A stretch of DNA of 64,000 nt, taken from the NCBI RefSeq assembly GCF_000807775.2, contig NZ_CP047385.1, positions 2,604,001-2,668,000 on the forward strand, written 5' to 3'. The DNA is from Pandoraea fibrosis (GTDB taxonomy: Bacteria; Pseudomonadota; Gammaproteobacteria; Burkholderiales; Burkholderiaceae). The position numbers were made by a program, and so were the translations under genes. Shown here one piece after another: positions 1 through 64,000 of this stretch (the stretch's first letter is position 1; every line of letters starts with the position of its first letter). The notes under the pieces are model-generated. The model was not told the origin of the DNA and did no database searches. It was given only the letters and a program-made list of their open reading frames with translations.

Positions 1-546
1 GGGCAGGGCGCGCGGTGCCTGAACGATGGCGAGTTCGGCGTCGCGGCCGAAGGCGTCCTTGCCTTCGAGTTCGACGGCGAAGTTCAGGCTCTTGTTGAGT
101 ACGCGGGGGAACGGGTGAGCGGGATCGAGCCCGATGGGCGTGAGCACCGGTACGAGTTCGCGCAGGAAGTAGTCGCGGGCCCACTCGACCTGGGCGTCGT
201 TCCACTGGCCGGAGGGGTGAAACGCGATGCCCTCGGCTTCCAGCAGGGGCAGGATGCTGTCGAACATGGCGTACTGCTTTTCGACGAGCGCTTGTGCCCG
301 GGCGCACACTTGCGTGTAAACTTGCTGAAACGTCATGCCGTCGGGCGTGAGCATGCCCGGATTCTCGCGCATTTGCTCCTTCAGTCCGGCGACGCGGATC
401 TCGAAGAATTCATCCATATTGCTACTCACGATACAGACGAAGCGCAGACGCTCTAATAGTGGCGTGGCCGGATCGGCCGCCTGGGCAAGCACACGTTCGT
501 TAAACGCAAGGATGCCCAGCTCGCGATTGAGCAGCGGGTAATTCAT
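1..546 (-). CDS. ppk: Polyphosphate kinase, N-terminal part (3' end outside the window)
   Basis: Makes inorganic polyphosphate from the gamma phosphate of ATP. Reading the minus strand from 546 gives MNYPLLNRELGILAFNERVL, then an SSNMDEFFEIRVAGL stretch; these are hallmarks of the PPK1 N-terminal domain. The phosphorylated histidines of the catalytic core lie beyond base 1, so only about 182 residues are visible. An in-frame ATG at 588 would add 14 residues; neither start has a clear ribosome binding site, and 546 fits the usual PPK1 N-terminus better. It is divergent from ppx, with a candidate Pho box between them, so synthesis and breakdown of polyphosphate may share phosphate control. The identification is firm; the start is not. 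Confidence 0.93.
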   Translation of the reverse strand, partial: MNYPLLNRELGILAFNERVLAQAADPATPLLERLRFVCIVSSNMDEFFEIRVAGLKEQMRENPGMLTPDGMTFQQVYTQVCARAQALVEKQYAMFDSILPLLEAEGIAFHPSGQWNDAQVEWARDYFLRELVPVLTPIGLDPAHPFPRVLNKSLNFAVELEGKDAFGRDAELAIVQAPRALP

Positions 547-619
547 AGTCGACGTGCGAAAGACATGGGATTGGCGTGAATTCTTCATCCGTATTGTTAC
601 AGTTATATGACATTCACAT

Positions 620-637
620 TTGTCAACGACGTGTCAT
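620..637 (+). promoter_or_regulatory. Candidate Pho box between ppk and ppx
   Basis: Two 7-base units, TTGTCAA (620-626) and GTGTCAT (631-637), are separated by 4 bases. This is the 11-base period of PhoB sites (consensus CTGTCAT repeats), with the core TGTCA present in both units. It lies in the 194-base divergent region between ppk and ppx. Known PhoB control of polyphosphate genes makes it plausible. It is a two-unit match seen by eye, so it remains a candidate. Confidence 0.4.
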
Positions 638-740
638 ATTCGATTTGTAACTTATTCGTCATTTATTTGTCGAGTGGACGTCATGCTTCTAAGGTGAAGC
701 ATCGTGCACTCCGGCACTCTTCGCTCAGGCGCATCCTCAC

Positions 741-2270
741 ATGAGTACCCCATCGCCCTTGCTTGCGGCCGTCGATCTCGGCTCGAACAGTTTTCGCCTG
801 ATCATCGGCCGTGTGGAGGAGACGTCCGCCGGTACGCAGATCTATCAGGTCGATGCACTGCGCGAGCCGGTCCGGCTTGCGGCTGGCCTGAACGCGGAGA
901 AGTACCTGGACCATCCGTCGCAGCAGCGCGGCTGGGAGGTGCTCAAGCGTTTCGGGGAGCGCCTGCGCGGGTTTCATCCCGATCAGGTGCGCGCAGTCGC
1001 CACGAATACACTGCGTGTCGCAAAGAACGCGCAGGACTTTCTCGGTGAAGCACAACGCGCGCTCGGGTTTCCCATCGAAGTGATCGCCGGGCGGGAAGAG
1101 GCGCGTCTGATTTATGCCGGCGCGGCGCACTCGGTGCCCACGTGCCCCGGCAACCGGCTGGTGGTGGACATTGGCGGCGGCTCGACGGAGTTCATTATCG
1201 GGCAAGATTACGAGCCGCTGATTATGGAGAGCTTATATATTGGCTGCGTCAGTCACAGCCGTCTCTTTTTCCCCAGCGGTAATGTCGACGAATACGCGAT
1301 GAAGCAGGCCGAATTGGCTGCTCGCCGTGAAATTCAGATCATTTCGGCGGCGTTTCGCGATGCCGGCTGGTCGCAGGCCATCGGCTCGTCGGGCACGGCA
1401 CGCGCGTTGGCCGAACTGCTTGAAGCCAACGGCTTCAACGACGGTGGCGTGCACGGTCTCACGCGGGGCGGTCTTGAGCGGCTCAAGCGAGCGCTCATCA
1501 AGGCCGAGAACGCCAATCGTCTCAAGCTCGCAGGGCTCAAGCAGGACCGTATTCCGGTGCTGCCTGGCGGTCTGTCCATCATGCTCTCTGTCTTCAACGA
1601 ACTCGAAGTCGATCATATGGAGACGACCGACGCCGCGCTGCGTCTCGGTGTGATGTACGACCTGCTGGGGCGAACGCAGCATCAGGATATGCGCGCCGTG
1701 ACGGTGGAGCAGTTCGTGCGGCGTTACGGGGTGGACCGTGCGCAGGCTGAACGTGTCGGGAATCTGGCGATTTCGCTGTACCGTCAGTTGCCGGTCGATG
1801 CCGCCGAGGGCGACGAAGATGCCCAGGACGATGGCCGCGAGGAGGGCGAGGCGTTGCTCAACTGGGCATCGTCGCTGCATGAGATGGGCCTGTCGATTTC
1901 GCACAGCGCGTATCACAAGCATTCGGCTTATATCGGCAGCAACGCGGATATGCCGGGTTTTTCGCGTCCCGATCAGGCGCGACTGGCGGAGTTGTTGCTC
2001 GGGCACGTGGGGAAGCTGGGCAAGCTCGCATCACAGGCGCAGCAGGTCGATTGGCAGTTGCTCTTCTGTCTGCGGCTGGCGGTGTTGTTCTGTCGTCGCC
2101 GCACCGATGCACTGCCGGACAGCATTGAGGTAGAGCGTCTCGACGATGGCTTTCAGGTCTCGGTGCCGCGTGTCTGGATCGATGCCAATCCGCTCACCGA
2201 TTACAGCCTGCAACGCGAAGCGCAGGAGTGGGAGAAGATCGGCATGCGTTACAAGGTCGTGTACGCCTGA
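741..2270 (+). CDS. ppx: Exopolyphosphatase (Ppx/GppA family)
   Basis: Releases terminal phosphate from polyphosphate. The 509-residue protein begins with the sugar-kinase/actin-like nucleotide fold: a phosphate-1 motif DLGSNSFRLIIG near residues 12-23 and the phosphate-2 motif VVDIGGGSTEFIIG near 141-154. A C-terminal helical HD-like region follows, and the length is normal for the family. It starts right after a CACATGAGT context with only a weak ribosome binding site. It is divergent from ppk and convergent with the olsB-like gene; the two share a bidirectional hairpin terminator. GppA is the main alternative, but pairing with ppk favours Ppx. Confidence 0.94.
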   Translation: MSTPSPLLAAVDLGSNSFRLIIGRVEETSAGTQIYQVDALREPVRLAAGLNAEKYLDHPSQQRGWEVLKRFGERLRGFHPDQVRAVATNTLRVAKNAQDFLGEAQRALGFPIEVIAGREEARLIYAGAAHSVPTCPGNRLVVDIGGGSTEFIIGQDYEPLIMESLYIGCVSHSRLFFPSGNVDEYAMKQAELAARREIQIISAAFRDAGWSQAIGSSGTARALAELLEANGFNDGGVHGLTRGGLERLKRALIKAENANRLKLAGLKQDRIPVLPGGLSIMLSVFNELEVDHMETTDAALRLGVMYDLLGRTQHQDMRAVTVEQFVRRYGVDRAQAERVGNLAISLYRQLPVDAAEGDEDAQDDGREEGEALLNWASSLHEMGLSISHSAYHKHSAYIGSNADMPGFSRPDQARLAELLLGHVGKLGKLASQAQQVDWQLLFCLRLAVLFCRRRTDALPDSIEVERLDDGFQVSVPRVWIDANPLTDYSLQREAQEWEKIGMRYKVVYA

Positions 2271-2343
2271 CGTATTGCGACGGCATCGTCTTTCAACTCG
2301 ACCGCGGTGACGGGGTGGGAGCAGAAGCCGCAACCGCGAAATG

Positions 2344-2372
2344 AAAAGCCCGGCATCTGCCGGGCTTTTTTT
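2344..2372. terminator. Bidirectional intrinsic terminator
   Basis: An AGCCCGGCA / TGCCGGGCT stem with a tiny loop has A residues before it and seven Ts after it, so it can stop ppx on the plus strand and the convergent acyltransferase gene on the minus strand. Confidence 0.85.
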
Positions 2373-2411
2373 GTCCTCGTTCGGAGGACGAAATACTGGG
2401 GGGATTGCCTG

Positions 2412-3239
2412 TCAGGCTTGTTTTAGCTTGTTCACGAGTTCCGGGCCGAGGAAATGGCGCGCGTAGCGCGGATTCATGTCGGCGAGGCGGAACAGCGTAA
2501 GGAAGTCGGCGGTATTGAAGTCGGGGTCCCAGGCCGGTGCGCCACAGATGCGGGCGCCGAGGCGCAGGTAGCCCTTGACCAGTGCGGGCGGCTCGACGTC
2601 GAGCGTCGATTGCAGTTCGTCGACCGGCAAGGCGATGCGCGGCACGGCGTGGTATTCCGACGGGGCCATGGCGGTATCTTGCAGCTTGCGATAGAGGCTG
2701 GCGGCATAGTGACCACCGTCGGCCATCGGTACGCTGGCGCAACCGAGCATCGTCTCCAGGCCATTGCGCAGCATGTACTCGGCCAGACCGCTCCAGAGCG
2801 CCATGATGACGGCGCCGTTACGGTATTCCGCGTGCACGCACGAGCGGCCGGTCTCGAGCATCTTCGGGCGCAGATGCTCGAGGCGCGAGAGGTCGAATTC
2901 CCCTTCGGAGTACAGGCGGCCAAGGCGTTTGGCCTGAGACGGGGGCAATACACGATAGGTGCCGACGACCTTGAGCGAGTCCTGATCGCGCACGATCAGG
3001 TGATCGCAATACTGGTCGTATTCGTCGACGTCCAGACCTGCGGGGCCCTTGACCGACGCACCCATTTCCTCTGCGAAGACCTGATATCTCAGGCGTTGGG
3101 CTTCCCGAAGCTCGCTTTCGTCGCGTGCCCACGCCACAGCCAGATTCGGTTTGACAGGCGTTTCAGGGCGAGGAAGACGCCTCCGAGACGTAGGGGTCAG
3201 CGAAGAGAGCGGCATGGTGGGGTTCGGCAGGTCGCGCAT
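2412..3239 (-). CDS. olsB: OlsB-like GNAT N-acyltransferase (hemolysin-like family)
   Basis: Probable N-acyltransferase of the family that transfers a 3-hydroxy fatty acid from acyl-ACP to the alpha-amino group of ornithine, the first step in ornithine lipid synthesis. The acetyltransferase-5 domain is clear: REAQRLRYQVFAEEMGA, then VDEYDQYCDHLIVRD, GTYRVLPP and the ETGRSCVHAEYRNGAVIMALWSGL core. The reading frame extends to an ATG at 3290, but the ATG at 3239 has an AAAGGG ribosome-binding stretch just upstream, so it is preferred (275 residues). In Burkholderiaceae an olsB gene beside ppx is common, to my knowledge. Another acyl acceptor is possible. Confidence 0.75.
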   Translation of the reverse strand: MRDLPNPTMPLSSLTPTSRRRLPRPETPVKPNLAVAWARDESELREAQRLRYQVFAEEMGASVKGPAGLDVDEYDQYCDHLIVRDQDSLKVVGTYRVLPPSQAKRLGRLYSEGEFDLSRLEHLRPKMLETGRSCVHAEYRNGAVIMALWSGLAEYMLRNGLETMLGCASVPMADGGHYAASLYRKLQDTAMAPSEYHAVPRIALPVDELQSTLDVEPPALVKGYLRLGARICGAPAWDPDFNTADFLTLFRLADMNPRYARHFLGPELVNKLKQA

Positions 3240-3427
3240 AAAGGCCCTTTTTTTGACGGTCGCGTTGCGACGTACTTTAAAAAGCATCAATGTCGATTCC
3301 GTGAACGGTAGGCGACAATTCTATGACAAAACGCGCGGTGTCATGGGTCAGGTCCCGCTTCGGATGCCTTTCAAAGCCCGTTCCATGCGGGTTAGCGCCG
3401 GATTCCCCGTGAGGTCAGAGGGGGCAT

Positions 3428-3922
3428 TTACATCAGATCGGGATTGACGACGGCGCGCACGACGACCTGGCTTTCGTCTTCGCGGCGACGCGAGGAGAGC
3501 CACCAGATGCCTCCCTTCTTGATCGTCCAGTAGGCTTCCTGACCGCTCAGCAGCAGGGCGGCGAGTTGGCCGAGGGCGGGTTGGTGACCCACGATCACGA
3601 CGCTCTGATTCGTGTTGGGCCAGCCGATGGCGCCAAGCAGGGTCATGGCGTTTGCGCCGGGCGCGAGATCGCGCACGATACGCGGGGTTGGTGTGAGCGC
3701 CTGAGCGGTCTGGACGGCGCGCACAGCCGGGCTTGAGAGGATGAGGGTGTCGTCGGGCAGGCGGGGGCGCAGCCATTGGGCGGCTTTGTCGGCCTGTTTG
3801 CGGCCACGGTCGGTGAGTTCGCGGGCCAGATCGGCTTGGGTATTGAGGGCGAGGGGGGCAGGCAGGTTTTCGGCGTCGGCGTGACGCCAGAGAATCAGGT
3901 TCATTGACACGGGTTCGGACAT
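3428..3922 (-). CDS. sixA: Phosphohistidine phosphatase, SixA-like
   Basis: A histidine phosphatase (phosphoglycerate-mutase-like superfamily) of the short SixA type, which removes phosphate from phosphohistidine. The 164-residue protein has the RHG-type motif as MNLILWRHADAE near residues 7-18, and a second catalytic His in VVIVGHQPALGQLA near 110-123. A perfect AGGAGG lies 6 bases before the ATG at 3922, so this start is well supported. It has its own promoter region upstream of tRNA-Pro. The actual phosphoprotein substrate in this organism cannot be read from the sequence. Confidence 0.82.
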   Translation of the reverse strand: MSEPVSMNLILWRHADAENLPAPLALNTQADLARELTDRGRKQADKAAQWLRPRLPDDTLILSSPAVRAVQTAQALTPTPRIVRDLAPGANAMTLLGAIGWPNTNQSVVIVGHQPALGQLAALLLSGQEAYWTIKKGGIWWLSSRRREDESQVVVRAVVNPDLM

Positions 3923-4083
3923 GGAGAACCTCCTACTATGGCGGGGCTTCGTGGCGATGGCGTGAAAGCGTGCGAAACCTCCATGGAGTCCCCATTGTGC
4001 CAGTCGCCGCTAGGAAAGCACCTGCGACGCGTGTGACTATTTGACGCGGCGAGCAGAACCCACTACAATCGCCCCTCTTTAGT

Positions 4084-4160
4084 CGGAGCGTAGCGCAGCC
4101 TGGTAGCGCATCTGATTTGGGATCAGAGGGTCGTAGGTTCGAATCCTATCGCTCCGACCA
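4084..4160 (+). tRNA. tRNA-Pro (anticodon TGG)
   Basis: A full cloverleaf: acceptor CGGAGCG paired with CGCTCCG, D arm GCGC...GCGC, anticodon loop TTTGGGA between TCTGA and TCAGA giving anticodon TGG, T arm GTAGG-TTCGAAT-CCTAT, and encoded ACCA at the 3' end. Its 3' end faces an integrase remnant, so the gene has probably served as an integration site. Confidence 0.97.
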
Positions 4161-4190
4161 AAAATCCCTTGTAGTACAAGCAGTTGCGGA

Positions 4191-4212
4191 GCGCCCCATC
4201 GGGGCGTTTTTC
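4191..4212 (+). terminator. Intrinsic terminator after tRNA-Pro
   Basis: A CGCCCC-ATC-GGGGCG hairpin followed by six Ts lies 30 bases past the tRNA. Confidence 0.8.
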
Positions 4213-4272
4213 GTTTGTCTGATATTCCGTCTAACGGCGTCTAATATCCAGTACACGTACAGTACTGCGATT

Positions 4273-5005
4273 TCATCCAGCCTTCGGCATATTCATGCGC
4301 ACAACGCTCGTCAGTGTCAGGCGCGGCTTCAAATAAATTTCAGTCGTCTTGATATCCGAGTGGGCCGCCGCGATGCGGAGCTGCTCCATCGTGTACCCGG
4401 CGCGTTCGGCGTCCGTTAGTGCCTTGGCTCGAATGCCCTTGATCGTGTAGACGACGTTTCCAAGTCCGGCGCGTTCGCAAGCCCTATCCCAAGCGCTCCG
4501 AACCGCCGTGGCACCGTAAGGCTCGCCGCTCCGAATTTCCCTGCCGCCTTTCTCCTTTGCCAATGCATTTCTGATGGTAATAAAGTGCCCATCGGGGATG
4601 TACACATCCCACGCTTTCGGCTTCTTCAGCTTCACTTCTCGGCACGAATTTACCGACATGTGCCGCTTGATGAGGCACCAGGAGAAGAGGCCAGACAGGA
4701 ACGCTCGCACTACACGTTGCATCTGCAGCTTTCCGTTCCAGTTGCTCGTCAGGAATTCGACCACGTAAGCAGGGTCGGCCTGATCAACGTCGACATCACG
4801 GAAAGAGGATTTGATGTATTCGGCGTAGTGCGGCCAAGCCTTCTCCTTGTGCTTCCTTTTATGCAGGTCGACATAATCATCCACGAGGCCCGGAATGTTT
4901 CCGGCCCCGGTAGCTGACTCCGCTTTTCGATGATGAGGCGCTCTAGTTTGAACCAGCAATAGCTCCCGTGATTCATATAGACGCGGCTTGGCAGCCCGTC
5001 GCAAC
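4273..5005 (-). pseudogene. Tyrosine recombinase (phage-type integrase) remnant, frameshifted
   Basis: The C-terminal catalytic part is recognisable: a core-binding segment IPGLVDDYVDLHKRKHKEKAWPHY, then the catalytic region with IKGIRAKALTDAERAG (box II arginine), AAHSDIKTTEIYLKP (His of the GHS-type motif and the Tyr nucleophile). The usual N-terminal DNA-arm motif reads LPSRVYMNHGSYCWFK but lies in a different frame (about 4935-5005) from the rest. The gene is therefore broken around 4900-4930, with a likely small deletion and loss of the true N-terminus. It ends about 110 bases from tRNA-Pro, as in elements that integrate into tRNA genes. No repeat of the tRNA 3' end was found further along the window. 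Confidence 0.8.
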
Positions 5006-5053
5006 TGAGCCGCGAGTACCGGAGAACGTTCGACGTGCCGTCGGGTCCGCACG

Positions 5054-5503
5054 CTATTCAGGTGCGGCAAGTGCAGTCGATCGCGAGCGCGTCCGCTCTG
5101 CCCGCGCTCGCATAACGCTCCACTTTCCGTCACCCAGTAGCGCCAGCACGACCAGTGCAACGATCCAGAGCGCGAGAAATTCCCATCCACCACCCTTGCT
5201 CGTGAAGAGCCAGCCGTTTTTGCCATGCACCATCACAATTGCACCAAGCAAGTCGGCGATGAGCGGGATCGCGACGAGGCTCACGCGATAACCGACGAGC
5301 AACGCTACGCCCCCGGCAACTTCGAGAGCAAGCACCGAATACGCCAACGCAGGCGGTAGCCCCAGCGAACCGAAGAAGCTGACGGTGCCGGGGAGCGTGA
5401 AAACGAGAATCTTGAGAAACGCGTGGGCGAGAAACAGCACGCCGAGCGCGACACGCAACAGCAACGCTGCCACATGAACGGAAGGTTGGGAGTTCAATTT
5501 CAT
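5054..5503 (-). CDS. DoxX family membrane protein
   Basis: A small integral membrane protein (149 residues) with four predicted hydrophobic helices and the DoxX-type opening LLLRVALGVLFLAHAFLKI. The ATG at 5503 has AGGATA just upstream and is preferred over the longer frame. It is the last gene of the minus-strand cyclase/FAH/MFS/porin operon. DoxX proteins sit beside oxidoreductases and catabolic genes, and their reaction is unsettled. No function beyond membrane protein can be claimed. Confidence 0.82.
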   Translation of the reverse strand: MKLNSQPSVHVAALLLRVALGVLFLAHAFLKILVFTLPGTVSFFGSLGLPPALAYSVLALEVAGGVALLVGYRVSLVAIPLIADLLGAIVMVHGKNGWLFTSKGGGWEFLALWIVALVVLALLGDGKWSVMRARAERTRSRSTALAAPE

Positions 5504-5577
5504 TATCCTGAGTCGTAGGTCAAAAATTCGGCATCCAGTCACCGCACAGGCGGCTCGCCGTTTGCCGCAGCCATCTG

Positions 5578-6627
5578 TCAAAAGGCGACGCGCAAGCCAA
5601 CGCCCAGCGCGTCGCCGCCGGACTGTCCGGAGAGTTGATCGTTGAGATATGCGGCATAGATATCGGTGCGTTTGGACAGCGAATAGTCATAGCCGATGGC
5701 CCACGAACGCCGGATGGCACCGCTGCCCGGGCCTCCGCTCTTCGAGTACGCATACGATGCGAGCACTTCACCCGGACCCAGCGGCACAGAGACGCCAGCT
5801 TGCCCCGTGTTGACCGAATAGCTGCCGCCGGCGAGCGTGTCGCCCACGTGCTGATACTGCGCAAACGCTTTCACAAAGCCAAAGTTGTAAGACAGCGCGA
5901 GTTGGGCCGCGTACTGACTCGTGAGACCAGGCGCGCCGCGCAGCGCGCTGCCAATGTCGCCCGGCGTCGCGCTGAAGTTTGTGTATTGATAGACCGCGCT
6001 CACCGACAGCGGCCCGTGCATCAGCAACTGTGCACTCCACTTCTTCGCACCGTTCTGCCCCGGCGTATTGCCGAGCGAGTACATCGCTTTGCCCACCACG
6101 TCGTAAAACGAAGGGGAGACGTATTGCACAGCGCTGTTCCAGCCGGTATCGCCAATCACGCCTTGGCCGCCCTGACCGAGATACGTATGGAGGACCATCG
6201 GCGAGAAGACGAAGGAGTCCTTGAACGGGTTGAACATGATCGTCGACAGAAACAGGTTGCTGCTCTGACGCCCGATCGTGAGCCGGCCATACGGCGATTC
6301 GACGCCGACATAGGCATTGCGGGAAAAGAAGACGTCGCCGGGGTAGCGGCCAATCGTGCCGTTTTGCGGCTGAAAGAAGCTCTCCAGCGCGAAGACGGCT
6401 TTCATGCCGTCACCAAGGTCTTCACTGCCTTTCATGCCCCAGTACGACGTCGACATACCGCCGCTTTGCACGACGCCGGCGCGCATGCCACCGATGGCGC
6501 GTTGCGTACCGCCCCAAAGATCGACTTGTCCATACAAATTCAGATTCGATTGCGCAAGGGCCGGTGTGCCGATGAGCGCGCAAGGGAGAGCGGCGAGCGA
6601 GATCGCGCGCAGATACCGTGACTTCAT
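5578..6627 (-). CDS. Outer membrane porin (Gram-negative Porin_4 type)
   Basis: A general diffusion porin of 349 residues. It has a signal peptide (SLAALPCALIGTPALA before QSNLNLYGQVD), the typical first strand, the GSEDLGDGMKAVFALE constriction-side motif and a C-terminal aromatic-ending strand (VGLRVAF). The ATG at 6627 has GGAG 6 bases upstream, while the ATG two codons earlier directly abuts it, so 6627 is chosen. It is fourth in the GntR-linked operon and probably admits its substrate. Five such porins occur in this window. Confidence 0.92.
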   Translation of the reverse strand: MKSRYLRAISLAALPCALIGTPALAQSNLNLYGQVDLWGGTQRAIGGMRAGVVQSGGMSTSYWGMKGSEDLGDGMKAVFALESFFQPQNGTIGRYPGDVFFSRNAYVGVESPYGRLTIGRQSSNLFLSTIMFNPFKDSFVFSPMVLHTYLGQGGQGVIGDTGWNSAVQYVSPSFYDVVGKAMYSLGNTPGQNGAKKWSAQLLMHGPLSVSAVYQYTNFSATPGDIGSALRGAPGLTSQYAAQLALSYNFGFVKAFAQYQHVGDTLAGGSYSVNTGQAGVSVPLGPGEVLASYAYSKSGGPGSGAIRRSWAIGYDYSLSKRTDIYAAYLNDQLSGQSGGDALGVGLRVAF

Positions 6628-6728
6628 GATCATCTCCAGAGAATTTTTTTAGTTGTACTAATTTATTAATGCGTACTACCGGAATTCGCGAGACCTCCTT
6701 GCCTATCGAGTGATGGGTTCCTGGTGAG

Positions 6729-7946
6729 TTACAGAGCGCCGGACTGTTGCATCGCGGAGGTGGAGGCCGTTCGATGCGGTACCGGAGCAATCAGACCGAA
6801 GGCGGTGAAGACGATGGAAACTGCGCCGAGGAACTGCCATCCCAACCCAAAGCCGTAGTGGCTGACGATGAAGCCGAAGCCGAGCGGTACGAGAAATCCA
6901 CCGACGGCGGCAATGGAGAGCATCAGACCGGATGCGGCGGGCACGTCGGGCAGCGCGATGCTGTCGCGATACATCGCCGGCAGGCTGAACCATGGTGTCA
7001 GACCGATCATCGTAACGAGTCCGATCGCGAGCGCCGCGAAGTGCATTTCGTCGGCGGAGAACAACGGCAACGCGATCATCACCAGGCCGCTGAGCACGAA
7101 CGCGCCGCAGATCAGAGCGCGAATTTTCCCGAAGCGGTCGGTGATCCAGCCGCCGAATAGCGCCGCAGGAATGCCGCTGAGCAATAGAATCGCGCTGATG
7201 CGCCCCCCTTCGGCGGGCGTGAGACGCAGGGCATGTTCGACGTAGATCGGCAGAAACTGCGCGGTGGTGAAGAACGCACCATACGAGCCAATGATGCTGG
7301 CGCCCCAGAGCCACATCGGGCGGCTGACCAGCACGCGTTTGATGCTATCCAGACTCAGATGATGACCGGCGGTCGACGCGCCTTCGCTTGGCGGTTCCAG
7401 CGACGACACTGCGGCAACGACCAACACCGCCAGACCGACCAGACCGCTGGCGACAAATGCAACGCGCCAGCCGAAGGCACCGATCACGTAAGACCAGAGA
7501 AAGAGGCCGGTGGCCGCGCCGACGGCAAACGCCACGCCTGTGGTCATGCCAATGGCGAGGGACAGTTCGCGCTCGCGAAACCATGCGCTGACGAGTCCCA
7601 CGGCCGCCCCTAGACAACATGCGCCGCCCGCTCCTGCCACGGCGCGCAGGGCGATGGCTGTCGCATAGCTATCGGTTGATGCGCTCGCCATCGTCCCCAG
7701 CGCTTCGATGGCAATGCCGACGAACAGTGCACGACGCATGCCGATGTGTGCGGAAAGCCAGCCGGCCGGAAGGTGGAACACGCCGTAGCCACCGACGAAA
7801 GCGGCGATTAGACCTGCGACCGCGGGAATCGACAACCCCCATTCACGGGCAATCGACGGAAATGCCGGGACGACGCAGAACCAGTTGAGCGTGAACTGAA
7901 ACACGCAAAGACATAAAACCCAGAGGACTTTCCAGCGTTTGTCCAT
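6729..7946 (-). CDS. MFS transporter
   Basis: A 405-residue major facilitator with twelve hydrophobic segments and the loop 2-3 motif seen as GWLSAHIGMRRAL. The second half carries GGWITDRFGKIRAL. Start 7946 (MDKRWKV) is chosen for GGAGACAC just before it. It lies between the FAH hydrolase and the porin on one strand, so it is probably the inner-membrane uptake system for the acid handled by this operon. The substrate cannot be read from the sequence. Confidence 0.88.
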   Translation of the reverse strand: MDKRWKVLWVLCLCVFQFTLNWFCVVPAFPSIAREWGLSIPAVAGLIAAFVGGYGVFHLPAGWLSAHIGMRRALFVGIAIEALGTMASASTDSYATAIALRAVAGAGGACCLGAAVGLVSAWFRERELSLAIGMTTGVAFAVGAATGLFLWSYVIGAFGWRVAFVASGLVGLAVLVVAAVSSLEPPSEGASTAGHHLSLDSIKRVLVSRPMWLWGASIIGSYGAFFTTAQFLPIYVEHALRLTPAEGGRISAILLLSGIPAALFGGWITDRFGKIRALICGAFVLSGLVMIALPLFSADEMHFAALAIGLVTMIGLTPWFSLPAMYRDSIALPDVPAASGLMLSIAAVGGFLVPLGFGFIVSHYGFGLGWQFLGAVSIVFTAFGLIAPVPHRTASTSAMQQSGAL

Positions 7947-8048
7947 GAAGTGTCTCCAATTGTTGTTAGCTGTTTGATGCAAGTGAGCGCGCTGCCGTGC
8001 TGTAAGATCCTTCGCCCGGCAGAGCGGATGGTTCGCCGCTTTGATCGC

Positions 8049-9038
8049 TCAGTCCGTCGGGTGGAGCACGCGGTTGCGCAGTACGCCGATTTTCTCCACT
8101 TCGATCTCGATGTCGTCGCCGCTTTGAATCCACCGGTCGAGTTCGAGTCCACATCCATTCCCGACGGTGCCCGAGCCGAGGAATTCGCCGACGTGCAATG
8201 TCTCGTCACGAGAGACGTGTTCGATCATGATTTCGAAGCTATGGCGCATGTCGCGGGTCGAACCGCGCGACCACTCCTGACCGTTCACGCGGACGGCGAT
8301 ACTTAGGTCATATGGATCGGGGATCTCGTCGGCCGTGACAATCCACGGGCCCATGGCGTTACCGGTATCGAAGTCTTTCCCCTTTGCGGGGCCGAACGGG
8401 GCTTCCATCTCGTGCTCCTGAAGGTCACGCGCCGAAAAGTCGTTGAAGATCGTGAAACCGAAAATATGGTCGCGTGCCTGGCGCGCCGAGATATCGCGTC
8501 CGGACTTCCCGATGAACACGCCGAACTCCGCTTCGTAATCGAGCCGCACGGTTTTGCGCGGCCAGCGCACAACGTGGTCGGCGCCCACAACGTTGAAGCG
8601 ATTGGCCTTGTAATAGATCGGCTGGTCGAAATAAACGCTCGGCAGCGCAATGTCCTGTGCGCGAGGGAGCGGCGTACCGAATTCGCCTTTGCGATGTGCG
8701 CGCAGCTTCGCCATCGCTGCGCCGGCCTGCTGCATATGCAAGTCGAAGGTCGAGAAGTCGCGAATTTGCTCCGGAACCGGCACCGGGGCCAAAAACCGAA
8801 TGGTGGAGAACGGATGGACAAAGGGCTCGTCGCCGCTGACGGCTTGTTGGATGTCCGCTGCCCTGTCGAGTGCGACATCGCCAGCACGCATGAGCGCGAG
8901 CATATCGATGAAGGCCGGCAGCGGCTCGCCGCGCGTGGCCACATGCGCGGCCTGAAGATCGATGACCTGTTGCAGATCTGGCAACACGATGCCGATGACG
9001 GGTGTCTTGCCGGGGCGGGTGAATGTGGCGAGTTTCAT
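8049..9038 (-). CDS. Fumarylacetoacetate hydrolase family protein
   Basis: A 329-residue protein with the FAH C-terminal fold: DYEAEFGVFIGKSGRDIS (metal-binding acidic residues), IFGFTIFNDFSARDLQ, GKDFDTGNAMGPWIVTADEI and a late GSGTVGNGCGLEL. Members hydrolyse or decarboxylate acylpyruvates and related 1,3-diketo acids, and some are hydratases. Its start codon overlaps the stop of the cyclase gene (ATGA), so the two are translationally coupled. With the cyclase, this suggests sequential opening and cleavage of a small ring or amide-bearing acid. Confidence 0.88.
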   Translation of the reverse strand: MKLATFTRPGKTPVIGIVLPDLQQVIDLQAAHVATRGEPLPAFIDMLALMRAGDVALDRAADIQQAVSGDEPFVHPFSTIRFLAPVPVPEQIRDFSTFDLHMQQAGAAMAKLRAHRKGEFGTPLPRAQDIALPSVYFDQPIYYKANRFNVVGADHVVRWPRKTVRLDYEAEFGVFIGKSGRDISARQARDHIFGFTIFNDFSARDLQEHEMEAPFGPAKGKDFDTGNAMGPWIVTADEIPDPYDLSIAVRVNGQEWSRGSTRDMRHSFEIMIEHVSRDETLHVGEFLGSGTVGNGCGLELDRWIQSGDDIEIEVEKIGVLRNRVLHPTD

Positions 9039-9832
9039 GCGGTGGGTGCCTCGTCGAGAATGGCGACCGCGCGGGTGAAGCCTGCCGATGCGCCTTTGAT
9101 CTTGTATGGGAAACAGCAGACCGTGAATCCGTGCGCAGGCAGCAAGTGCAGGTTGGTCAGTTTTTCAAGCTGTCCGTAACCGATGTCGCGTCCCGCCTTG
9201 TGGCCTTCCCAGATGATCGACGGATCACCCTCACGCAGAAATCGCGCTCGGGTATGGGAGAAGGGGGCGTCCCAACTCCAGCCATCGGTGCCGACTACCC
9301 GCACACCGCGCGAGAGCAGGTAAAGCGTGGCTTCGCGGCCCATGCCGCAGCCGGAGTCGATGTAGGCGGGCGTGCCGTAGGCCACCGCGGCGGCTGTGTT
9401 CACGAGCACGATGTCGCGAGGCTTGAGCGTGTGTTCGATGCGCGCGAGTTCCTGCGCAACGTCGTCTGCCGTGGCGACATAGCCGTCCGGGAAGCGGCGG
9501 AAGTCCAGCTTCACGCCCGGCGCCATACACCAGTCGAGGGGAATTTCGTCGATACCGATGGCTCGCTCGCCGCCATTCATCGTCGACGCGTAGTGCACAG
9601 GCGCGTCCATGTGGGTGCCGGCGTGCGTGTGCAACTTGATGTCCTCGACGGCCCAGCCTTCGCCGTCAGGCAACTGCTCGGGTGACAAGCCGGGAAACAT
9701 CGATGCAATCTGCTGCGCGCCTTTGCGGTGATCGGTATAGGTGATCGTCGGGCGCAAACCCGGCGGATCGGCGGGGACGTCGTTCTCTAACGCGACCGAC
9801 AAATCGATGAAGCGAAGGTGCTCTGTTTTCAT
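9035..9832 (-). CDS. Cyclase / kynurenine formamidase family metal hydrolase
   Basis: A 265-residue member of the cyclase (PF04199-type) family, which includes bacterial kynurenine formamidase and isatin hydrolase. The metal-binding signature HTHAGTHMDAPVHY is present near residues 85-98. The ATG at 9832 is preceded by a perfect AGGAGG and is preferred over the ATG at 9883. It is the first gene of the five-gene minus-strand operon and divergent from the GntR gene. The substrate is unknown; a cyclic amide or lactone, or an N-formyl compound, would fit the family. Confidence 0.88.
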   Translation of the reverse strand: MKTEHLRFIDLSVALENDVPADPPGLRPTITYTDHRKGAQQIASMFPGLSPEQLPDGEGWAVEDIKLHTHAGTHMDAPVHYASTMNGGERAIGIDEIPLDWCMAPGVKLDFRRFPDGYVATADDVAQELARIEHTLKPRDIVLVNTAAAVAYGTPAYIDSGCGMGREATLYLLSRGVRVVGTDGWSWDAPFSHTRARFLREGDPSIIWEGHKAGRDIGYGQLEKLTNLHLLPAHGFTVCCFPYKIKGASAGFTRAVAILDEAPTA

Positions 9833-9891
9833 GTAAGGCCTCCTGATGCCTGCATAGTGGTCGCCCGAGGCGTTCAATTCCATCGGTAAAT

Positions 9892-9915
9892 ACCATTATT
9901 ATCGATAAAATAGGT
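9892..9915. promoter_or_regulatory. Candidate GntR operator (24-base dyad)
   Basis: A dyad centred on TATCGATA, with outer arms ACC(A)T and A(T)AGGT, is centred between 9903 and 9904. It lies in the divergent region between the cyclase operon and the FCD-type GntR gene, a normal place for an autoregulatory operator. Confidence 0.5.
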
Positions 9916-9973
9916 TTTATTGACAAAAATGAAGTTGGCACCGCATCATGTCGTCATAACGACGATAGGAGTC

Positions 9974-10642
9974 ATGAGTTCGACTATGGAAATTGCCGTC
10001 AAGGAGACATTGACCGAGGCGATTCTCGAGCGACTGGCGCAGGACATCGTGTCGGGCGCGCTCCCTCCGGAACAGAATCTGCGCATCGAACAGCTCAAGG
10101 AGCAGTATGGTGTGGGCGCGTCGCCGCTGCGCGAGGCGCTGACCAAGCTGACCTCGCTGGGCTTCGTCACGAATGAAACGCGACGCGGGTTTCGCGTGGC
10201 GCCATTGACCAAGAAAGATCTCGACGATCTGACGCGCGTGCGTCAGTTAATCGAGACAGAAGCTTTGCGCGAGGCGATGGCCGTCGCAGGAGCGAACTGG
10301 GAGATGGAGATTGCGGGGGCGTTTGCGAAGCTGTCGCTGGCCGTCACGCGTCAGCGCGATAGTGCGGGTGAGGCCCAGCGCATGATCGAGCAGGCGCACA
10401 AGGACTTCCATGTCGCGCTGTTGGGAGCGTGCACATCGCCGCGTCTGATGGAGCTCCAGTCGACGTTATACGATCAGGCGAGCCGCTATCGGCATGTGAT
10501 TCTTGCAGGCGCGCACGAGCTGGACGGCTTCGTCGAGTGTCACGAAGCACTGATGCGACTGACGCTTGCCGGTGACGCCGACGTTGCTGCACAGGCGTTG
10601 CGCGACCATCTGGCGACGACGTCGCAAGACGTCTACGGTTGA
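9974..10642 (+). CDS. GntR family regulator, FCD subfamily
   Basis: A 222-residue regulator: winged helix at residues ~8-70 with QLKEQYGVGASPLREALTKLTSLGFV, then an all-helical FCD ligand domain containing the metal-site histidines (HKDFHVALLGA and a late HEALMRL). The ATG at 9974 has AGGAG two bases upstream; a TTG further upstream (9920) is open but unsupported. It is divergent from the cyclase operon and probably a repressor relieved by a pathway acid, as is usual for FCD members. Confidence 0.85.
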   Translation: MSSTMEIAVKETLTEAILERLAQDIVSGALPPEQNLRIEQLKEQYGVGASPLREALTKLTSLGFVTNETRRGFRVAPLTKKDLDDLTRVRQLIETEALREAMAVAGANWEMEIAGAFAKLSLAVTRQRDSAGEAQRMIEQAHKDFHVALLGACTSPRLMELQSTLYDQASRYRHVILAGAHELDGFVECHEALMRLTLAGDADVAAQALRDHLATTSQDVYG

Positions 10643-10797
10643 TCGGGCTATCCGATGGCGACCCAGGGGCGCGTGTCAGGCAACGTTATGTGTCCGACGA
10701 ACATACGATGCAGATCGGCCGAGCGATGAAATGAGTTGAGTCGATGAGATCGAATCGGTTTGATTCCTTCGCTGGATAGCATGGGTGCGTCAGGATG

Positions 10798-11229
10798 TTA
10801 CGAATTGCTTAGCCGCCGAATTAATTCGATGGCGGCGAGCAGTGTTTTCTGTTCGGATGGCGTGAATTGGGAGAACGCAGTGCTTAGCCACTCCTGTTTT
10901 GCGAGACGGACCTGACGGCGAGTTTCTCTCCCTTCCTCTGTCAGTGCGAACAGGACTTGCCGACCGTCACTTGGGTGCGGCTGTCTAGCGATGAGACCCT
11001 CGACTTCCATCGTGCTGAGCGTGGTGCCCATCGACTGGGGTTTGACTGCCTCCGCTCTGGCAAGATCTGCGGTTGTCATCGGCCCCGACTCCTCAAGACG
11101 GGCCATCACGGCAACCTGTGACCATGAAAGCTCACGCGTGTTCGTCATTGCGCGAAGTCGACGCAAAAGTTGGCCTGTGGCTGTCAGGAGGTCGGCAACA
11201 GAGGTTTCGAGATCGGTGGTGGATTTCAT
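10798..11229 (-). CDS. MarR family transcriptional regulator
   Basis: A 143-residue winged-helix dimer of the MarR type: an N-terminal dimer helix, then SWSQVAVMARLEESGPMTTADLARAEAVKPQSMGTTLSTMEVEGLIARQPHPSDGRQV, which contains the recognition helix and the Asp/Arg wing. The ATG at 11229 is preferred to an upstream TTG; no good ribosome binding site is visible. It is divergent from the MFS/isochorismatase pair, which it probably represses in response to a phenolic ligand. A 40-base dyad lies in front of the MFS gene. Confidence 0.87.
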   Translation of the reverse strand: MKSTTDLETSVADLLTATGQLLRRLRAMTNTRELSWSQVAVMARLEESGPMTTADLARAEAVKPQSMGTTLSTMEVEGLIARQPHPSDGRQVLFALTEEGRETRRQVRLAKQEWLSTAFSQFTPSEQKTLLAAIELIRRLSNS

Positions 11230-11718
11230 GTAGGAGACTTTAAACGGTAGCCAGCAACTTGAAAGCTTGGCTTGCAATTTTGCCTAATTTTCTCCTCGCT
11301 TGTGCACGAAGACGCGCTTGACCGGCGCTTCATTCCCTTCCTCCACGTCCAACCTGCTTGATCACGGTCAGAATCAGTCGGTGGTAACGCCTGCCGCATG
11401 AGCACCGGGGCTCGAACTCGGGCGCTCCCAGGACGCCTACGATCAATATCCCTCCCACTTCGAAGAATCCGACGCGCTCGCATACATTCTCCGTGCAGCG
11501 TGCTATCTGTCGGGCATCGATGTCTTCATCCGAAAATATTAGAAGATAAACTTGCAAGTTATTCTTCCGATATTCTATACTTCCCCTCACCGCGAGCGTG
11601 CGGGTGTTGACTTGGCGGGGCGCTCCCTGGAGCCAAAGCACACTGACAGCGCCGATCAAACCGATTCGACGTCGAACAATGCGCATGAGGCACGTCATGC
11701 GCCTGCCCGGAGAAAACG
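11230..11718. other. Intergenic region with possible gene remnant and a dyad
   Basis: No intact gene is seen in these 489 bases. A plus-frame stretch ending at about 11541 reads like coding sequence (EESDALAYILRAACYLSGID, then VFIRKY and a stop). It has no start codon and an upstream stop, so it may be the tail of a decayed gene. I do not recognise the family. The regulatory dyad at 11535-11574 overlaps its end. Confidence 0.4.
11535..11574. promoter_or_regulatory. Candidate MarR operator (40-base dyad around ACTTGCAAGT)
   Basis: A perfect palindrome, ACTTGCAAGT (11550-11559), sits inside longer imperfect arms AATATTAGAAGATAA and TATTCTTCCGATATT, centred at 11554.5. It is 145 bases before the MFS start. 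Related half sites AACTTG and CTTGCAA recur near 11256-11278 beside marR. Confidence 0.5.
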
Positions 11719-13098
11719 ATGCAGGTCAAACAGGAGGCCAGTTTTGGCTATCGCCTCATCGCACCAATCGCGTTGGGCTCCATGCTCAACCCAATCAACT
11801 CCACGATGATTGCGACGGCGCTTGTCCCGATTGCCCGAGATTTTCAGGCGAACGTGGCGCAGACGGGCTGGCTGATTGCCGCGCTTTATCTTACGAGTGC
11901 CATTGCACAGCCAACAATGGGCCGCCTTGCGGACAGGTTCGGTCCGCGCCGCGTCTATCTCATATGCCTAATGTTGGTCGCCATCGCAGGCCTTCTCGGT
12001 GCGGTGATGTCCTCGCTCACGGGGCTCGTTTGTGTGCGAGTGCTGCTCGGCATTGGCACGTCCGGCGCCTACCCGGCCGCCATGCGCATCTTCCGCGTTC
12101 AGGCGGACAGACTTCGCGGCGAACCACCCCGGTCGGCAATGGGACTCCTTTCAATGGGGGGGACGGCCACTCTCGCCATCGGCCCATTCCTGGGGGGAGT
12201 GCTCACGTCCACCTTTGGATGGCATGCAATCTTTCTCGTCAATGCGCCATTCGCCCTCGCCATCATTGCGCTGGTTCTGCTTTGGGTGCCGCGCGATGAG
12301 CAGGCGTCGCGTGACTCACGACACTTGCTCGATGACGTTGATGTGCTTGGAATCGCGATCTTTACGGCATTCCTGCTCAGCTTGATGACGTTCCTCCTGA
12401 AACTCGATCACCCGAACTGGTTTGCGCTGGTAGCCGCAGTTTTCTTTTGCGCGGGATTGGTGAAGCACTCTCTCAAGCGACGTCGACCGTTCATCGATGT
12501 GAGAATGCTCACGGCCAATCGTGCGCTACGGATGACGTATCTACGAGCAGGTGCCATGCTCATGATGGTCTACTGCATTCTTTACGGCTTCGCACAGTGG
12601 CTGGAGAGCGCCGCAGGATTCAGCGAGCAGCGGGCGGGCCTGATCACCATGCCGATGTCCATCGTCGCAGCGCTGACGTCCTTCGCCGGCACGCGTCCGG
12701 GGCGCGTCCGGACACCATTCCTAATCAGTATCGGTTCGGGCATCGTGGGTTGCCTGTGTTTGCTGATGATCGACAGTGCTACCGATGCATGGCTGATCGC
12801 CGTGGCCGTGATCGGTTTTGCGGCGCCACAAGGCATGTTTTCTACCGCGACTCAGACGGCGGTCTACATGCAAGCACGCACCGAAGATATCGGCACGGCC
12901 GCTGGTCTGCAACGCACGGCCCAATACCTCGGCGCTATCGCCGCAACAAGCCTGCTTGGCCTGACCTATGGACAGCATGCGACGGATCAAGGGCTTCACC
13001 GTCTCGCCCTGATCATGGGCGTGCTCGGTGCCGTGCTCCTGGTTTGGACGCTATCCGACCGGACATTACGTTACTCCGCGTCTCAGCAAACCCCATAA
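11719..13098 (+). CDS. MFS transporter, drug:H+ antiporter-like
   Basis: A 459-residue MFS protein with the opening PIALGSMLNPINSTMIATAL and motif A GRLADRFGPRRVYL between helices 2 and 3. WLIAALYLTSAIAQPT resembles the DHA2/EmrB group. It precedes the isochorismatase-like gene by only 11 bases and is divergent from marR, so MarR-controlled efflux or uptake of an aromatic acid is likely. The exact direction of transport is not visible. Confidence 0.87.
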   Translation: MQVKQEASFGYRLIAPIALGSMLNPINSTMIATALVPIARDFQANVAQTGWLIAALYLTSAIAQPTMGRLADRFGPRRVYLICLMLVAIAGLLGAVMSSLTGLVCVRVLLGIGTSGAYPAAMRIFRVQADRLRGEPPRSAMGLLSMGGTATLAIGPFLGGVLTSTFGWHAIFLVNAPFALAIIALVLLWVPRDEQASRDSRHLLDDVDVLGIAIFTAFLLSLMTFLLKLDHPNWFALVAAVFFCAGLVKHSLKRRRPFIDVRMLTANRALRMTYLRAGAMLMMVYCILYGFAQWLESAAGFSEQRAGLITMPMSIVAALTSFAGTRPGRVRTPFLISIGSGIVGCLCLLMIDSATDAWLIAVAVIGFAAPQGMFSTATQTAVYMQARTEDIGTAAGLQRTAQYLGAIAATSLLGLTYGQHATDQGLHRLALIMGVLGAVLLVWTLSDRTLRYSASQQTP

Positions 13099-13109
13099 GG
13101 AACCGCGAA

Positions 13110-13679
13110 ATGCCGCTCTCACAACTCGACGACATGGCCGCACTTGTGGTCATTGACATGCAGAAAGGCGTGGTTGGATTGCCACTGGTTCACCCGGTCG
13201 ACGCTATCGTTGCCAATAACGCAAAGCTCGCACACGCGTTTCGTGCATGGAACCTTCCGGTGGTACTTGTTAACGTGGCGGGCGTCGCGCCGGGTCGCAT
13301 CGATAACGCGCATCGTGGTCCGGCACGGCGCCACGACTTCGCCGAGTTAGTGCCCGAGTTAGGGGAGCATCCCGACGACCACACCGTTACCAAGTTGCAA
13401 TGGGGGGCTTTTCACGGGACGTCTCTCGACACGTTCCTGCGCCGGCGCGGCGTGACGCAACTGATTCTGACGGGAATCGCCACAAGTATCGGTGTCGAGT
13501 CCACGGCACGTAATGCGCACGATCACGGTTACCACGTTGGCGTTGTGGTAGATGCCATGACCGATCTCGATCTGGCTGCTCATGTTCACAGCGTGGAGAA
13601 GATTTTCCCTCGGCTCGGTGAGACGACCACGACGGCTGAGGTTCTCAAGCAACTCTCGCGTCGCAAACCGGTCGGTTGA
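13110..13679 (+). CDS. Isochorismatase-like hydrolase lacking the nucleophilic cysteine
   Basis: A 189-residue cysteine-hydrolase-fold protein. ALVVIDMQKGVV supplies the catalytic Asp and VTKLQWGAFHGT the Lys. The position of the Cys nucleophile (usually T-x-x-C-V-x-x-T) is Gly in TGIATSIGVESTARNA. True isochorismatases (EntB, PhzD) also have Gly there and hydrolyse vinyl ethers, so this protein probably does not use a thioester. AAGGA precedes the ATG at 13110, and it is co-transcribed with the MFS gene. Confidence 0.85.
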   Translation: MPLSQLDDMAALVVIDMQKGVVGLPLVHPVDAIVANNAKLAHAFRAWNLPVVLVNVAGVAPGRIDNAHRGPARRHDFAELVPELGEHPDDHTVTKLQWGAFHGTSLDTFLRRRGVTQLILTGIATSIGVESTARNAHDHGYHVGVVVDAMTDLDLAAHVHSVEKIFPRLGETTTTAEVLKQLSRRKPVG

Positions 13680-13708
13680 GCTTGTCAGCGGGGCCAGGTG
13701 CCTGCGCC

Positions 13709-13936
13709 TCAATTGAAGTCGTCGATCACGTTGAACAGCCGGATAGCGCGGCCATCAGCCAGTTGGTCGTGCACGAAATCCAGCGACCAACTTTCATTCA
13801 ACGCTGACGGGACTGCCAAGGGCTCAGATCGCTCGCGCACCAATCGCTTGCGCGGCTTGGTGCGAAGGTTCAACGCCAACCGTCGGTATATTCGACACGC
13901 ACGCGTATGGTTCCGCCCTGCGCCCAACTTTTCACG
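13709..13936 (-). pseudogene. IS3-family transposase (OrfB) fragment
   Basis: The minus strand reads HTRACRIYRRLALNLRTKPRKRL, then SLDFVHDQLADGRAIRLFNVIDDFN and a stop. This matches the segment of IS407-group OrfB proteins that spans the end of the helix-turn-helix linker and the first DDE aspartate (SxDFVxD). The frame stops right after DDFN, where a complete OrfB would continue for over 150 residues. Only about 75 residues survive and no terminal inverted repeats are visible, so this is a scar, not an active element. Confidence 0.85.
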
Positions 13937-14024
13937 AAAAAGAGAAAACGACGTTCTCACCGGGAGTCCTATCGAGCGCTGACGACGGACCCGGCAGGGA
14001 CATTGGACATTCATGGTAAATTTA

Positions 14025-14043
14025 GAAAATATTAGCTATTTTC
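14025..14043. promoter_or_regulatory. Candidate operator (19-base dyad)
   Basis: GAAAATA and TATTTTC form perfect arms around TTAGC, 46 bases before the start of the GntR gene at 14090. AT-rich dyads of this kind are typical FCD-regulator autoregulatory sites. Confidence 0.45.
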
Positions 14044-14089
14044 GAAAATCTTTCGGTATTTCTATTGCTTATGGGGGCATGGAGGTCAG

Positions 14090-14923
14090 ATGCGACCGAA
14101 AACTGAACAGGATGTCCGGCAAGTCGCTCACGCATCGGGACGCGATAACGCCGATGGGCATACGTTGTCGGAGCGCGCCTATTGGCTGATGCATCGCGAT
14201 ATTCTTGCAGGCGTGCTGGCGCCGAATGAGAAGTTGCGCTTACAGGGGCTGCAGGAGCGTTACGGTCTGGGCATGAGCCCGATCCGCGAAGCCCTGATGT
14301 TGCTGAGTCGTGAAGGGCTGGTTTCGAATGAGGGGCAGCGTGGCTTTCGCGTCACGCCGGTATCCGTCGAAGACTTGCAGGACATCGTCTGGGCGCGACT
14401 GAACATCGAGACCATTTTGCTGGGGCAGTCGATTCGTCATGGCGACGCGGACTGGGGCGCTGAAATTTCGGCGGCATTTTATAAGCTCACGCACGCCCCC
14501 GTACCGGCCTCGCTCGACGACATCGAAAATCTGGAAGCATGGGAAGCCGCGCACCGGCGCTTTCATCGCGCCTTACTCGCCGGCGCCAAATCCCCTTGGT
14601 TGCATCGCGTTGACGCGCAACTTGTCGACCTCACCGAACGCTATCGCCGCATTCGCCTGGCGCGCATGGGATTCACAGCCCGCACGGACAGCATCTTCAC
14701 TGAGCACAAGGCGTTGATGGAAGCGGCGCTCGCGCGCGATGTCGACACTGCGTGTGAACTGATGCGCGAACATCTGACGGCAACCTTCGATGCGCAGACG
14801 TGGCTCGACGACGGATTGGCCGCCACTGACGACGTGCCCGCCGCCGCGCCGGCAAAGCGTGCTCCCCGGAATGTCGCGACACCTCGTGCGCGCCGTTCGA
14901 CGAAGGCGCTGGAAAAGGCCTGA
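14090..14923 (+). CDS. GntR family regulator, FCD subfamily
   Basis: A 277-residue regulator with winged helix LQERYGLGMSPIREALMLLSREGLVSNEGQRGFRV (about residues 50-85) and an FCD ligand domain with AHRRFHRALLAG and EHKALMEAAL. The C-terminus carries an extra Ala/Arg/Lys-rich tail of about 35 residues (APAKRAPRNVATPRARR), uncommon for the family and possibly a nonspecific DNA contact. GGAGG precedes the ATG. It probably controls the neighbouring porin, esterase and epimerase genes. Confidence 0.87.
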   Translation: MRPKTEQDVRQVAHASGRDNADGHTLSERAYWLMHRDILAGVLAPNEKLRLQGLQERYGLGMSPIREALMLLSREGLVSNEGQRGFRVTPVSVEDLQDIVWARLNIETILLGQSIRHGDADWGAEISAAFYKLTHAPVPASLDDIENLEAWEAAHRRFHRALLAGAKSPWLHRVDAQLVDLTERYRRIRLARMGFTARTDSIFTEHKALMEAALARDVDTACELMREHLTATFDAQTWLDDGLAATDDVPAAAPAKRAPRNVATPRARRSTKALEKA

Positions 14924-15008
14924 TCGGTGGCGCGGCGTCCCCATTGACTACGGCAAGCGCTCGCGCACTTTGAAGCGCGAGCCAGTCGCGCTTCGCCCCC
15001 CTTGGACG

Positions 15009-16190
15009 TCAGAACCGATGGCGCATGCCCAGCCCGACGACGATTTGCGTCGGCGTCGACGACTGGGCATAGCCGCAAAGGATAGCGTTTGCGAACGGCG
15101 TACCGGTACCGCCGATGACGTGCTGATAGACAGCGTCGATATAGACGTCGGTGCGCTTCGAGAAGTAGTAGGCCGCCTGCAGATTGACCTGATGCCACTT
15201 CGGGCTTGCGCTCGTCGTGGCGCTTTCATAACGCCCCATCGTGAACGCATAGGAGCCGATCAGCGTGATGTTGGTCGCGGCGTTGTAGGTCACGTTCACG
15301 TCGAAGTTGTCCATGCGCAGGCTGGCGTCTCCCATGGGCTTGTAGCCGAAGAGATTGACCGACGAGCCATTGCTGACGAGCGTGCGCGTCCATGTGGCGC
15401 CGTAGGTGCCTTTCCCCCAGATGTAGCTTCCCCCGAAACCGAAGACCGATTGCTTGCCCGCGACGAACGTCGAGTCGCCGGAGTTGCTGCTGCCATCGAC
15501 CGCGCCGCCGGCGTTTGCCCCCACGTTGTTGATGACAATGAATGCAGCGCCCAGACTCAGCGGGCCGTTATCGTAACCGACCCCTGCACTGTAAGCTCGG
15601 TTGGCCGTGGCCGTGGCCGCGCCTGCCTGATTCGAAAACGCATACATGGTGCGCATCGACAGACCGTTCCACGATGGGCTCGTGTACATCACCGAATTGT
15701 CGATGCGAAACGAGTTACCCATGTTGTCGTTATCGAAGGGATGTGCGAACGCCGTGCCGCCCGTGAAGCCCCCCGTATGGACGGCGAGATACCAGATGGT
15801 CGGATCGTATTGACGACCGAGCGTGAGCGAACCGAACTGATTGTCCTTCAGGCCGAGCCAGGCCTGGCGTCCGAATTCGCGCGCGCCTTGTCCCTGCTTG
15901 CCGTTGAACAGATTGAACCCGTTCTCCAACTGGAAGATGGCGCTGGTGCCGCCGCCGAGATCTTCCGTGCCTTTCATTCCCCAACGTGTGCCGTTGATCA
16001 TGCCGTTTTGCGCCTGATAGCTGTGAGCGCCATTTTGGTTGGACACGTAGTTGAGGCTCGCATCGATACTGCCGTACAGCGTGACGTTCGACTGCGCGTG
16101 GACGACGGATGCGCCAAACGCAAGAGGAATCGCGAGCGATGAAAGGGATTGTCGGGAAAGGCGTCTGGCAAGACTAGAGCTGCGCATCAT
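15009..16190 (-). CDS. Outer membrane porin (Porin_4 type)
   Basis: A 393-residue precursor with a signal peptide ending GASVVHA before QSNVTLYGSID, the GTEDLGGGTSAIFQLENGF constriction motif, RQAWLGL and RQYDP segments, and a terminal strand VVGLGMRHRF ending in Phe, as required for assembly by the BAM machinery. It is transcribed in the same direction as the esterase gene upstream and may be co-transcribed with it. Confidence 0.92.
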   Translation of the reverse strand: MMRSSSLARRLSRQSLSSLAIPLAFGASVVHAQSNVTLYGSIDASLNYVSNQNGAHSYQAQNGMINGTRWGMKGTEDLGGGTSAIFQLENGFNLFNGKQGQGAREFGRQAWLGLKDNQFGSLTLGRQYDPTIWYLAVHTGGFTGGTAFAHPFDNDNMGNSFRIDNSVMYTSPSWNGLSMRTMYAFSNQAGAATATANRAYSAGVGYDNGPLSLGAAFIVINNVGANAGGAVDGSSNSGDSTFVAGKQSVFGFGGSYIWGKGTYGATWTRTLVSNGSSVNLFGYKPMGDASLRMDNFDVNVTYNAATNITLIGSYAFTMGRYESATTSASPKWHQVNLQAAYYFSKRTDVYIDAVYQHVIGGTGTPFANAILCGYAQSSTPTQIVVGLGMRHRF

Positions 16191-16294
16191 GATGACTCCG
16201 TAGGGCGTAGTGACGGCGCTGATGGGGCGCCTGTTGAAAATTCATGGGCAGGGCGTCGCTCGACGCATGGCGTTGGCTCGCGTCGAGCGCAGGT

Positions 16295-17227
16295 TCAGTC
16301 GATCGGTACGGTGCCGTGATGGGCGATGCTCGCGAGACGCCGATACCAGGCATGCGCGGGATCGGCCAGGCGTGTGTGTGTCTGGAAGTGATCCGCGCCC
16401 GACTCGACGAAGGTGGCGCACGGGGCTCCTTGTGCATTGAGCAAGCTGGCCATGCGCTGATTGGAAAGGGCGACGCGAGCGCTGTCGTGTTCGCCCCAAC
16501 TGAGCACCATGGGCACGCGATTGCCACGTGTCCAGCACAGCGGGCTCATCAGTGCATCGTCGGTATCGGGGCCGAGCACCATCTCGTAGACGCGCGCTTC
16601 GAGCGACCCGGTCGCCGGCGCCGGATGATGCAGGTCGAAGATGCCGGAGATCGGCAAGCACCCGATGATGTCGGCAGGGTTCGCCCCCGCGAGCGCAAGC
16701 ACGTCGGGCCGCAACGTGAGCAACGCCGCGAGATGGCCGCCTGCCGAATGACCGGAGAGCACAACGCGTCGAACGCGGCGAGTGCGATGCTGTGCGCCCG
16801 CAGCCCAGTCGGGCAGAGCATCCGGTAGTGCCGCGAGCAGGGCCGCGCCATCGAGGAGTGCGGCAGGCAGGGCGGCCGCAGGCGCCAGCCGATAGCTGGG
16901 CGCGACCAGCACGCAACCCGATGCCACGACGTTCGATGCCATGAACGTCACGTATTCCTTGTAGCCGTTCGTCCAGCCGCCACCGTGGAAAAACACCACG
17001 ATGGGAGCGTCGTCCGGCATGCCCGGCGCGGAAAAAACATCGAAGCGGTGCAGCGGGTCGTCGCCATAGGCGAGGTTCCGGGCGACGCGCAGTCCTTCTG
17101 TCGGACGTTGCGCCCAGTCGAGCACGAGGGCTTCGTAGGCGAGGGCGGCGGCGCTCGGGAGTGGGATTTGCGGCGCCAGGCTCAATGAGCCAAACGACGC
17201 GATCTGCTGCGAAATTTGTGACTTCAT
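16295..17227 (-). CDS. Alpha/beta hydrolase (HSL / kynurenine formamidase-like)
   Basis: A 310-residue serine hydrolase. PIVVFFHGGGWTNG supplies the oxyanion-hole HGGGW, VVLSGHSAGGHLAAL the nucleophile Ser, WGEHDS the acid residue and ADHFQTH the His. This arrangement is that of hormone-sensitive-lipase-type esterases and arylformamidases. It is divergent from the epimerase operon, with 189 bases between. It is probably an esterase or lactonase feeding the epimerase/SDR steps; the substrate is unknown. Confidence 0.85.
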   Translation of the reverse strand: MKSQISQQIASFGSLSLAPQIPLPSAAALAYEALVLDWAQRPTEGLRVARNLAYGDDPLHRFDVFSAPGMPDDAPIVVFFHGGGWTNGYKEYVTFMASNVVASGCVLVAPSYRLAPAAALPAALLDGAALLAALPDALPDWAAGAQHRTRRVRRVVLSGHSAGGHLAALLTLRPDVLALAGANPADIIGCLPISGIFDLHHPAPATGSLEARVYEMVLGPDTDDALMSPLCWTRGNRVPMVLSWGEHDSARVALSNQRMASLLNAQGAPCATFVESGADHFQTHTRLADPAHAWYRRLASIAHHGTVPID

Positions 17228-17325
17228 ACGGGTAGATCAGGGAAAGTACGGATAAGTACGGCTCGCCATTGAGCGGCCGTGATGCGTTCATATAATTAAC
17301 GTACAAATTTATAAAATCAAACATT

Positions 17326-17353
17326 TTTTGTATTGACACGAGAATTTTGTATT
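17326..17353. promoter_or_regulatory. Direct repeat TTTTGTATT in divergent promoter region
   Basis: TTTTGTATT occurs at 17326-17334 and again at 17345-17353, a 19-base period or nearly two helical turns. It lies in the AT-rich region between the esterase and epimerase genes and is a possible regulator-binding or promoter element. Confidence 0.35.
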
Positions 17354-17416
17354 CGTAACTTGCGCTTCATGGACGGTCGGGCATCCGGTGCGGGTGCCCG
17401 CTGCAAGGAGAGCGAG

Positions 17417-18415
17417 ATGACGGTTTTAGTGACGGGGGCCGGGTTGATCGGCCGATTGACGGCGGCGGCACTGCACGCGCAGGGCGAGGCAGTCGTGCTG
17501 GCGGATGTCCGCGTTCCGGAGGAAGTGTCCGATCTGAAGGTGCCGATCGTCGGCTGCGATGTGACCGACTTCGAGCGCTTGTCCGAAGTGGTAAAGGCGC
17601 ATCGCGTGACGTCTGTCGTGCATACGGCGGCGCTATTGTCGAATGCGATCCGGCGCGATCCGCTTGCCGGTGTAAAGGTCAATACGCTCGGTACCGCAAA
17701 TGTGCTTGAGGTGGCGCGCCGGCATGATCTGGCGCGCGTGGTGGTGGCGAGTTCGACCACAGTGGCATATGCCGCTTTCGGAACGTTGCCCGCAGCGCCG
17801 ATCCCCGAAGACTTCGCGACCCATTCCGTGAGCGAAGCGCCGGCCAGCATCTACGCGGCAACGAAGGTCGCCAGTGAGCATCTTGCACTGGCCTACGGCG
17901 CGCTATACGACATGAGCGTGATCGTGCTGAGGTACGGCGCCGTGTTAGGCGCGGGTCGGGAGGCCTCGACGAGCGTACCCGGTCGATTGCTGGGCTGCCT
18001 GCTTGACGCAGGTCGCCGCGCAACGCCAGCGCGGCTCGACGATCCTGTCTTGCTGTGGAATGGGCGCGAAGAATTCGTCGACGCACGTGACTGCGCACTC
18101 GCCAACGTGGCGGCCCTGCGAGCGTGGGCGCCGGCGCAACGCGTCTTCAATATCGCCACCGGCGATTGGTTCACCGTCGAGGAGTTCGTGGGGGTGGTCC
18201 GGGAGCGGTATCCGGCGTTGCACGTTGCGGAGGTGACATTACCGGCGGGGGGCTTTGCCGCCTTCCCGCACCCCCGGCCTGCGCCGTCGGATGTCGGCGC
18301 GGCGAGGCGTTACCTCGGCTTCAGCGCGCAGTATGCGCTGCGCGATTCCGTCGAACACTTTGCCGCCGCACACGGCGAGCAGGGCGATGGCCTTGATTTG
18401 TCCCTGCGGAGTTGA
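17417..18415 (+). CDS. NAD-dependent epimerase/dehydratase family protein
   Basis: A 332-residue extended short-chain dehydrogenase. VLVTGAGLIGRL (residues 3-14) is the nucleotide-binding glycine motif, VVVASSTTVAYA holds the catalytic Ser/Thr and SIYAATKVASEHL the YxxxK pair. GGAG sits before the ATG at 17417. It is followed directly by a RidA gene whose ATG lies 4 bases past its stop. It may act on a sugar or sugar-acid (uronate-type) substrate, but no specific sugar can be assigned. Confidence 0.85.
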   Translation: MTVLVTGAGLIGRLTAAALHAQGEAVVLADVRVPEEVSDLKVPIVGCDVTDFERLSEVVKAHRVTSVVHTAALLSNAIRRDPLAGVKVNTLGTANVLEVARRHDLARVVVASSTTVAYAAFGTLPAAPIPEDFATHSVSEAPASIYAATKVASEHLALAYGALYDMSVIVLRYGAVLGAGREASTSVPGRLLGCLLDAGRRATPARLDDPVLLWNGREEFVDARDCALANVAALRAWAPAQRVFNIATGDWFTVEEFVGVVRERYPALHVAEVTLPAGGFAAFPHPRPAPSDVGAARRYLGFSAQYALRDSVEHFAAAHGEQGDGLDLSLRS

Positions 18416-18418
18416 GTG

Positions 18419-18829
18419 ATGGCACAGGTCATTCCCAGCGATCTGCCGAGTCTCGGTCAGCCGTTCTCGTGGGCGACGCGTGCCGGTGGCATAACGTTCA
18501 CCGCACATGGCCCCGTGCGGCCCGACGGAACCATCGACACGGGCAGCATCGAGGCACAGGCGCAACTGACGTTCGAGAATCTGCGCCGCACGCTGGCTGC
18601 CGGCGGGCTGACGTTGCATGACGTTGCACAGGTGCTGATCTATCTCACCGACGTCGAGGACATGCGTGTGGTGGACGCGGTATACCGGACGTTCTTCGAT
18701 GCCCCCTATCCGAATCGGTCCACCGTCGTGGCGAAGGCATTGGTCGTGCCCGGCATGCGTATCGAGATCGTGGCTTATGCGGCGCCGGGCGGTCAGCCTG
18801 CGTGCGCGTCAACGAATTCCCAAGTCTGA
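18419..18829 (+). CDS. RidA (YjgF/YER057c/UK114) family protein
   Basis: A 136-residue Rid-fold protein (AQAQLTFENLRRTLAAGGLTLHDV, YPNRSTVVAKALV, MRIEIVAYAAPG). Classic RidA enzymes hydrolyse reactive enamines and imines using an Arg in the strand before the final I-E-I segment. Here the aligned position seems to be Leu, so this is probably one of the Rid subgroups (Rid1-7) with another role. It is embedded between epimerase and MFS genes in a single operon. Confidence 0.82.
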   Translation: MAQVIPSDLPSLGQPFSWATRAGGITFTAHGPVRPDGTIDTGSIEAQAQLTFENLRRTLAAGGLTLHDVAQVLIYLTDVEDMRVVDAVYRTFFDAPYPNRSTVVAKALVVPGMRIEIVAYAAPGGQPACASTNSQV

Positions 18830-18876
18830 CCGGGCACACCCGGCGAGACCCTCAATCACAACAGGACAGATTCCTC

Positions 18877-20232
18877 ATGAAGCCTACCGAGTCAAGTGTG
18901 AGTGCCGCCCCATGGGCGACGGCCGATGCTGACGTCGAGCGTGCCACGATCCGCCGCATCACGTGGCGACTGGTGCCGCTGATTTTTGTTGCGTGGTTCG
19001 TCAACTATCTCGATCGCGCGAATATCGGCTTCGCCGCATTGCAGATGAATCAGGAGTTAGGCATGGGGCCGGAGATGTTCGGCTTCGCTGCCGGCATTTT
19101 CTATCTCGGTTACATCGGCTTCGAGGTGCCGAGCAACATGATGATGCATCGGTTCGGAGCACGCGTCTGGCTTGCACGCATCATGGTCACGTGGGGCATC
19201 GTGTCGGCGGGGACCGCCTTCGTGCAGACCCCACAGCAACTCTACGTCGCTCGTCTTCTGCTCGGCGTGGTCGAGGCGGGTTTCTTCCCGTCGGTCTTGT
19301 ACTACCTCGCGACGTGGTTCCCGAAGCAGCATCTCGGACGTGCGATCAGCCGGGTCTACTCCGCCAACATCTTCTCGCTGATCGTGGGGGCACCGCTCTC
19401 GGCATTGCTGATCGACCACTTTCATGAGGCAAGCGGATTTTCCGGATGGCGGTGGATGATGATGATCGAGGGGTTGCCGGCCGTTTTGCTGGGAGTGATC
19501 GCCTGGTTCGTGCTCGTTGACCGGCCGTCGGACGCGAAATGGTTGAGTCCCGCGCAACGCGATTGGCTGGTGAGCACGATGGTGAAGGAAGAGGCTGCTG
19601 CGGCGACGACTGGAACCGCGAGCTTCCGCAGCGCCATGCTCGCGCCGATGGTCTGGTTGATGGGGCTGCTGTATTTCTGCATCGGCATCGGTTTCTTCGG
19701 CATCTCCACGTGGCTGCCGCAGGTCATCCGTCAGATGAGCCATTTGTCGATCATCGAGATCGGTCTGGTCAGTGCCATCCCGTTCATCATGGGGGCCATT
19801 GCGATGTTTGTGAACGCCCGGCATTCGGATCGCACGATGGAGCGTCGCTGGCATCTGGCCGGCGCGCTCGTCGTAGGTGCCGCGGGACTGGCGGGCAGCG
19901 GATTGACCTCGACCATGCCGCTGGTGTCGTTCTTGTGCATTTGCGTAGCGGCTGCGGGCCTTGTCGGGTCGCTGAGCGTGTTCTGGACGATACCGCCGAC
20001 ATTTCTCTCTGGCGCAGGCGCCGCGGGCGGCATTGCGCTGATCAACGCCATCAGTGGTTTCGCGGGCTTCTTCGCGCCCTGGCTGGTCGGCGTAGCGCGT
20101 GGACGCTCCACCGACTTCACGCTGGCGTTGTATTGCCTGGCAGCGAGCGCTGTGGTGGCGGCGGTACTGGCTGCGATCTTGCCCTATGGCAAGCGCAAGT
20201 CAGGGAAGGACACCAGCGCATATGCGCACTGA
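18877..20232 (+). CDS. MFS transporter, anion:cation symporter-like
   Basis: A 451-residue MFS protein. WFVNYLDRANIGFAAL in helix 1 and FEVPSNMMMHRFGARVWLARIM are hallmarks of the anion:cation symporter group (sugar acids, tartrate, phthalate and similar anions). It has twelve hydrophobic segments and a cytosolic loop with DRPSDAKWLSPAQRDWL. The ATG at 18877 is chosen; AGGA lies 10 bases upstream. It sits in the epimerase-RidA-MFS-SDR operon and probably imports the operon's organic anion. Confidence 0.88.
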   Translation: MKPTESSVSAAPWATADADVERATIRRITWRLVPLIFVAWFVNYLDRANIGFAALQMNQELGMGPEMFGFAAGIFYLGYIGFEVPSNMMMHRFGARVWLARIMVTWGIVSAGTAFVQTPQQLYVARLLLGVVEAGFFPSVLYYLATWFPKQHLGRAISRVYSANIFSLIVGAPLSALLIDHFHEASGFSGWRWMMMIEGLPAVLLGVIAWFVLVDRPSDAKWLSPAQRDWLVSTMVKEEAAAATTGTASFRSAMLAPMVWLMGLLYFCIGIGFFGISTWLPQVIRQMSHLSIIEIGLVSAIPFIMGAIAMFVNARHSDRTMERRWHLAGALVVGAAGLAGSGLTSTMPLVSFLCICVAAAGLVGSLSVFWTIPPTFLSGAGAAGGIALINAISGFAGFFAPWLVGVARGRSTDFTLALYCLAASAVVAAVLAAILPYGKRKSGKDTSAYAH

Positions 20233-20268
20233 TCGAATTCATCCGGTGATATGTGAGGAGGAGGTTGT

Positions 20269-21021
20269 ATGACGCAAGCACTGGCGAAAGCCGCGGCAAA
20301 GGAAGTGGCTTTCATCACGGGCGGGGCATCGGGGATTGGCCGGGCCACGGTGGAGCGACTGGCCTGCGACGGGTTTCATGTGGTGGTGGTCGATCGCAAC
20401 GCCGACGCCGTGAACGAGACGGTGTCGCACTTCGGCGCGCTCGGGATGAGTGTGTCGGGCGCGCCGGCTGACGTTTGTGATCGTCAGGCGATCCGTGCGG
20501 TGCTCGACGTGCACGAACGTGTCGACGTGGTGGTGTGTGCGGCGGGCATCTACACGCCGCGACAGTTCGACGAGATCGACGACGAGGGTTTTCGTCGTAC
20601 CCTCGATGTGAACCTGCTGGGCGTGTTCATCATCGCGCAGGAGAGCGCACGCCGCATGGGCCCGGGCGGACGTATCGTGACGGTGTCGTCGCGGGGGGCG
20701 TTGGGCGGGCGAGGTTTCGCCGACTATGTGGCGAGTAAAGCGGGGGTTATCGGCCTTACGCGCGCGATGGCCATGGAGTTGCGGGCGAGGCAGATTGCGG
20801 TGAACTCGATTGCGCCGGGCTTCACCGACACGCCGATGACGCGGACCATGCCCCCCGATCAATACGCGGCGGCCGTGGCGCTGGAGCCTTCGGGCGCGGC
20901 AGCGGCGCCGTCGGACATCGCTCAGGCGATTGCTTTCTTTGCGGCGCCGAGCACGCGCTTCATCACGGGCCAGACGCTCTTCGTCGACGGAGGTAAGTCG
21001 CTCGGCGGACTCGGTATCTGA
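20269..21021 (+). CDS. SDR family NAD(P)-dependent oxidoreductase
   Basis: A 250-residue classical short-chain dehydrogenase: FITGGASGIGRATV (cofactor), CAAGI (NAG position), VTVSSRGA (Ser), YVASKAGVIGLTRAMAMEL (YxxxK) and NSIAPGFTDTPM. A GAGGAGGAGG stretch precedes the ATG. It is the last gene of the operon starting at 17417. It probably oxidises or reduces a hydroxyl of the sugar acid handled by the epimerase. Confidence 0.88.
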   Translation: MTQALAKAAAKEVAFITGGASGIGRATVERLACDGFHVVVVDRNADAVNETVSHFGALGMSVSGAPADVCDRQAIRAVLDVHERVDVVVCAAGIYTPRQFDEIDDEGFRRTLDVNLLGVFIIAQESARRMGPGGRIVTVSSRGALGGRGFADYVASKAGVIGLTRAMAMELRARQIAVNSIAPGFTDTPMTRTMPPDQYAAAVALEPSGAAAAPSDIAQAIAFFAAPSTRFITGQTLFVDGGKSLGGLGI

Positions 21022-21555
21022 CGGGTTGATGGCGGCGTGACACTGCGGATGGCTCGACCTTGATGCCACGCCAGTCAAAAACGAGCCTGCTTTGCGCCGA
21101 CGCGTGCGGCACAAAGCAGGACTCGCAGATTATTCCTATTCCGAGCTTCCCGAGTATTGCGACGCTGTTGCCAATCACGCAACTGCGCGGCCGTCCCTAA
21201 CGCCCACCGCCTCGGGAAAATCCAACAACGCGCCGGCCGCTCTGGCCCGGAACCCGCGTGAATCGCCGATCTGCCCGCCTCGGGATAATGCGGCCGGGCA
21301 TCTCCAATGGCTGTGCATGATTTTTCATCGTGCATACGCGTCGATTTTATCGATTGTAAGGAGAAAAATGGCTGCCTACCTTCTCCTCACCGATTCACAC
21401 ACATCAATACCACTCGAATTCGTCGCTACGTTCGGCGTCCACTCGTTGACGGCACTTGCTTTGACGTTGGCGACGATCGAGTGAACTCGAATCGTCGGCC
21501 GGACCCGTCATTCCCCCTGGTCTGGGAGATAAAGCCACATGGATTGGAGATCCAG
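21022..21555. other. Intergenic region between SDR and porin genes
   Basis: No gene is seen in these 534 bases. A strong stem (CCTGCTTTG...CAAAGCAGG, 21086-21120, with inner pairs GCCG/CGGC) lies 65 bases past the SDR stop and may end the operon, though no T run follows. The 200 bases before the porin are AT-richer and probably hold its promoter. Confidence 0.5.
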
Positions 21556-22632
21556 ATGAAGAAAATTGCCGTCGGCCTTCTCGCACTTTCCCTGATATCC
21601 GGCCCGGCGCTGGCGCAGTCGAGCGTGACGCTCTATGGCGCCATTGATGAAGCCGTCGTGTATTCGAACAATTCCGGTGGCGCCAGCATGGTGCAACTGC
21701 TCGACAGCTATCACTGGAACACGGCATTTGGCATTCGGGGCACAGAGGACCTCGGGGGCGGGCTGAAAGTAGTCTTCGATCTTGCGAGTTACTTCAATCT
21801 GTCCAACGGCAAGCTATTCCGATCGGATACGTTTTTCAGCCGCAGCGCATGGGTGGGTTTGTCCAAGGCGGAGTACGGCACGCTGACCTTTGGGCACCAC
21901 AACGATTTCTCCGTATTGCTGTTAGGCAATTCGCCCGGCTTCAATTCAACGTTCTCCCAGACCCCCGCGAACGCAGACCATATGGCGGGCGGCTATGTCA
22001 ACAACTCGGCTTCCTATCGATCTCCGACCATCGCCGGTTTTACCCTCTTTGCGCTGTATGCCCTGCCGGGCGGGGCGTCGGATACCTACAACCGCGGACG
22101 AGCGCTGAGCTTTGCGGTGTCGTATGCGGATGAGCGGCTCAAAGCTGCGGTGGTTGCTACCAAGATTAACGGTGTCAATTTCACGCCTACCCTGGCAGGC
22201 ATGAAAACCTTCCTCGGACAGGGTGTAACTCCCTATCGGTCCTTCGCGGTTGACTCTCAAAACATCTACGGTGCCAGCGCGTCCTACAAGATCGCCGACA
22301 AGTGGACGGCAGGATTGAGCTATACCGACGTGGCGTTCGCCGGCTTTGGCCAATATGAGTCGATCCGTAGTGCGACGGCGGACGTCGTGTACGACTTCCA
22401 ACCGGACCTCAAGCTCACATTGGGGTACGGACGTAGCGCGCTAGGTTCCGGGCGTCTCTCAAATTTCAGCTTCTTTGTCGACAAGTTCCTGTCGAAGCGC
22501 ACGGACATCTATCTGGGCGCGAGTTTTGTTGTCTCCTCCGGGGCGACACAATCGGCCGTTCTGTTCCCACTGACACCGTCGACGACCAACCATCAATTTG
22601 CCGTGGCCACAGGGATACGCACATTTTTCTAG
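21556..22632 (+). CDS. Outer membrane porin (Porin_4 type)
   Basis: A 358-residue precursor with a signal peptide (AVGLLALSLISGPALA before QSSVTLYGAID), GTEDLGGGLKVVFDLASYF, and FLSKRTDIYLGASFV just before the final strand. The ATG at 21556 with GGAGATCC upstream is preferred to the longer frame. It has only remote similarity to its four paralogues here beyond the family motifs. It is first in the plus-strand series that leads into the aromatic island. Confidence 0.9.
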   Translation: MKKIAVGLLALSLISGPALAQSSVTLYGAIDEAVVYSNNSGGASMVQLLDSYHWNTAFGIRGTEDLGGGLKVVFDLASYFNLSNGKLFRSDTFFSRSAWVGLSKAEYGTLTFGHHNDFSVLLLGNSPGFNSTFSQTPANADHMAGGYVNNSASYRSPTIAGFTLFALYALPGGASDTYNRGRALSFAVSYADERLKAAVVATKINGVNFTPTLAGMKTFLGQGVTPYRSFAVDSQNIYGASASYKIADKWTAGLSYTDVAFAGFGQYESIRSATADVVYDFQPDLKLTLGYGRSALGSGRLSNFSFFVDKFLSKRTDIYLGASFVVSSGATQSAVLFPLTPSTTNHQFAVATGIRTFF

Positions 22633-22854
22633 CCTGAGTCGCTCTCCCGATTCGGTCGCAAGGCGCGAGTCATCGTGAGCGAGATGGCAAACGCCGGTGC
22701 GCCATCCAAAGCGCGTGGGGACGGGAATTTGATCGAAAAGCCGGAAAATAATTAGTAGTACGTCAAGAATTAAAGCTCGCCTTTATCCCGGTGACCTTTC
22801 ATGTCGTCGAATTCCGGGAGAGTGCGGCGAGTCAGAGCTATTTGGAGAACTTCG

Positions 22855-24135
22855 ATGAAACAAGGATTCAGCACTTCGGGCGCGGGTGAGAAAGCAGAAG
22901 GCAAGCTCATCAATGAGCCTTGGCGGATGGTCATTTACGCGACAATCGGGGCCGCCGTGTGCAGCACGGCCGTCATTCTGATGACGGCGGGTGTGTTCAT
23001 TCGGGCATTGGGCACAGCGCTCGGTTGGGACCGAGCACAGACATCCGGCGCGCTGTCCGTCTGCGCCCTCAGTCTGGCGGCGGCAACACCGGTGGTCGGT
23101 GCGCTGATCGACCGGTTTCGCCTTCAGGCGGTACTCGTGGCTTCGTTGCTGGGCTACGGAGCCACGATCCTGGCGCTTCCGCTGATGGTCAGGGAATGGG
23201 GGATCGCCGGATTTTATCTGGCGTTTTTCCTGATCGGCGTTCTCGGTGCCGGTTCCAACACCATTGTTTATTTGCGAATGATCTCCGGTTGGTTTGACCG
23301 GTCGCGAGGCCTCGCGCTGGGCATTAGCATGGCTGGGGTTGCGCTGGGTGGGGCGATTGCCGCGCCATTGGCCGCAGCGGTGATCCAGCGGTTTGGGTGG
23401 GAGGCCGGCTACTATGCGCTGGGCGTCATTCCGATACTGCTCGGGGTGCCGCTGGGCCTGTTTCTTCTGCGTGAGGCGCCTTCGCGGGCGGGCGAGAGCG
23501 GTGTTTCAGAAGGGCGGCGCGACGCCACCGGACGAACACTCTCGCAGGCATGCGCGAGTCCGGCATTCTGGTTGGTCGGCGTTTCAGCGTTTCTCATGGC
23601 GGTTGCGATCAATGGGGCCCAGATTCATTTGGTCCCGATGTTGCTCGATCGCGGTGTTGCGCTCTCATCGGCCGCTTTCGCGACGACGGTGCTGGCGGTC
23701 GCCGCCCTTATCGGACGCGTCGTGGCGGGCTATCTGTTCGATCGCGTCTTTGCACCTCGCGCCGCGATTGCCATTTTTGCTTTGTCCTGCGTCGGTTGCG
23801 CCGGGCTGTTGGCGACCAATGCACCAGCCTCCGTCTATCTGTGCGCGGCATTGCTTGGCTTTGGGGCCGGCGCCGAATCCGATTTGTTGGGCTACCTGAT
23901 TGGTCGATATTTCGGCCTGGACCACTTCGGGAAGATCTTCGGCTGGGTCTTTGCCTCGTTCATGGCGGGGTCGGCCGTCGGTCCGGTGTTGTTCGGCATG
24001 GGATTTGACGCGTCGGGCAGCTATGTCCTGCCGCTCTATTCAGCGTGTGCGGCCCTGCTGGCTGTCTGTGCATTGTGCGCCATGATGCCTCGATTTCATC
24101 CCGTTCCGGAGGCTCGCCTGGAAGGCGCTACCTAA
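22855..24135 (+). CDS. MFS transporter, OFA/monocarboxylate-like
   Basis: A 426-residue MFS protein. GWDRAQTSGALSVCAL in the first half and YLRMISGWFDRSRGLALGISMAGVALGGAIAAPL are typical of the oxalate/formate and monocarboxylate-type group. The ATG at 22855 follows GGAGAACTTCG and is preferred over the upstream ATG at 22801. It probably takes up the aromatic acid or an intermediate of the adjoining island; the substrate is not determined. Confidence 0.87.
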   Translation: MKQGFSTSGAGEKAEGKLINEPWRMVIYATIGAAVCSTAVILMTAGVFIRALGTALGWDRAQTSGALSVCALSLAAATPVVGALIDRFRLQAVLVASLLGYGATILALPLMVREWGIAGFYLAFFLIGVLGAGSNTIVYLRMISGWFDRSRGLALGISMAGVALGGAIAAPLAAAVIQRFGWEAGYYALGVIPILLGVPLGLFLLREAPSRAGESGVSEGRRDATGRTLSQACASPAFWLVGVSAFLMAVAINGAQIHLVPMLLDRGVALSSAAFATTVLAVAALIGRVVAGYLFDRVFAPRAAIAIFALSCVGCAGLLATNAPASVYLCAALLGFGAGAESDLLGYLIGRYFGLDHFGKIFGWVFASFMAGSAVGPVLFGMGFDASGSYVLPLYSACAALLAVCALCAMMPRFHPVPEARLEGAT

Positions 24136-24251
24136 TGGGCTTGTAAGGAAGCGCGCGAATGCCGCTGTGCTTGCGAGGGCAGCGGCGCGCGCATGCATGA
24201 CGGAAACTGAGGCAAGTACTGCGAACAAACCGTGCATGGCGCGTTGACACA

Positions 24252-24268
24252 TTGCATACAGTGCACAA
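24252..24268. promoter_or_regulatory. Aromatic-island operator, copy A
   Basis: TTGCATACAGTGCACAA. Matches the four-copy consensus YTGYATACRGWRYNCAA with TTG/CAA ends. It lies 71 bases before the start of the hydratase gene. Confidence 0.65.
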
Positions 24269-24339
24269 AACTATCGCTTCCCAATCAGACGAACTCGCAC
24301 ATGGCGGTTCGACATGTCAGAACGCGTTTCGGAGACAAG

Positions 24340-25140
24340 ATGAAAGAAGTCGAGCTGGAAGGGTTGATTGCATCGAGACTGCGCGAGGCTTACACGAGCG
24401 GTCCGATTGCACCATTTGCTTCCTGCATCAACGGCGATATCGACGCTGCGTACCGGATTCAGCATCGCAATACCGATCATGCGCTGCAAGTGCAAGGCCG
24501 ACGCATCGCGGGTCGAAAGATCGGTTTGACCTCGCCGGCGGTCCAGAAGCAACTTGGCGTAGATCAGCCCGACTATGGCGTTTTGTTCGACGACATGGCG
24601 GTTGTGAACACCGGAATCGTCGGTATGGCGTCCCTTTTGCAGCCAAAGATCGAGGCGGAGATTGCGTTCGGCTTCTGCGCAGATATTGACGACCCATCAC
24701 TCGACATGTCCGCCCTCTTCGAGAGGATCGAATGGGTGGCGCCTGCGCTCGAGATTGTGGATAGCCGTATTGCGAACTGGAAAATCGGGATCGTCGAAAC
24801 GATCGCGGACAACGCCTCGTCAGGCCGCTTCGTCATTGGCCGTAAGGTGGCATTGACGCCTGAAATCGAGCTTGTGAATTGCCAGATGCGTTTGCAGGAG
24901 AACCGGCAAGTCGTATCGACAGGAAGCGGGGCAGCGTGTTTGGGCCATCCTCTGCATGCGACGCTTTGGCTGGCCAGGAAGCTGATTGAGGTCGGGCATC
25001 CCATCAGGGCAGGGGAGCTGGTACTCAGCGGCGCACTCGGGCCCATGGTGAACGTCAAGCACGACAGCACCTATCTCGCGGCCATCGAGGGGATCGGCGA
25101 AGTCTCCGTTCGGTTCGGATCCAGCCCCGAATCACGATAG
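24340..25140 (+). CDS. 2-keto-4-pentenoate hydratase family protein
   Basis: A 266-residue FAH-fold hydratase of the MhpD/XylJ type, adding water to 2-hydroxypenta-2,4-dienoate in meta-cleavage pathways; 4-oxalocrotonate decarboxylase is the sister activity. GRKIGLTSPAVQKQLGVDQPDYGVLFDDM near the N-terminus and PKIEAEIAFGF (metal-binding Glu) are signature segments, followed by VNCQMRLQENRQVVSTGSGAACLGHP. GGAGACAAG precedes the ATG at 24340. An operator copy lies upstream, tying the gene to the aromatic regulon. The paired aldolase is absent from the window. Confidence 0.88.
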   Translation: MKEVELEGLIASRLREAYTSGPIAPFASCINGDIDAAYRIQHRNTDHALQVQGRRIAGRKIGLTSPAVQKQLGVDQPDYGVLFDDMAVVNTGIVGMASLLQPKIEAEIAFGFCADIDDPSLDMSALFERIEWVAPALEIVDSRIANWKIGIVETIADNASSGRFVIGRKVALTPEIELVNCQMRLQENRQVVSTGSGAACLGHPLHATLWLARKLIEVGHPIRAGELVLSGALGPMVNVKHDSTYLAAIEGIGEVSVRFGSSPESR

Positions 25141-25256
25141 GAGGCCATATGATCGGTTCGTCCAGACGTTATTCGGGCTGAATGGGCCGGGCCGCAAATC
25201 ACGACGTGGTTGGACAGATCATTTGATTCAGAAGATTCAGAAATCGGGAGGGGAGT

Positions 25257-26030
25257 TTGCCATACCTAGATCATCGAGAAAGCCGGCTGTATTACGAGGT
25301 GCACGGTAGCGGTTCGCCCGTGGTGCTACTGCATGGGGTAGGCGGAAATCACGCGAGTTGGTTTTATCAGGTCGCGGCGTGGCGCGCGGAATTTCAGGTC
25401 ATTCTTGTGGATGCCCGAGGTTTCGGAAAATCCACGGATGCCGAACTCGCCGGACGCACTGAGTTCACCAACGATCTCCTCGCCGTTTTGGATGCGCTCG
25501 ATTTGCAACGAGTGTCGATCGTCGCCCAGTCGATGGGGGCCGGCACCGGCATCGATTTCGCTTGTCGCCATCCTGAGCGCGTTGCCTCTCTTCTGATTGC
25601 CGATTCTCTGGTGGGCATTGCGTTGCCTGAGCCGATTGCGCGGCGAATGGCGAAGGTGCAGAGCGAAACGAGCGGACTTTCGCAGGCGGCACGCGTGCTT
25701 GGTCGGACGTATCTGTCCCATTCTCCCGCGATGACGGAGTTGTACCTGCAGATTGCCGGATTCAATCGCTACACGGTCAAGACGCTGGTGGGTGTCCAGC
25801 CGTCCTACTCGCCCGAACGGATCGTCGCGACAGGCACACGTATCGGCTTTCTCGTCGGCGAGGAGGATGTGCTATTTCCGGCGGGAATCGTGTCCGACGT
25901 TTGCGAGTGCTTTGCCGGCGCGGAACTGATCACGCTGGCGGGCGCCGGTCACTCGGCATACTTCGAGGCACCGGATGCGTTCAATTCGCGTGTCGCCGAT
26001 TGGCTCAGAAAGTGTCCGGCAATCAAGTGA
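25257..26030 (+). CDS. Alpha/beta hydrolase
   Basis: A 257-residue hydrolase. VVLLHGVGGNHASW (oxyanion hole), VAQSMGAGTGIDFA (nucleophile Ser), EEDVLFP (acid) and GAGHSAYFEAPDAFN (His) form the usual triad order. The frame has no good ATG at the domain start; a TTG at 25257 lies just behind GGGAGGGG, so a TTG start is proposed. Candidate roles are enol-lactone, ester or meta-cleavage product hydrolysis in the island. Confidence 0.82.
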   Translation: MPYLDHRESRLYYEVHGSGSPVVLLHGVGGNHASWFYQVAAWRAEFQVILVDARGFGKSTDAELAGRTEFTNDLLAVLDALDLQRVSIVAQSMGAGTGIDFACRHPERVASLLIADSLVGIALPEPIARRMAKVQSETSGLSQAARVLGRTYLSHSPAMTELYLQIAGFNRYTVKTLVGVQPSYSPERIVATGTRIGFLVGEEDVLFPAGIVSDVCECFAGAELITLAGAGHSAYFEAPDAFNSRVADWLRKCPAIK

Positions 26031-26235
26031 ATGGCAGTAGGCAAAGCGCGCTTGCGGGATTGACCGGGGTCCGAGCTGCCGGGGGGCAACTTTCTGTTAC
26101 CCCGGTCAATCTCGCGGCGCACCCGGCCGAGCACATCACTGCGGTCCGCGTCGAGCCGTTGACGCAACGAAGGAAGGGAGGCGTCGACGGGTTCATTCGC
26201 CTCAAGGCGTCATTCAACGTAGGTTTCTGGCGGCT

Positions 26236-26949
26236 ATGGCAACTTCACAGGACCTCGGGCAGCGACTGCGAGACAGGATCTATGACGCAATCAGGGATCT
26301 CGTCGAGCGTGGTCAATTTCAGCCCGGTCAACGATTGACGGAAGTACACCTGGCCGAGCGGTTTGGCGTGTCGAGGACGCCTGTGCGCGAGGCGCTGTTT
26401 CAGCTAGCGCGAGAAGGTCTTCTGGAGCCATTGGAGCGGGGTTATGGGCTTAGAGACATGCCAATGTCGGCGCTGCTTGCCCGACTGGATGTCAAGTATC
26501 TTCTTGATCCCGTGGTGGTATCCCACGCGATTGAAACCGGATCTCGCGCGCAGATTGGGCGTCTCTGCACCTTGGCAAACGATGCAAGACATTTGCTCCT
26601 CGCCGGACAATCGTTGTCTGCTTCGGCCAGCGCCGTTCATGACTTGCAAAAATGCCTGGGTAGCGCATGCAAGAACGAGGTACTTGCACGGTGTTTCGGG
26701 GTTGCCGAGGACGATTTTCTCGCTGCCCGGCCGCTATTGTTGCGCCCGGTGAAGAATCGTTTGATTACCGCAGATTATCTGGAATTGCTCCTTCGAGACC
26801 TGGCCCGGCGGGACGGGGTGGCAGCCGCGGCGGAGACACGCACCTATATCACCAGACTAGAAAAATCCTGCCGCATGCAAATAGGGGCCGTTCCGGACAT
26901 TCCCAATGCAGAGCCGACCGACGCGGGTACGGCCCACCTTGGCGTTTGA
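26236..26949 (+). CDS. GntR family regulator (FCD-type), twin 1
   Basis: A 237-residue regulator. The winged helix (RLRDRIYDAIRDLVERGQ, then HLAERFGVSRTPVREALFQLAREGLLEP) shares SRTPVREALFQLAREGL exactly with the GntR protein encoded 30 bases further on the other strand. The ligand domain is divergent from that of the twin and lacks the clear metal-binding histidine set. The two genes converge. Both probably read the same 17-base operator in response to different ligands. Confidence 0.85.
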   Translation: MATSQDLGQRLRDRIYDAIRDLVERGQFQPGQRLTEVHLAERFGVSRTPVREALFQLAREGLLEPLERGYGLRDMPMSALLARLDVKYLLDPVVVSHAIETGSRAQIGRLCTLANDARHLLLAGQSLSASASAVHDLQKCLGSACKNEVLARCFGVAEDDFLAARPLLLRPVKNRLITADYLELLLRDLARRDGVAAAAETRTYITRLEKSCRMQIGAVPDIPNAEPTDAGTAHLGV

Positions 26950-26979
26950 GGCTGGGGTGGGGCGACGGCGAAAAATGCT

Positions 26980-27684
26980 TTATGTCCGCTTGGCGGAGGT
27001 CGCTTTCGCGCTTGGCTTTCGGGGCGCACGTTCCGGTGCCTGAGCATGCGTTTTAATCAGCATCTCGACGTAGTCCTTGGCGGCGCGTCCCGCACCTTTC
27101 ACATCGCGTGAGCGAATGGCGTCGAGCAGCAAGCCGTCGCGATGGACTGAGATAGCCCGATTCCCTTCATCCTTGTAGTGTTCGTTGCGCACCAGCAGGA
27201 ACTGGTCCTCGAGCACGGCGCACACGCGCGTGAGCGCAGTGTTGTGGCTCATGTCGAGCAGCAGGGTGCGGAACTCGTGTGCGGCCGAGACAAACGCCGA
27301 ATACTTTGACGACGCTTCGGCCTTCTTCATCTTCTCGTAAGCACTCGCCAGTGCCTCGATCTGCTCGTCGGACCCATACTTCGCAGCATGTTCGGCGAGA
27401 GGCGGGTCGAGCAGGAGTCGGACCTCCATTCGCTGCAAGAAGTCCTTGGGCGTATCCGTCATGAGCGAATACCCGCGATCGGTCCGCACAACCAGGCCTT
27501 CCCGTGCCAGTTGGAACAGCGCTTCTCGCACGGGCGTGCGGGAAACACCGTATCGCTCGGCCAGGTCCAACTCAACGAGGCGCGATCCCGCAGGGATGGC
27601 GCCTCCGTGCAAATCTTCCCGGAGCAACTGATAAATCTGATCGCGCAGCCGATCGCTCTGTACGACTCTACGGGTAGCACTCAT
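26980..27684 (-). CDS. GntR family regulator (FCD-type), twin 2
   Basis: A 234-residue regulator with winged helix DRLRDQIYQLLREDLHGG, then DLAERYGVSRTPVREALFQLAREGLVVRTDRGYS, a helical ligand domain with AAHEFRTLLLDM, and a basic C-terminal tail (RAPRKPSAKATSAKRT). The start is uncertain: the frame is open to an ATG at 27798, with other ATGs at 27768 and 27738. 27684 is chosen because the DNA-binding domain begins 11 residues later. It is divergent from the Rieske operon, with two operator copies between. Confidence 0.82.
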   Translation of the reverse strand: MSATRRVVQSDRLRDQIYQLLREDLHGGAIPAGSRLVELDLAERYGVSRTPVREALFQLAREGLVVRTDRGYSLMTDTPKDFLQRMEVRLLLDPPLAEHAAKYGSDEQIEALASAYEKMKKAEASSKYSAFVSAAHEFRTLLLDMSHNTALTRVCAVLEDQFLLVRNEHYKDEGNRAISVHRDGLLLDAIRSRDVKGAGRAAKDYVEMLIKTHAQAPERAPRKPSAKATSAKRT

Positions 27685-27905
27685 GAGGTTGTGAAATTGG
27701 TGGGTTCGCAGCGATTCTACGACGAAATCAGCGCGCATATCGGGGTATGAGACGGGATTCCGTGTCATTCCCTCAACACATTCGCTGGGCTCATGCATAG
27801 GTGAAATTCAAATCGTTTGTTGAGCGCAGAACGTCGCACTAGGATGACAATCGCATTGAGTCGCAGTATTGACGTCGCCCGCACGCAACGACAAGTTTAA
27901 TTTTC

Positions 27906-27924
27906 ATTGCATACGGAATGCAAT
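27906..27924. promoter_or_regulatory. Aromatic-island operator, copy B (perfect 7-base arms)
   Basis: ATTGCAT-ACGGA-ATGCAAT, a perfect inverted repeat that contains the shared 17-base motif (TTGCATACGGAATGCAA at 27907-27923). It lies between the divergent GntR twin 2 and the Rieske operon. Confidence 0.7.
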
Positions 27925-28004
27925 AAGGCGATGAAACCGTCAAACGACCACCAGGCCTAGTCGCCATGCGGCAGAAGGTGGCAGCGGTGATTGACCATGA
28001 TTCA

Positions 28005-28021
28005 TTGCATACAGTACGCAA
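28005..28021. promoter_or_regulatory. Aromatic-island operator, copy C
   Basis: TTGCATACAGTACGCAA ends exactly 25 bases before the ATG of the Rieske oxygenase gene, the same spacing as copy D before the extradiol dioxygenase gene. Confidence 0.7.
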
Positions 28022-28046
28022 ACAACCTAGATTGGAGACGCCCACA

Positions 28047-29207
28047 ATGAGTGAGCAGGCACATTTTGTAGACGAAAGTCTGCTGAACAAGGTACCCCGC
28101 TGGCGCAACTATCTCGCCGCGAAGCTGGGTTTCCGGAACCATTGGTATCCGGTGAAACTCTCCAGCGATGTTCTTGAGGGGAAAGTGAGCCAGGCGACGG
28201 TGTGTGGCGAGGAGATACTTCTCAAGCGGGTTGACGGGGAAGTCAAAGCGATTCGTGACCGGTGCCTGCACCGTGGCGTGAAGTTCTCCGAGAAGATCGA
28301 GTGCTATACGCCGGACACCATCACCTGTTGGTACCACGGCTTCACCTACAAGTGGAACGACGGCAAGTTGTGCGACATCCTGGCGTCGCCCGACAGCAAG
28401 GCCATCGGCCGACGCAACGTAAGAAGCTACCCGGTCCAGGAGGCCAAGGGGTTGGTTTTTGTCTTCGTGGGCGATGAAGGGTTCGAGGCGCCGCCGCTCT
28501 CGGAGGACGTGCCCCCGACGTTCCTCGACGACGATTTGGAACTGCATTGCGCGATTTACGAGGTCGAGTCGAACTGGCGCGTAGGGTGCGAGAACGGCTT
28601 CGACGGCTTGCATGTGTACATTCACCGTGCCTCGGAGCTTGTCCCCGACACCCAACGATCGCTGCCGATCGGGCATCTCGCGAAGTCGGGCGATGTGGTG
28701 GTGCACGAGCAAGACGGTGCCCCGAAAGGCGTCTATGACGCGTTTGCCAACCATACGAGCATTTGGGAAGGGAAGGTCGATGGCCAGGTCGTCGTCACCG
28801 GCACGAAACGGGTGTCGGAAAAGCCGACCCGAACCACGGCGGCGTCGCTTTGGATGCCTTGTGGGCTACGCGTGGACGATTTTCCGGATCAGGACATCAC
28901 GCAATTCGAGTTCTACGTTCCGGTGACCGAGTCGCAGCATCTCTACGTCATGCTCGTCGGCAAGCGCGTCTCGACCGAAGATGAGCGAGCGCACTTCAAT
29001 CATGAGTTCTGGAATCGATGGAAGCCCATTGGTTTCGAGAACTTCAATGCTCAGGATATCCAGGCGCGACTGGCCCTGCAGACATTCTACAAACGCGATT
29101 CTGCCTGGCTCGACGAGATGCTGATCGAGGGCGATTCTCCGCTTATCAAGTGGCGCGAGCTTTGTCATCGCCACGCGCGAGGCATTCAGAAGCCGGAACA
29201 CATGTGA
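28047..29207 (+). CDS. Rieske oxygenase terminal subunit, carbazole 1,9a-dioxygenase (CarAa)-like
   Basis: Terminal oxygenase of a ring-hydroxylating system, 386 residues. The Rieske [2Fe-2S] ligands are C73-x-H75 (DRCLHRG) and C94-x2-H97 (CWYHG). The mononuclear iron site follows as NGFDGLHVYIH (D186, H189, H193). Segments KLGFRNHWYPV, CDIL, YPVQEAKG and FLDDD are shared with the homotrimeric CarAa family, which attacks angular ring carbons, and with 2-oxoquinoline 8-monooxygenase. GGAG precedes the ATG at 28047. It heads the operon with its reductase and Rieske ferredoxin. Substrate inferred only as an aromatic or N-heteroaromatic compound. Confidence 0.88.
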   Translation: MSEQAHFVDESLLNKVPRWRNYLAAKLGFRNHWYPVKLSSDVLEGKVSQATVCGEEILLKRVDGEVKAIRDRCLHRGVKFSEKIECYTPDTITCWYHGFTYKWNDGKLCDILASPDSKAIGRRNVRSYPVQEAKGLVFVFVGDEGFEAPPLSEDVPPTFLDDDLELHCAIYEVESNWRVGCENGFDGLHVYIHRASELVPDTQRSLPIGHLAKSGDVVVHEQDGAPKGVYDAFANHTSIWEGKVDGQVVVTGTKRVSEKPTRTTAASLWMPCGLRVDDFPDQDITQFEFYVPVTESQHLYVMLVGKRVSTEDERAHFNHEFWNRWKPIGFENFNAQDIQARLALQTFYKRDSAWLDEMLIEGDSPLIKWRELCHRHARGIQKPEHM

Positions 29208-29238
29208 GCGATCGAGACTCCATGGCGCGAGGTAAGCA

Positions 29239-30492
29239 ATGACAAATACACATGAGAACGAGCCGATTGTGATCATCGGCGCGGGAATCGCCGCTGTCTA
29301 CGCCGCCGAAAGCGCGCGAAAGGCAGGCTTCGACGGCCGAATCATCCTCTGCGGAGATGAGGGGGAGGCGCCTTACGATCGTCCCCCGCTTTCCAAAAAG
29401 GTGTTGCAGGAGACGGGGGAGGCAGATCGCATTTCGTTGCGCGACAGCGCCTTCTACGATGCCCATGACATCGATCTCCGCCTGGGCAATGCAGCTCAAC
29501 GTATTGACCGGGAGGCGCGTCAGGTCACGTTCTCGGACGGCACGTCGCTGGGATACGGCACGCTTGTCCTGGCGACGGGATCGTCGCTGCGCACACTTGC
29601 ACAACTTCCTCCGGAGATGCCGCGCGTGTTTTATCTGCGCCGGATTTCCGATGCTGTCGCATTGCGAGACGCGCTGCCGAACCTGCGCAAACTGGTAGTG
29701 GTTGGCGCGGGGGTCATCGGCCTTGAAGTGGCGGCTGTGGCCAACGGTATGGGGATTGAGGTGACCGTACTTGAAGCGGGTCCGCGGCCGATGGCGCGAG
29801 CGACCTGCGCCGAGGTTTGTGAGTTCGTGGTGAAACAGCACGAACAGCGAGGGGTGCGCATTCGCACCGGGATCTCGATCATGGAGGTCACCGAACTGCC
29901 CTCGGGCTATCGCCTTGGCTTGTCCGGTGGCGAATCCATCGATGCCGATGCGGTCATCGTCGGCATCGGCGTCGTCCCCAATGTTTCGCTCGCCAGTTCT
30001 GCGGGGCTTGAGACCTGCGCGTCCGGGATCTGCGTCGACGGGCAGGGGCGAACATCCGATGAGCACATCTATGCCGCGGGCGAAGTGGCTTTTCACTTCA
30101 ACGCCCGTATGGGTCGGGCGGAGCGGCAAGAGAACTGGCATCACGCGGTGGCGCATGGCGAGCATGTAGGGCGGTCCATCGTGTGCGGAGGCCCCGATTA
30201 CGAGGAAATCAGCGGCTATTGGTCCGATCAGTACGACTTCAGCCTCCAGTCGTTTGGCGTCTCGATCGGCGAGCGGAATATCGTTCGCGGTGATCCGACG
30301 GCCGGGCGATTCATCGTTTTTCATATGGAAGGCGACGTGGTGGCCGGCGTCAGCTCGGTGGGCGCACCTCGCGAAATGCGGGTAGGCAAAGCACTCGTGA
30401 GATCGGCGGCCAGCGTTCCTGTCGCTGTGCTTCAGGATTCAAGCATCGACTTGGCCAAGTGGCAGTCAGCCGTTGAGCACAGTGCGCCTTAG
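29239..30492 (+). CDS. NAD(P)H-dependent ferredoxin reductase (FAD)
   Basis: A 417-residue FAD/NAD oxidoreductase of the oxygenase-coupled glutathione-reductase-like group (as in toluene or biphenyl dioxygenase reductases). VIIGAGIAAVYAAESARKAGF binds FAD near residue 10, YDRPPLSKKVL is typical of the group, LVVVGAGVIGLEVAAVANGMG binds NAD(P)H near 150, and IYAAGEVA is the second FAD motif. It delivers electrons to the Rieske ferredoxin at 31947. It follows the oxygenase gene after 31 bases. Confidence 0.9.
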   Translation: MTNTHENEPIVIIGAGIAAVYAAESARKAGFDGRIILCGDEGEAPYDRPPLSKKVLQETGEADRISLRDSAFYDAHDIDLRLGNAAQRIDREARQVTFSDGTSLGYGTLVLATGSSLRTLAQLPPEMPRVFYLRRISDAVALRDALPNLRKLVVVGAGVIGLEVAAVANGMGIEVTVLEAGPRPMARATCAEVCEFVVKQHEQRGVRIRTGISIMEVTELPSGYRLGLSGGESIDADAVIVGIGVVPNVSLASSAGLETCASGICVDGQGRTSDEHIYAAGEVAFHFNARMGRAERQENWHHAVAHGEHVGRSIVCGGPDYEEISGYWSDQYDFSLQSFGVSIGERNIVRGDPTAGRFIVFHMEGDVVAGVSSVGAPREMRVGKALVRSAASVPVAVLQDSSIDLAKWQSAVEHSAP

Positions 30493-30555
30493 TTCGCGCG
30501 CGACGACGGTTCGATATTTCTCACAGCCGACCTGTAGATCATTTGGAGAACACAG

Positions 30556-30978
30556 ATGCAGTCTGAATTGAGGCCTTTCCACCTTGCGTTTCCCGTCGAC
30601 GATCTTCAAAAAGCCCGCGAATTTTATGCGGGCGTGATGGGGTGCCCGGAAGGGCGGAGTTCCGATCACTGGATCGACTTCGATTTGTTTGGGCACCAGA
30701 TCGTCACTCACCTCACCCCGAAGCATGAGCCTGCCGCTTGCAACGAGGTGGATGGAACCGCCGTTCCCATTCCCCATTTCGGGGTGGTGCTTTGCATGAG
30801 CGAATGGACCGAACTGGCCGAACGTCTGCGCGATAGCGGGGTGGAGTTCATTGTCGAGCCTCAGATCCGCTTTCAGGGACAGGTGGGCGAACAGGCCACG
30901 ATGTTCTTCCTTGATCCGTCCCGAAACGCGCTGGAGTTCAAGGCGCTCGCGGACTTGGGCCAACTCTTCGCAAAGTAG
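30556..30978 (+). CDS. VOC (glyoxalase/bleomycin resistance/dioxygenase) superfamily protein
   Basis: A 140-residue single-domain VOC protein: [22 protein letters not shown] (first metal-binding His), then PHFGVVL and [14 protein letters not shown] with the late Glu. Members act as small extradiol dioxygenases, isomerases or lyases on a bound metal. GGAG precedes the ATG. It lies in the Rieske operon between the reductase and the hydroxyacid dehydrogenase genes, so it probably acts on a ring-cleavage product or a side product. The exact reaction is unassigned. Confidence 0.82.
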
Positions 30979-30986
30979 GGGGCGCA

Positions 30987-31928
30987 ATGCGAATTCTGTT
31001 CGGGATGACCGGCAAGGAGACCGGCCCCTGGCTCGACGCGTTGCGAAACGCGTTGCCGGATGCCGACGTGCGGGAGTGGCGCGTCGGGGATGGGGGGCCG
31101 GCCGACTATGCGTTGGTCTGGAAGTCGGCCCCGGATGTCCTGCGTCATCGGCCCGGTCTGAAGGCCATCTTCAACGTCGGAGCGGGGGTCGACTGGATTC
31201 TCGCCGCCGTGGCGAGCGATCGGCATCTGGTGGACAGCGACACGCCCGTTTACCGAATCGAGGACGCGGGAATGGCGTCGCAGATGGTTGAGTACGCCAC
31301 CTATGCGACGTTGCGGCACTTTCGGCGTTTCGACGAGTACGAGCGACAACAGCGCGAGGGCGCTTGGAAGCCGTTGGCCGTTCACGCGCCCGGCGACTTC
31401 ATTGTCGGGGTTCTGGGTCTCGGTAGTCTGGGCGCGGCCGTCGCGGGGCGACTGGCGTCGTTTGGATTTCGTGTGCGTGGCTACAGCCGGTCGCCGAAAT
31501 CGCTGGACGGGGTGCAATGCTTCAGCGGCCAAGGCGACTGGGAGCGGTTCGTAGATGGCGCGCATGTGATCGTCAATCTCCTCCCGAATACGCCGCAGAC
31601 CCGCGGGGTACTGAACGCCCAGACATTCGCACGACTAGCGAAGGGCGCGCACGTCGTGAATCTGGCTCGGGGGGAGCATCTGGTCGAGAGGGATCTTCTC
31701 GCGGCGATCGAGCAAGGACAACTCTCAGGGGCGACCCTCGATGTGTTCATGCAAGAACCCCTTCCCAGTGACCATCCCTTCTGGAAGGAGCCACGTATCT
31801 CCATAACGCCGCATATCTCGGCACAGACGCGGATGGTGGAGAGCGTTGAGCAGATGGTGCGGAAAATCGGTGAGATCGAACTCGGCGCCACGCCTACGGG
31901 GCGAGTGGATCTGCTTCGCGGATATTGA
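30987..31928 (+). CDS. D-2-hydroxyacid dehydrogenase, GhrA-like
   Basis: A 313-residue NAD(P)-dependent 2-hydroxyacid dehydrogenase. FNVGAGVDWIL, then GVLGLGSLGAAVAGRLASFGFRVRGYSR (dinucleotide binding), NLLPNTPQTRGVLN, VNLARGEHLVERDLLAAI with the catalytic Arg, and ITPHISAQT with the His. Closest in type to glyoxylate/hydroxypyruvate reductase A. In this operon it could reduce a 2-oxo acid from ring cleavage or recycle glyoxylate. It starts 9 bases after the VOC gene. Confidence 0.87.
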   Translation: MRILFGMTGKETGPWLDALRNALPDADVREWRVGDGGPADYALVWKSAPDVLRHRPGLKAIFNVGAGVDWILAAVASDRHLVDSDTPVYRIEDAGMASQMVEYATYATLRHFRRFDEYERQQREGAWKPLAVHAPGDFIVGVLGLGSLGAAVAGRLASFGFRVRGYSRSPKSLDGVQCFSGQGDWERFVDGAHVIVNLLPNTPQTRGVLNAQTFARLAKGAHVVNLARGEHLVERDLLAAIEQGQLSGATLDVFMQEPLPSDHPFWKEPRISITPHISAQTRMVESVEQMVRKIGEIELGATPTGRVDLLRGY

Positions 31929-31946
31929 ACGGAATAGGTCAGTCTT

Positions 31947-32264
31947 ATGGAAAAGAAGATTTTTTTGTGTCGCAAGGCCGATGTGCCGAGCGAGAGTGTG
32001 ATCCAGGTCTGTCCGAAAGAGGTCGACGATGGGCTCGCGGTCTATCACGTCGACGGAAAATTCTACGCGACGGAGGATCTCTGCACGCATGGGATGGTCG
32101 CCTTGTCGGGGGGCGATCTGCAAGGCACCACCATTTTTTGCCCGCTCCATGGCGGGGCATTCGACATCTGTTCAGGGAACGCGGTTGAAAAGCCGTGCAC
32201 GGTGCCGCTCAAAACCTACCGCGTCATCGAGGAAGGCGAGGCGCTATTCGGTCTTATTGAATGA
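31947..32264 (+). CDS. Rieske-type [2Fe-2S] ferredoxin
   Basis: A 105-residue electron carrier of the BphA3/NdoA-like type. The cluster ligands are in CTHGMVALSGGDL (C-x-H) and CPLHGGAFD (C-x2-H). Together with the reductase at 29239 and the CarAa-like oxygenase at 28047 it completes a three-component oxygenase. It could also serve the phthalate-type oxygenase that follows 60 bases later, which has no dedicated partner of its own here. Confidence 0.92.
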   Translation: MEKKIFLCRKADVPSESVIQVCPKEVDDGLAVYHVDGKFYATEDLCTHGMVALSGGDLQGTTIFCPLHGGAFDICSGNAVEKPCTVPLKTYRVIEEGEALFGLIE

Positions 32265-32324
32265 CATATGGCCTTTGGCGAACGCCAGGCAGGAAGCATC
32301 GGTTCAATTTCTGAGGGGAAACGT

Positions 32325-33602
32325 ATGTTCAGTAAGGAAGACAACGAGCGGTTGTGTCGAGTGGGCGCGGACACGCCGATGGGCAAGACATTCCGAAGCA
32401 TGTGGATGCCGTTCCTGATGCCGGAGGAGTTGCCCGGGCCGGACTGCCCGCCAATTCGCGTTCGTTTGCTCGGGGAAGATCTGGTGGCGTTTCGCGATAC
32501 CCAGGGCAAGATCGGCTTGCTGGATCGCTATTGCCCTCATCGTCGAGTCGATCTCTTTTTCGGACGTAACGAGGAGTGCGGACTTCGCTGCGTGTACCAC
32601 GGTTGGAAATTCGACGTCTCCGGTGCGATCGTCGACATGCCGGCGGAGCCGGAAAATACGCGGATGAAGGCCGATACGCGGATCAAGAGCTATCCGGTCA
32701 TCGAGTGGGGCGGCGTCATCTGGGCATATATGGGGGACCCCGAACATATGCCGGCGCGGCCGCCCGAACTTGAGTGGGGATTGGTGCCCCCCGATTTCCG
32801 CTTCATCACGAAGCGCTTGCAACGCACCAATTACGCTCAGGGCGTGGAAGGGGGGATCGATTCCAGCCACGTCGGCATTCTCCACAGCCACCTCGACGCG
32901 GCGCACCCCGAATTGCCGTTTCGTCAGCGGCAGGTTTCCCCGAACCTCGCCATTCCGTATCTGGCATCGGACACGGCGCCGAAATTCTTCGTTCGCCCGA
33001 CGGACTATGGCATGGCCATCGGCGCGCGGCGCAATGCGGGCGATACCTCGTACTACTGGCGCGTGACGCAGTTTCTGGCACCGTTCTATACGATGATTGC
33101 GCCGATTAAAGAGGGACGCGCCTATATGGGGCACGCGTGGACGCCAATTGACGACGACAATTGTTGGGTGTTCACCATGACATGGAACAGCGACCGCCCG
33201 TTGAGTCAGGAGGAGCTGGACCACGGGGCCGTCCATTCCGATGTGATGAACGACGGGTCATATCGTCCCCTGGTATCCGCGGATACGGACTACGGCATTG
33301 ACCGCCTGCGCCAACGCCTTCATAGCTCCACGGGCATCGAGGGGATCGGCATGCAAGACACGGCGGTTCAGGAAAGCATGGGGCCTATCGTGGATCGCTC
33401 GCGCGAGAACCTGGGTTCAGGCGATGCCGCCATCGTCGGGTTCCGTAAGGCACTGCTCAAGTTGGCGACGCAGTTGGAAACGGCAGGCGTGCTCGATGTC
33501 GCGCATCACCCCGAGTGGTATCGGGTTCGTTCGACTGCCGCAATTCTTGAACATGGCGTCGACTTTCAGGCCGGCACCGCCGCCGCCACGACGGTTGCCT
33601 GA
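32325..33602 (+). CDS. Rieske oxygenase, phthalate 4,5-dioxygenase family
   Basis: A 425-residue terminal oxygenase of the phthalate-dioxygenase/aryl-ether demethylase type. The Rieske ligands are C70-x-H72 (YCPHRR) and C89-x2-H92 (CVYHGW), and the mononuclear iron motif is EGGIDSSHVGILHSHLD. LPGPDCPPIRVRLLGEDLVAFRD near the N-terminus is typical. GAGGGG precedes the ATG at 32325, preferred over 32268. Its last 37 bases overlap the end of the convergent LysR gene. A second hydroxylation or demethylation step of the island is inferred. Confidence 0.9.
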   Translation: MFSKEDNERLCRVGADTPMGKTFRSMWMPFLMPEELPGPDCPPIRVRLLGEDLVAFRDTQGKIGLLDRYCPHRRVDLFFGRNEECGLRCVYHGWKFDVSGAIVDMPAEPENTRMKADTRIKSYPVIEWGGVIWAYMGDPEHMPARPPELEWGLVPPDFRFITKRLQRTNYAQGVEGGIDSSHVGILHSHLDAAHPELPFRQRQVSPNLAIPYLASDTAPKFFVRPTDYGMAIGARRNAGDTSYYWRVTQFLAPFYTMIAPIKEGRAYMGHAWTPIDDDNCWVFTMTWNSDRPLSQEELDHGAVHSDVMNDGSYRPLVSADTDYGIDRLRQRLHSSTGIEGIGMQDTAVQESMGPIVDRSRENLGSGDAAIVGFRKALLKLATQLETAGVLDVAHHPEWYRVRSTAAILEHGVDFQAGTAAATTVA

Positions 33603-34555
33603 TCGATTTCGTTGCGCAAGCGACTGGCTTCGCGTACAAGCCAGTCGCACAGCAAGCGAACCGCCTCATCTTCCTGCGCCCCTTCGCGCATCAGCAAGTG
33701 ATAGGCCCCCGCGCTAGGCACCTCGCCAAGCGCAGGGACCACCAGTTCATCACGTCCCTCGAAGTTCTCAAGGAGGGCCCTGGGTACCAGGGCCACGCCC
33801 TTTGCATCCTTCACGGCCTGAAGGGTGATGAAGAAGTGCCCAAAATCAAGCGGGTTTGCGTCGTCCGGGACCCGCAGTCCATGGGCCGCTAACCAGTCCG
33901 GCCACGCGTGCCTGCGGCTCGCCGTATTGATCAGACGGTATTGAAGCAGGTCGGCAGGCGCGTTGATCGGGCCCACGGCGTCTATGAGGCGAGGTGACAC
34001 GACGGGTACGAGAATATCCGGGAACAGGGGTTCGACATAAATGTTCTTCCAGTTCTCGGTCATGTCGAGATCGATGCGCGGCGCGTGCCGCTCGTATCGT
34101 TGTCCGGGAAGTTTTCCGACGCGGATGGCAACGTCCACCTTCTCGCTATGGAGATTCACGGGTTCGATCGACGAAATCAGCCGGACTTCGATATCGCGAT
34201 GCGCTTCGGTGAATTGCGCGAGTCTGGGCATGAGCCAGCAGGTAGCGAGGGTTGGCAGGACATCGAGCGTGACGACGCGGTGCGTGTCCCGCACCGCCCG
34301 ACGCGTCGCCATCGAGATGATGTCGAGCGCCTGTTGAACGGATCGAAAGTACTCCAGTCCAGCCGGTGTCATCTCGATTTTTCGCGTCAGTCTGACAAAC
34401 AGCTTCTGTCCGAGAAAACTCTCGAGCAGCCGAATCTGCCGGGAGATTGCCCCCTGGGTCAGATGCAGCTCTTCTCCGGCTTTGGTAAAGGACAGATGCC
34501 GCGTGGAAGCTTCAAACGCGCGCAGGGCTAGCAAGGGGGGGAGACGATAGCTCAT
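33566..34555 (-). CDS. LysR family regulator, GcvA-like
   Basis: A 329-residue regulator. LPPLLALRAFEASTRHLSFTKAGEELHLTQGAISRQIRLLESFLG is the N-terminal winged helix; the effector domain includes VTLDVLPTLATCWLMPRLAQF. This opening is that of the GcvA/AmpR-like branch. The start at 34555 is chosen because the domain begins there; the frame is open upstream. It is divergent from the extradiol dioxygenase operon and overlaps the end of the phthalate-type oxygenase gene. It probably activates one or both neighbouring operons. Confidence 0.88.
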   Translation of the reverse strand: MSYRLPPLLALRAFEASTRHLSFTKAGEELHLTQGAISRQIRLLESFLGQKLFVRLTRKIEMTPAGLEYFRSVQQALDIISMATRRAVRDTHRVVTLDVLPTLATCWLMPRLAQFTEAHRDIEVRLISSIEPVNLHSEKVDVAIRVGKLPGQRYERHAPRIDLDMTENWKNIYVEPLFPDILVPVVSPRLIDAVGPINAPADLLQYRLINTASRRHAWPDWLAAHGLRVPDDANPLDFGHFFITLQAVKDAKGVALVPRALLENFEGRDELVVPALGEVPSAGAYHLLMREGAQEDEAVRLLCDWLVREASRLRNEIDQATVVAAAVPA

Positions 34556-34782
34556 ATGACGTACCAGGTTCGATGTGCTTGAAGTGGGGCTCCGAGGCAG
34601 CTTCTTTTCACATGACGCATTACCAAATGCACGCCCCCGACGCAGAAAAAATCGTTTGTTGAGGGGACGGCGTGCTCCTACCATCGAGACTCGTATTCGA
34701 CAGGCCTCGCGGGTTCGAAATACCAAAAACGAGCATCGGCGATGGTCTTGGGCCTTGATTTACCGGCCACTTACGGATCCCA

Positions 34783-34799
34783 CTGTATACAGTACTCAA
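34783..34799. promoter_or_regulatory. Aromatic-island operator, copy D
   Basis: CTGTATACAGTACTCAA. It matches copy C at 13 of 17 bases and, like it, ends 25 bases before a start codon, here the LigB-type dioxygenase gene at 34825. Confidence 0.65.
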
Positions 34800-34824
34800 T
34801 GGTCTTGATACTAGAGAAAACGCT

Positions 34825-35811
34825 ATGGCAAAAATTGTGATGGGCATTGGTTCCTCCCATAGTCCGACCCTGCTGATGAAGCCTTCCGCATGGCTGGCGC
34901 GTGCGGCGACCGACGATCAGAACTTCTTCGTGCTTCACGATCATTCCGGCGCCCGGGTGAGCTATGGCGAGCTGCTTGAAAAGGCCGACCCGGCGATCCT
35001 GGACGAGATCACGCCTGCCAAGCTCGAACAGCGGCACCAGCAGAATCAAGCGGCGGTGGCGCGTCTCGCCGAGGTGCTTAACCAGGTGAACCCTGACATG
35101 GTTGTCATCATCGGCGACGACCACAAGGAAGTGTTCCACGATGACAACATGCCGGCACTTTCCGTGTATTGGGGCGAGACCATTCCCTATCGCCCGACGG
35201 GGATCATGAAGTGGAAATACGACCCCGATCTCGACCAGGCGCTTTGGTATCCGCAGGATCACAGGGACTATCCCGTGGCGTCTCAATACGCCGAGCGTTT
35301 GATCCGCGGCATGATGGATGACGGGTTCGATGTCGCGCAGTCAAAGTACTTCAAAGATCAGCAGGCAATGAGCCATTCGTTCGGCTACGTCTATTACAAG
35401 CTGATGACCGAGAAGATCTACCCATCGATTCCGGTCAGCATCAATACCTATTACCCGCCAAACAACGTGTCGCCGTTGCGCGCCTATCGGATCGGACAGT
35501 CGATCCGCCGCGAAATCGAATCATGGAGCGAAGACCTTCGGGTCGTTGTCATGTCGACGGGCGGGCTCAGTCACTTCGTTGTCGACGAAGCGTTCGATCG
35601 ACATTTTCTGGAACGGCTCGCCGCCGGCGGTCCCGAGATTCACGCGGAACTGCCGTTGCAAAAGCTGCAATCGGGGAATTCCGAGTTCCGTTGCTGGTCG
35701 GCGCTGGCCGGTGCCGTCGACGGCATGACAATGGATTTGATTGATTACATCCCGTGCTATCGGAGTCCTGCGGGAACCGGTTGCGCGATGGCCTTTGCGA
35801 CCTGGTCGTAA
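34825..35811 (+). CDS. Class III extradiol dioxygenase, LigB-type (first)
   Basis: A 328-residue ring-cleavage dioxygenase. MGIGSSHSPTLLMKP holds the first iron His, VVIIGDDHKEVFHDD the second region, and VVVMSTGGLSHFVVDEAFD the conserved GGLSH segment with the acid/base His. No separate LigA-type small-subunit gene precedes it, unlike the second copy, so it may be a one-component enzyme of the gallate or homoprotocatechuate type. It is first in the second operon, directly behind operator copy D. Substrate unknown. Confidence 0.87.
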   Translation: MAKIVMGIGSSHSPTLLMKPSAWLARAATDDQNFFVLHDHSGARVSYGELLEKADPAILDEITPAKLEQRHQQNQAAVARLAEVLNQVNPDMVVIIGDDHKEVFHDDNMPALSVYWGETIPYRPTGIMKWKYDPDLDQALWYPQDHRDYPVASQYAERLIRGMMDDGFDVAQSKYFKDQQAMSHSFGYVYYKLMTEKIYPSIPVSINTYYPPNNVSPLRAYRIGQSIRREIESWSEDLRVVVMSTGGLSHFVVDEAFDRHFLERLAAGGPEIHAELPLQKLQSGNSEFRCWSALAGAVDGMTMDLIDYIPCYRSPAGTGCAMAFATWS

Positions 35812-35900
35812 AGCGACGTGCTCAGGTCGGGTCGCGCAAGACATGCCATCGGCACGACCCGTCGTATCTCCCTTGAATAAGAAGATTTGGACAAATAGCG

Positions 35901-36725
35901 ATGCAAGCAAGGACAAGCGGTCAGACAAGACGAGTGGGCGTGGCTGTGCTGGGAACCGTAGGAAAGTCGATAGCGAAGGCGCTTGACGAAGGCATTCCGG
36001 GAATCGAGTTGGTCGCCGTTGCGGCACGGGATGTCAAAGTCGCTGCCGAATGGGCGGCTTCCTTACGGAGCCGTCCCGCCGTCACCGGCTTTGGTGAGAT
36101 GGCCGAAATCTGCGATGTCGTGATCGAATGCGCGCCCGCGCATCTTTTGCCGGAGATCGCAGCGCCTGCGCTCAGATTGGGAAAGCAGGTTGTCGTCCTC
36201 AGTTGTGGCGCACTTCTCGACAACGATGATCTCATCGACATCGCGCGTGAGCACGGTGGGCAAATCGTGATTCCCACCGGCGCTTTGCTGGGCCTGGATG
36301 CGGTGACCGCCGCGGCCGAAGGCCGAATCATGTCGGTGAATATGGTGACGCGCAAGCCGGTCAAAGGGCTGTTGGGGGCGCCTTATCTTGCCCAACAGGG
36401 GATCGTGCTGGACGGCATCGCCGAGAAGACGCGCATCTTTTCCGGCACGGCGAGAGAGGCGGCCAAGGGCTTCCCGGCGAACCTGAATGTCGTGGTCGCG
36501 CTTTCGCTGGCGGGTATCGGGCCGGACCAGACGAAGTTGGAAATCTGGGCCGACCCGGACATTACCCGAAACATGCACACCATCACGGTTGAGTCGGATG
36601 CGGCGCTGCTGTCCATGTCGATCGAAAACATACCGACCGACAATCCCCGGACGGGGCGGATTACCGCGCAAAGTGTCCTGGCACTCCTGCGCAAGATGAC
36701 GTCGCCGATGCGCGTCGGAACGTGA
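35901..36725 (+). CDS. Aspartate-dehydrogenase-like NAD(P) oxidoreductase
   Basis: A 274-residue protein of the aspartate dehydrogenase (NadX, former DUF108) family. An N-terminal Rossmann fold has VGVAVLGTVGKSIAKAL, ECAPAHLLPEIAAPALR and VVVLSCGALLD; the C-terminal domain has the family signature PTGALLGLDAVTAAAEG and TRKPVKGLLGAPYL. The usual GxGxIG motif is altered to LGTVGKSI. Its place between two extradiol dioxygenase genes suggests a semialdehyde or imine substrate rather than NAD synthesis; this is inference. Confidence 0.83.
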   Translation: MQARTSGQTRRVGVAVLGTVGKSIAKALDEGIPGIELVAVAARDVKVAAEWAASLRSRPAVTGFGEMAEICDVVIECAPAHLLPEIAAPALRLGKQVVVLSCGALLDNDDLIDIAREHGGQIVIPTGALLGLDAVTAAAEGRIMSVNMVTRKPVKGLLGAPYLAQQGIVLDGIAEKTRIFSGTAREAAKGFPANLNVVVALSLAGIGPDQTKLEIWADPDITRNMHTITVESDAALLSMSIENIPTDNPRTGRITAQSVLALLRKMTSPMRVGT

Positions 36726-36734
36726 GGCATCACG

Positions 36735-37034
36735 ATGAGTGCTCTACGCCGTCCTCCTGTGGAACTGCACCGGCTCATTAGCGAACTCGTGCATCGTCCC
36801 GAACTGGTCGCCGCATTGCGTGAAGATCCCGACAAGGTGCACGAGGCGTTCGGCATTCCGTCAGATCAACGCGTGCAGTTGAGCGCCGATCCACGCAAAG
36901 CCCTCCGTGATCTTGAGGTCCACCCGAACTTGCAGTTCAAGTACCTCGGCGCGCGCGGTCTGTTGACGCTTGCCCCGGCGTCGATGGCTCCATTTCTTGA
37001 AAGACGAGGTTTTGGTGATGGGAAAGATTGTTAG
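36735..37034 (+). CDS. Protocatechuate 4,5-dioxygenase alpha-subunit (LigA)-like small subunit
   Basis: A 99-residue all-helical protein similar in build to LigA/CarBa small subunits: LHRLISELVHRPELVAALREDPDKVHEAFGIPSDQR. Such subunits cap the active site of the LigB-type catalytic partner. GAGG precedes the ATG. Its final 17 bases overlap the start of the catalytic-subunit gene, the normal arrangement for a two-subunit enzyme. Confidence 0.78.
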   Translation: MSALRRPPVELHRLISELVHRPELVAALREDPDKVHEAFGIPSDQRVQLSADPRKALRDLEVHPNLQFKYLGARGLLTLAPASMAPFLERRGFGDGKDC

Positions 37035-37836
37035 CGCGGCGGCAACCTCTCATACATTTGGTGTGGCAGATGGGGTAGAGGCTCAGGCGCAGCGCATATT
37101 CGACGGCATTGACCGAATCGGTCATGCCATTCGGGCGTCAAGGCCGGATGTGATTTTGATGGCGACCAGCGACCATCTCGTCAATTTCTCTCTGGATTTT
37201 CAGATTCCGCTGGCCGTGGGGATCTCGGATGCGTGGTGCCCTTATGGCGATCTTGGTGTGCCCCGGGAGCCGTTCCCCGGACACCGCGAGTTCGCCACCG
37301 AGCTTGTCGCGTTTGCGGCAACAAAGGACTTCGACCTTGTTGCCGTGGAGAACGTCAAGCCGGATCACGGGCTCGCCATGCCGAACGCGATCATCAATCG
37401 CGGGATGCATATCCCTGTGGTGCCCATCTACATCAATACGGTGATGGCCCCGTCTCCGACCTGTGCGCGCAGTTACGCGTTGGGAAAGGCGGTGCGCGAA
37501 TTTGTGGAGACCGCTCGGCCGGAGCAGGAGCGCGTTGCGATTGTCGCGACGGGAGGGCTGTCCCACTGGATTTGTTTGCCCGATTCGGGACGCGTGAATG
37601 CGAAGTGGGACCTGGCGTTGATTCAGCAGATCGTTACCGGTCGTGGCGCCGAGCTAGCGGGGTTGTCCTTCGACGCGATCATGAAGGACGGAGGGAACGG
37701 GGGGCTCGAGATGGCCACGTGGGCCTTCATGGCCGGTACCACGGGAGAGAGCGTGGGTGAACTGGTCTATTACGAGGAAATGACTGCCTGGTGGACCGGA
37801 ATGGGGGGCGTACTCATGCATCTGGATGATGCTTGA
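37018..37836 (+). CDS. Class III extradiol dioxygenase catalytic subunit, LigB/CarBb-type (second)
   Basis: A 272-residue catalytic subunit. AAATSHTFGV carries the first His, VILMATSDHLVNF the second, PEQERVAIVATGGLSHWICLPDSG the GGLSH segment and a late acidic residue region GLEMATWAFMAG. GAGG lies 10 bases before the ATG at 37018. With the overlapping LigA-like gene it forms a two-component extradiol dioxygenase like CarBaBb (2-aminobiphenyl-2,3-diol dioxygenase) or LigAB. Confidence 0.86.
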   Translation: MGKIVSAAATSHTFGVADGVEAQAQRIFDGIDRIGHAIRASRPDVILMATSDHLVNFSLDFQIPLAVGISDAWCPYGDLGVPREPFPGHREFATELVAFAATKDFDLVAVENVKPDHGLAMPNAIINRGMHIPVVPIYINTVMAPSPTCARSYALGKAVREFVETARPEQERVAIVATGGLSHWICLPDSGRVNAKWDLALIQQIVTGRGAELAGLSFDAIMKDGGNGGLEMATWAFMAGTTGESVGELVYYEEMTAWWTGMGGVLMHLDDA

Positions 37837-37891
37837 TGTGCATCGATAGACAACATTGTGTCCCACTGAAATCTAGGAAGAAGATCTGATA

Positions 37892-38740
37892 ATGAGCTAC
37901 CCCAATCTGCCTGCGGACGTTCAGGCTGCAAGTCATGTCGTCGACGTTGATGGAATCAAGACCCACTATCTTGACGTTGGGCACGGCGACCCACTCATTT
38001 TGATTCATGGTGGCGGCGCCGGCGCGGATAGCTGGGGCAACTGGCGAGGCTGCCTGGCGGCTTATGCCAAGCACTTTCGGGTGCTGGCATACGATATGCC
38101 CGGCTTCGGTCGTTCCGCCAAGCCATCGCCCGACGCGTATGAATACACGCAGCAGAACCGCAATCGTCACCTGCTTGGATTCATCGACGCGCTGGGTCTC
38201 GGCCGTGTCAACGTCATTGGAAATTCAATGGGCGGGGCGACTGCGCTTGGTCTGGCCATCGACCATCCGGAGCGGGTCGAAAGACTGGTGTTGATGGGAA
38301 GCGCCGGACTGAATATCGCCAACCCGGATCCGTCGTACATCAAGAACCTGCAAGGCTACGACTACACGCTTGAGTCCATGCAGCGCATCATGCGCGCGAT
38401 GGTCGGATCTCGCCACGTCGTCGATCCGGAGGTGGTGCAGTATCGTCACCAGATCATGCAGAACGAAGACGCTCGGATCGCGATTCAGCACATCACCCGA
38501 TCAAAGCTTACGTATGAGCGCGAGCAGATCGCCTCCGTCAAGACGCCAACGCTCGTTGTCGGTGGCAAGGAGGACAAAGTGGCCGTGCTTGCGCGAACGT
38601 ATGGTTATCTGGAATTGCTTGAGAACTCCTGGGGATTTGTCGTACCTCACGCAGGGCACTGGGTGATGATCGAAGCGCCGCAGGCGTTCGCGGCAGTCAC
38701 GCTGAACTTCTTGTTGGACGACGCGTTCGGTGCGTGCTGA
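37892..38740 (+). CDS. Meta-cleavage product hydrolase, alpha/beta fold (BphD/CarC/MhpC-like)
   Basis: A 282-residue C-C bond hydrolase. LILIHGGGAGADSWGNW is the typical BphD/MhpC opening with the extended GGGAGA oxyanion loop, VIGNSMGGATALGLA has the Ser, VGGKEDKVAV the acid and HAGHWVMIEAPQAF the His. The lid region is present. It follows the extradiol dioxygenase genes, which fits hydrolysis of their 2-hydroxy-6-oxo product to a 2-hydroxypentadienoate (for the hydratase at 24340) and a carboxylic acid. Confidence 0.9.
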   Translation: MSYPNLPADVQAASHVVDVDGIKTHYLDVGHGDPLILIHGGGAGADSWGNWRGCLAAYAKHFRVLAYDMPGFGRSAKPSPDAYEYTQQNRNRHLLGFIDALGLGRVNVIGNSMGGATALGLAIDHPERVERLVLMGSAGLNIANPDPSYIKNLQGYDYTLESMQRIMRAMVGSRHVVDPEVVQYRHQIMQNEDARIAIQHITRSKLTYEREQIASVKTPTLVVGGKEDKVAVLARTYGYLELLENSWGFVVPHAGHWVMIEAPQAFAAVTLNFLLDDAFGAC

Positions 38741-38925
38741 TCTTTGGGAGGCTAGGCTGATCTAACTGCGTTGGACATCATGGCCGCGAGGCAATGGGCG
38801 CTTAGTGCACAGGTCCTGGCGCTGACATTGCAGGGGCGAGGCGCCTGACTGTCATCCGTCAAATCATGGATATCGGAACGCGCTCACTTGCCATAATATT
38901 GGGCGAAATCCAGTGAGGGGAACCG

Positions 38926-39615
38926 ATGCGCAGAGCGATATTCCTAAGTTTGCTTGCTGTGTCGACAGTGGCATTTGCTCAAGGTAACAATTGCGATTGC
39001 CAGCAATACGTCGGTTCGTGCGAGGCAGCGATCAATGTCGTGCCGACATCGGCGACGAAGGGCTCATACGGCGCCGAATTGCAGATACGTTCCACGGCGC
39101 CGCAATGCTCGAAGGTCGACTATTACGTTGATGGGACGCCCTACTTCACCATTCTGAGTCAGGGAAATCAGGCGGAAGATCGAATCTTCGGACAAAAGCC
39201 GCTCTCGCGCGCAAATGTCTCAGGCGTGAGCTGTCGGCTATGCCGGCGTACCGATGCGTCGGTGCCCAGTCAGGGAGGTGCGCCGACGTCAGCCACATTG
39301 GCCATTGCTGGCCGTTGGCATGCGCCGGCGTGTCCAGGGGCCGCAGGCTGGTGGGGTAGCGGCGGGGCACCGCGCGATGTGACGGTGTCATTGGCGCTGA
39401 ACGGCACGATGGTCTCAGGCACGTTAAATGAACACAGCGCGGATTACTCGTATTCGGCGTCCTTGTCCGGATCGCTGTCGTCAGGCACGGCAAAGTTGAC
39501 CAGTAGCGTAGGCAGCACGCACGACATGACCTTGTCCTCCGATCAACAGACGCTGACCGATCGTTGGTGTAACAAGGATGGCGGGTGTGAGGCGTGTCAA
39601 ATGACGCGGCAATGA
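38926..39615 (+). CDS. Secreted Cys-rich hypothetical protein
   Basis: A 229-residue protein with a clear signal peptide (FLSLLAVSTVAFA before QGNNCDCQQYVGSC). The mature part has ten cysteines, several in pairs (CDC, CRLC, CNKDGGCEAC), and a Ser/Thr-rich beta-like second half (VTVSLALNGTMVSGTLNEHSADYSYSASLSGSLSSGT). I do not recognise a family. Disulfide-bonded periplasmic or exported protein is the most that can be said. It stands alone, downstream of the aromatic island. Confidence 0.65.
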   Translation: MRRAIFLSLLAVSTVAFAQGNNCDCQQYVGSCEAAINVVPTSATKGSYGAELQIRSTAPQCSKVDYYVDGTPYFTILSQGNQAEDRIFGQKPLSRANVSGVSCRLCRRTDASVPSQGGAPTSATLAIAGRWHAPACPGAAGWWGSGGAPRDVTVSLALNGTMVSGTLNEHSADYSYSASLSGSLSSGTAKLTSSVGSTHDMTLSSDQQTLTDRWCNKDGGCEACQMTRQ

Positions 39616-40047
39616 TCGGTCAAATGTGCAGACAGGCGCGCCACTGTGAGTCGATCACGACGACGACGCTCGGTTCGGCGATTACGCGTGGCGTTTTCCG
39701 GTGCCGGTTCGCCTTGCGCGCGGCCTTGAAACCTCCGCGATTTCCTCCGCTTCGCGGCCATCGAGCCGCAGGGCACCCGTCTTGCAACGGTGAGAGATTT
39801 CGGCCAACGCACGCTCACCTCGCTGAGAGGCTTCGAAGGTGTGTCGTCGGCCGACTGGGGGCAGTATTTTGCACTGGCGCCTGAGCTTCCCGAGGTCGCA
39901 TCCGCTACACACCAGGCGCTCGCGGGGCGTTGGGCTTGCTGGCATAAGCTTTGCGGCGTGGTACGATCATTCGCATCCACGGGATTCAGATTCGTGGCTT
40001 CGATCCAATCCGGGCCCGTCGAGAGACGGGGATATCAGGAGGCCAGT
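39616..40047. other. Intergenic region
   Basis: No convincing gene, RNA or repeat is seen in these 432 bases. The plus-strand frame of the next gene stays open through it, but without a good start or coding character. Confidence 0.5.
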
Positions 40048-40677
40048 ATGTCTGTAGAGCAGAAGACGTCGCATCGCGGGTTCACCATCATCACCGTTCT
40101 CGAGCGCCTTTCGAAGGGACGTGCGCGGCTCTCCGCCAAGGTGCTCGCCAGCGACGAAGATCACAAGCGACGCCTCGGCGGCAAAAAGCTCCTGCAGGCC
40201 AAGCGCTGGTTCGATCACTTTGCGGACGATCTGGCCGCACCGGTGATCGCTGGACTCAAGCACACCATCGATCTGGAATTGGCCGCTGCCGCAAAGGCCG
40301 CGCCGAAGACGCCGGCCAAGCCGACTGCCGCCAAGCCCGCCAAAGCGGCCAAGCCCGGGAAGGCAGTGAAGGCCGCGAAGCCGGAAAAAGTGGCGAAGGC
40401 GACCAAGGCGGACAAACCCAAGAAGGCGGCGAAGCCGGGCAAGACAGCCAAGACGGCCGCTGCCACAAAGCTTGCCCAGGGACCGAGAGTCGGCAATGGG
40501 GCGCCTGCGGCTGTTGGCGCTGCCAACGGTGTGGCGTCGGAGACGTCAGCCAGCAGGGCCAGGCCGGTGGCCTCCGGCAGTGTCGCGAAGACGCGTAAGC
40601 GGGCCGCGCCCTCGGCACCTGTCGGAACGCCGGCACCCAAGCCGCTCAAGACAACGGCGCGTCGCAGCACGACCTAA
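40048..40677 (+). CDS. Protein with Lys/Ala-rich histone H1-like tail
   Basis: A 209-residue protein. The N-terminal ~75 residues form a compact, mixed-charge segment (HRGFTIITVLERLSKGRARL, then GGKKLLQAKRWFDHFADDL); the rest is a low-complexity tail of AKP/KAA units similar to bacterial H1-like or AlgP-type tails. GGAGG stands 7 bases before the ATG. I cannot name the N-terminal domain; a nucleoid-associated role is plausible from the tail alone. The GC-rich repeat makes the tail prone to length variation. Confidence 0.75.
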   Translation: MSVEQKTSHRGFTIITVLERLSKGRARLSAKVLASDEDHKRRLGGKKLLQAKRWFDHFADDLAAPVIAGLKHTIDLELAAAAKAAPKTPAKPTAAKPAKAAKPGKAVKAAKPEKVAKATKADKPKKAAKPGKTAKTAAATKLAQGPRVGNGAPAAVGAANGVASETSASRARPVASGSVAKTRKRAAPSAPVGTPAPKPLKTTARRSTT

Positions 40678-40750
40678 TAGCGATACGGCTCCACGCAGGC
40701 GAGCGGCGCATATCGGGAATGATTGCCGCAAGGTCTCAAGACTTACATCG

Positions 40751-40786
40751 AACGGCGCGCGCCAGTCTGGCGACGCGCCGTTTTTC
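40751..40786 (+). terminator. Intrinsic terminator
   Basis: AACGGCGCG and CGCGCCGTT arms, with an inner CCAG/CTGG pair, are followed by TTTTT, 74 bases past the Lys/Ala-tail gene. Confidence 0.8.
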
Positions 40787-40990
40787 ATGGGGTCGATGAA
40801 TCGAAGGCGATCGGATGGGTGAACGGGGGGCGGGCGGCGTTTCGCATATTGCTCGCATGATGGCGGTTATCACGGTCACCGAATCGTTTCCCATAGCCGC
40901 GTCATATGCCGCAAATTTCATGTGTTGCAAACGCACCACGCGCGTGCGGGATGCGTCACAGACATGTCAAAATGCCTCCGCTTCCCGATC

Positions 40991-41030
40991 ACTAGCGGTG
41001 CTTTTTCCTTCGCAGGAAAGCACCGCTAGT
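40991..41030. repeat. Perfect 14-base inverted repeat (hairpin)
   Basis: Arms ACTAGCGGTGCTTT (40991-41004) and AAAGCACCGCTAGT (41017-41030) enclose a 12-base loop that can pair further (TTCCT with AGGAA). No T run follows. It lies 134 bases before the porin start, perhaps in the porin leader. Confidence 0.8.
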
Positions 41031-41163
41031 CATTTGGTAAGCACTCCATTGCATATGCGGTTGCAGCAAAAACTGTCCTGGGGGACAAGCGCAATCGATA
41101 TTGTCAGGAGATGTCCGCCGTGGCGGACCCCAAAAGTATAAGACCACAATCAAAGAGGAAACT

Positions 41164-42339
41164 ATGAAGCGCTTCCAACTCACGGCGCTGGCTGCTGCCA
41201 GCTTTGCCGTCGCCACGCCGGCGATGGCCCAGAGCAACGTCACGCTCTACGGCGTGATCGACGCAGGTATCGGTTACGTCAACAATGTCGCCAGCGGTCT
41301 GAACGGCAAGGGCGCACACAATATCCAGGCCGTGAGCGGTATTGGCCAGGGCAACCGCTGGGGTCTGAAGGGTTCGGAAGATCTGGGCGGCGGTCTGAAG
41401 GCCGTGTTCGTGCTGGAAAACGGCTTCAGCCTGACCAACGGTGGCCTTCTGCAGAACAGCCGCATGTTCGGCCGTCAAGCATATGTGGGTCTGCAGAGCG
41501 CGCAGGCCGGCACCGTGACGATCGGTCGCCAGTACGACTCTGTGGTGGACTTCGTGAGCCCGATCACGTCGGCCAAGCAATGGGCGACGCAATACGGCGC
41601 GCACGTGGGCGACATCGACAACCTGTACAACTCGTTCCGCGTCAACAACTCGATCAAGTACACGAGCGCGAACTACAGCGGTTTCTCGTTCGGTGCGTTG
41701 TACGGCTTCAGCAACGAGCCGAACACGGGCAACGGCACGGGCTTCTCGCACAACAATGCGTTCAGCCTCGGCGCGTCGTATGCCAACGGCCCGCTCACGG
41801 CTGCCCTTGGTTACATGCACCTGGCAAGCCCGGGTACGGCCAACGGCAACGGCGCCGTGACGAACGATTACTCGAGCGCGACCGACATCTTCTATACCAG
41901 CGCTGTCGACAAGCATGACATCGCCGCCGCTGGCGTGTCGTACCAGATTCAGGCGGCTACGCTTGGCTTCGTTTACAGCTACGCCAAGGTGCGCTACACG
42001 AACCAGTCGTCGATTCGCGTGAACACGTTCGAACTGAACGGCAAGTACCAGGTGACGCCGAACCTGCTGGGCGGCGTGGCCTTCATCTACAGCGATGGCA
42101 GCGTGGGTGGGGCGACGGCGCTGTCGGGGATCAGCAAGGGCACGAAGCCGCGTTGGTTCCAGGTCAATCTGGGTGGGGTGTACGCGTTCAGCAAGCGCAC
42201 GGAGTCGTACCTGACCGGCGTTTATCAGCGCGCGACGGGGGATGCCGTGGTGGCGGCGATCGATAACGTTGGCGGCCCGACCGGCGACGGCGGCCAGTCG
42301 CAGATCGCGGTTATTGCTGGCCTGCGCCACAAGTTTTAA
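41164..42339 (+). CDS. Major outer membrane porin (Porin_4 type)
   Basis: A 391-residue precursor with signal peptide LTALAAASFAVATPAMA before QSNVTLYGVIDAGIGY, GSEDLGGGLKAVFVLENGF, and terminal strand AVIAGLRHKF. Codon choice is strongly biased to C- and G-ending codons throughout, unlike the other four porins, which suggests a highly expressed core porin. GAGGAAACT precedes the ATG. It is followed by a 12-base-pair GC hairpin. Confidence 0.93.
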   Translation: MKRFQLTALAAASFAVATPAMAQSNVTLYGVIDAGIGYVNNVASGLNGKGAHNIQAVSGIGQGNRWGLKGSEDLGGGLKAVFVLENGFSLTNGGLLQNSRMFGRQAYVGLQSAQAGTVTIGRQYDSVVDFVSPITSAKQWATQYGAHVGDIDNLYNSFRVNNSIKYTSANYSGFSFGALYGFSNEPNTGNGTGFSHNNAFSLGASYANGPLTAALGYMHLASPGTANGNGAVTNDYSSATDIFYTSAVDKHDIAAAGVSYQIQAATLGFVYSYAKVRYTNQSSIRVNTFELNGKYQVTPNLLGGVAFIYSDGSVGGATALSGISKGTKPRWFQVNLGGVYAFSKRTESYLTGVYQRATGDAVVAAIDNVGGPTGDGGQSQIAVIAGLRHKF

Positions 42340-42390
42340 GTTGGTTTTTCGGCTTGACCGGGGGATCGGCCGAAGCCCTTCCCACGGTGG

Positions 42391-42424
42391 CAACGGGCCC
42401 CGTCGGCAGCGGCGGGGCCCGTTG
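42391..42424 (+). terminator. GC-rich hairpin after porin, likely terminator
   Basis: CAACGGGCCCCG and CGGGGCCCGTTG are perfect 12-base arms around a 10-base loop, 51 bases past the porin stop. No T run follows, so termination would be atypical or Rho-assisted. Confidence 0.6.
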
Positions 42425-42470
42425 TGCATTGGGACGGGGCAAATCGTGTGCATTTCGCACACTTTCTGTG

Positions 42471-42476
42471 TATAAT
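42471..42476 (+). promoter_or_regulatory. -10 element of a probable rpsU promoter
   Basis: A consensus TATAAT stands 325 bases before rpsU, behind a small GTGTGC/GCACAC hairpin. The -35 region is not clear. The implied transcript would have a long 5' leader that ends with a short CGGCTC/GAGCCG hairpin near 42764-42779; no other gene is seen in the leader. Confidence 0.5.
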
Positions 42477-42800
42477 CACGACCTTGTCCAAAATATGGGC
42501 AGTGCGGGGAGTGGCGCTCACTGACGAACGATGAGTAGCCGCTTCGCCATCAATCAACCGTTCAGCCAGTCTGGAAGGCGCGATGCAGGGTTCGCGGTAG
42601 CGAGCGAGGCGTCGAATGCCAATCGGGAGATCGCAGAGGAGGTGAGTCGCGGTCCCGCCGGATGTGGTGTAGTGCAGTCCGTAGCAAGTCCGTTCGTCGC
42701 GCCTGGCAGGAGAAGTCTCCGGCAGGGCGGGGAAGGGTGTCTTTGCTCGGTAAGTTAAATGTCCGGCTCGTATGAGCCGAATCACTATTCGAGATATTGC

Positions 42801-43013
42801 ATGACCAAGATCGTTATCAAAGACGGGGAACCCGTTGAAGTCGCACTGCGTCGTTTCCGTCGCGCTATCGATGGCACGGGCCTGATCAAGGAAGTCAAGG
42901 CACGTGCGGCTTACGAAAAGCCGACGGCTGAGCGCAAGCGCAAGAAGGCTGCTGCCGTGGCCCGTCTGCGTAAGCGTCTGCGCAGCCAGACCCTGAAGAA
43001 GAAGATGTACTAA
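42801..43013 (+). CDS. rpsU: Ribosomal protein S21
   Basis: A 70-residue basic protein, a small-subunit component needed for translation initiation. It has the S21 pattern: [40 protein letters not shown] and a Lys/Arg-rich C-terminus ending LKKKMY. It is preceded by a long leader and followed by a strong terminator, so it is transcribed alone. Confidence 0.97.
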
Positions 43014-43052
43014 GCACGTTGCTGCGCCATTGGTGCAGTGAAGTGTGAAGTC

Positions 43053-43080
43053 AAAAACCCGCCGCGAGGCGGGTTTTTTT
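43053..43080 (+). terminator. Intrinsic terminator after rpsU
   Basis: AACCCGCC / GGCGGGTT stem, with As before it and seven Ts after it, 40 bases past the stop. Confidence 0.9.
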
Positions 43081-43160
43081 ATGACCGGAAGCGGCGTATC
43101 AGTTTGCTACACTCGTGGCCGTCGCGATCGCTTCGTCCCCTGACTCCCCAAGATTCCCAT

Positions 43161-43634
43161 ATGAAAACGCTGACCTTCGCTGCTCTCGACACGTTGACGC
43201 AACAAGCCGAGCAGTCCCCCCGTGCCCGCATGAACCAGAACTTGCACGAGTCGCTGGACGATCCGATTCAGCGCCTGGCGATTGCGATGGAGCCGGCAAC
43301 CTATATTCGTCCGCACCTGCATCGTCAGACGTGGGAATTGCTGACGGCGTTGCGTGGCTGTTTTGTCGTTTTGACGTTCGATGAAGCGGGCATCGTCACC
43401 GATCGCAAGGTGCTCGGTGAGGACACGAGCGTGACGGAGACGGCAGCGGGTACCTATCACACCGTGCTTTCGCTGGACCCGGGGGCTGTGATTTTCGAAG
43501 TGAAGCATGGCCCGTACCGGCCGTTCGTCGAGTCCGACTACGCGAGCTGGTCGGCGCCGGCAGACACCCCGGAAGCGGCTGCCTTCATGGAATGGGTCAA
43601 GACGGCACAAGTTGGCGATCGCTGGGCCGCCTGA
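43161..43634 (+). CDS. wbuC: WbuC family cupin-fold metalloprotein
   Basis: A 157-residue small cupin-type protein of the WbuC family, with RARMNQNLHESLDDPIQRLAIAMEP, the metal-binding YIRPHLHRQTWELL and IFEVKHGPYRPF. WbuC genes often occur in polysaccharide loci, but the reaction is undetermined. It lies next to rpsU, outside any sugar locus seen here; the following gene is GT9-like. No clear ribosome binding site lies before the ATG at 43161. Confidence 0.82.
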   Translation: MKTLTFAALDTLTQQAEQSPRARMNQNLHESLDDPIQRLAIAMEPATYIRPHLHRQTWELLTALRGCFVVLTFDEAGIVTDRKVLGEDTSVTETAAGTYHTVLSLDPGAVIFEVKHGPYRPFVESDYASWSAPADTPEAAAFMEWVKTAQVGDRWAA

Positions 43635-43691
43635 GGTCACGCGTAGCGACATCGTTTCAGGGGCGCGTTGTTCGGTGGCGTCGATGAGGCG

Positions 43692-44690
43692 TCAGCGCGT
43701 CCAGCCTTGAAATTCGATGGCCATTGCGAATAGCGCTTTGGTCGTCGCATCGACATCGGCACGCCGGCCGCCGCCTGAGACGTGGCGCACGGCCGACACG
43801 TCGGCAAGGCGTTCGGGACTGAAGCGCATGTCGCGGCGGGTGTCGTGTCGAAACGACGCGGGCGCGGCAGCCTGCAATTGCCAGACCGGCACGCCCAGTC
43901 CTTCGGCCAGATGGACATGGACGGCATCCAGCGAGATCACCAGATCCAGATTGTCGATGAGGGAAGCTTCGTCGGCGAGATCGTCACAATCCGTTCGCCA
44001 GTCGATCCAGTCGACGATTTCGGGAGGGATCGCGTCCGACCGAGGGGTGACGGGGCGTCCCAACGGCACCCATGAAACGCCGGGCACCCGAAGAAGCGGT
44101 GCCAGCGTGCTGAATCCTGATGCACTGGACGAGGTTGCTGCCTCGGCGGTGCAATCGAGGGCGTCCAGTCCGGCGAGGCCCACACAGAAGCCATGTTGAG
44201 CGGTGGCTGCCAGGCGATCGCGCCAGTGGCGCGAATGAGTGGTGGCAACACGAAGAAACGGGCGACCTGCATGTGCGGCGACGGCTTGCGGTCCTAGCAC
44301 GTCTGCTAGCGTGCCAAGAGGGCATCGCAGGTCCCAGTCGGAGACGTCGCGGGGCATGCGTGAGAGCACGACAAGGCGTTCTCCTATCGACCATTCCACG
44401 AGTCGGCGCATATTCGCTGGGCCGATAAATCCGACTTTTCCGAAGCGCGCGGCCGCGACCTCAAGGTGGCGGAGCTGGCTCACTCTTCGTGCATCGTCGG
44501 CGGCTCCGATGATCAGGAGGTGTTGGTGGAGCGTGTCGCCGCCACCGGTCCAGGTGGGCAGAGGGCAATCCGGGTGAGGGCTAAGCGCAGCACCGACCTG
44601 TGCCCAGGCGTGGGAGATGGCGTTGGCGGCAGGACTGACTCCGGCATTGGACGGCGAGAGCTGAGAGGCGCGCTGCGAAGGCTTCGTCAT
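43692..44690 (-). CDS. Glycosyltransferase family 9-like protein
   Basis: A 332-residue protein whose C-terminal half has the pattern used by TPR-linked GT9-type heptosyltransferase-like proteins: ASLIDNLDLVISLDAVHVHLAEGLGVPVWQL near residues 250-280, after VSWVPLG. The N-terminal part is variable and has no clear TPRs. The ATG at 44690 is chosen; the frame is open to 44936 but unsupported. Function is uncertain; a sugar transferase is the best reading. Confidence 0.6.
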   Translation of the reverse strand: MTKPSQRASQLSPSNAGVSPAANAISHAWAQVGAALSPHPDCPLPTWTGGGDTLHQHLLIIGAADDARRVSQLRHLEVAAARFGKVGFIGPANMRRLVEWSIGERLVVLSRMPRDVSDWDLRCPLGTLADVLGPQAVAAHAGRPFLRVATTHSRHWRDRLAATAQHGFCVGLAGLDALDCTAEAATSSSASGFSTLAPLLRVPGVSWVPLGRPVTPRSDAIPPEIVDWIDWRTDCDDLADEASLIDNLDLVISLDAVHVHLAEGLGVPVWQLQAAAPASFRHDTRRDMRFSPERLADVSAVRHVSGGGRRADVDATTKALFAMAIEFQGWTR

Positions 44691-44981
44691 GCGAATCCTG
44701 GCATCGAGAGGAGAAGAGGGGGCAGAATTCACCGCGAATGAAAGTGGACGCGGAGCGCAGCGCCTACAAAGGACAATGGGGCGTGTTGAAAATGATAGAG
44801 GAGCGTGGGTGGAGGCGTCGCACGGTACTTTTGCCTGCGGGAACGATCCATTTGCCGGACGGCAAAATATTTGAAGTGCGAGGCGGAAGCGGAGGAGATC
44901 CACGGGTGCGCGGGCACGAACCATGGCGCTAACCACGAGATGAGACGGCAGAGGAGGGAGGAGGTGTTCAGGAGAGGATGG

Positions 44982-45054
44982 AGGCGGACCGGGGCCCCTT
45001 CCTGCTGCGAGTTGGGTCTATGTCTGAGTGGCGGGAAGGGGCCCCGGTCCGCCT
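44982..45054. repeat. Perfect 21-base inverted repeat with 31-base loop
   Basis: The arm 44982-45002 is the exact reverse complement of 45034-45054 (it reads AGGCGGACC, then GGGGCCCCTTCC). The loop is 45003-45033. Nineteen of every arm's bases are at least strongly paired (G/C-dominated), so an RNA copy would be a very stable hairpin. No T run follows on either strand. Confidence 0.85.
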
Positions 45055-45115
45055 GGAGGACGGAGGGAGAGGCACCGCCCCCGGCAACTGAATCACCGAT
45101 ATCGCAAAAAACTAA

Positions 45116-45147
45116 CCCCAAACCCGCGCAAAAACGCGGGTTTGGGG
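45116..45147 (-). terminator. Hairpin terminator of the CsgG-like gene
   Basis: CCCCAAACCCGCG and CGCGGGTTTGGGG are perfect 13-base arms with a CAAAAA loop, 17 bases past the stop of the lipoprotein gene. The T tail is internal to the stem, so activity is likely but not certain. Confidence 0.65.
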
Positions 45148-45164
45148 CGAGACAATCCGCGAAA

Positions 45165-46031
45165 TTACTTCTTCTTTTTCGTGGACTTGCGGGCTGGTGC
45201 CGGCGCGTCGTCGTCTTGCACGGCGAGTTGACCGCCTGTGCCGAGGCCACCGGCGACGGTTTGTTGCTTGTAGTTCTTCACCGCGCGAACAACGTTGTTG
45301 TACGAGTCGGTGAAGGCGGCAACGATAACCTTGCCTTCGGCGGTGTTCGAATAGCCGCCGAGCGAGCCGCCGGCCGAGCTACCGATGATACGGCCGAGTG
45401 CGCCGAAGTCCATGCTGGTGGCGCTGCCTTCGGCGGCGGCGATCTGGACACTGGAGCGGTTATCGATGACGGTGAGAAGCGTGCTGGCTTCCTTCGAGTT
45501 CATGCTGCCGGCGAGTGCGCCGATGGCCGAACCGATGCCACCCGGCAGGAGGCCGGCGATGCTGGCACCTGCACCACCGGCGTTATTGTTCGTGAACGTG
45601 ATCGACGGGCTGATTGCGTAGTCTGCGGCGACCATCTTGCCCTTGCCGAAGTTCGACTTGTTGCGCAGTTCGCCGGAGTCTTGCAGGGCACGCTCACCCA
45701 TGATCGTGTTCATACCGCGACCGCGATCCACGACGACGAAGCAGTTCGACTGTTGCACGAGCAGTTTGAGGACTGGCACGGTCGAGCCGAGCTTGTACTG
45801 GCCGGTGAGCACGCCATACCAGGGGGCAGTCGTGTCTTCGATCACGGCGATCGTGCCCAGCGGGCGGTCGCACTTTTCAAGCGAAGGGTTGGCGTTGTCG
45901 GAGTTCGCGCCGCCGGCCGAACCGGTCGCCGCGGTCTTGGCGCTGCTGCTCCCCATGTTCATGGACGAGCAACCCGCCATGATGCCGGCCGCAAGCAGCA
46001 GGCCCGTGATTTTTACGAGATGGTGTGCCAT
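45165..46031 (-). CDS. CsgG/HfaB-like outer membrane lipoprotein
   Basis: A 288-residue lipoprotein: signal peptide with lipobox LLLAAGIMAGC (lipidated Cys at residue 21), a Ser/Ala linker, then a CsgG-type core (LGTIAVIEDTTAPWYGVLTGQYKLGSTVPVLKLLVQQSNCFVVVDRG). GGAGASIAGLLPGGIGSAIGALAG may be a membrane-inserting glycine-rich loop. The tail ends with KKKK. Curli-type partners are not seen nearby, so a stand-alone export or envelope-stress role is more likely. Direct repeats of GGATTA occur upstream. Confidence 0.75.
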   Translation of the reverse strand: MAHHLVKITGLLLAAGIMAGCSSMNMGSSSAKTAATGSAGGANSDNANPSLEKCDRPLGTIAVIEDTTAPWYGVLTGQYKLGSTVPVLKLLVQQSNCFVVVDRGRGMNTIMGERALQDSGELRNKSNFGKGKMVAADYAISPSITFTNNNAGGAGASIAGLLPGGIGSAIGALAGSMNSKEASTLLTVIDNRSSVQIAAAEGSATSMDFGALGRIIGSSAGGSLGGYSNTAEGKVIVAAFTDSYNNVVRAVKNYKQQTVAGGLGTGGQLAVQDDDAPAPARKSTKKKK

Positions 46032-46251
46032 TTTCCTAGTTCTTTAGAATGTTGTTCTGGAAATTGGCGGCGTTGCCTGCCCGGATTCACTCCGGGTTTC
46101 GGCCAAGTCGGTGACGCCGCCGTATGCCAGGAGTCCAAAAAAGCAGGAGTAAGAAGCGAACTACGGTAGGACTCCTATGCTGAAATGCTCCGTAAGAACA
46201 TTCCGCGCCGCATGCTAGCACGGGGATAAATCGCCAGTCCCCTATCAAAAA

Positions 46252-46310
46252 TCATGGGGATTACGAATGGATTAGGGCGCCGCTTTCATGGGGATTAAGC
46301 GAGGATTAGG
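46252..46310. repeat. Tandem pair of about 25-base direct repeats, 34-base period
   Basis: TCATGGGGATTA at 46252-46263 and 46286-46297, each followed by GGATTAGG (46269-46276 and 46303-46310). Both elements repeat with a 34-base period. The pair lies 220 bases before the CsgG-like gene, in its upstream region. Confidence 0.7.
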
Positions 46311-46363
46311 TGGAAACCATGAGTATGGTGTGAGACTCATGACGTCCAGCCGCTGACGGACGT

Positions 46364-46397
46364 AAAAAAGCCCCGTCAGGCAAAGGCCGAGCGGGGC
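46364..46397 (-). terminator. Intrinsic terminator after tRNA-Arg
   Basis: On the minus strand, GCCCCG and CGGGGC close a stem with an inner GGCC/CAGG region and are followed by six Ts. It lies 35 bases past the tRNA 3' end. Confidence 0.75.
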
Positions 46398-46431
46398 ATT
46401 TCGATCATGCTTGGGTGCTGGGTGAAAATCT

Positions 46432-46506
46432 TGGTCCCCCCGACAGGAATCGAACCTGTATCTAGCGCTTAGGAGGCACTCGTTCTATCCATTGAACTAC
46501 AGGGAG
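46432..46506 (-). tRNA. tRNA-Arg (anticodon CCT)
   Basis: On the minus strand: acceptor CTCCCTG pairing with CGGGGGG, D arm GTTC...GAAC, anticodon stem AGTGC/GCGCT with loop CTCCTAA (anticodon CCT, reading AGG), T arm ACAGG-TTCGATT-CCTGT, and encoded ACCA. Confidence 0.93.
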
Positions 46507-46872
46507 AGACTGCATTCTATCCATTGACGCGACGTCCTTTGAAATCAAGGGCATCGCCTTATTCCGCGAGGTTTCCCGGACAATGGCGATACCCCTAACG
46601 TATCACCCCGAACCACCCCGCAACCTGCTGCTTCGCGCCTTTCCTGCTTCAAATTTGCTTCCGAACGTAGGGCTGATGCCATCCATTCCGCAAATCTGCG
46701 CATGTCGGCCGTTCAGGCCCAACGCGAGCGCAAGAGTATAGCAAAAACGTGTCGCTGCCCCTACTCCCCTGGACGGAGAGGCGCGTTGGGGTGCATGTTG
46801 GGGGGCGGGTACGTTCCCTCCGACTGGACTTGTCCCTCGGTGGGACGTACACGTAATCCCGCAATCGCGCGA
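46507..46872. other. Intergenic region
   Basis: No gene or RNA is seen in these 366 bases. It contains GC-rich stretches and short frames without coding character. Confidence 0.5.
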
Positions 46873-47730
46873 TCAGCCCTTTCTGATCATCTCGAGAATC
46901 GCCGTGGATAGGGCGCTGCCCGCCTCGCCGACCCGATCGACGGCGTCGAAATGGTGGCCATCGCGTTGTCGCACCACTTGTACGTCCAGGCCGTGGTCGT
47001 CCAGCAGTGTTTGAAACTGTGCCTGCAGGCGGTGGAATTCATCCGATTCATCGCCTCCCACGCTGAGGATGTACGGCAGAGGCGCACGCGGAAGGTGATG
47101 AATCGGGCTGAAGTCGGCTACGTCGTCCCTGTCGAGCTGAACCGCCCGATTCAGATAGCACAAGCGAATCGGCTCAAGATCGTAGAGTCCGCTGATCGCA
47201 CATGCCCCTTTCACCAGATTCGGGGGCGCATCGTGAGGCACCCAATCCGTACCGGCCAGTGCGGCCGTCAAATGCCCACCCGCAGAACTGCCGCAAACAT
47301 AAATCGCATCACGGTCGATCTCCAGGGCTGCGGCGTTGCGATACAGATGCAAGACGGCCTGACGATTGTCTTCGACGATATCCGCCATGCGGACATCGGG
47401 TGCCAGTCGATAATTCACAACGACAAAATTAATGTCGTGCGCCTGATACAAGCCGGCGAGCGAGCTGAAATCGGATTTGTCGAGCGATTGCCAGTAGCCA
47501 CCGTGAATGAACACCAACGTCGGTCTGCCCGGCCCCTTGGCCGGGAACAGGTCGTACGTCTGCTTCGCGTCTTCGCCATAGGCGACGTCTGCCCTGTAGA
47601 CGTTGGCGCGACGAAACGCTTCGCCTGTGCGAGCCCAACGCGCAAAGATCTCCAGATGATCCGGAATGCCTGCGCGAACGTTGTACTGACGGTCCAGTGC
47701 CTCTTGATCAAATGAACGGTAAACCGGCAT
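46873..47730 (-). CDS. Alpha/beta hydrolase, kynurenine formamidase-like
   Basis: A 285-residue hydrolase. TLVFIHGGYWQSLDKSDF (HGGYW oxyanion motif), IYVCGSSAGGHLTAAL (nucleophile Ser), GGDESDEFHRL (acid) and DGHHFDAVDRV (His). The HGGYW variant and overall length resemble arylformamidases. GAGG precedes the ATG at 47730. It is divergent from the AraC gene by 125 bases and may remove an N-formyl or amide group in the cluster pathway. Confidence 0.85.
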   Translation of the reverse strand: MPVYRSFDQEALDRQYNVRAGIPDHLEIFARWARTGEAFRRANVYRADVAYGEDAKQTYDLFPAKGPGRPTLVFIHGGYWQSLDKSDFSSLAGLYQAHDINFVVVNYRLAPDVRMADIVEDNRQAVLHLYRNAAALEIDRDAIYVCGSSAGGHLTAALAGTDWVPHDAPPNLVKGACAISGLYDLEPIRLCYLNRAVQLDRDDVADFSPIHHLPRAPLPYILSVGGDESDEFHRLQAQFQTLLDDHGLDVQVVRQRDGHHFDAVDRVGEAGSALSTAILEMIRKG

Positions 47731-47855
47731 GCTAGCCTCACTAATCGGAATTGAAATCAATGTCGCGCCGCCTACTGACGACGCAACTTCCGAATCTAAA
47801 AGAGGCGCGGTGAAACGACGCGCGAACAAGTGTCAAGATATGCAGAGGTTACGCC

Positions 47856-48638
47856 ATGTTCGGAAAGAGTGAGGACCGCAACGACTACCAGAACATTGCG
47901 CGTCCCGTCGGTGGTATGGCGCGCGATTTGCCAGATCGATTCTTCATCGATTTTCACGAACACGTCCGCGGACAACTCGTCTACGCAATCACGGGGTCCA
48001 TCGTCGTCACCACGTCGAAAGGTACCTGGGTGGTGCCGCCTCTTCGTGCCGTTTGGGTGCCGCCTGGCGTGAGGCACTGCATGCAGGCGGTGGGCGCCAT
48101 CGAGATGCGCACCCTCTATTTCGCCGCAGATCGTTCGCCGCTGAGTACCGACGATTGCTGCGTCATCTCGGTGTCGCCGCTGCTGCGCGAACTCATCACC
48201 GCCGTGGCTCGCATGCCCGTCGAATATGCGCTGGGAAGCCGGGATGCCGTCGTAGTGGAGTTGCTGTTTCACGAGATTCGTCCGCTGAGCATCGAGCCGT
48301 TACACCTTCCAATGCCGCAGGACGAACGCATCGCACGCATTTGCCGGTGGATTCTTGCGAACCCGGCGGAGGAAACCTCCGTGTCGGCCTGGAGCAAGGT
48401 CGTTGGCGCGAGCGATCGCACCATCATCCGACTGTTTCCGGAACAAACCGGCATGACATTCACACGCTGGCGACAACAAGCGAGACTGCTCGCCGCCGTT
48501 CAGATGCTGAGCGCGCAACGCTCTGTCACCGACATCGCCTCATCGCTCGGCTACGACAGCACCAGCGCATTCAGTGCCATGTTCCGCAAGGCACTGGGCT
48601 GCACGCCGACGGAATTTTTCCGCCCCGCAGACGCCTGA
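47856..48638 (+). CDS. AraC family regulator with cupin sensor
   Basis: A 260-residue regulator. The N-terminal cupin segment VYAITGSIVVTTSKGTWVVPPLRAVWVPPGVRH binds the effector; the C-terminal pair of helix-turn-helix motifs includes TDIASSLGYDSTSAFSAMFRKALGCTPTEFF. It precedes the RidA gene by 111 bases, and is divergent from the formamidase-like gene. It probably activates both sides. Confidence 0.88.
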   Translation: MFGKSEDRNDYQNIARPVGGMARDLPDRFFIDFHEHVRGQLVYAITGSIVVTTSKGTWVVPPLRAVWVPPGVRHCMQAVGAIEMRTLYFAADRSPLSTDDCCVISVSPLLRELITAVARMPVEYALGSRDAVVVELLFHEIRPLSIEPLHLPMPQDERIARICRWILANPAEETSVSAWSKVVGASDRTIIRLFPEQTGMTFTRWRQQARLLAAVQMLSAQRSVTDIASSLGYDSTSAFSAMFRKALGCTPTEFFRPADA

Positions 48639-48749
48639 TTTCGATTGGCGTAATCGCGACAAACGTCTGCGTGAGCGCTACATTTTTCCCGCATTCGATC
48701 CTCCAGAATAAATGGACAGCCGCACCCGCGGTTGCCTACTGGAGATCCT

Positions 48750-49214
48750 ATGAACCTCTATGAACGTATCGGTGCCGCTGGATTTGAACTGCCGAATCTG
48801 ACGGTCGGGGCGGCGCCGTTCAAACCTTTCAAAGTCCACGGCAACACGTTGATCGTGTCCGGCCAACTGCCAGTCAAGGCGGGGGCGCCCGTCTGGGTCG
48901 GCAAGGTGCCGTCCGACGTATCCGTCGACGATGCACGGCACGCCGCAAGGCTCTGTGTCATGAACATTCTCGGATGGGCGCACGTGGCGACTGGCGGGCG
49001 GCTCGAGCGCATTGAGAGCGTGCTGCGTGTCGGGGGCTTCGTGGCCACCTCCGAAGGGTTTGCCGACGCACCGTCGATCGTCAACGCAGCGTCGGAACTG
49101 CTGACCCAGATTTTCGGTGAGGCCGGTGAGCATGCGCGAATTGCAATTGGCGTCGCCAGCCTGCCGTTCAACGCACCGGTCGAGGTGGAAGCGACTTTCG
49201 CGCTCGCCTCATGA
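48750..49214 (+). CDS. RidA family protein (YjgF-like)
   Basis: A 154-residue Rid-fold protein of the longer subgroup: FVATSEGFADAPSIVNAASELLTQIFGEAGEHARIAIGVASLPFNAPVEVEATFAL. The Arg within RIAIGVASLP lies near the canonical active-site position, so enamine/imine hydrolysis remains possible. GGAGATCCT precedes the ATG at 48750. Its stop overlaps the start of the PurA-like gene (ATGAGC), so the two are coupled. Confidence 0.85.
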   Translation: MNLYERIGAAGFELPNLTVGAAPFKPFKVHGNTLIVSGQLPVKAGAPVWVGKVPSDVSVDDARHAARLCVMNILGWAHVATGGRLERIESVLRVGGFVATSEGFADAPSIVNAASELLTQIFGEAGEHARIAIGVASLPFNAPVEVEATFALAS

Positions 49215-50602
49215 GCACGCGCGACGGATACGCCGACGTCCTCGTCGGCCTGCAATACGGGGATGAAGGGAAAGCGAAGGTCGTCGACCGACTCGCTGCC
49301 GGCTACAACATCATCGCCCGGTTCAACGGAGGGGCCAATGCCGGACACACGGTCGATACGCCACAGGGCCGCGCCCGGCTCGCGCAAGTGCCGTCGGGTG
49401 TGTTTCATCCGGAGGCGCTGCTCTACATCGGGTCGGGGTGCGTGGTCAGTCTGATCAAACTCGCAGACGAAATTGAGTCGCTTCGACGCATCGGCGCCCG
49501 GATAGCCGGGCGCTTGCATCTGAGCGAATTGTGCCCGGTCATCCAGCCGGCGCATCTCGATTTCGACGTCGCCCACGGTGCAGGGATCGGGACGACCGGA
49601 AACGGCATCGGGCCGTGTTACGCCGGTCTGTCGATCCGTTGGGAACACGGCACGCGAGCGGTGGTGCAGATTCGCGATCTTGTGGCGGACGAGGAGGGCG
49701 CGTTCGCGCAGATGGCCCACTACGCGTCGCTGCATGCCAACATACCTTCGGCTCAAGTGGCTGCGGCTTCCCGCATCGCCGACATGAGAGCCGCATGGCA
49801 TGCGATCCGGGACACGGTCGACATCGTCGATTCACGATGGATGACGCAGAACGTCAAGCGGGGCGCACGTGTGCTCTTTGAGGGAGCGCAGTCCGTCATG
49901 CTCGATGTCACCGCAGGACAACAGCCGTTCGTGACCTCAAGTCATACAGTGCCGGCGTTTGCCTACGTCGGCGGGGATCTCTCCCACCGGTATCACCGCA
50001 AGACCATCGGGGTGGCCAAGGCGATCGTCTCGCGTGTCGGTGCCGGGCCCTTTCGTGCGGAGTTCGGCGGTGAACGGTCGTCCCGCTATTGCGCAGACGC
50101 CGCGCTGCGTGGGATCGGTTGGCGCGAGGAGCGGGATCGCTTCGAGCCCGAAGAGATGCTCGGGTCGGAAGACGCGTTCGACGTTGGCGTCGCCCTTCGC
50201 ATGTTGACCGGAGAGTATGGAACGGGCAGCGGGCGGCCCCGGCGCTTGGGGCGGCTTGACATTGCAGCGCTTGCCGACGTGGTCGAGCGTCACGGCATCG
50301 ACGAGATTTACCTCAACAAGTGCGATTGCCTTGCTTGGTTTGCGCGCACGCGCGACGGCACGATTCCCGTACTGATCGGACCCGTCGGGGACGATGGCGG
50401 CGAACCGGCGATTCGTGATTTTCCGGCGTTCGATGCCCTCGCGGACAACGTGCCCGACTTCGCCGCACTGCCGGCGCCGCTACGACAGTTCGTCCTCGCG
50501 CTTCAGGAGGCAATGGGATGCCGCATCGCCGGCATCGGGATCGGTCCGCAGCGAGACCAACTACTCACCCTTTCAGAAGAGGATGTCAGGCATGGCACCT
50601 GA
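49211..50602 (+). CDS. Divergent adenylosuccinate synthetase-like ligase
   Basis: A 463-residue GTP-dependent amino-group ligase of the PurA fold, about 30 residues longer than typical PurA. GLQYGDEGKAKVVD keeps the catalytic Asp (D18), and GGANAGHT the catalytic His (H46); LNKCD (368-372) is a guanine-binding NKxD. But GTTGRGIGP has become GTTGNGIGP (127-135, N131), the TSSNTT segment is TSSHTV, and the aspartate-binding loop reads GTGSGRPRR instead of G-x-TTGRxRR. IMP and aspartate binding therefore look altered. The gene sits in a RidA/PNPOx operon, not with purine genes, so it is probably a paralogue with its own substrate. Confidence 0.8.
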   Translation: MSTRDGYADVLVGLQYGDEGKAKVVDRLAAGYNIIARFNGGANAGHTVDTPQGRARLAQVPSGVFHPEALLYIGSGCVVSLIKLADEIESLRRIGARIAGRLHLSELCPVIQPAHLDFDVAHGAGIGTTGNGIGPCYAGLSIRWEHGTRAVVQIRDLVADEEGAFAQMAHYASLHANIPSAQVAAASRIADMRAAWHAIRDTVDIVDSRWMTQNVKRGARVLFEGAQSVMLDVTAGQQPFVTSSHTVPAFAYVGGDLSHRYHRKTIGVAKAIVSRVGAGPFRAEFGGERSSRYCADAALRGIGWREERDRFEPEEMLGSEDAFDVGVALRMLTGEYGTGSGRPRRLGRLDIAALADVVERHGIDEIYLNKCDCLAWFARTRDGTIPVLIGPVGDDGGEPAIRDFPAFDALADNVPDFAALPAPLRQFVLALQEAMGCRIAGIGIGPQRDQLLTLSEEDVRHGT

Positions 50603-51212
50603 TTATTTCGATACGCAAATGCGCCGGACCGACCTGGCGTGGACCGATTGGCCCGCCGTCGAAACGTTCTTGCGCGATGAGCTGATCTGCCGCGTGGCGG
50701 TGAACGACACGCCGTTTCCCTACGTCGTGCCGCAAAGCTTCACCTTCACGGGTGACGCATTTCTGATTCACTGCTCGCGGTTCGGCAGGTTCTCCCGGCT
50801 GCTCCATGAAGACCCCCACATCGGCATCGCGATCGATCGGCCGGTTGCTTTGCTCAAGGCGCCTAAAGGACAAAACACCAGTCTCGAGTACTACAGCGTC
50901 ATTGCGCGATGCAAGGCGATCACGCGTCTGGACACTCAGGACGTCATCGCCCATCAGAACGAAGCCTTGGGCAAGTTCCGGCCAGAGAAGGACTACACCG
51001 CTATCGAACCGGGCGCGGCGAATCAGATCGTTGCCATTCGGTGCGAGATCGAAAGCCTCAGCGCGAAGAAGCGAATCCTGGCGGACGGGCAGTATTCGCC
51101 ACCAGGGCAACCGCAGGTGCCTTACCTCCGGTATCCGTTCGAGCGCGGTGCGAGCGTCTCCGGTCTGCCGGAAGAGGCCTTCGATCCGCATCGCTTCAGT
51201 CGTGTGAAATAG
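50592..51212 (+). CDS. PNPOx-fold (pyridoxamine 5'-phosphate oxidase superfamily) flavoprotein
   Basis: A 206-residue split-barrel FMN-binding protein: RTDLAWTDWPAVETFLRDELICRVAVNDTPFPYVVPQSFTFTGDAFLIHCSRFGRFSRLLHEDPHIGIAID is typical of the NimA-like/heme-utilisation branch of the superfamily. The start at 50592 has AGG upstream and overlaps the end of the PurA-like gene by 11 bases. It completes a three-gene coupled unit with RidA and the ligase. A redox step or protection role is inferred; the substrate is not visible. Confidence 0.83.
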   Translation: MAPDYFDTQMRRTDLAWTDWPAVETFLRDELICRVAVNDTPFPYVVPQSFTFTGDAFLIHCSRFGRFSRLLHEDPHIGIAIDRPVALLKAPKGQNTSLEYYSVIARCKAITRLDTQDVIAHQNEALGKFRPEKDYTAIEPGAANQIVAIRCEIESLSAKKRILADGQYSPPGQPQVPYLRYPFERGASVSGLPEEAFDPHRFSRVK

Positions 51213-51244
51213 GCACGAACAGGCACAACTAGGCACAAATAGGC
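51211..51244. repeat. 10-base tandem repeat (AGGCACAANT) x3
   Basis: Three 10-base units (AGGCACGAAC, AGGCACAACT, AGGCACAAAT) with a fourth partial AGGC begin on the last two bases of the PNPOx gene. The 10-base period sets the units on one face of the helix. Confidence 0.8.
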
Positions 51245-51258
51245 CTGTCGAGTTGCGA

Positions 51259-51284
51259 CCGCGAATGCACTCGAGCATTCGCGG
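51259..51284. repeat. Perfect 10-base inverted repeat (hairpin)
   Basis: CCGCGAATGC and GCATTCGCGG around ACTCGA, 47 bases past the PNPOx stop. It may be a terminator without T run, or part of an MFS promoter signal. Confidence 0.75.
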
Positions 51285-51467
51285 GGTAAGGACAAAGGCA
51301 GGAACAAGCGCTGGCGGATGTCGCGTCGTTGCATCTTGGCGTAACTGCGATTGCGGACGACATTTTCCAGCGCGCCCTCCTAGTTTTGGCGCCCGATATT
51401 GATGCAGCCGGTACCGATTCGCGGTCCCGGCGTGTTCAACGGGATGGGTCGAAACTTGGGAGGGTGT

Positions 51468-52841
51468 ATGAAAATGCATTCGATTGAAGTAGGCCGTGCT
51501 ACGGCTGCGCAGCGCCTTGAGCGCTTGCCTGTCTGTGGGTATCACCGATGGTTGTTTCTCGTGATTGCGCTGGCGTTCTTTTTCGACAATATCGATCTTG
51601 CGACGATGACGTTCGTGCTCGGCTCGATCAAATCGGAGTTCGGTCTTTCCAATGTGCAGGCCGGAATGATCGGGAGCGCGAGTTTTGTCGGCATGGCTAT
51701 CGGGGCAATCTGCTCCGGCATGGCCGCCGACCGGTTTGGACGCAAGCCCGTGTTCCAGATCAGCATGGTGGTCTGGGGACTGGGCAGTCTGCTGTGTGCG
51801 ACCGCATCGGGGCCGGCGGAACTGGGGGTGTTCCGTTTGCTGCTGGGCATTGGCATGGGAATGGAACTGCCCCTCGCGCAAACGCTGCTGTCCGAGTTCA
51901 TCCCGGCCGAGCGACGCGGCAAATACCTCGCCCTGATGGACGGCAATTGGCCCATTGCGTTTATCAGCGCCGGACTGCTTTCGTATGTCGTGCTCGCGCA
52001 CCATGACTGGCGAGTCTTGTTCGCGCTTGAGGCGGTGCCCGCCCTGTTCCTGTTCATCGTTCGACGTTATGTGCCGGAGTCCGCCAGGTGGCTGGAATCG
52101 CAGGGGCGATACGAAGAGGCAGACGCCGTTGTCTCGAAAGTGGAGCGCTCGGTGATGCGCCGCCTCCAATTGGAGACGCTGCCCGCGATCACGCCCTGCG
52201 AACCCCACGCGCCACCTGAAGCGCGTGGCATGCGTGTCATCTGGTCGTCGAGCTATCGCCAGCGGACCCTGGTCGTCGGGGCGCTATGGTTTTTCGCACT
52301 GCTCGGGTTCTACGGTCTGAATACGTGGCTCGGTGCGTTGCAGCAGGCATCGGGCATCGTGGTGACCCAGTCCGTGCTCTTCACGGTGTACATCTCGCTT
52401 GGCGGTATTCCGGGATTCCTTGTCGCCGCGTGGGCCGTCGAGCGGCTGGGGCGAAAGATGACCTGCGTTGGCACGCTCGTAGGCGGCGCGTGTGCGACCT
52501 ATGTATTCGGATGGGTATTGCAGGCGGGGGCGGCGCAATGGTCGATCTATGCTGCCGGGGCCAGCATGCAGTTCTTTGCTTTCGGTATGTGGGCAATTCT
52601 GTATGCCTATACACCGGAACTGTTCCCTTCACGGGCCCGTGCGACCGGCTGCGGCTACGCCTCGTTCTGTGGCCGGATCGGTGCGCTGCTGGGGCCGACG
52701 CTCGTGGGCGTTATCGTGACCTGGTCAAGTCGCGATGCGGTGTTCCTGTTCGGCGCCATTTGCTTTGGCATTGCCGCCGCGTGTGTCTGGCGCTTCGGTG
52801 TGGAAACCAAGGGCGTTCATCTGGAGGCCGTGTCGAAATAA
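51468..52841 (+). CDS. MFS transporter, sugar-porter/niacin-transporter type
   Basis: A 457-residue MFS protein with helix 1 FFDNIDLATMTFVLGSIK, motif A MAADRFGRKPVFQI and RYVPESARWLESQGRYEEAD after helix 6, the pattern of the sugar porter/NiaP-like group. GGGAGG precedes the ATG at 51468. It follows the three-gene RidA unit on the same strand and probably imports its substrate; an aromatic acid or nicotinate-like compound would fit the group. Confidence 0.87.
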   Translation: MKMHSIEVGRATAAQRLERLPVCGYHRWLFLVIALAFFFDNIDLATMTFVLGSIKSEFGLSNVQAGMIGSASFVGMAIGAICSGMAADRFGRKPVFQISMVVWGLGSLLCATASGPAELGVFRLLLGIGMGMELPLAQTLLSEFIPAERRGKYLALMDGNWPIAFISAGLLSYVVLAHHDWRVLFALEAVPALFLFIVRRYVPESARWLESQGRYEEADAVVSKVERSVMRRLQLETLPAITPCEPHAPPEARGMRVIWSSSYRQRTLVVGALWFFALLGFYGLNTWLGALQQASGIVVTQSVLFTVYISLGGIPGFLVAAWAVERLGRKMTCVGTLVGGACATYVFGWVLQAGAAQWSIYAAGASMQFFAFGMWAILYAYTPELFPSRARATGCGYASFCGRIGALLGPTLVGVIVTWSSRDAVFLFGAICFGIAAACVWRFGVETKGVHLEAVSK

Positions 52842-52843
52842 GC

Positions 52844-52891
52844 CGCAGGCGTGACGGTGTGACGGCGTGACTTCCGGTCGCGCCTGCTTTT
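52844..52891 (+). terminator. Candidate intrinsic terminator
   Basis: GCAGGCG (52844-52850) pairs with CGCCTGC (52881-52887), followed by TTTT. The loop contains GTGACGG repeats. It is just past the MFS stop. Confidence 0.55.
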
Positions 52892-52978
52892 CAAGACGTC
52901 CCATAGCGCGATGATCGTCTCGCGCATGGGCCCGTCGAGCGAGTCTGCGATCGTCAGCAGGTCACGCCGCCTGCGTGG

Positions 52979-53824
52979 CTATACCTCGCTCACATAGTGC
53001 AGACCGTAGTCGCCCCGAGTCCGCCTGATTTGTGCAAAGCCGAGTTCCCCCAAATGCATGCCAGCGATCAGAACTCCCTCTGAACTGACCATGTCCAGCA
53101 GCCTTGATCGTGTGGTGGCCGCCATCGTCGGGTCTTGATCGAACGCAATCGAGACGTCCGGGCGCTCGATCTGGATGTGCGGAAAGTGAACGACGTCCCC
53201 CCAAACCAGCAGGCTCCGGTCACGCGATTCCACGAGATAGCCGGTGTGGCCGTCGGTGTGTCCCGGCAGCGACATCGCGCGGATACCGGGAAGCACCTCG
53301 CCGTCGTCGAAGGTACGCAGCCTGTCGCGGTAGCTATCGAATACCTGACGGGCGATCTGAAAGTTGCCACGTGCCCGTTCGCTGGCACGGCTGAGATTGC
53401 CGTCGTCTTGCCAAAACCTCACCTCTCGCCGATGCGCGACGAGCGCCGCGTTTGGGAAGGCAATCTGCCCGGCGGCAGTCACGAGGCCACCCACGTGATC
53501 GGGATGCGCGTGGGTGAGCAGGATCGTGTCGATGGACGCGGGTTCGATGCCGGCGAGCAACAGGTTCTCGCGCAAACGGCCACCCCACTGTCTGATGCCG
53601 CCGGCCCCAGCGTCGATGAGGACGGTGCGTTCCGCAGTGCGCACGACGTAGCAGTTGATGTGCACCGCCGAGGGCGCCGTCTGTCCCGCATCCCGCTGCA
53701 TTCTCGCAGCCTCGGTCGCATCGATGTTCGACAGGAAGTCGAGGCTGGCGTTGAGGTAGCCATCGCTGATGGCGGTAATCGTGAAGTCGCCAACTTGTTG
53801 GCTTGGAAAGACAGGCGTGGACAC
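52979..53824 (-). CDS. MBL-fold metallo-hydrolase
   Basis: A 281-residue metallo-beta-lactamase fold enzyme of the lactonase-like group: ILLTHAHPDHVGGLV (HxHxDH metal site), MSLPGHTDGHTGYLV and LLVWGDVVHF with the bridging Asp, and a final GMHLG His. Many relatives are N-acyl-homoserine lactonases or other lactonases. It is convergent with the MFS gene and encoded downstream of the EthD-like gene on the minus strand. A lactone or ester substrate is likely. Confidence 0.85.
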   Translation of the reverse strand: MSTPVFPSQQVGDFTITAISDGYLNASLDFLSNIDATEAARMQRDAGQTAPSAVHINCYVVRTAERTVLIDAGAGGIRQWGGRLRENLLLAGIEPASIDTILLTHAHPDHVGGLVTAAGQIAFPNAALVAHRREVRFWQDDGNLSRASERARGNFQIARQVFDSYRDRLRTFDDGEVLPGIRAMSLPGHTDGHTGYLVESRDRSLLVWGDVVHFPHIQIERPDVSIAFDQDPTMAATTRSRLLDMVSSEGVLIAGMHLGELGFAQIRRTRGDYGLHYVSEV

Positions 53825-53873
53825 AACACTTCTCCGGATCGACGGGGTTCGGACGGGAATGCCCGGTGAGGGC

Positions 53874-54419
53874 TTAGGTTGTCGGCGTACCCGAAAGCGG
53901 GGCGGCGCTCGTCAGTTGTGCCGTCATGGGTTCATAGAGGTGAATGCCGTCGACGGCATTCTCAATCCGCTGCGCGTTGGCCCGAGGCAATACGGCAAGC
54001 CAGCGACGGGCCGGGAATTTCTCCAGCGCAACAGCCTGCATGGCCAACGGCTTGAGACCTTCCTTGATCAAGGCATCCGGGCCGGTAGCGCAAAGCACGA
54101 GCAGTTCGTCGGCCTTGACTGCGGGGGCGAGCCCGATATCGCCATAGAGATTGCGGTGCCAGTCGGTGATGTGCTGTTGCCACCGTGCGAAGTTTCCGCC
54201 GCCTTTCTGGCGATATTCCTCACTCGTCAGCACGTCGAGACCGTCAATCGTATGGATGGCGAGGTAGACGGGGCAGTCGCCGCCGATCGCGCGAAAGCGT
54301 TGCGACGCGCGGAAGCCCGTTACGGAGATCAGGGCAGGCAGCTTTTCAAGGCTGTAGAAGGCGTTCCATGCGGCTTCACTGTCGGGGTCGGCGAAGCTGC
54401 ATTCCACGGTGTAGATCAT
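53874..54419 (-). CDS. EthD/DUF4286-like dimeric alpha+beta barrel protein
   Basis: A 181-residue protein. The opening MIYTVECSFADPDSEAAWNAFYSLEKLPALISVTGFRASQRF and the segment CPVYLAIHTIDGLDVLTSEEY have the ferredoxin-like barrel pattern. Function is unknown. It is divergent from the LysR gene and probably in an operon with the MBL gene (gap 50 bases). Confidence 0.6.
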   Translation of the reverse strand: MIYTVECSFADPDSEAAWNAFYSLEKLPALISVTGFRASQRFRAIGGDCPVYLAIHTIDGLDVLTSEEYRQKGGGNFARWQQHITDWHRNLYGDIGLAPAVKADELLVLCATGPDALIKEGLKPLAMQAVALEKFPARRWLAVLPRANAQRIENAVDGIHLYEPMTAQLTSAAPLSGTPTT

Positions 54420-54585
54420 CGAATTGTCCTTGAGGCTCTGCGAGTCTTATCCAGCAAGAAACGCAACATTAGTGCGGTAACGTAATGGTAGTCTGCCAAT
54501 TCCAGCACTGAAATCGAATAAAAGTCAGTCTTCAGTGATGTTTGCTCAAGCTGGCTTCGAGCGCATATTGATCGGTGAGATTCCC

Positions 54586-55479
54586 ATGACACGCAAGATT
54601 CCCAGCAACTCCGCGCTTCTGGCATTCGAGGCGGCGGCGCGACACGGCAGCTTCGCCCGGGCTGCCGAGGAGTTGGCGCGTACCGAGGGGGCGGTCAGTC
54701 GTCAGATCGCGCGGTTGGAAGCATTTTTGGGCGTGGCGTTGTTCGAGCGCGTGGGCAATCGCGTGCGTCTGGCGCCCAACGGCACGAGATACGCCGTGCA
54801 GGTTCGGGAGATTCTGGATCGGCTGGAACGAGACAGCCTGTATCTGATGGGACAACCCGCTGAGGGAGCGAGCATCGATATCGCGGCCAGTCCGACCTTC
54901 GCTACCCGTTGGCTGATTCCCCGATTGAAGCGATTTCAGGCAGCGCATCCGAACATCACCGTGCATATTGCCGAGCGCATGGAGCCCTTCCTGCTTGCCG
55001 GTAGTGGCTTCGACGCCGCGCTGCATTTCGAACATCCGGCATGGACGGGAATGCACTTGCATCGTCTGCTGGAAGAGATTCTGGTGCCGGTCTGTAGCCC
55101 GACGTTGTTGCGCGAGGCAGGCGCAACAACGTCGCTCGACGCGCTGCCACTGCTGCACAGGCGGCAGAATCCGGACGCCTGGCAGCGGTATGCACAGGCA
55201 TCGGGTATCGTACTCAGCAACCCGGCGGTCGGTGCGCGTTACGATCTCCATTCCATGTTGATCGAAGCGGCGCTGGCGGGTTTGGGCGTGGCGTTGGTAC
55301 CGCGTTTTTACATTGACGCCGAGCTTGAACAAGGCCGTTTGGTCGCCCCTTGGCCGGCGGGGACAACGATTATCAAAAACTTCTGCCTCGTCCTTCCCGA
55401 GCCGATCGAATTAAGCGGGCGGCCGGTTCAGGCATTCGCAAGGTGGATTCTGGAGGAAGCGTCGAGCGCGGCGTGTTGA
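54586..55479 (+). CDS. LysR family regulator, GcvA-like
   Basis: A 297-residue regulator: IPSNSALLAFEAAARHGSFARAAEELARTEGAVSRQIARLEAFLGVALFER is the N-terminal winged helix; the effector domain includes IDIAASPTFATRWLIPRLKRFQ and LGVALVPRFYI. The start at 54586 is chosen because the domain starts three residues later. It is divergent from the EthD-like/MBL pair, which it probably controls. Confidence 0.88.
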   Translation: MTRKIPSNSALLAFEAAARHGSFARAAEELARTEGAVSRQIARLEAFLGVALFERVGNRVRLAPNGTRYAVQVREILDRLERDSLYLMGQPAEGASIDIAASPTFATRWLIPRLKRFQAAHPNITVHIAERMEPFLLAGSGFDAALHFEHPAWTGMHLHRLLEEILVPVCSPTLLREAGATTSLDALPLLHRRQNPDAWQRYAQASGIVLSNPAVGARYDLHSMLIEAALAGLGVALVPRFYIDAELEQGRLVAPWPAGTTIIKNFCLVLPEPIELSGRPVQAFARWILEEASSAAC

Positions 55480-56021
55480 ACGACAACGTCTCAACGAGAC
55501 GCGTCACCGTGCCGTCCGGCGACGTAAGGCGACGTAAGGCGGCCCGACGACAGCGGCTCGCGCAGATCGGCATCGGTGCCGACGCATTGCGCCTGGTCCC
55601 GAATATCAGCGACGGTGCGACATGATCGTGCCAGCCGATATCGAACTCAGGAATTTCCCGATAGAACAACCGCACGCGGCATTTGTTCCATTGACGCTAC
55701 AAATTGGCGCTCCTAGAGTCGTCGCCATGATGACTTCTTCTTTTCCAACGCCGATGAAAACGTTCGCCACCAAGCGCGCAACGTATCGCGTTCTGCGCGA
55801 GTAAGCCGCTTTTGCCCCCTGGCACGCGACGCATTGCGATATCGATCGCGTCAGCGTGCTCTCCCAACTTGCCCTTGCCGTACGACGTGCGCCGCGTGCT
55901 CACGACGCGGCTTCGTGCGCCCTCGCGTTTGTTTCGCCCGCCAAGCGTTTTGCTCGCGGTGCCGACAAGTGCCCGGCGCACTGGGGAACTGCTTTCCTCA
56001 ACAAAAGAAGGACGCACGTCA
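55480..56021. other. Intergenic region before porin, with operator
   Basis: No sure gene is seen in these 542 bases. It contains the operator at 55661-55691, followed by a short frame at 55727-55804 (25 residues, starting MMTSSFPTPMKT) that could be a leader peptide but has no ribosome binding site. The remainder is plausible porin leader. Confidence 0.5.
55661..55691. promoter_or_regulatory. Two-armed operator, copy 1 (before porin)
   Basis: ATAGAACA (55661-55668) and TGTTCCAT (55684-55691), 15 bases apart, preceded by TTTCCCG and followed by TGAC, exactly as in copy 2 at 57321-57351. The shared flanks and spacing show that the site is repeated as a unit. Confidence 0.75.
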
Positions 56022-57206
56022 ATGCCTCAAATCACACGCAAAACGTTACCTCTCGCTTACCCCGTCTCGGCAGCCTGCGCTGCATTTTGGCTCGCCACGG
56101 CGGCGACGCCGGCACTCGCTCAATCGAGCGTCACGCTCTATGGCGTGATCGAGGCGGCCGTTGTCTCGCAGAATCACGCGAGCCCCGATGGTGGTCGCAT
56201 CTACTCCGTCAATCAGGCCGGGGAGGGGTTCCTCTCCGCGAGCCGTTTCGGCCTGCAAGGCGTGGAAGATCTCGGCAGCGGCATGAAGGCGCGCTTCGTA
56301 CTGGAGAACGGTTTCAACTCGCAAGCCGGAACGTTCGACCAACAGGGGCAACTCTTCGGCCGGCAGGCATTCGTCGCCTTGCAAGGCGGCTGGGGGGAGT
56401 TCGCGCTTGGCCGTCAGTACACGGGCGCCGTGGTTGCGATCTCGATGGTCGATCCGATCTTCATCGGCGCACCGCCCACGAACTCGTGGCTCGTCTTCCT
56501 GACGGGGCAGCGTTACAACAACGCACTGACATGGACAAAGAAGTTCGGCCCCTTCGGTGTGAATCTTCAATATGCGTTCGGCGGCATTGCAGGGCAGGGC
56601 TCGGCACGTTCGTCGGCATCGGGCGGGGTGTCGTGGGAGCAAAACGGCAACGTCTTCACCGGTCAGGTGCAACAGACGCACGATTCGCAGAGCCGCCTTG
56701 CAAAGACGTGGTCGCTTGGCGCCAAGGTGAGCTACGGGCAGTGGAAATTCCACGCCGACTATCTTCAGAGCCAGCGCGATGCCGGATTCGATGTGTCCAA
56801 CGGCGGTACCGATTACGCGTCGATCACGAACATGAGCACCGCGGCGACCCCCACGACTGTGGCGGCCATCGGCTCCGTGTTCTCTGCGTCGCGACGCGAC
56901 CAGTTCTTCACGCTCGGCGCGAGCTACCTGCTCAACCCGGCGTGGCAATTCATCGCGGCGTATATGTACGACAACACCAGCGCGGTGAATTTCAGCGGCA
57001 AACGGCAAACGCTCTACGGTGTGATCGACTACTTCCTGTCCAAGCGCACCGATGTCTACTTCGCTACCGCTTACGAGCGAGTCGATGGCGGGTGGTCCGG
57101 ACTCTTCGGCACGTCGACGACCAACTGGACGGGGGGCAATGGCGTGAAGCTCAACGGGTACGACAATCAGATGAGCTACTACGTCGGCCTGCGTCACCGC
57201 TTCTGA
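56022..57206 (+). CDS. Outer membrane porin (Porin_4 type)
   Basis: A 394-residue precursor with a signal peptide ending AATPALA before QSSVTLYGVIEAAVVSQN, GVEDLGSGMKARFVLENGF, RQAFVALQG and RQYTG segments, and terminal strand YYVGLRHRF. AAGGA lies 12 bases before the ATG at 56022. The operator at 55661 is shared with the GntR/ABC operon, so it is probably the outer-membrane door for the ABC substrate. Confidence 0.92.
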   Translation: MPQITRKTLPLAYPVSAACAAFWLATAATPALAQSSVTLYGVIEAAVVSQNHASPDGGRIYSVNQAGEGFLSASRFGLQGVEDLGSGMKARFVLENGFNSQAGTFDQQGQLFGRQAFVALQGGWGEFALGRQYTGAVVAISMVDPIFIGAPPTNSWLVFLTGQRYNNALTWTKKFGPFGVNLQYAFGGIAGQGSARSSASGGVSWEQNGNVFTGQVQQTHDSQSRLAKTWSLGAKVSYGQWKFHADYLQSQRDAGFDVSNGGTDYASITNMSTAATPTTVAAIGSVFSASRRDQFFTLGASYLLNPAWQFIAAYMYDNTSAVNFSGKRQTLYGVIDYFLSKRTDVYFATAYERVDGGWSGLFGTSTTNWTGGNGVKLNGYDNQMSYYVGLRHRF

Positions 57207-57320
57207 AAACGGTTGCGGCGCAGCATCGAAACCTGTTGCGCCGCAATCCGAAAACCCTTGTGCCGCCTGCGCGCGCAGGTCATTTGCCCGGTAATTTTGA
57301 ATATCTTAGGTGTTTTCCCG

Positions 57321-57351
57321 ATAGAACATTTTGTCTGTCACTTTGTTCTAT
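57321..57351. promoter_or_regulatory. Two-armed operator, copy 2 (before the HutC-type regulator)
   Basis: ATAGAACA (57321-57328) and TGTTCTAT (57344-57351) are perfect inverted arms 15 bases apart, 23 bases centre to centre. It ends 34 bases before the regulator's ATG, suggesting autoregulation. Confidence 0.8.
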
Positions 57352-57385
57352 TGACCGGACATTATGACACTTACAGAATCGCCGC

Positions 57386-58183
57386 ATGGATACCCCACTA
57401 CCGCTTCCGAAGTACCACCAGATCTACCTCGTGCTGCGCGAGCAACTGCAGGAGGGGCGCTTCGATCGTGATGGCGTGCCCGGCGAGCATGTGCTGGCCG
57501 ATCAGTTCAGCGTGGCACGCATCACCATTCGCAAGGCGATGGAAATGCTGGTGGCCGACGGCCTTGTCGTGCGCCGCCCTGGACTGGGAACGTGGCCGCT
57601 GCACGCAGGGCAACGCACCGGCGGCAAGACGCCTGGCTTCTCTCGCGAGAAGGCGCACCTGACCGGCCTGCTCGAGAACATCGTCAACATGGGGTTGCGC
57701 ACGAACGTGTCGGTGCTCGAATCGAGCGTCGTGGGCGCGAGCGATGCCGTTGCCGACGCATTGGCGCTCGAACCCGGTGCCCCGGTCTTCAAGAGCATTC
57801 GTGTGCGCAGCACGCAGGCAGGTCCCTTGTCGTACATCACCACGCATGTGCCGCAAGGGATCGCCGAGATCAATCGCGAAGAGCTTGAACGCAAACCGCT
57901 GCTGATGCTGCTCGAAGAGGCCGGTGTCGAACTTGGCGGTGCGACGCAGACGATTTCAGCGCGTCTGGCCGATGCTGTCGTGGCGCGCCATCTCGATATC
58001 GCTGTCGGCTCCGCGTTGCTGGCGGTCACGCGTCTTGTGCGCGATGTGTCCGAGCGTCCCGTGCAACTGCTGCAAGGTCTGTATCGCCCCGATCGCTACC
58101 AGTACCAGCTTCAACTCTCTCGTGTCGGCGACATCGACGCGAAGGTCTGGGTCAGCGAAGAACTGTCTGCCCAATTCCACTGA
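57386..58183 (+). CDS. GntR family regulator, HutC/UTRA subfamily
   Basis: A 265-residue regulator: winged helix LREQLQEGRFDRDGVPGEHVLADQFSVARITIRKAMEMLVADGLVVRRPGLGTW, then a UTRA effector domain with GLRTNVSVLESSVV, FKSIRVRSTQAGPLSYITTHVP and RPVQLLQGLYRPDRYQYQLQL. It is upstream of and co-directional with the ABC genes, with 20 bases to the binding-protein ATG, and probably responds to the transported compound. Confidence 0.9.
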   Translation: MDTPLPLPKYHQIYLVLREQLQEGRFDRDGVPGEHVLADQFSVARITIRKAMEMLVADGLVVRRPGLGTWPLHAGQRTGGKTPGFSREKAHLTGLLENIVNMGLRTNVSVLESSVVGASDAVADALALEPGAPVFKSIRVRSTQAGPLSYITTHVPQGIAEINREELERKPLLMLLEEAGVELGGATQTISARLADAVVARHLDIAVGSALLAVTRLVRDVSERPVQLLQGLYRPDRYQYQLQLSRVGDIDAKVWVSEELSAQFH

Positions 58184-58203
58184 TCATGTCCGGAGAATCG
58201 TCA

Positions 58204-59415
58204 ATGAGTTCGCGTCGCACGTTCCTGCGCCAGTCCACTGCCATGGCTGCGCTTGCCGCCACTTCCAGCGCGCCCTGGCTTGCGCATGCTGCCGGGAAGC
58301 CGGTCAAGATCGGTGTGCTGCATCCCGTCACAGGGGCGCTGGCCTACTCCGGCCAGCAGTGCCGTCTCGGCGCGTTGCTCGCCATTGACGATATCAATGC
58401 CGCTGGCGGCATCAAGTCGCTCGGCGGCGCGCCTATCGAGGCGGTGCTCGGCGACGCACAGTCGCGCCCGGAAGCCGGGTCGGCAGAAGTCGAGAAGATG
58501 AACGAGGCGGGCGTATCGGCCATTGTGGGCGCTTATGCGTCGGCGATTTGTCTGGCGACGACGCAAACGGCTGCGAAGTATGGCCTGCCACATGTCGTCG
58601 ACGTGGGGGTGGCCGACCAGATCGTGGAGCGCGGTCTGACGAACACGTTCCGCTTCGGCCCGGGCTATCGCATGTGCTCGCTGCGCGCGGTGGATGATCT
58701 CGCCGCGCTCAACAATGCCGCCGGCAAGCCCGCCAAGACAGTGATGATCGTGCACGAAGAGTCGCTCTTCGGCACGGGTACGGCGGCGTTGCTGCAAAAG
58801 GAATTGCCCGCGCGTGGCTTTGAGATCAAGGAAGTCATCAAGCACGCCAACCCGACGCGCGACTTCAACAACATCGTGCTGCGCATGCGCTCGGTGAATC
58901 CGGACATCGTGATTCCCGCGAATTACTACAACGAGTACGCGCTGCTGTTGCGTGCGATGAAGCAACAGAAGGTGCAGCCCAAGGCGATCTATTCCGTGCT
59001 CGGCGGTGCGGCGTCGAGCTACAAGTTCCTCAAGGAGTTTCCGGACATCGCCGACGGCATCATCGACTGTAACCACTGGTTCAATCCGAAGGACCCGCGC
59101 GTGGCGGCGCTCAAGGCGCGCACGCAAGCCAAAGGCGCGTTCTTCAGCTACGAGGTTTTCATGACCTACACGGCCATGATGTTGCTGGCCGATGCGATCG
59201 AGCGCGCCAGGTCGGTCGATCGTGCCGCCATCACGGCGGCGCTGGCCTCGAGTTCGTTCAAGGATCACATCATGCCGTATGGGCCGACGAAGTTCGTCAA
59301 CGGTCAGAATACCGGCGCTCAGCCGCTGCTCACGCAGGTCTCGCATAGCGACATCAAGGTGATCTTGCCCGACACGTATCGTCAGATCGCGCCGGTCTTC
59401 CCGCTCAAGGCCTGA
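58204..59415 (+). CDS. ABC transporter substrate-binding protein, branched-chain amino acid/amide type
   Basis: A 403-residue periplasmic binding protein. SSRRTFLRQSTAMAALAA is a twin-arginine-like signal; the mature part has IGVLHPVTGALAYSGQQCRLGALLAIDDINAAGG, and VSAIVGAYASAICLATTQTAAKYGLP, the layout of LivK-type (peripla_BP_6) proteins. GGAGAATCG precedes the ATG at 58204. It binds the ligand for the LivHMGF system that follows; amino acids, amides, urea or aromatic acids are all possible. Confidence 0.9.
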   Translation: MSSRRTFLRQSTAMAALAATSSAPWLAHAAGKPVKIGVLHPVTGALAYSGQQCRLGALLAIDDINAAGGIKSLGGAPIEAVLGDAQSRPEAGSAEVEKMNEAGVSAIVGAYASAICLATTQTAAKYGLPHVVDVGVADQIVERGLTNTFRFGPGYRMCSLRAVDDLAALNNAAGKPAKTVMIVHEESLFGTGTAALLQKELPARGFEIKEVIKHANPTRDFNNIVLRMRSVNPDIVIPANYYNEYALLLRAMKQQKVQPKAIYSVLGGAASSYKFLKEFPDIADGIIDCNHWFNPKDPRVAALKARTQAKGAFFSYEVFMTYTAMMLLADAIERARSVDRAAITAALASSSFKDHIMPYGPTKFVNGQNTGAQPLLTQVSHSDIKVILPDTYRQIAPVFPLKA

Positions 59416-59419
59416 TGCG

Positions 59420-60292
59420 ATGCTCGACCCGGTCATTCTTCTCTCGGCCGTACTCAACGGGCTCACCACGGGGGCGGTGTATGCACTCATCGCCCTGGGC
59501 CTCACGCTCGTGTACGGCGTGCTGCACATCATCAACTTCTCGCACGGGGCGGCGCTGATGATCGCGCTGTACGCCGTGTGGCTGCTCAAGGAAAAGCTCG
59601 GTATCGATCCGTACGTCGCGCTGCCGTTCGTCACACTGGGCATGTTCGCCCTGGGCTACGCGTTGCAACGCTGCGTGATCGAGCGGGCGAGCCACGGCAA
59701 GGACGAGAACATTCTGCTCGTCACGCTCGGGTTGGCGATCGTGCTGGAGAACCTCGCGCTGGTGTGGTTCAAGTCCGATACGCACACCATCGACACGCCT
59801 TACACGCTCGCGACCGTCGATGTCGGTCCGGTCATGCTTTCGGTGCCGAAGCTCATCGCCTTCGGCGGTGCGCTGAGCGCGGCAGCACTGCTCTTCTGGA
59901 TCATGCGAGCCACGGATCTTGGCCGCGCGATTCGTGCCGTTGCCAAGGAGAAGCATGGCGCGAAGCTCATGGGAATCGATGTCGAGCGGGTCTACGCGCT
60001 GTCGTTCGGTATCGGCATGGCGTGCGTGGGCGCGGCAGCGTGTTTTCTGATGCCTTCGTATTACGTCAATCCGCAAGTCGGCAGTGGCTTCGTGCTGGTG
60101 GCTTTCACCATCGTGGTGCTCGGCGGCATGGGGAGCTTCACCGGTGCACTCGCAGGCGGGTTGCTTATCGGGGTAGTCGAGTCGCTGGGCGGGCTGTGGC
60201 TGGGCGATTCGCTCGGGCAGATGGGCATCTTCGCCATTTTCATCATCGTCGTGCTGCTGCGTCCGCAGGGCTTGTTCGGTGCGCGGGCATGA
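59420..60292 (+). CDS. livH: LivH-type ABC permease
   Basis: A 290-residue inner-membrane permease: LLSAVLNGLTTGAVYALIALGLTLVYGVLHIINFSHG is the conserved opening, and VLGGMGSFTGALAGGLLIGVVESLGG the cytoplasmic coupling region. It starts 4 bases after the binding-protein stop. The symbol denotes the family; the natural substrate is unknown. Confidence 0.9.
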   Translation: MLDPVILLSAVLNGLTTGAVYALIALGLTLVYGVLHIINFSHGAALMIALYAVWLLKEKLGIDPYVALPFVTLGMFALGYALQRCVIERASHGKDENILLVTLGLAIVLENLALVWFKSDTHTIDTPYTLATVDVGPVMLSVPKLIAFGGALSAAALLFWIMRATDLGRAIRAVAKEKHGAKLMGIDVERVYALSFGIGMACVGAAACFLMPSYYVNPQVGSGFVLVAFTIVVLGGMGSFTGALAGGLLIGVVESLGGLWLGDSLGQMGIFAIFIIVVLLRPQGLFGARA

Positions 60293-60308
60293 GGAGCGGG
60301 AGCAAACG

Positions 60309-61325
60309 ATGAGAGACCTTCGTTGGATCGTGTTGTTTGGTGTCGTGATGGCGGCGCTGCTGATCACGCTGCAATCGGGTGTGTGGCTGTCGTTCGTCAT
60401 GATGACGCTCTATACCGTGCTGCTCTCGCAGTCCTGGAACATTCTGGGCGGGTTCGGCGGGCAGTTGTCGTTCGGGCATGCGCTCTTTTTCGGCGTTGGC
60501 GCCTATGCGCAGGCCATTGCCCAATTGCAGTGGGGCTGGAACCCCTGGCTGGCGATGCCGTTCGCCATTGCAATGGGCACCGGGGTTGCCATCGTCATCG
60601 GTGCGGTCACATTTCGCTACGGCCTCAAGGGTTCGTACTTTGCGCTGGTGACGTTGGCATTTGCGGAAGTCTTCCGAATTCTCGCCGTGTCGCTGCCGTT
60701 CACCGGCGCCGGTGTGGGCCTCATGGTGCCGTTGCGCCAGAGCGTGGCGAATCTGCAATTCGCGTCGCCGCGCGGCTACGCCACGTTGCTGCTCGTGTTT
60801 GTGATGGCGGCACTGCTGGTCACGGCCTGGCTGCGGCATTCGCGCTTCGGCGCGTGGCTGCAAGCGGTGCGCGACAACGAGAACGCCGCTCGCGCGGTCG
60901 GTGTGAATCCGCTGCGCGTCAAACTCGGCGCGATTGCCTTGTCCGGCGCGTTCATGAGCGCCGCAGGCATGTGTTACGTGCAGATGTTCCAGTACATCGA
61001 TGCAGGTATCGCGTTCGGCTCGACGATCTCGGTCGAAGCGCTCGTCGGCGTGATCGTGGGCGGTATGGGCACGCTTTGGGGACCGGTGCTGGGCGCGACC
61101 GTGCTGTACGCGCTGGGCGAGTTCACGCGCAACCTGTTCGGCGAGTTGCCGGGCCTGTCGATGGTGATCTACGGCGCGGTGCTGATTCTGATCGTGATGT
61201 TCCTGCCGCGCGGTATGACCGGCGCAGGGGCATCGGTGCGCCGCCTGCTGGGCATGGACAAGAAGACGGTGACTGCGCCCGACGCGCAGGCGGCCGCCAC
61301 GCATGAGGAGAACGCCCGTGTCTGA
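60309..61325 (+). CDS. livM: LivM-type ABC permease
   Basis: A 338-residue permease of the LivM family, with LLSQSWNILGGFGGQLSFGHALFFGVGAYAQA, AVRDNENAARAVGVNPLRVKLGAIALSGAF and VGVIVGGMGTLWGPVLGATVLYALGE. The ATG at 60309 has a GGAGCGGGAG stretch upstream and lies 16 bases after livH. It pairs with LivH as the heterodimeric channel. Confidence 0.9.
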   Translation: MRDLRWIVLFGVVMAALLITLQSGVWLSFVMMTLYTVLLSQSWNILGGFGGQLSFGHALFFGVGAYAQAIAQLQWGWNPWLAMPFAIAMGTGVAIVIGAVTFRYGLKGSYFALVTLAFAEVFRILAVSLPFTGAGVGLMVPLRQSVANLQFASPRGYATLLLVFVMAALLVTAWLRHSRFGAWLQAVRDNENAARAVGVNPLRVKLGAIALSGAFMSAAGMCYVQMFQYIDAGIAFGSTISVEALVGVIVGGMGTLWGPVLGATVLYALGEFTRNLFGELPGLSMVIYGAVLILIVMFLPRGMTGAGASVRRLLGMDKKTVTAPDAQAAATHEENARV

Positions 61326-62076
61326 GGTGCTGTTGAAGGCCAATGGCCTGTCCATTACGTTCGGCGGCCTCAAGGCGGTGCAGGACGTGAGTCTTGTCGT
61401 CAAGCCGGGCACGTTGAGTGCACTCGTGGGCCCGAACGGTGCCGGTAAAACGACGCTGTTCGGTCTGCTCTCCGGATTCCTGACACCCACGGCGGGCCGC
61501 GTCGAGTTTCAGGGGCGGGACATCACGGGCCAAGCCCCGTTCGAGACGGCGCGCCAGGGGCTGACGCGCACCTTCCAGATCGTGCAGCCGTTTGGCGCGC
61601 AGACGGTGCGCGAGAACATTGCCGTGGGCGCGCATCTGCACCAACGCGATCGTCGTGCGGCGTTGCGCGAGGCCGAGGAGGTTGCCCTGCGCACGAACTT
61701 GCAGGCGCAGTTGGACAAGCCTGCCGCCGATCTGACCGTGTGTGGGCGCAAGCGGCTCGAACTCGCACGTGCGCTGGCGACCCGCCCGCGGCTGTTGTTG
61801 CTCGACGAAGTGCTCGCCGGCCTGAACCCGAGCGAGATCGACGAGATGATTCCCGTGGTGCGCGAGATCGCCGACAGCGGCGTGACGGTGTTGATGATCG
61901 AACACGTGATGCGCGCGGTCATGAGTCTTGCCGAGCATGTGTGGGTGCTCGCACAGGGCAAGCTGATTGCCGCCGGCACGCCGCGTGAAGTCACGTCCGA
62001 CGCTGCCGTGATCGAAGCCTATCTGGGGCACGGCACCGCAGCGCGGCTCGCCGCCCAATCGGGAGGTGCGCAATGA
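61318..62076 (+). CDS. livG: LivG-type ABC ATPase
   Basis: A 252-residue ATPase: Walker A GPNGAGKTT (38-46) and Walker B LLLLDEVLAGLNP. The ABC signature is degenerate: the usual LSxGxxRRLExARAL reads LTVCGRKRLELARAL. GTG at 61318 is preceded by GAGGAGAACGCCC and is preferred over the ATG at 61303; it overlaps the livM stop. Confidence 0.88.
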   Translation: MSEVLLKANGLSITFGGLKAVQDVSLVVKPGTLSALVGPNGAGKTTLFGLLSGFLTPTAGRVEFQGRDITGQAPFETARQGLTRTFQIVQPFGAQTVRENIAVGAHLHQRDRRAALREAEEVALRTNLQAQLDKPAADLTVCGRKRLELARALATRPRLLLLDEVLAGLNPSEIDEMIPVVREIADSGVTVLMIEHVMRAVMSLAEHVWVLAQGKLIAAGTPREVTSDAAVIEAYLGHGTAARLAAQSGGAQ

Positions 62077-62783
62077 GCCATTTGCTGGAAGTGGAAGGCT
62101 TGCGCACGGGCTATGGTCGTGTCGAGGTGCTGCGCGGTGTCGACCTGACGGTCGGTGCGGGCGAAATCGTGGTGCTGCTCGGCAGTAATGGCGCTGGCAA
62201 GTCCACGCTGAACAACACGCTCTCGGGCATCAATCCCGTCTGGGCGGGGCGCGTGCGGTTCGACGGACACGACCTCACCGGACGCCATTACCGCGACGTC
62301 GTGAAGGCCGGGTTGATTCAGGTGCCGGAAGGCCGGCGAATTTTCCCGAACCTGAGCGTGCGCGAAAACCTGGTGCTTGGCGCATTTGCCCGGGGACGTG
62401 CATCGCGTGAGCAAAGTCTGGAGCGCATGCTCGACCTGTTCCCGCGTCTTCGCGAACGTATTGCTCAGCCGGCCGGCACGATGTCAGGTGGCGAGCAGCA
62501 GATGCTGGCCATCGGCCGCGGGCTGATGGCCCAGCCAAGGTTGCTCATCCTCGACGAACCTTCCCTGGGTCTCTCGCCCCTGATGGTCGAAGAGCTCTTC
62601 ACGCTGATCGCCCGTCTGCAACACGACGGCCTGTCGATTCTGCTCGTGGAACAGAACGTGGGCCAGTCGCTGGAAACCGGACAGCGCGGTTATGTCCTGG
62701 AGAACGGGGCGATTCGTCACAGCGGCACGTGCGCCGAGTTGCTGGCGAGCAGCGACCTGCGCCGCGCCTATCTCGGAATGTAA
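62073..62783 (+). CDS. livF: LivF-type ABC ATPase
   Basis: A 236-residue ATPase: Walker A GSNGAGKST, signature MSGGEQQMLAIGRGLM and Walker B LLILDEPSLGLSP are intact. Its ATG overlaps the livG stop. It forms the asymmetric ATPase pair with LivG, and here only LivF has a canonical signature motif. Confidence 0.92.
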   Translation: MSHLLEVEGLRTGYGRVEVLRGVDLTVGAGEIVVLLGSNGAGKSTLNNTLSGINPVWAGRVRFDGHDLTGRHYRDVVKAGLIQVPEGRRIFPNLSVRENLVLGAFARGRASREQSLERMLDLFPRLRERIAQPAGTMSGGEQQMLAIGRGLMAQPRLLILDEPSLGLSPLMVEELFTLIARLQHDGLSILLVEQNVGQSLETGQRGYVLENGAIRHSGTCAELLASSDLRRAYLGM

Positions 62784-62787
62784 GGCA

Positions 62788-64000
62788 ATGACCAAGGCTC
62801 AAACTCTGACGCAAAAACTGCTGGCGGCGGCCTGTGGCCGCGACGAAGTGGCCGTGGGCGAGATCGTCACCTGCCGCGTCGACCTCGCGATGTTTCACGA
62901 TTCCAGTGGCCCGCGCCGACTGCAACCGATGCTCGAATCGCTGGGGGCGCAGTTGTGGGACAAGTCGAAGGTGGTGCTCGTCATCGATCACTATGTGCCG
63001 GAGTCCGACGACGAATCGCGGCGCATCGTTCGCATTGCGCGCGACTGGGCGAGCGCACAGGCGTTGCCCAACGTCTACGACTCGGTCGGCATTTGCCATG
63101 TGGTCGTGCCGGAGCATGGGCATCTGCGCCCCGGCATGTTCTGCGTGGGTGGCGACTCACATTCGCCCACGGGCGGTGCGTTCGGTGCCTACATGTTCGG
63201 TATCGGCAGCACGGAAATGCTGGGCGTGGCCGTGTCAGGCGAAATCTGGGTGAAGGTGCCGGAAACCCTTCAGATGCGCTGGGACTCATGCCTGACCGAC
63301 GGCGTCACCGCGAAAGACATGATGCTGCACATGATCGGCCGCTTCGGCATGAACGGCGGACGCTATCAGGCGATCGAGTTCTGTGGCGAGGCCGTGCGGG
63401 CGCTCTCGATGCAGGAGCGCATGACGCTCTCGAACATGAGCGCCGAACTGGGCTCGCAGGTCGGACTGATTGCCCCCGATGAGACCACGCTCGACTACTT
63501 GCGCTCGGTTGGCGTGACGCAAGACATCGACATTCGTCGCTGGCAGGGCGATCCGGGCGCCGTGGCCGAAGTTCACACGTTCGACGCCACCGCGCTTGCC
63601 CCGCAAGTGGCCGCGCCGCACAGCCCCGCGAATACGCGCGGCGTCGACGAATTCGCCGACGTGACGGTGGATGTCGCTTATCTGGGCGCCTGCACGGGGG
63701 CGAAGCTCGAAGACTTGCGCGCGGCAGCCCGCGTGCTGCAAGGCAAGCGCGTGGCCAAGGGCATGCGCTTTGTCGTCGCGCCGGCGTCGCAGCGCGATCA
63801 GGCACAGGCGGCTCGCGAAGGCGTGATGGACGTTCTTACCGCAGCCGGCGCGCAGGTGCTCGCCACGACCTGCGGCGCTTGCGCGGGATACGGCGGCTCG
63901 ATTCCCGAAGGCGCCACCGTCATGTCGAGCACCGCCCGCAATTTCAAGGGACGCATGGGATCGGAGACTGCCCAGGTCTATCTCGGCTCGCCCTATACGG
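62788..64000 (+). CDS. Aconitase/3-isopropylmalate dehydratase large subunit-like protein (3' end outside)
   Basis: At least 404 residues of a LeuC-like [4Fe-4S] hydro-lyase. VLVIDHYVPES and CVGGDSHSPTGGAFGAYMFGIGSTEM are family signatures; cluster cysteines appear in YLGACTGAKLEDL and TTCGACAGYGG. It starts 4 bases after livF (TAAGGCAATG). The matching small (swivel) subunit would be expected next, past base 64000. Homoaconitase-type and 2-methylcitrate or dicarboxylate substrates are alternatives to leucine biosynthesis, and the ABC importer context favours a catabolic role. Confidence 0.87.
   Translation, partial: MTKAQTLTQKLLAAACGRDEVAVGEIVTCRVDLAMFHDSSGPRRLQPMLESLGAQLWDKSKVVLVIDHYVPESDDESRRIVRIARDWASAQALPNVYDSVGICHVVVPEHGHLRPGMFCVGGDSHSPTGGAFGAYMFGIGSTEMLGVAVSGEIWVKVPETLQMRWDSCLTDGVTAKDMMLHMIGRFGMNGGRYQAIEFCGEAVRALSMQERMTLSNMSAELGSQVGLIAPDETTLDYLRSVGVTQDIDIRRWQGDPGAVAEVHTFDATALAPQVAAPHSPANTRGVDEFADVTVDVAYLGACTGAKLEDLRAAARVLQGKRVAKGMRFVVAPASQRDQAQAAREGVMDVLTAAGAQVLATTCGACAGYGGSIPEGATVMSSTARNFKGRMGSETAQVYLGSPYT

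Follow-up and report, generated by a model that had tools for sequence, protein, structure and literature searches.

A putative GntR/FCD operator in a carbazole-like catabolic cluster of Pandoraea fibrosis and other genera

Phenol and biphenyl operons are repressed by the GntR proteins AphS and BphS. A ring-cleavage product releases BphS, and control by GntR together with LysR has been reported in KF707 (PMC6449761, PMC10282184). Carbazole car clusters have a GntR regulator of their own, CarR (PMC2848856). Within the VanR subgroup, recognized by six helices in the C-terminal domain (PMC12042122), Atu1419 of Agrobacterium fabrum binds zinc and serves hydroxycinnamate degradation (PMC7797058), and AlkR of Pseudomonas aeruginosa SJTD-1 serves an alkane pathway and responds to acyl-CoA effectors (PMC12042122). 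The FCD operator TKGT-N2/3-ACMA is a palindrome in which GT precedes AC with two or three bases between them (PMC4494728).

Here we analyzed 64,000 nt of Pandoraea fibrosis DNA (GCF_000807775.2, NZ_CP047385.1, positions 2,604,001-2,668,000; hereafter the window), in which four 17-mers, A to D, had been interpreted as binding sites for a GntR protein that define an aromatic-catabolism regulon. At the level of sequence, this reading is supported by the conservation of the sites in other genera and by their linkage to one regulator. We consider it probable that GntR2, a VanR-like GntR/FCD regulator, has the 17-mer as its operator; it would occlude the promoter at A and block the leader at B, C and D, possibly alongside a LysR layer. 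The result yields a testable regulator-operator pair and a site set for a carbazole-like catabolic cluster of several genera; to a specialist it is a solid gain in annotation and not a surprise, and the system belongs to an already known kind.

The published FCD operators seen in PMC7797058 and PMC4494728 have cores related to the 17-mer. The left ten bases of our motif fit TKGT-N2/3-ACMA (CTGTATACAG in copy D), and the stronger dyad, centered on position 9, reads AC-N-GT, so that AC stands before GT, opposite to the usual FCD order. The operator described for Atu1419 is a ten-base even palindrome, whereas the dyad here is odd and spans 17 bases; that described for AlkR, ATTGTCAGACAAT, is also different. 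With AphS and BphS, as far as these are described in the sources cited above, the locus has in common GntR repressors, meta-cleavage pathways and several sites per cluster. Membership of their regulon was rejected: the operator AAATmTCGAkATTT, as given in PMC6449761, is unlike TGYATAC-N-GTATRCA when the two are compared by eye, and the proposed regulator-operator pair would have a different DNA specificity. The gene layout is the one described for CarR, with a GntR gene divergent from carAa. An operator common with the car promoter of pCAR3/pCAR1 was likewise rejected, as the scanned stretches held no motif (best 5-6 mismatches); the pCAR3 GntR proteins are only distant relatives.

Positions and symmetry of the four copies

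All four 17-mers are present where they had been noted, at 24252, 27907, 28005 and 34783:

24252..24268, + strand: operator A, before the hydratase gene, kept before the orthologous gene
27907..27923, + strand: operator B, in the gap between gntR2 and the oxygenase gene, with a counterpart in locus L011
28005..28021, + strand: operator C, 25 bases before the oxygenase ATG
34783..34799, + strand: operator D, 25 bases before the LigB ATG

The genes concerned, and a further enzyme gene of the cluster, are as follows:

24340..25140, + strand: 2-keto-4-pentenoate hydratase-like gene (299.6 bits, below the curated cut-off of 350)
28047..29207, + strand: CarAa-like Rieske oxygenase (PF11723; PDB CarAa, E 6e-116)
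34825..35811, + strand: LigB-type extradiol dioxygenase (PF02900)
37892..38740, + strand: meta-cleavage-product hydrolase (nearest solved relative 1j1i)

Copies C and D do end exactly 25 bases ahead of their ATGs (28047 and 34825), as originally noted, and 71 bases separate the end of A from the hydratase ATG (24340). Copy B (TTGCATACGGAATGCAA) had been called a perfect palindrome; only its 6-base arms are complete, and 14 of its 16 positions pair, the same number as in C (A and D, 10 of 16 each). Copy D also contains the ten-base palindrome mentioned above, which is perfect and off-center. B had further been placed in front of the divergent gntR gene. It does lie on that side, 222 bases from the likely start, yet it is nearer to the oxygenase ATG (123 bases), so that the oxygenase control region has at least as good a claim to it as that of gntR.

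The view that A-D resemble one another by chance or through base composition, a reading already disfavored, draws on two weaknesses of mismatch counting. The earlier consensus was drawn from these same four sites, so that a match to it is circular and no proof. With 3 mismatches allowed, it gave 12 matches in the window against 6.5 expected, a count reached in 6 of 100 shuffles. The ideal palindrome was not enriched in the organism's own genome at 3 mismatches (10 matches per strand versus 14 in the control), which makes loose mismatch counting uninformative, and we dropped mismatch counts as a sole criterion. A search of the 5.59 Mb genome with TTGYATACNGWRYNCAA, one mismatch allowed, returned the places of A-D and two more, both within long open reading frames. 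We then relied on a weight matrix built from other species; its 14 distinct sites are not independent, since congeners are among the sources. Its top four scores in the window were exactly A-D (20.2-24.2 bits), whereas the mean maximum of 60 random (Markov) windows was 11.7 and the highest 17.0. The next matches, at 24446 (12.9, within the hydratase gene) and 26656 (11.0, within GntR1), are at chance level. The motif is thus not as frequent in random DNA under this matrix, and no further copy stands out in the window, in line with the original observation. Since the sites also hold the same position before orthologous genes while the flanks have mostly diverged, we regard chance as barely credible.

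Conservation of the motif and the candidate binder

The cross-species scan took in 38 of the 80 loci found, and the table of upstream sites covered genes whose match began no later than residue 25. In Pandoraea, Caballeronia, Paraburkholderia and Cupriavidus-type loci, orthologues of the CarAa-like oxygenase, the hydratase and LigB are preceded by the motif; in two alphaproteobacterial loci it stands ahead of related genes. A site was found at ≤3 mismatches in 15 of 21 oxygenase rows and at ≤4 mismatches in 9 of 15 LigB rows. After 37 sites had been thinned to 27, the consensus read TGYATAC-N-GTATRCA, with eight positions invariant in 27/27, although the distant sites were picked partly by likeness.

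Two GntR genes adjoin each other in the cluster:

26980..27684, - strand: GntR2, GntR/FCD regulator and proposed binder (listed open reading frame to 27798; the start at codon 39, 27684, is preferred)
26236..26949, + strand: GntR1, a paralogue that shares its recognition helix with GntR2 and may be a second binder

GntR2 belongs to the FCD subfamily of the GntR family, defined by a GntR winged helix at the N terminus and an FCD domain at the C terminus, with PF00392 and PF07729 above cut-off, as in 43/43 members of set A1. Its structure model (mean pLDDT 89.6) has six C-terminal helices, as in the VanR subgroup, and AlkR and Atu1419 are among its Foldseek and VIA matches. Metal-binding FCD regulators (TM0439-like) use three histidine ligands. 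GntR2 does not fit this pattern by sequence alignment: its corresponding columns hold R, D and Y, and histidine occurs there in 2, 3 and 1 of the 43 homologues. In this it departs from the zinc-binding Atu1419, as the latter is described in PMC7797058. The changed columns suggest a different mode of sensing.

A GntR2 relative was present in 17/17 searched genomes holding the oxygenase, and the same 8 of 32 genomes of the genus hold both GntR2 and the motif. Because the motif, GntR2 and the cluster occur as a set, these counts do not single out GntR2. We therefore chose GntR2 homologues by protein alone from genomes sampled within the order and the phylum, 5 of the 32 being omitted because they could not be oriented. 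The four closest (≥160 bits) all carried a site before their own gene, with scores of 17.2-23.6 against a 99th percentile of 11.7 in 3000 random windows. Of the 23 weaker homologues 1 reached 12; the fifth in rank (158.6 bits) had no site (-0.4) and the sixth scored just 11.1. None of eighteen other FCD regulators of the P. fibrosis genome reached an upstream score of 12. In this control 6 of 36 family matches had no locus, no HTH could be located in 11 of 30 regulators, and the HTH match of at least one (L193) looks doubtful. No GntR2 relative was found on plasmids at E 1e-20. Upstream of the GntR2 gene in many relatives the best motif match was poor, and autoregulation is thus not general.

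Divergent GntR2 is, on this comparative evidence, likely the protein that binds the 17-mers. GntR1 may bind too, its recognition helix being identical in a comparison that left out four duplicate sequences (L107, L107b, L108 and L108b). We think it improbable that the functional binder in Pandoraea is GntR1, or GntR1 and GntR2 jointly with GntR2 alone insufficient. GntR1 is a 39% paralogue encoded next door, but it was assigned only in L007-L012 (E 1e-15), sites also occur in loci without it, and its copies diverge faster (50-70% versus 67-84%).

Promoter-like elements and proposed regulation

A second shared element and a further regulator gene lie close to the operators:

24244..24249, + strand: TTGACA, possible minus-35, two bases before operator A
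27810..27845, + strand: promoter-like element AAATCGTTTGTTG-N17-TAGGAT
34649..34684, + strand: promoter-like element AAATCGTTTGTTG-N17-TACCAT
33566..34555, - strand: LysR-type regulator, given from its likely start; by its position, a candidate activator at the second element

Operators B, C and D begin 61, 159 and 98 bases downstream of the promoter-like element; these distances disregard two operator-like matches, both weaker, next to L135 and L137. A plain search of the window for AAATCGTTTGTTG at 3 mismatches showed no enrichment (6 matches versus 11.2 expected), and AAATCGTTTGTTG followed by 16-18 bases and TA-N2-AT occurred twice in the genome and not at all in the control. A standard promoter scan called none of the proposed promoters, including the TTGACA before A; it gave one promoter-like site (29300-29272, minus strand) where 4.2 were expected. 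No RNA family reached the gathering score in an Rfam search of 24000-41000.

The LysR-type protein might itself be taken for the binder of the 17-mers, since its gene adjoins LigB and operator D. However, LysR sites follow a T-N11-A rule in the account given by PMC6449761, whereas six bases out from the dyad axis the motif has G and C; moreover, the motif-rich loci L024 and L025 and their flanks gave no match to this LysR-type protein at the cut-offs used. We set this candidate aside as very improbable.

Under the preferred reading, GntR2 on A, B, C and D would silence the three operons that begin with the hydratase, oxygenase and LigB genes until released by a pathway metabolite, plausibly a ring-cleavage product. 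A repressor on C and D had been predicted to block the promoter or the leader. Because C and D lie downstream of the conserved promoter-like element, the leader is the likelier place of block for these two; A adjoins TTGACA, and GntR2 bound there would occlude the promoter. At B, C and D we infer a roadblock within the leader, of which looping between B and C is perhaps a part. With the operators in this position, the idea that an FCD protein blocks the leader can be tested directly. The second element of two operons is perhaps activated by the LysR-type protein, which would add a layer of control beyond the original reading.

A fuller scheme, which we hold to be doubtful, treats each 17-mer as an interlocked double site, with two VanR-type ten-base sites overlapping on a shared C-N-G and occupied by two dimers or a tetramer. 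It would combine occlusion at A and leader block at B/C/D with two GntR paralogues of one recognition helix, whose sensor domain has lost the usual metal ligands and reads a ring-cleavage product, over LysR activation. Escherichia coli NanR, as described in PMC8012715, is similar in being an FCD repressor that packs as dimers, in a cooperative way, onto neighboring half-sites; it differs in its direct GGTATA repeats and in a 32-residue N-terminal extension required for cooperativity.

A literature search by motif strings returned no such regulator by title among the matches listed. The operator was likewise absent from titles and abstract openings of the papers listed for GntR operators, carbazole GntR, GntR with LysR and meta-cleavage, Pandoraea GntR and BphS. 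One paper listed for GntR operators, PMC5018945, contains the string TTGCATAC.

Four operator copies and their conservation

The original prediction of a GntR-controlled operator is sound in the light of comparative evidence, by which the four 17-mers are a real operator, and it is refined below. All four copies were recovered at the positions proposed for them:

24252-24268, operator A, 17-mer before the hydratase-like gene (24340-25140, + strand)
27907-27923, operator B, 17-mer in the gap between gntR2 and the oxygenase gene
28005-28021, operator C, 17-mer before the CarAa-like oxygenase gene (28047-29207, + strand)
34783-34799, operator D, 17-mer before the LigB gene (34825-35811, + strand)

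With ATGs at 24340, 28047 and 34825, C and D each end 25 bases upstream of the start codon, as predicted. Copy B had been described as a perfect palindrome, which is incorrect: it pairs at 14 of 16 positions, the same as C, against 10 of 16 for A and for D. The layout is unusual and worth testing.

The predicted consensus was drawn from A-D and hence could not be used for testing those sites. A weight matrix was built on 14 distinct sites taken from other species, some of them congeners. Its four best places in the 64 kb were A-D (20.2-24.2 bits), followed by a score of 12.9; the highest score in 60 Markov windows was 17.0. By the matrix, the motif is not as common in random DNA, although loose mismatch counts show no enrichment. 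Three-mismatch matches in the window numbered 12 vs 6.5 expected (12 was reached by 6 of 100 shuffles), and the ideal palindrome with three mismatches gave 10 matches per strand in the 5.59 Mb host genome vs 14 in the control. Genome-wide, TTGYATACNGWRYNCAA at one mismatch matched the A-D places and two others, both within long reading frames. Weak matrix matches, within chance, lie at 24446 (hydratase gene, 12.9) and 26656 (GntR1 gene, 11.0).

The oxygenase is present at 97% identity in three named Pandoraea records. We fetched 80 loci around oxygenase relatives and scanned 38 of them, plus 18 further stretches. Within the 220 bases before each gene, a site was found in 15 of 21 oxygenase rows (at most three mismatches) and, when four mismatches were allowed, in 9 of 15 rows each for the hydratase and LigB, several rows being close relatives and so not independent. 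Between each of the nine LigB sites and the start lie 25 or 26 bases. Random 220-base windows of the same loci, with true sites kept in, scored 54/5000 and 86/5000 at the three- and four-mismatch levels, respectively. Flanks of the sites are mostly diverged outside the Pandoraea rows. Six oxygenase rows carry no site: in L016, L018 and L021 the gene follows another cluster gene by ~30-40 bases, L020 and L022 reach 5 and 6 mismatches at best, and L026 has no site in the 220 bases upstream. Two alphaproteobacterial genomes are dense in the motif, with 6/6 matches in one and 7/10 in the other on the single 75 kb contig bearing the oxygenase (controls 0), including sites upstream of abh, LigXa-like, ferredoxin and AspDH-like genes. 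Cupriavidus-type loci L141 (8942-9089) and L144 (6578-6696) hold 2-3 operator copies in the gap that separates the ferredoxin reductase gene from gntR.

GntR2 as proposed regulator and the pathway genes

GntR2 (26980-27684, - strand) has GntR and FCD domains and is encoded divergently from the oxygenase. It likely starts at 27684, which is codon 39 in the listed ORF; relatives align there, and many have a stop ahead of this point. A GntR2 relative occurs in 17/17 searched oxygenase-bearing genomes. Within the genus, GntR2 is found in 8 of 32 genomes and TTGCATACAGTACRCA (at most one mismatch) in those very 8; since both travel with the cluster, this co-occurrence does not single out GntR2.

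Independently, homologues were chosen by protein alone from samples of the order (399 genomes) and phylum (398), and 27 of 32 loci could be oriented. Each of the four homologues of at least 160 bits (loci L155, L156, L162 and L157) carries a site that scores 17.2-23.6 and lies 33-67 bases upstream of the estimated start of its gene, linking motif and regulator; in 3000 random windows the 99th percentile was 11.7. Among weaker homologues, 1 of 23 reaches 12 (L179, 14.1), and the two that follow in rank score -0.4 (at 158.6 bits) and 11.1 (at 152.9 bits). When L155-L157 were widened to 17.6-19.5 kb, no other gene of this cluster matched at E 1e-10. No site was found for 18 other FCD regulators of the own genome (highest score 11.7). 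GntR1 (26236-26949, + strand), a 39% paralogue of GntR2 with an identical recognition helix, is a possible second binder of the 17-mer; among the 38 scanned loci, only L007-L012 had a GntR1 assignment at E 1e-15.

As a working scheme that probably holds, we infer that GntR2 would bind A-D, acting as a roadblock at B, C and D, and would keep the three operons off, that a pathway metabolite would release it, and that LysR (33566-34555, - strand) may contribute activation. PMC10282184 and PMC8119895 describe BphS as a GntR repressor released by a ring-cleavage product, and two-layer GntR and LysR control in KF707 with GntR as activator. Because BphR1 of KF707 is an activator, GntR family membership alone does not fix the sign of control here. 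The BphS operator, given in PMC6449761 as AAATmTCGAkATTT, differs from the TGYATAC-N-GTATRCA found here.

The closest solved relatives of the oxygenase are CarAa, and that of the hydrolase at 37892 is 1j1i, a meta cleavage compound hydrolase. Together with the LigB dioxygenase and the hydratase-like gene, they appear to outline a carbazole-like ring-cleavage route. LigB is followed by:

35901-36725, aspartate-dehydrogenase-like gene, over the NCBIfam cut-off
36735-37034, small ORF
36970-37836, second LigB-type ORF

An aspartate dehydrogenase is unexpected in a ring-cleavage cluster. Three long ORFs (38926-39615, 39790-40677 and, on the minus strand, 41104-42462) lack a Pfam match at 0.001 and may not all be genes.

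A second shared element and the anatomy of the sites

Two control regions share a further element:

27810-27845, AAATCGTTTGTTG-N17-TA-N2-AT, oxygenase control region
34649-34684, AAATCGTTTGTTG-N17-TA-N2-AT, LigB control region

Exact matches to AAATCGTTTGTTG-N(16-18)-TA-N2-AT number two in the genome, both in these regions (control 0). With at most two mismatches both places are conserved in L007-L012, and similar elements precede AspDH-like genes in seven stretches (L017, L018, L019, L023, L135, L137 and L140). The element resembles a weak minus-35/minus-10 pair. LysR control is a guess prompted by the position of one copy, in the gap that separates the likely LysR start (34555) from LigB (34825). 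The distance from the TA-N2-AT box downstream to the operator start is 38-178 bases; in the window it is 61 (B), 159 (C) and 98 (D).

Operator A starts two bases after TTGACA, and 8 of 10 compared sequences have TTGAC immediately 5' of the A-type site. A promoter scan called neither the second elements nor this TTGACA, and no good minus-10 for A was seen by eye. Upstream of A, a short stretch around GTGYATRG (24225-24243), before TTGAC, is common to several relatives.

Aligning 37 position-anchored sites, thinned to 27, gave the core TGYATAC-N-GTATRCA, with the best dyad axis at position 9 (0.75) and the second at 5.5 (0.52). T2, G3, T6, A7, C8, G10, C15 and A16 are invariant in 27/27, a figure inflated by distant sites having been chosen partly by likeness. 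One possible reading of the core is a pair of ten-base sites resembling ATGTATACAT of the GntR-family regulator Atu1419 (PMC7797058), which overlap in a common C-N-G. For FCD sites, PMC4494728 reports weaker additional half-boxes 7-12 bases off the site centre.

At the oxygenase, L007-L010 have a single operator, and the window and L011 have two (compare 27880-28046). In L007-L009 its upstream flank resembles that of B and its downstream flank that of C, as if B-C recombination had removed the intervening stretch. The assignment of B to gntR thus stands only in part: the combined flanks argue that B belongs to the oxygenase region and is not simply the gntR operator.
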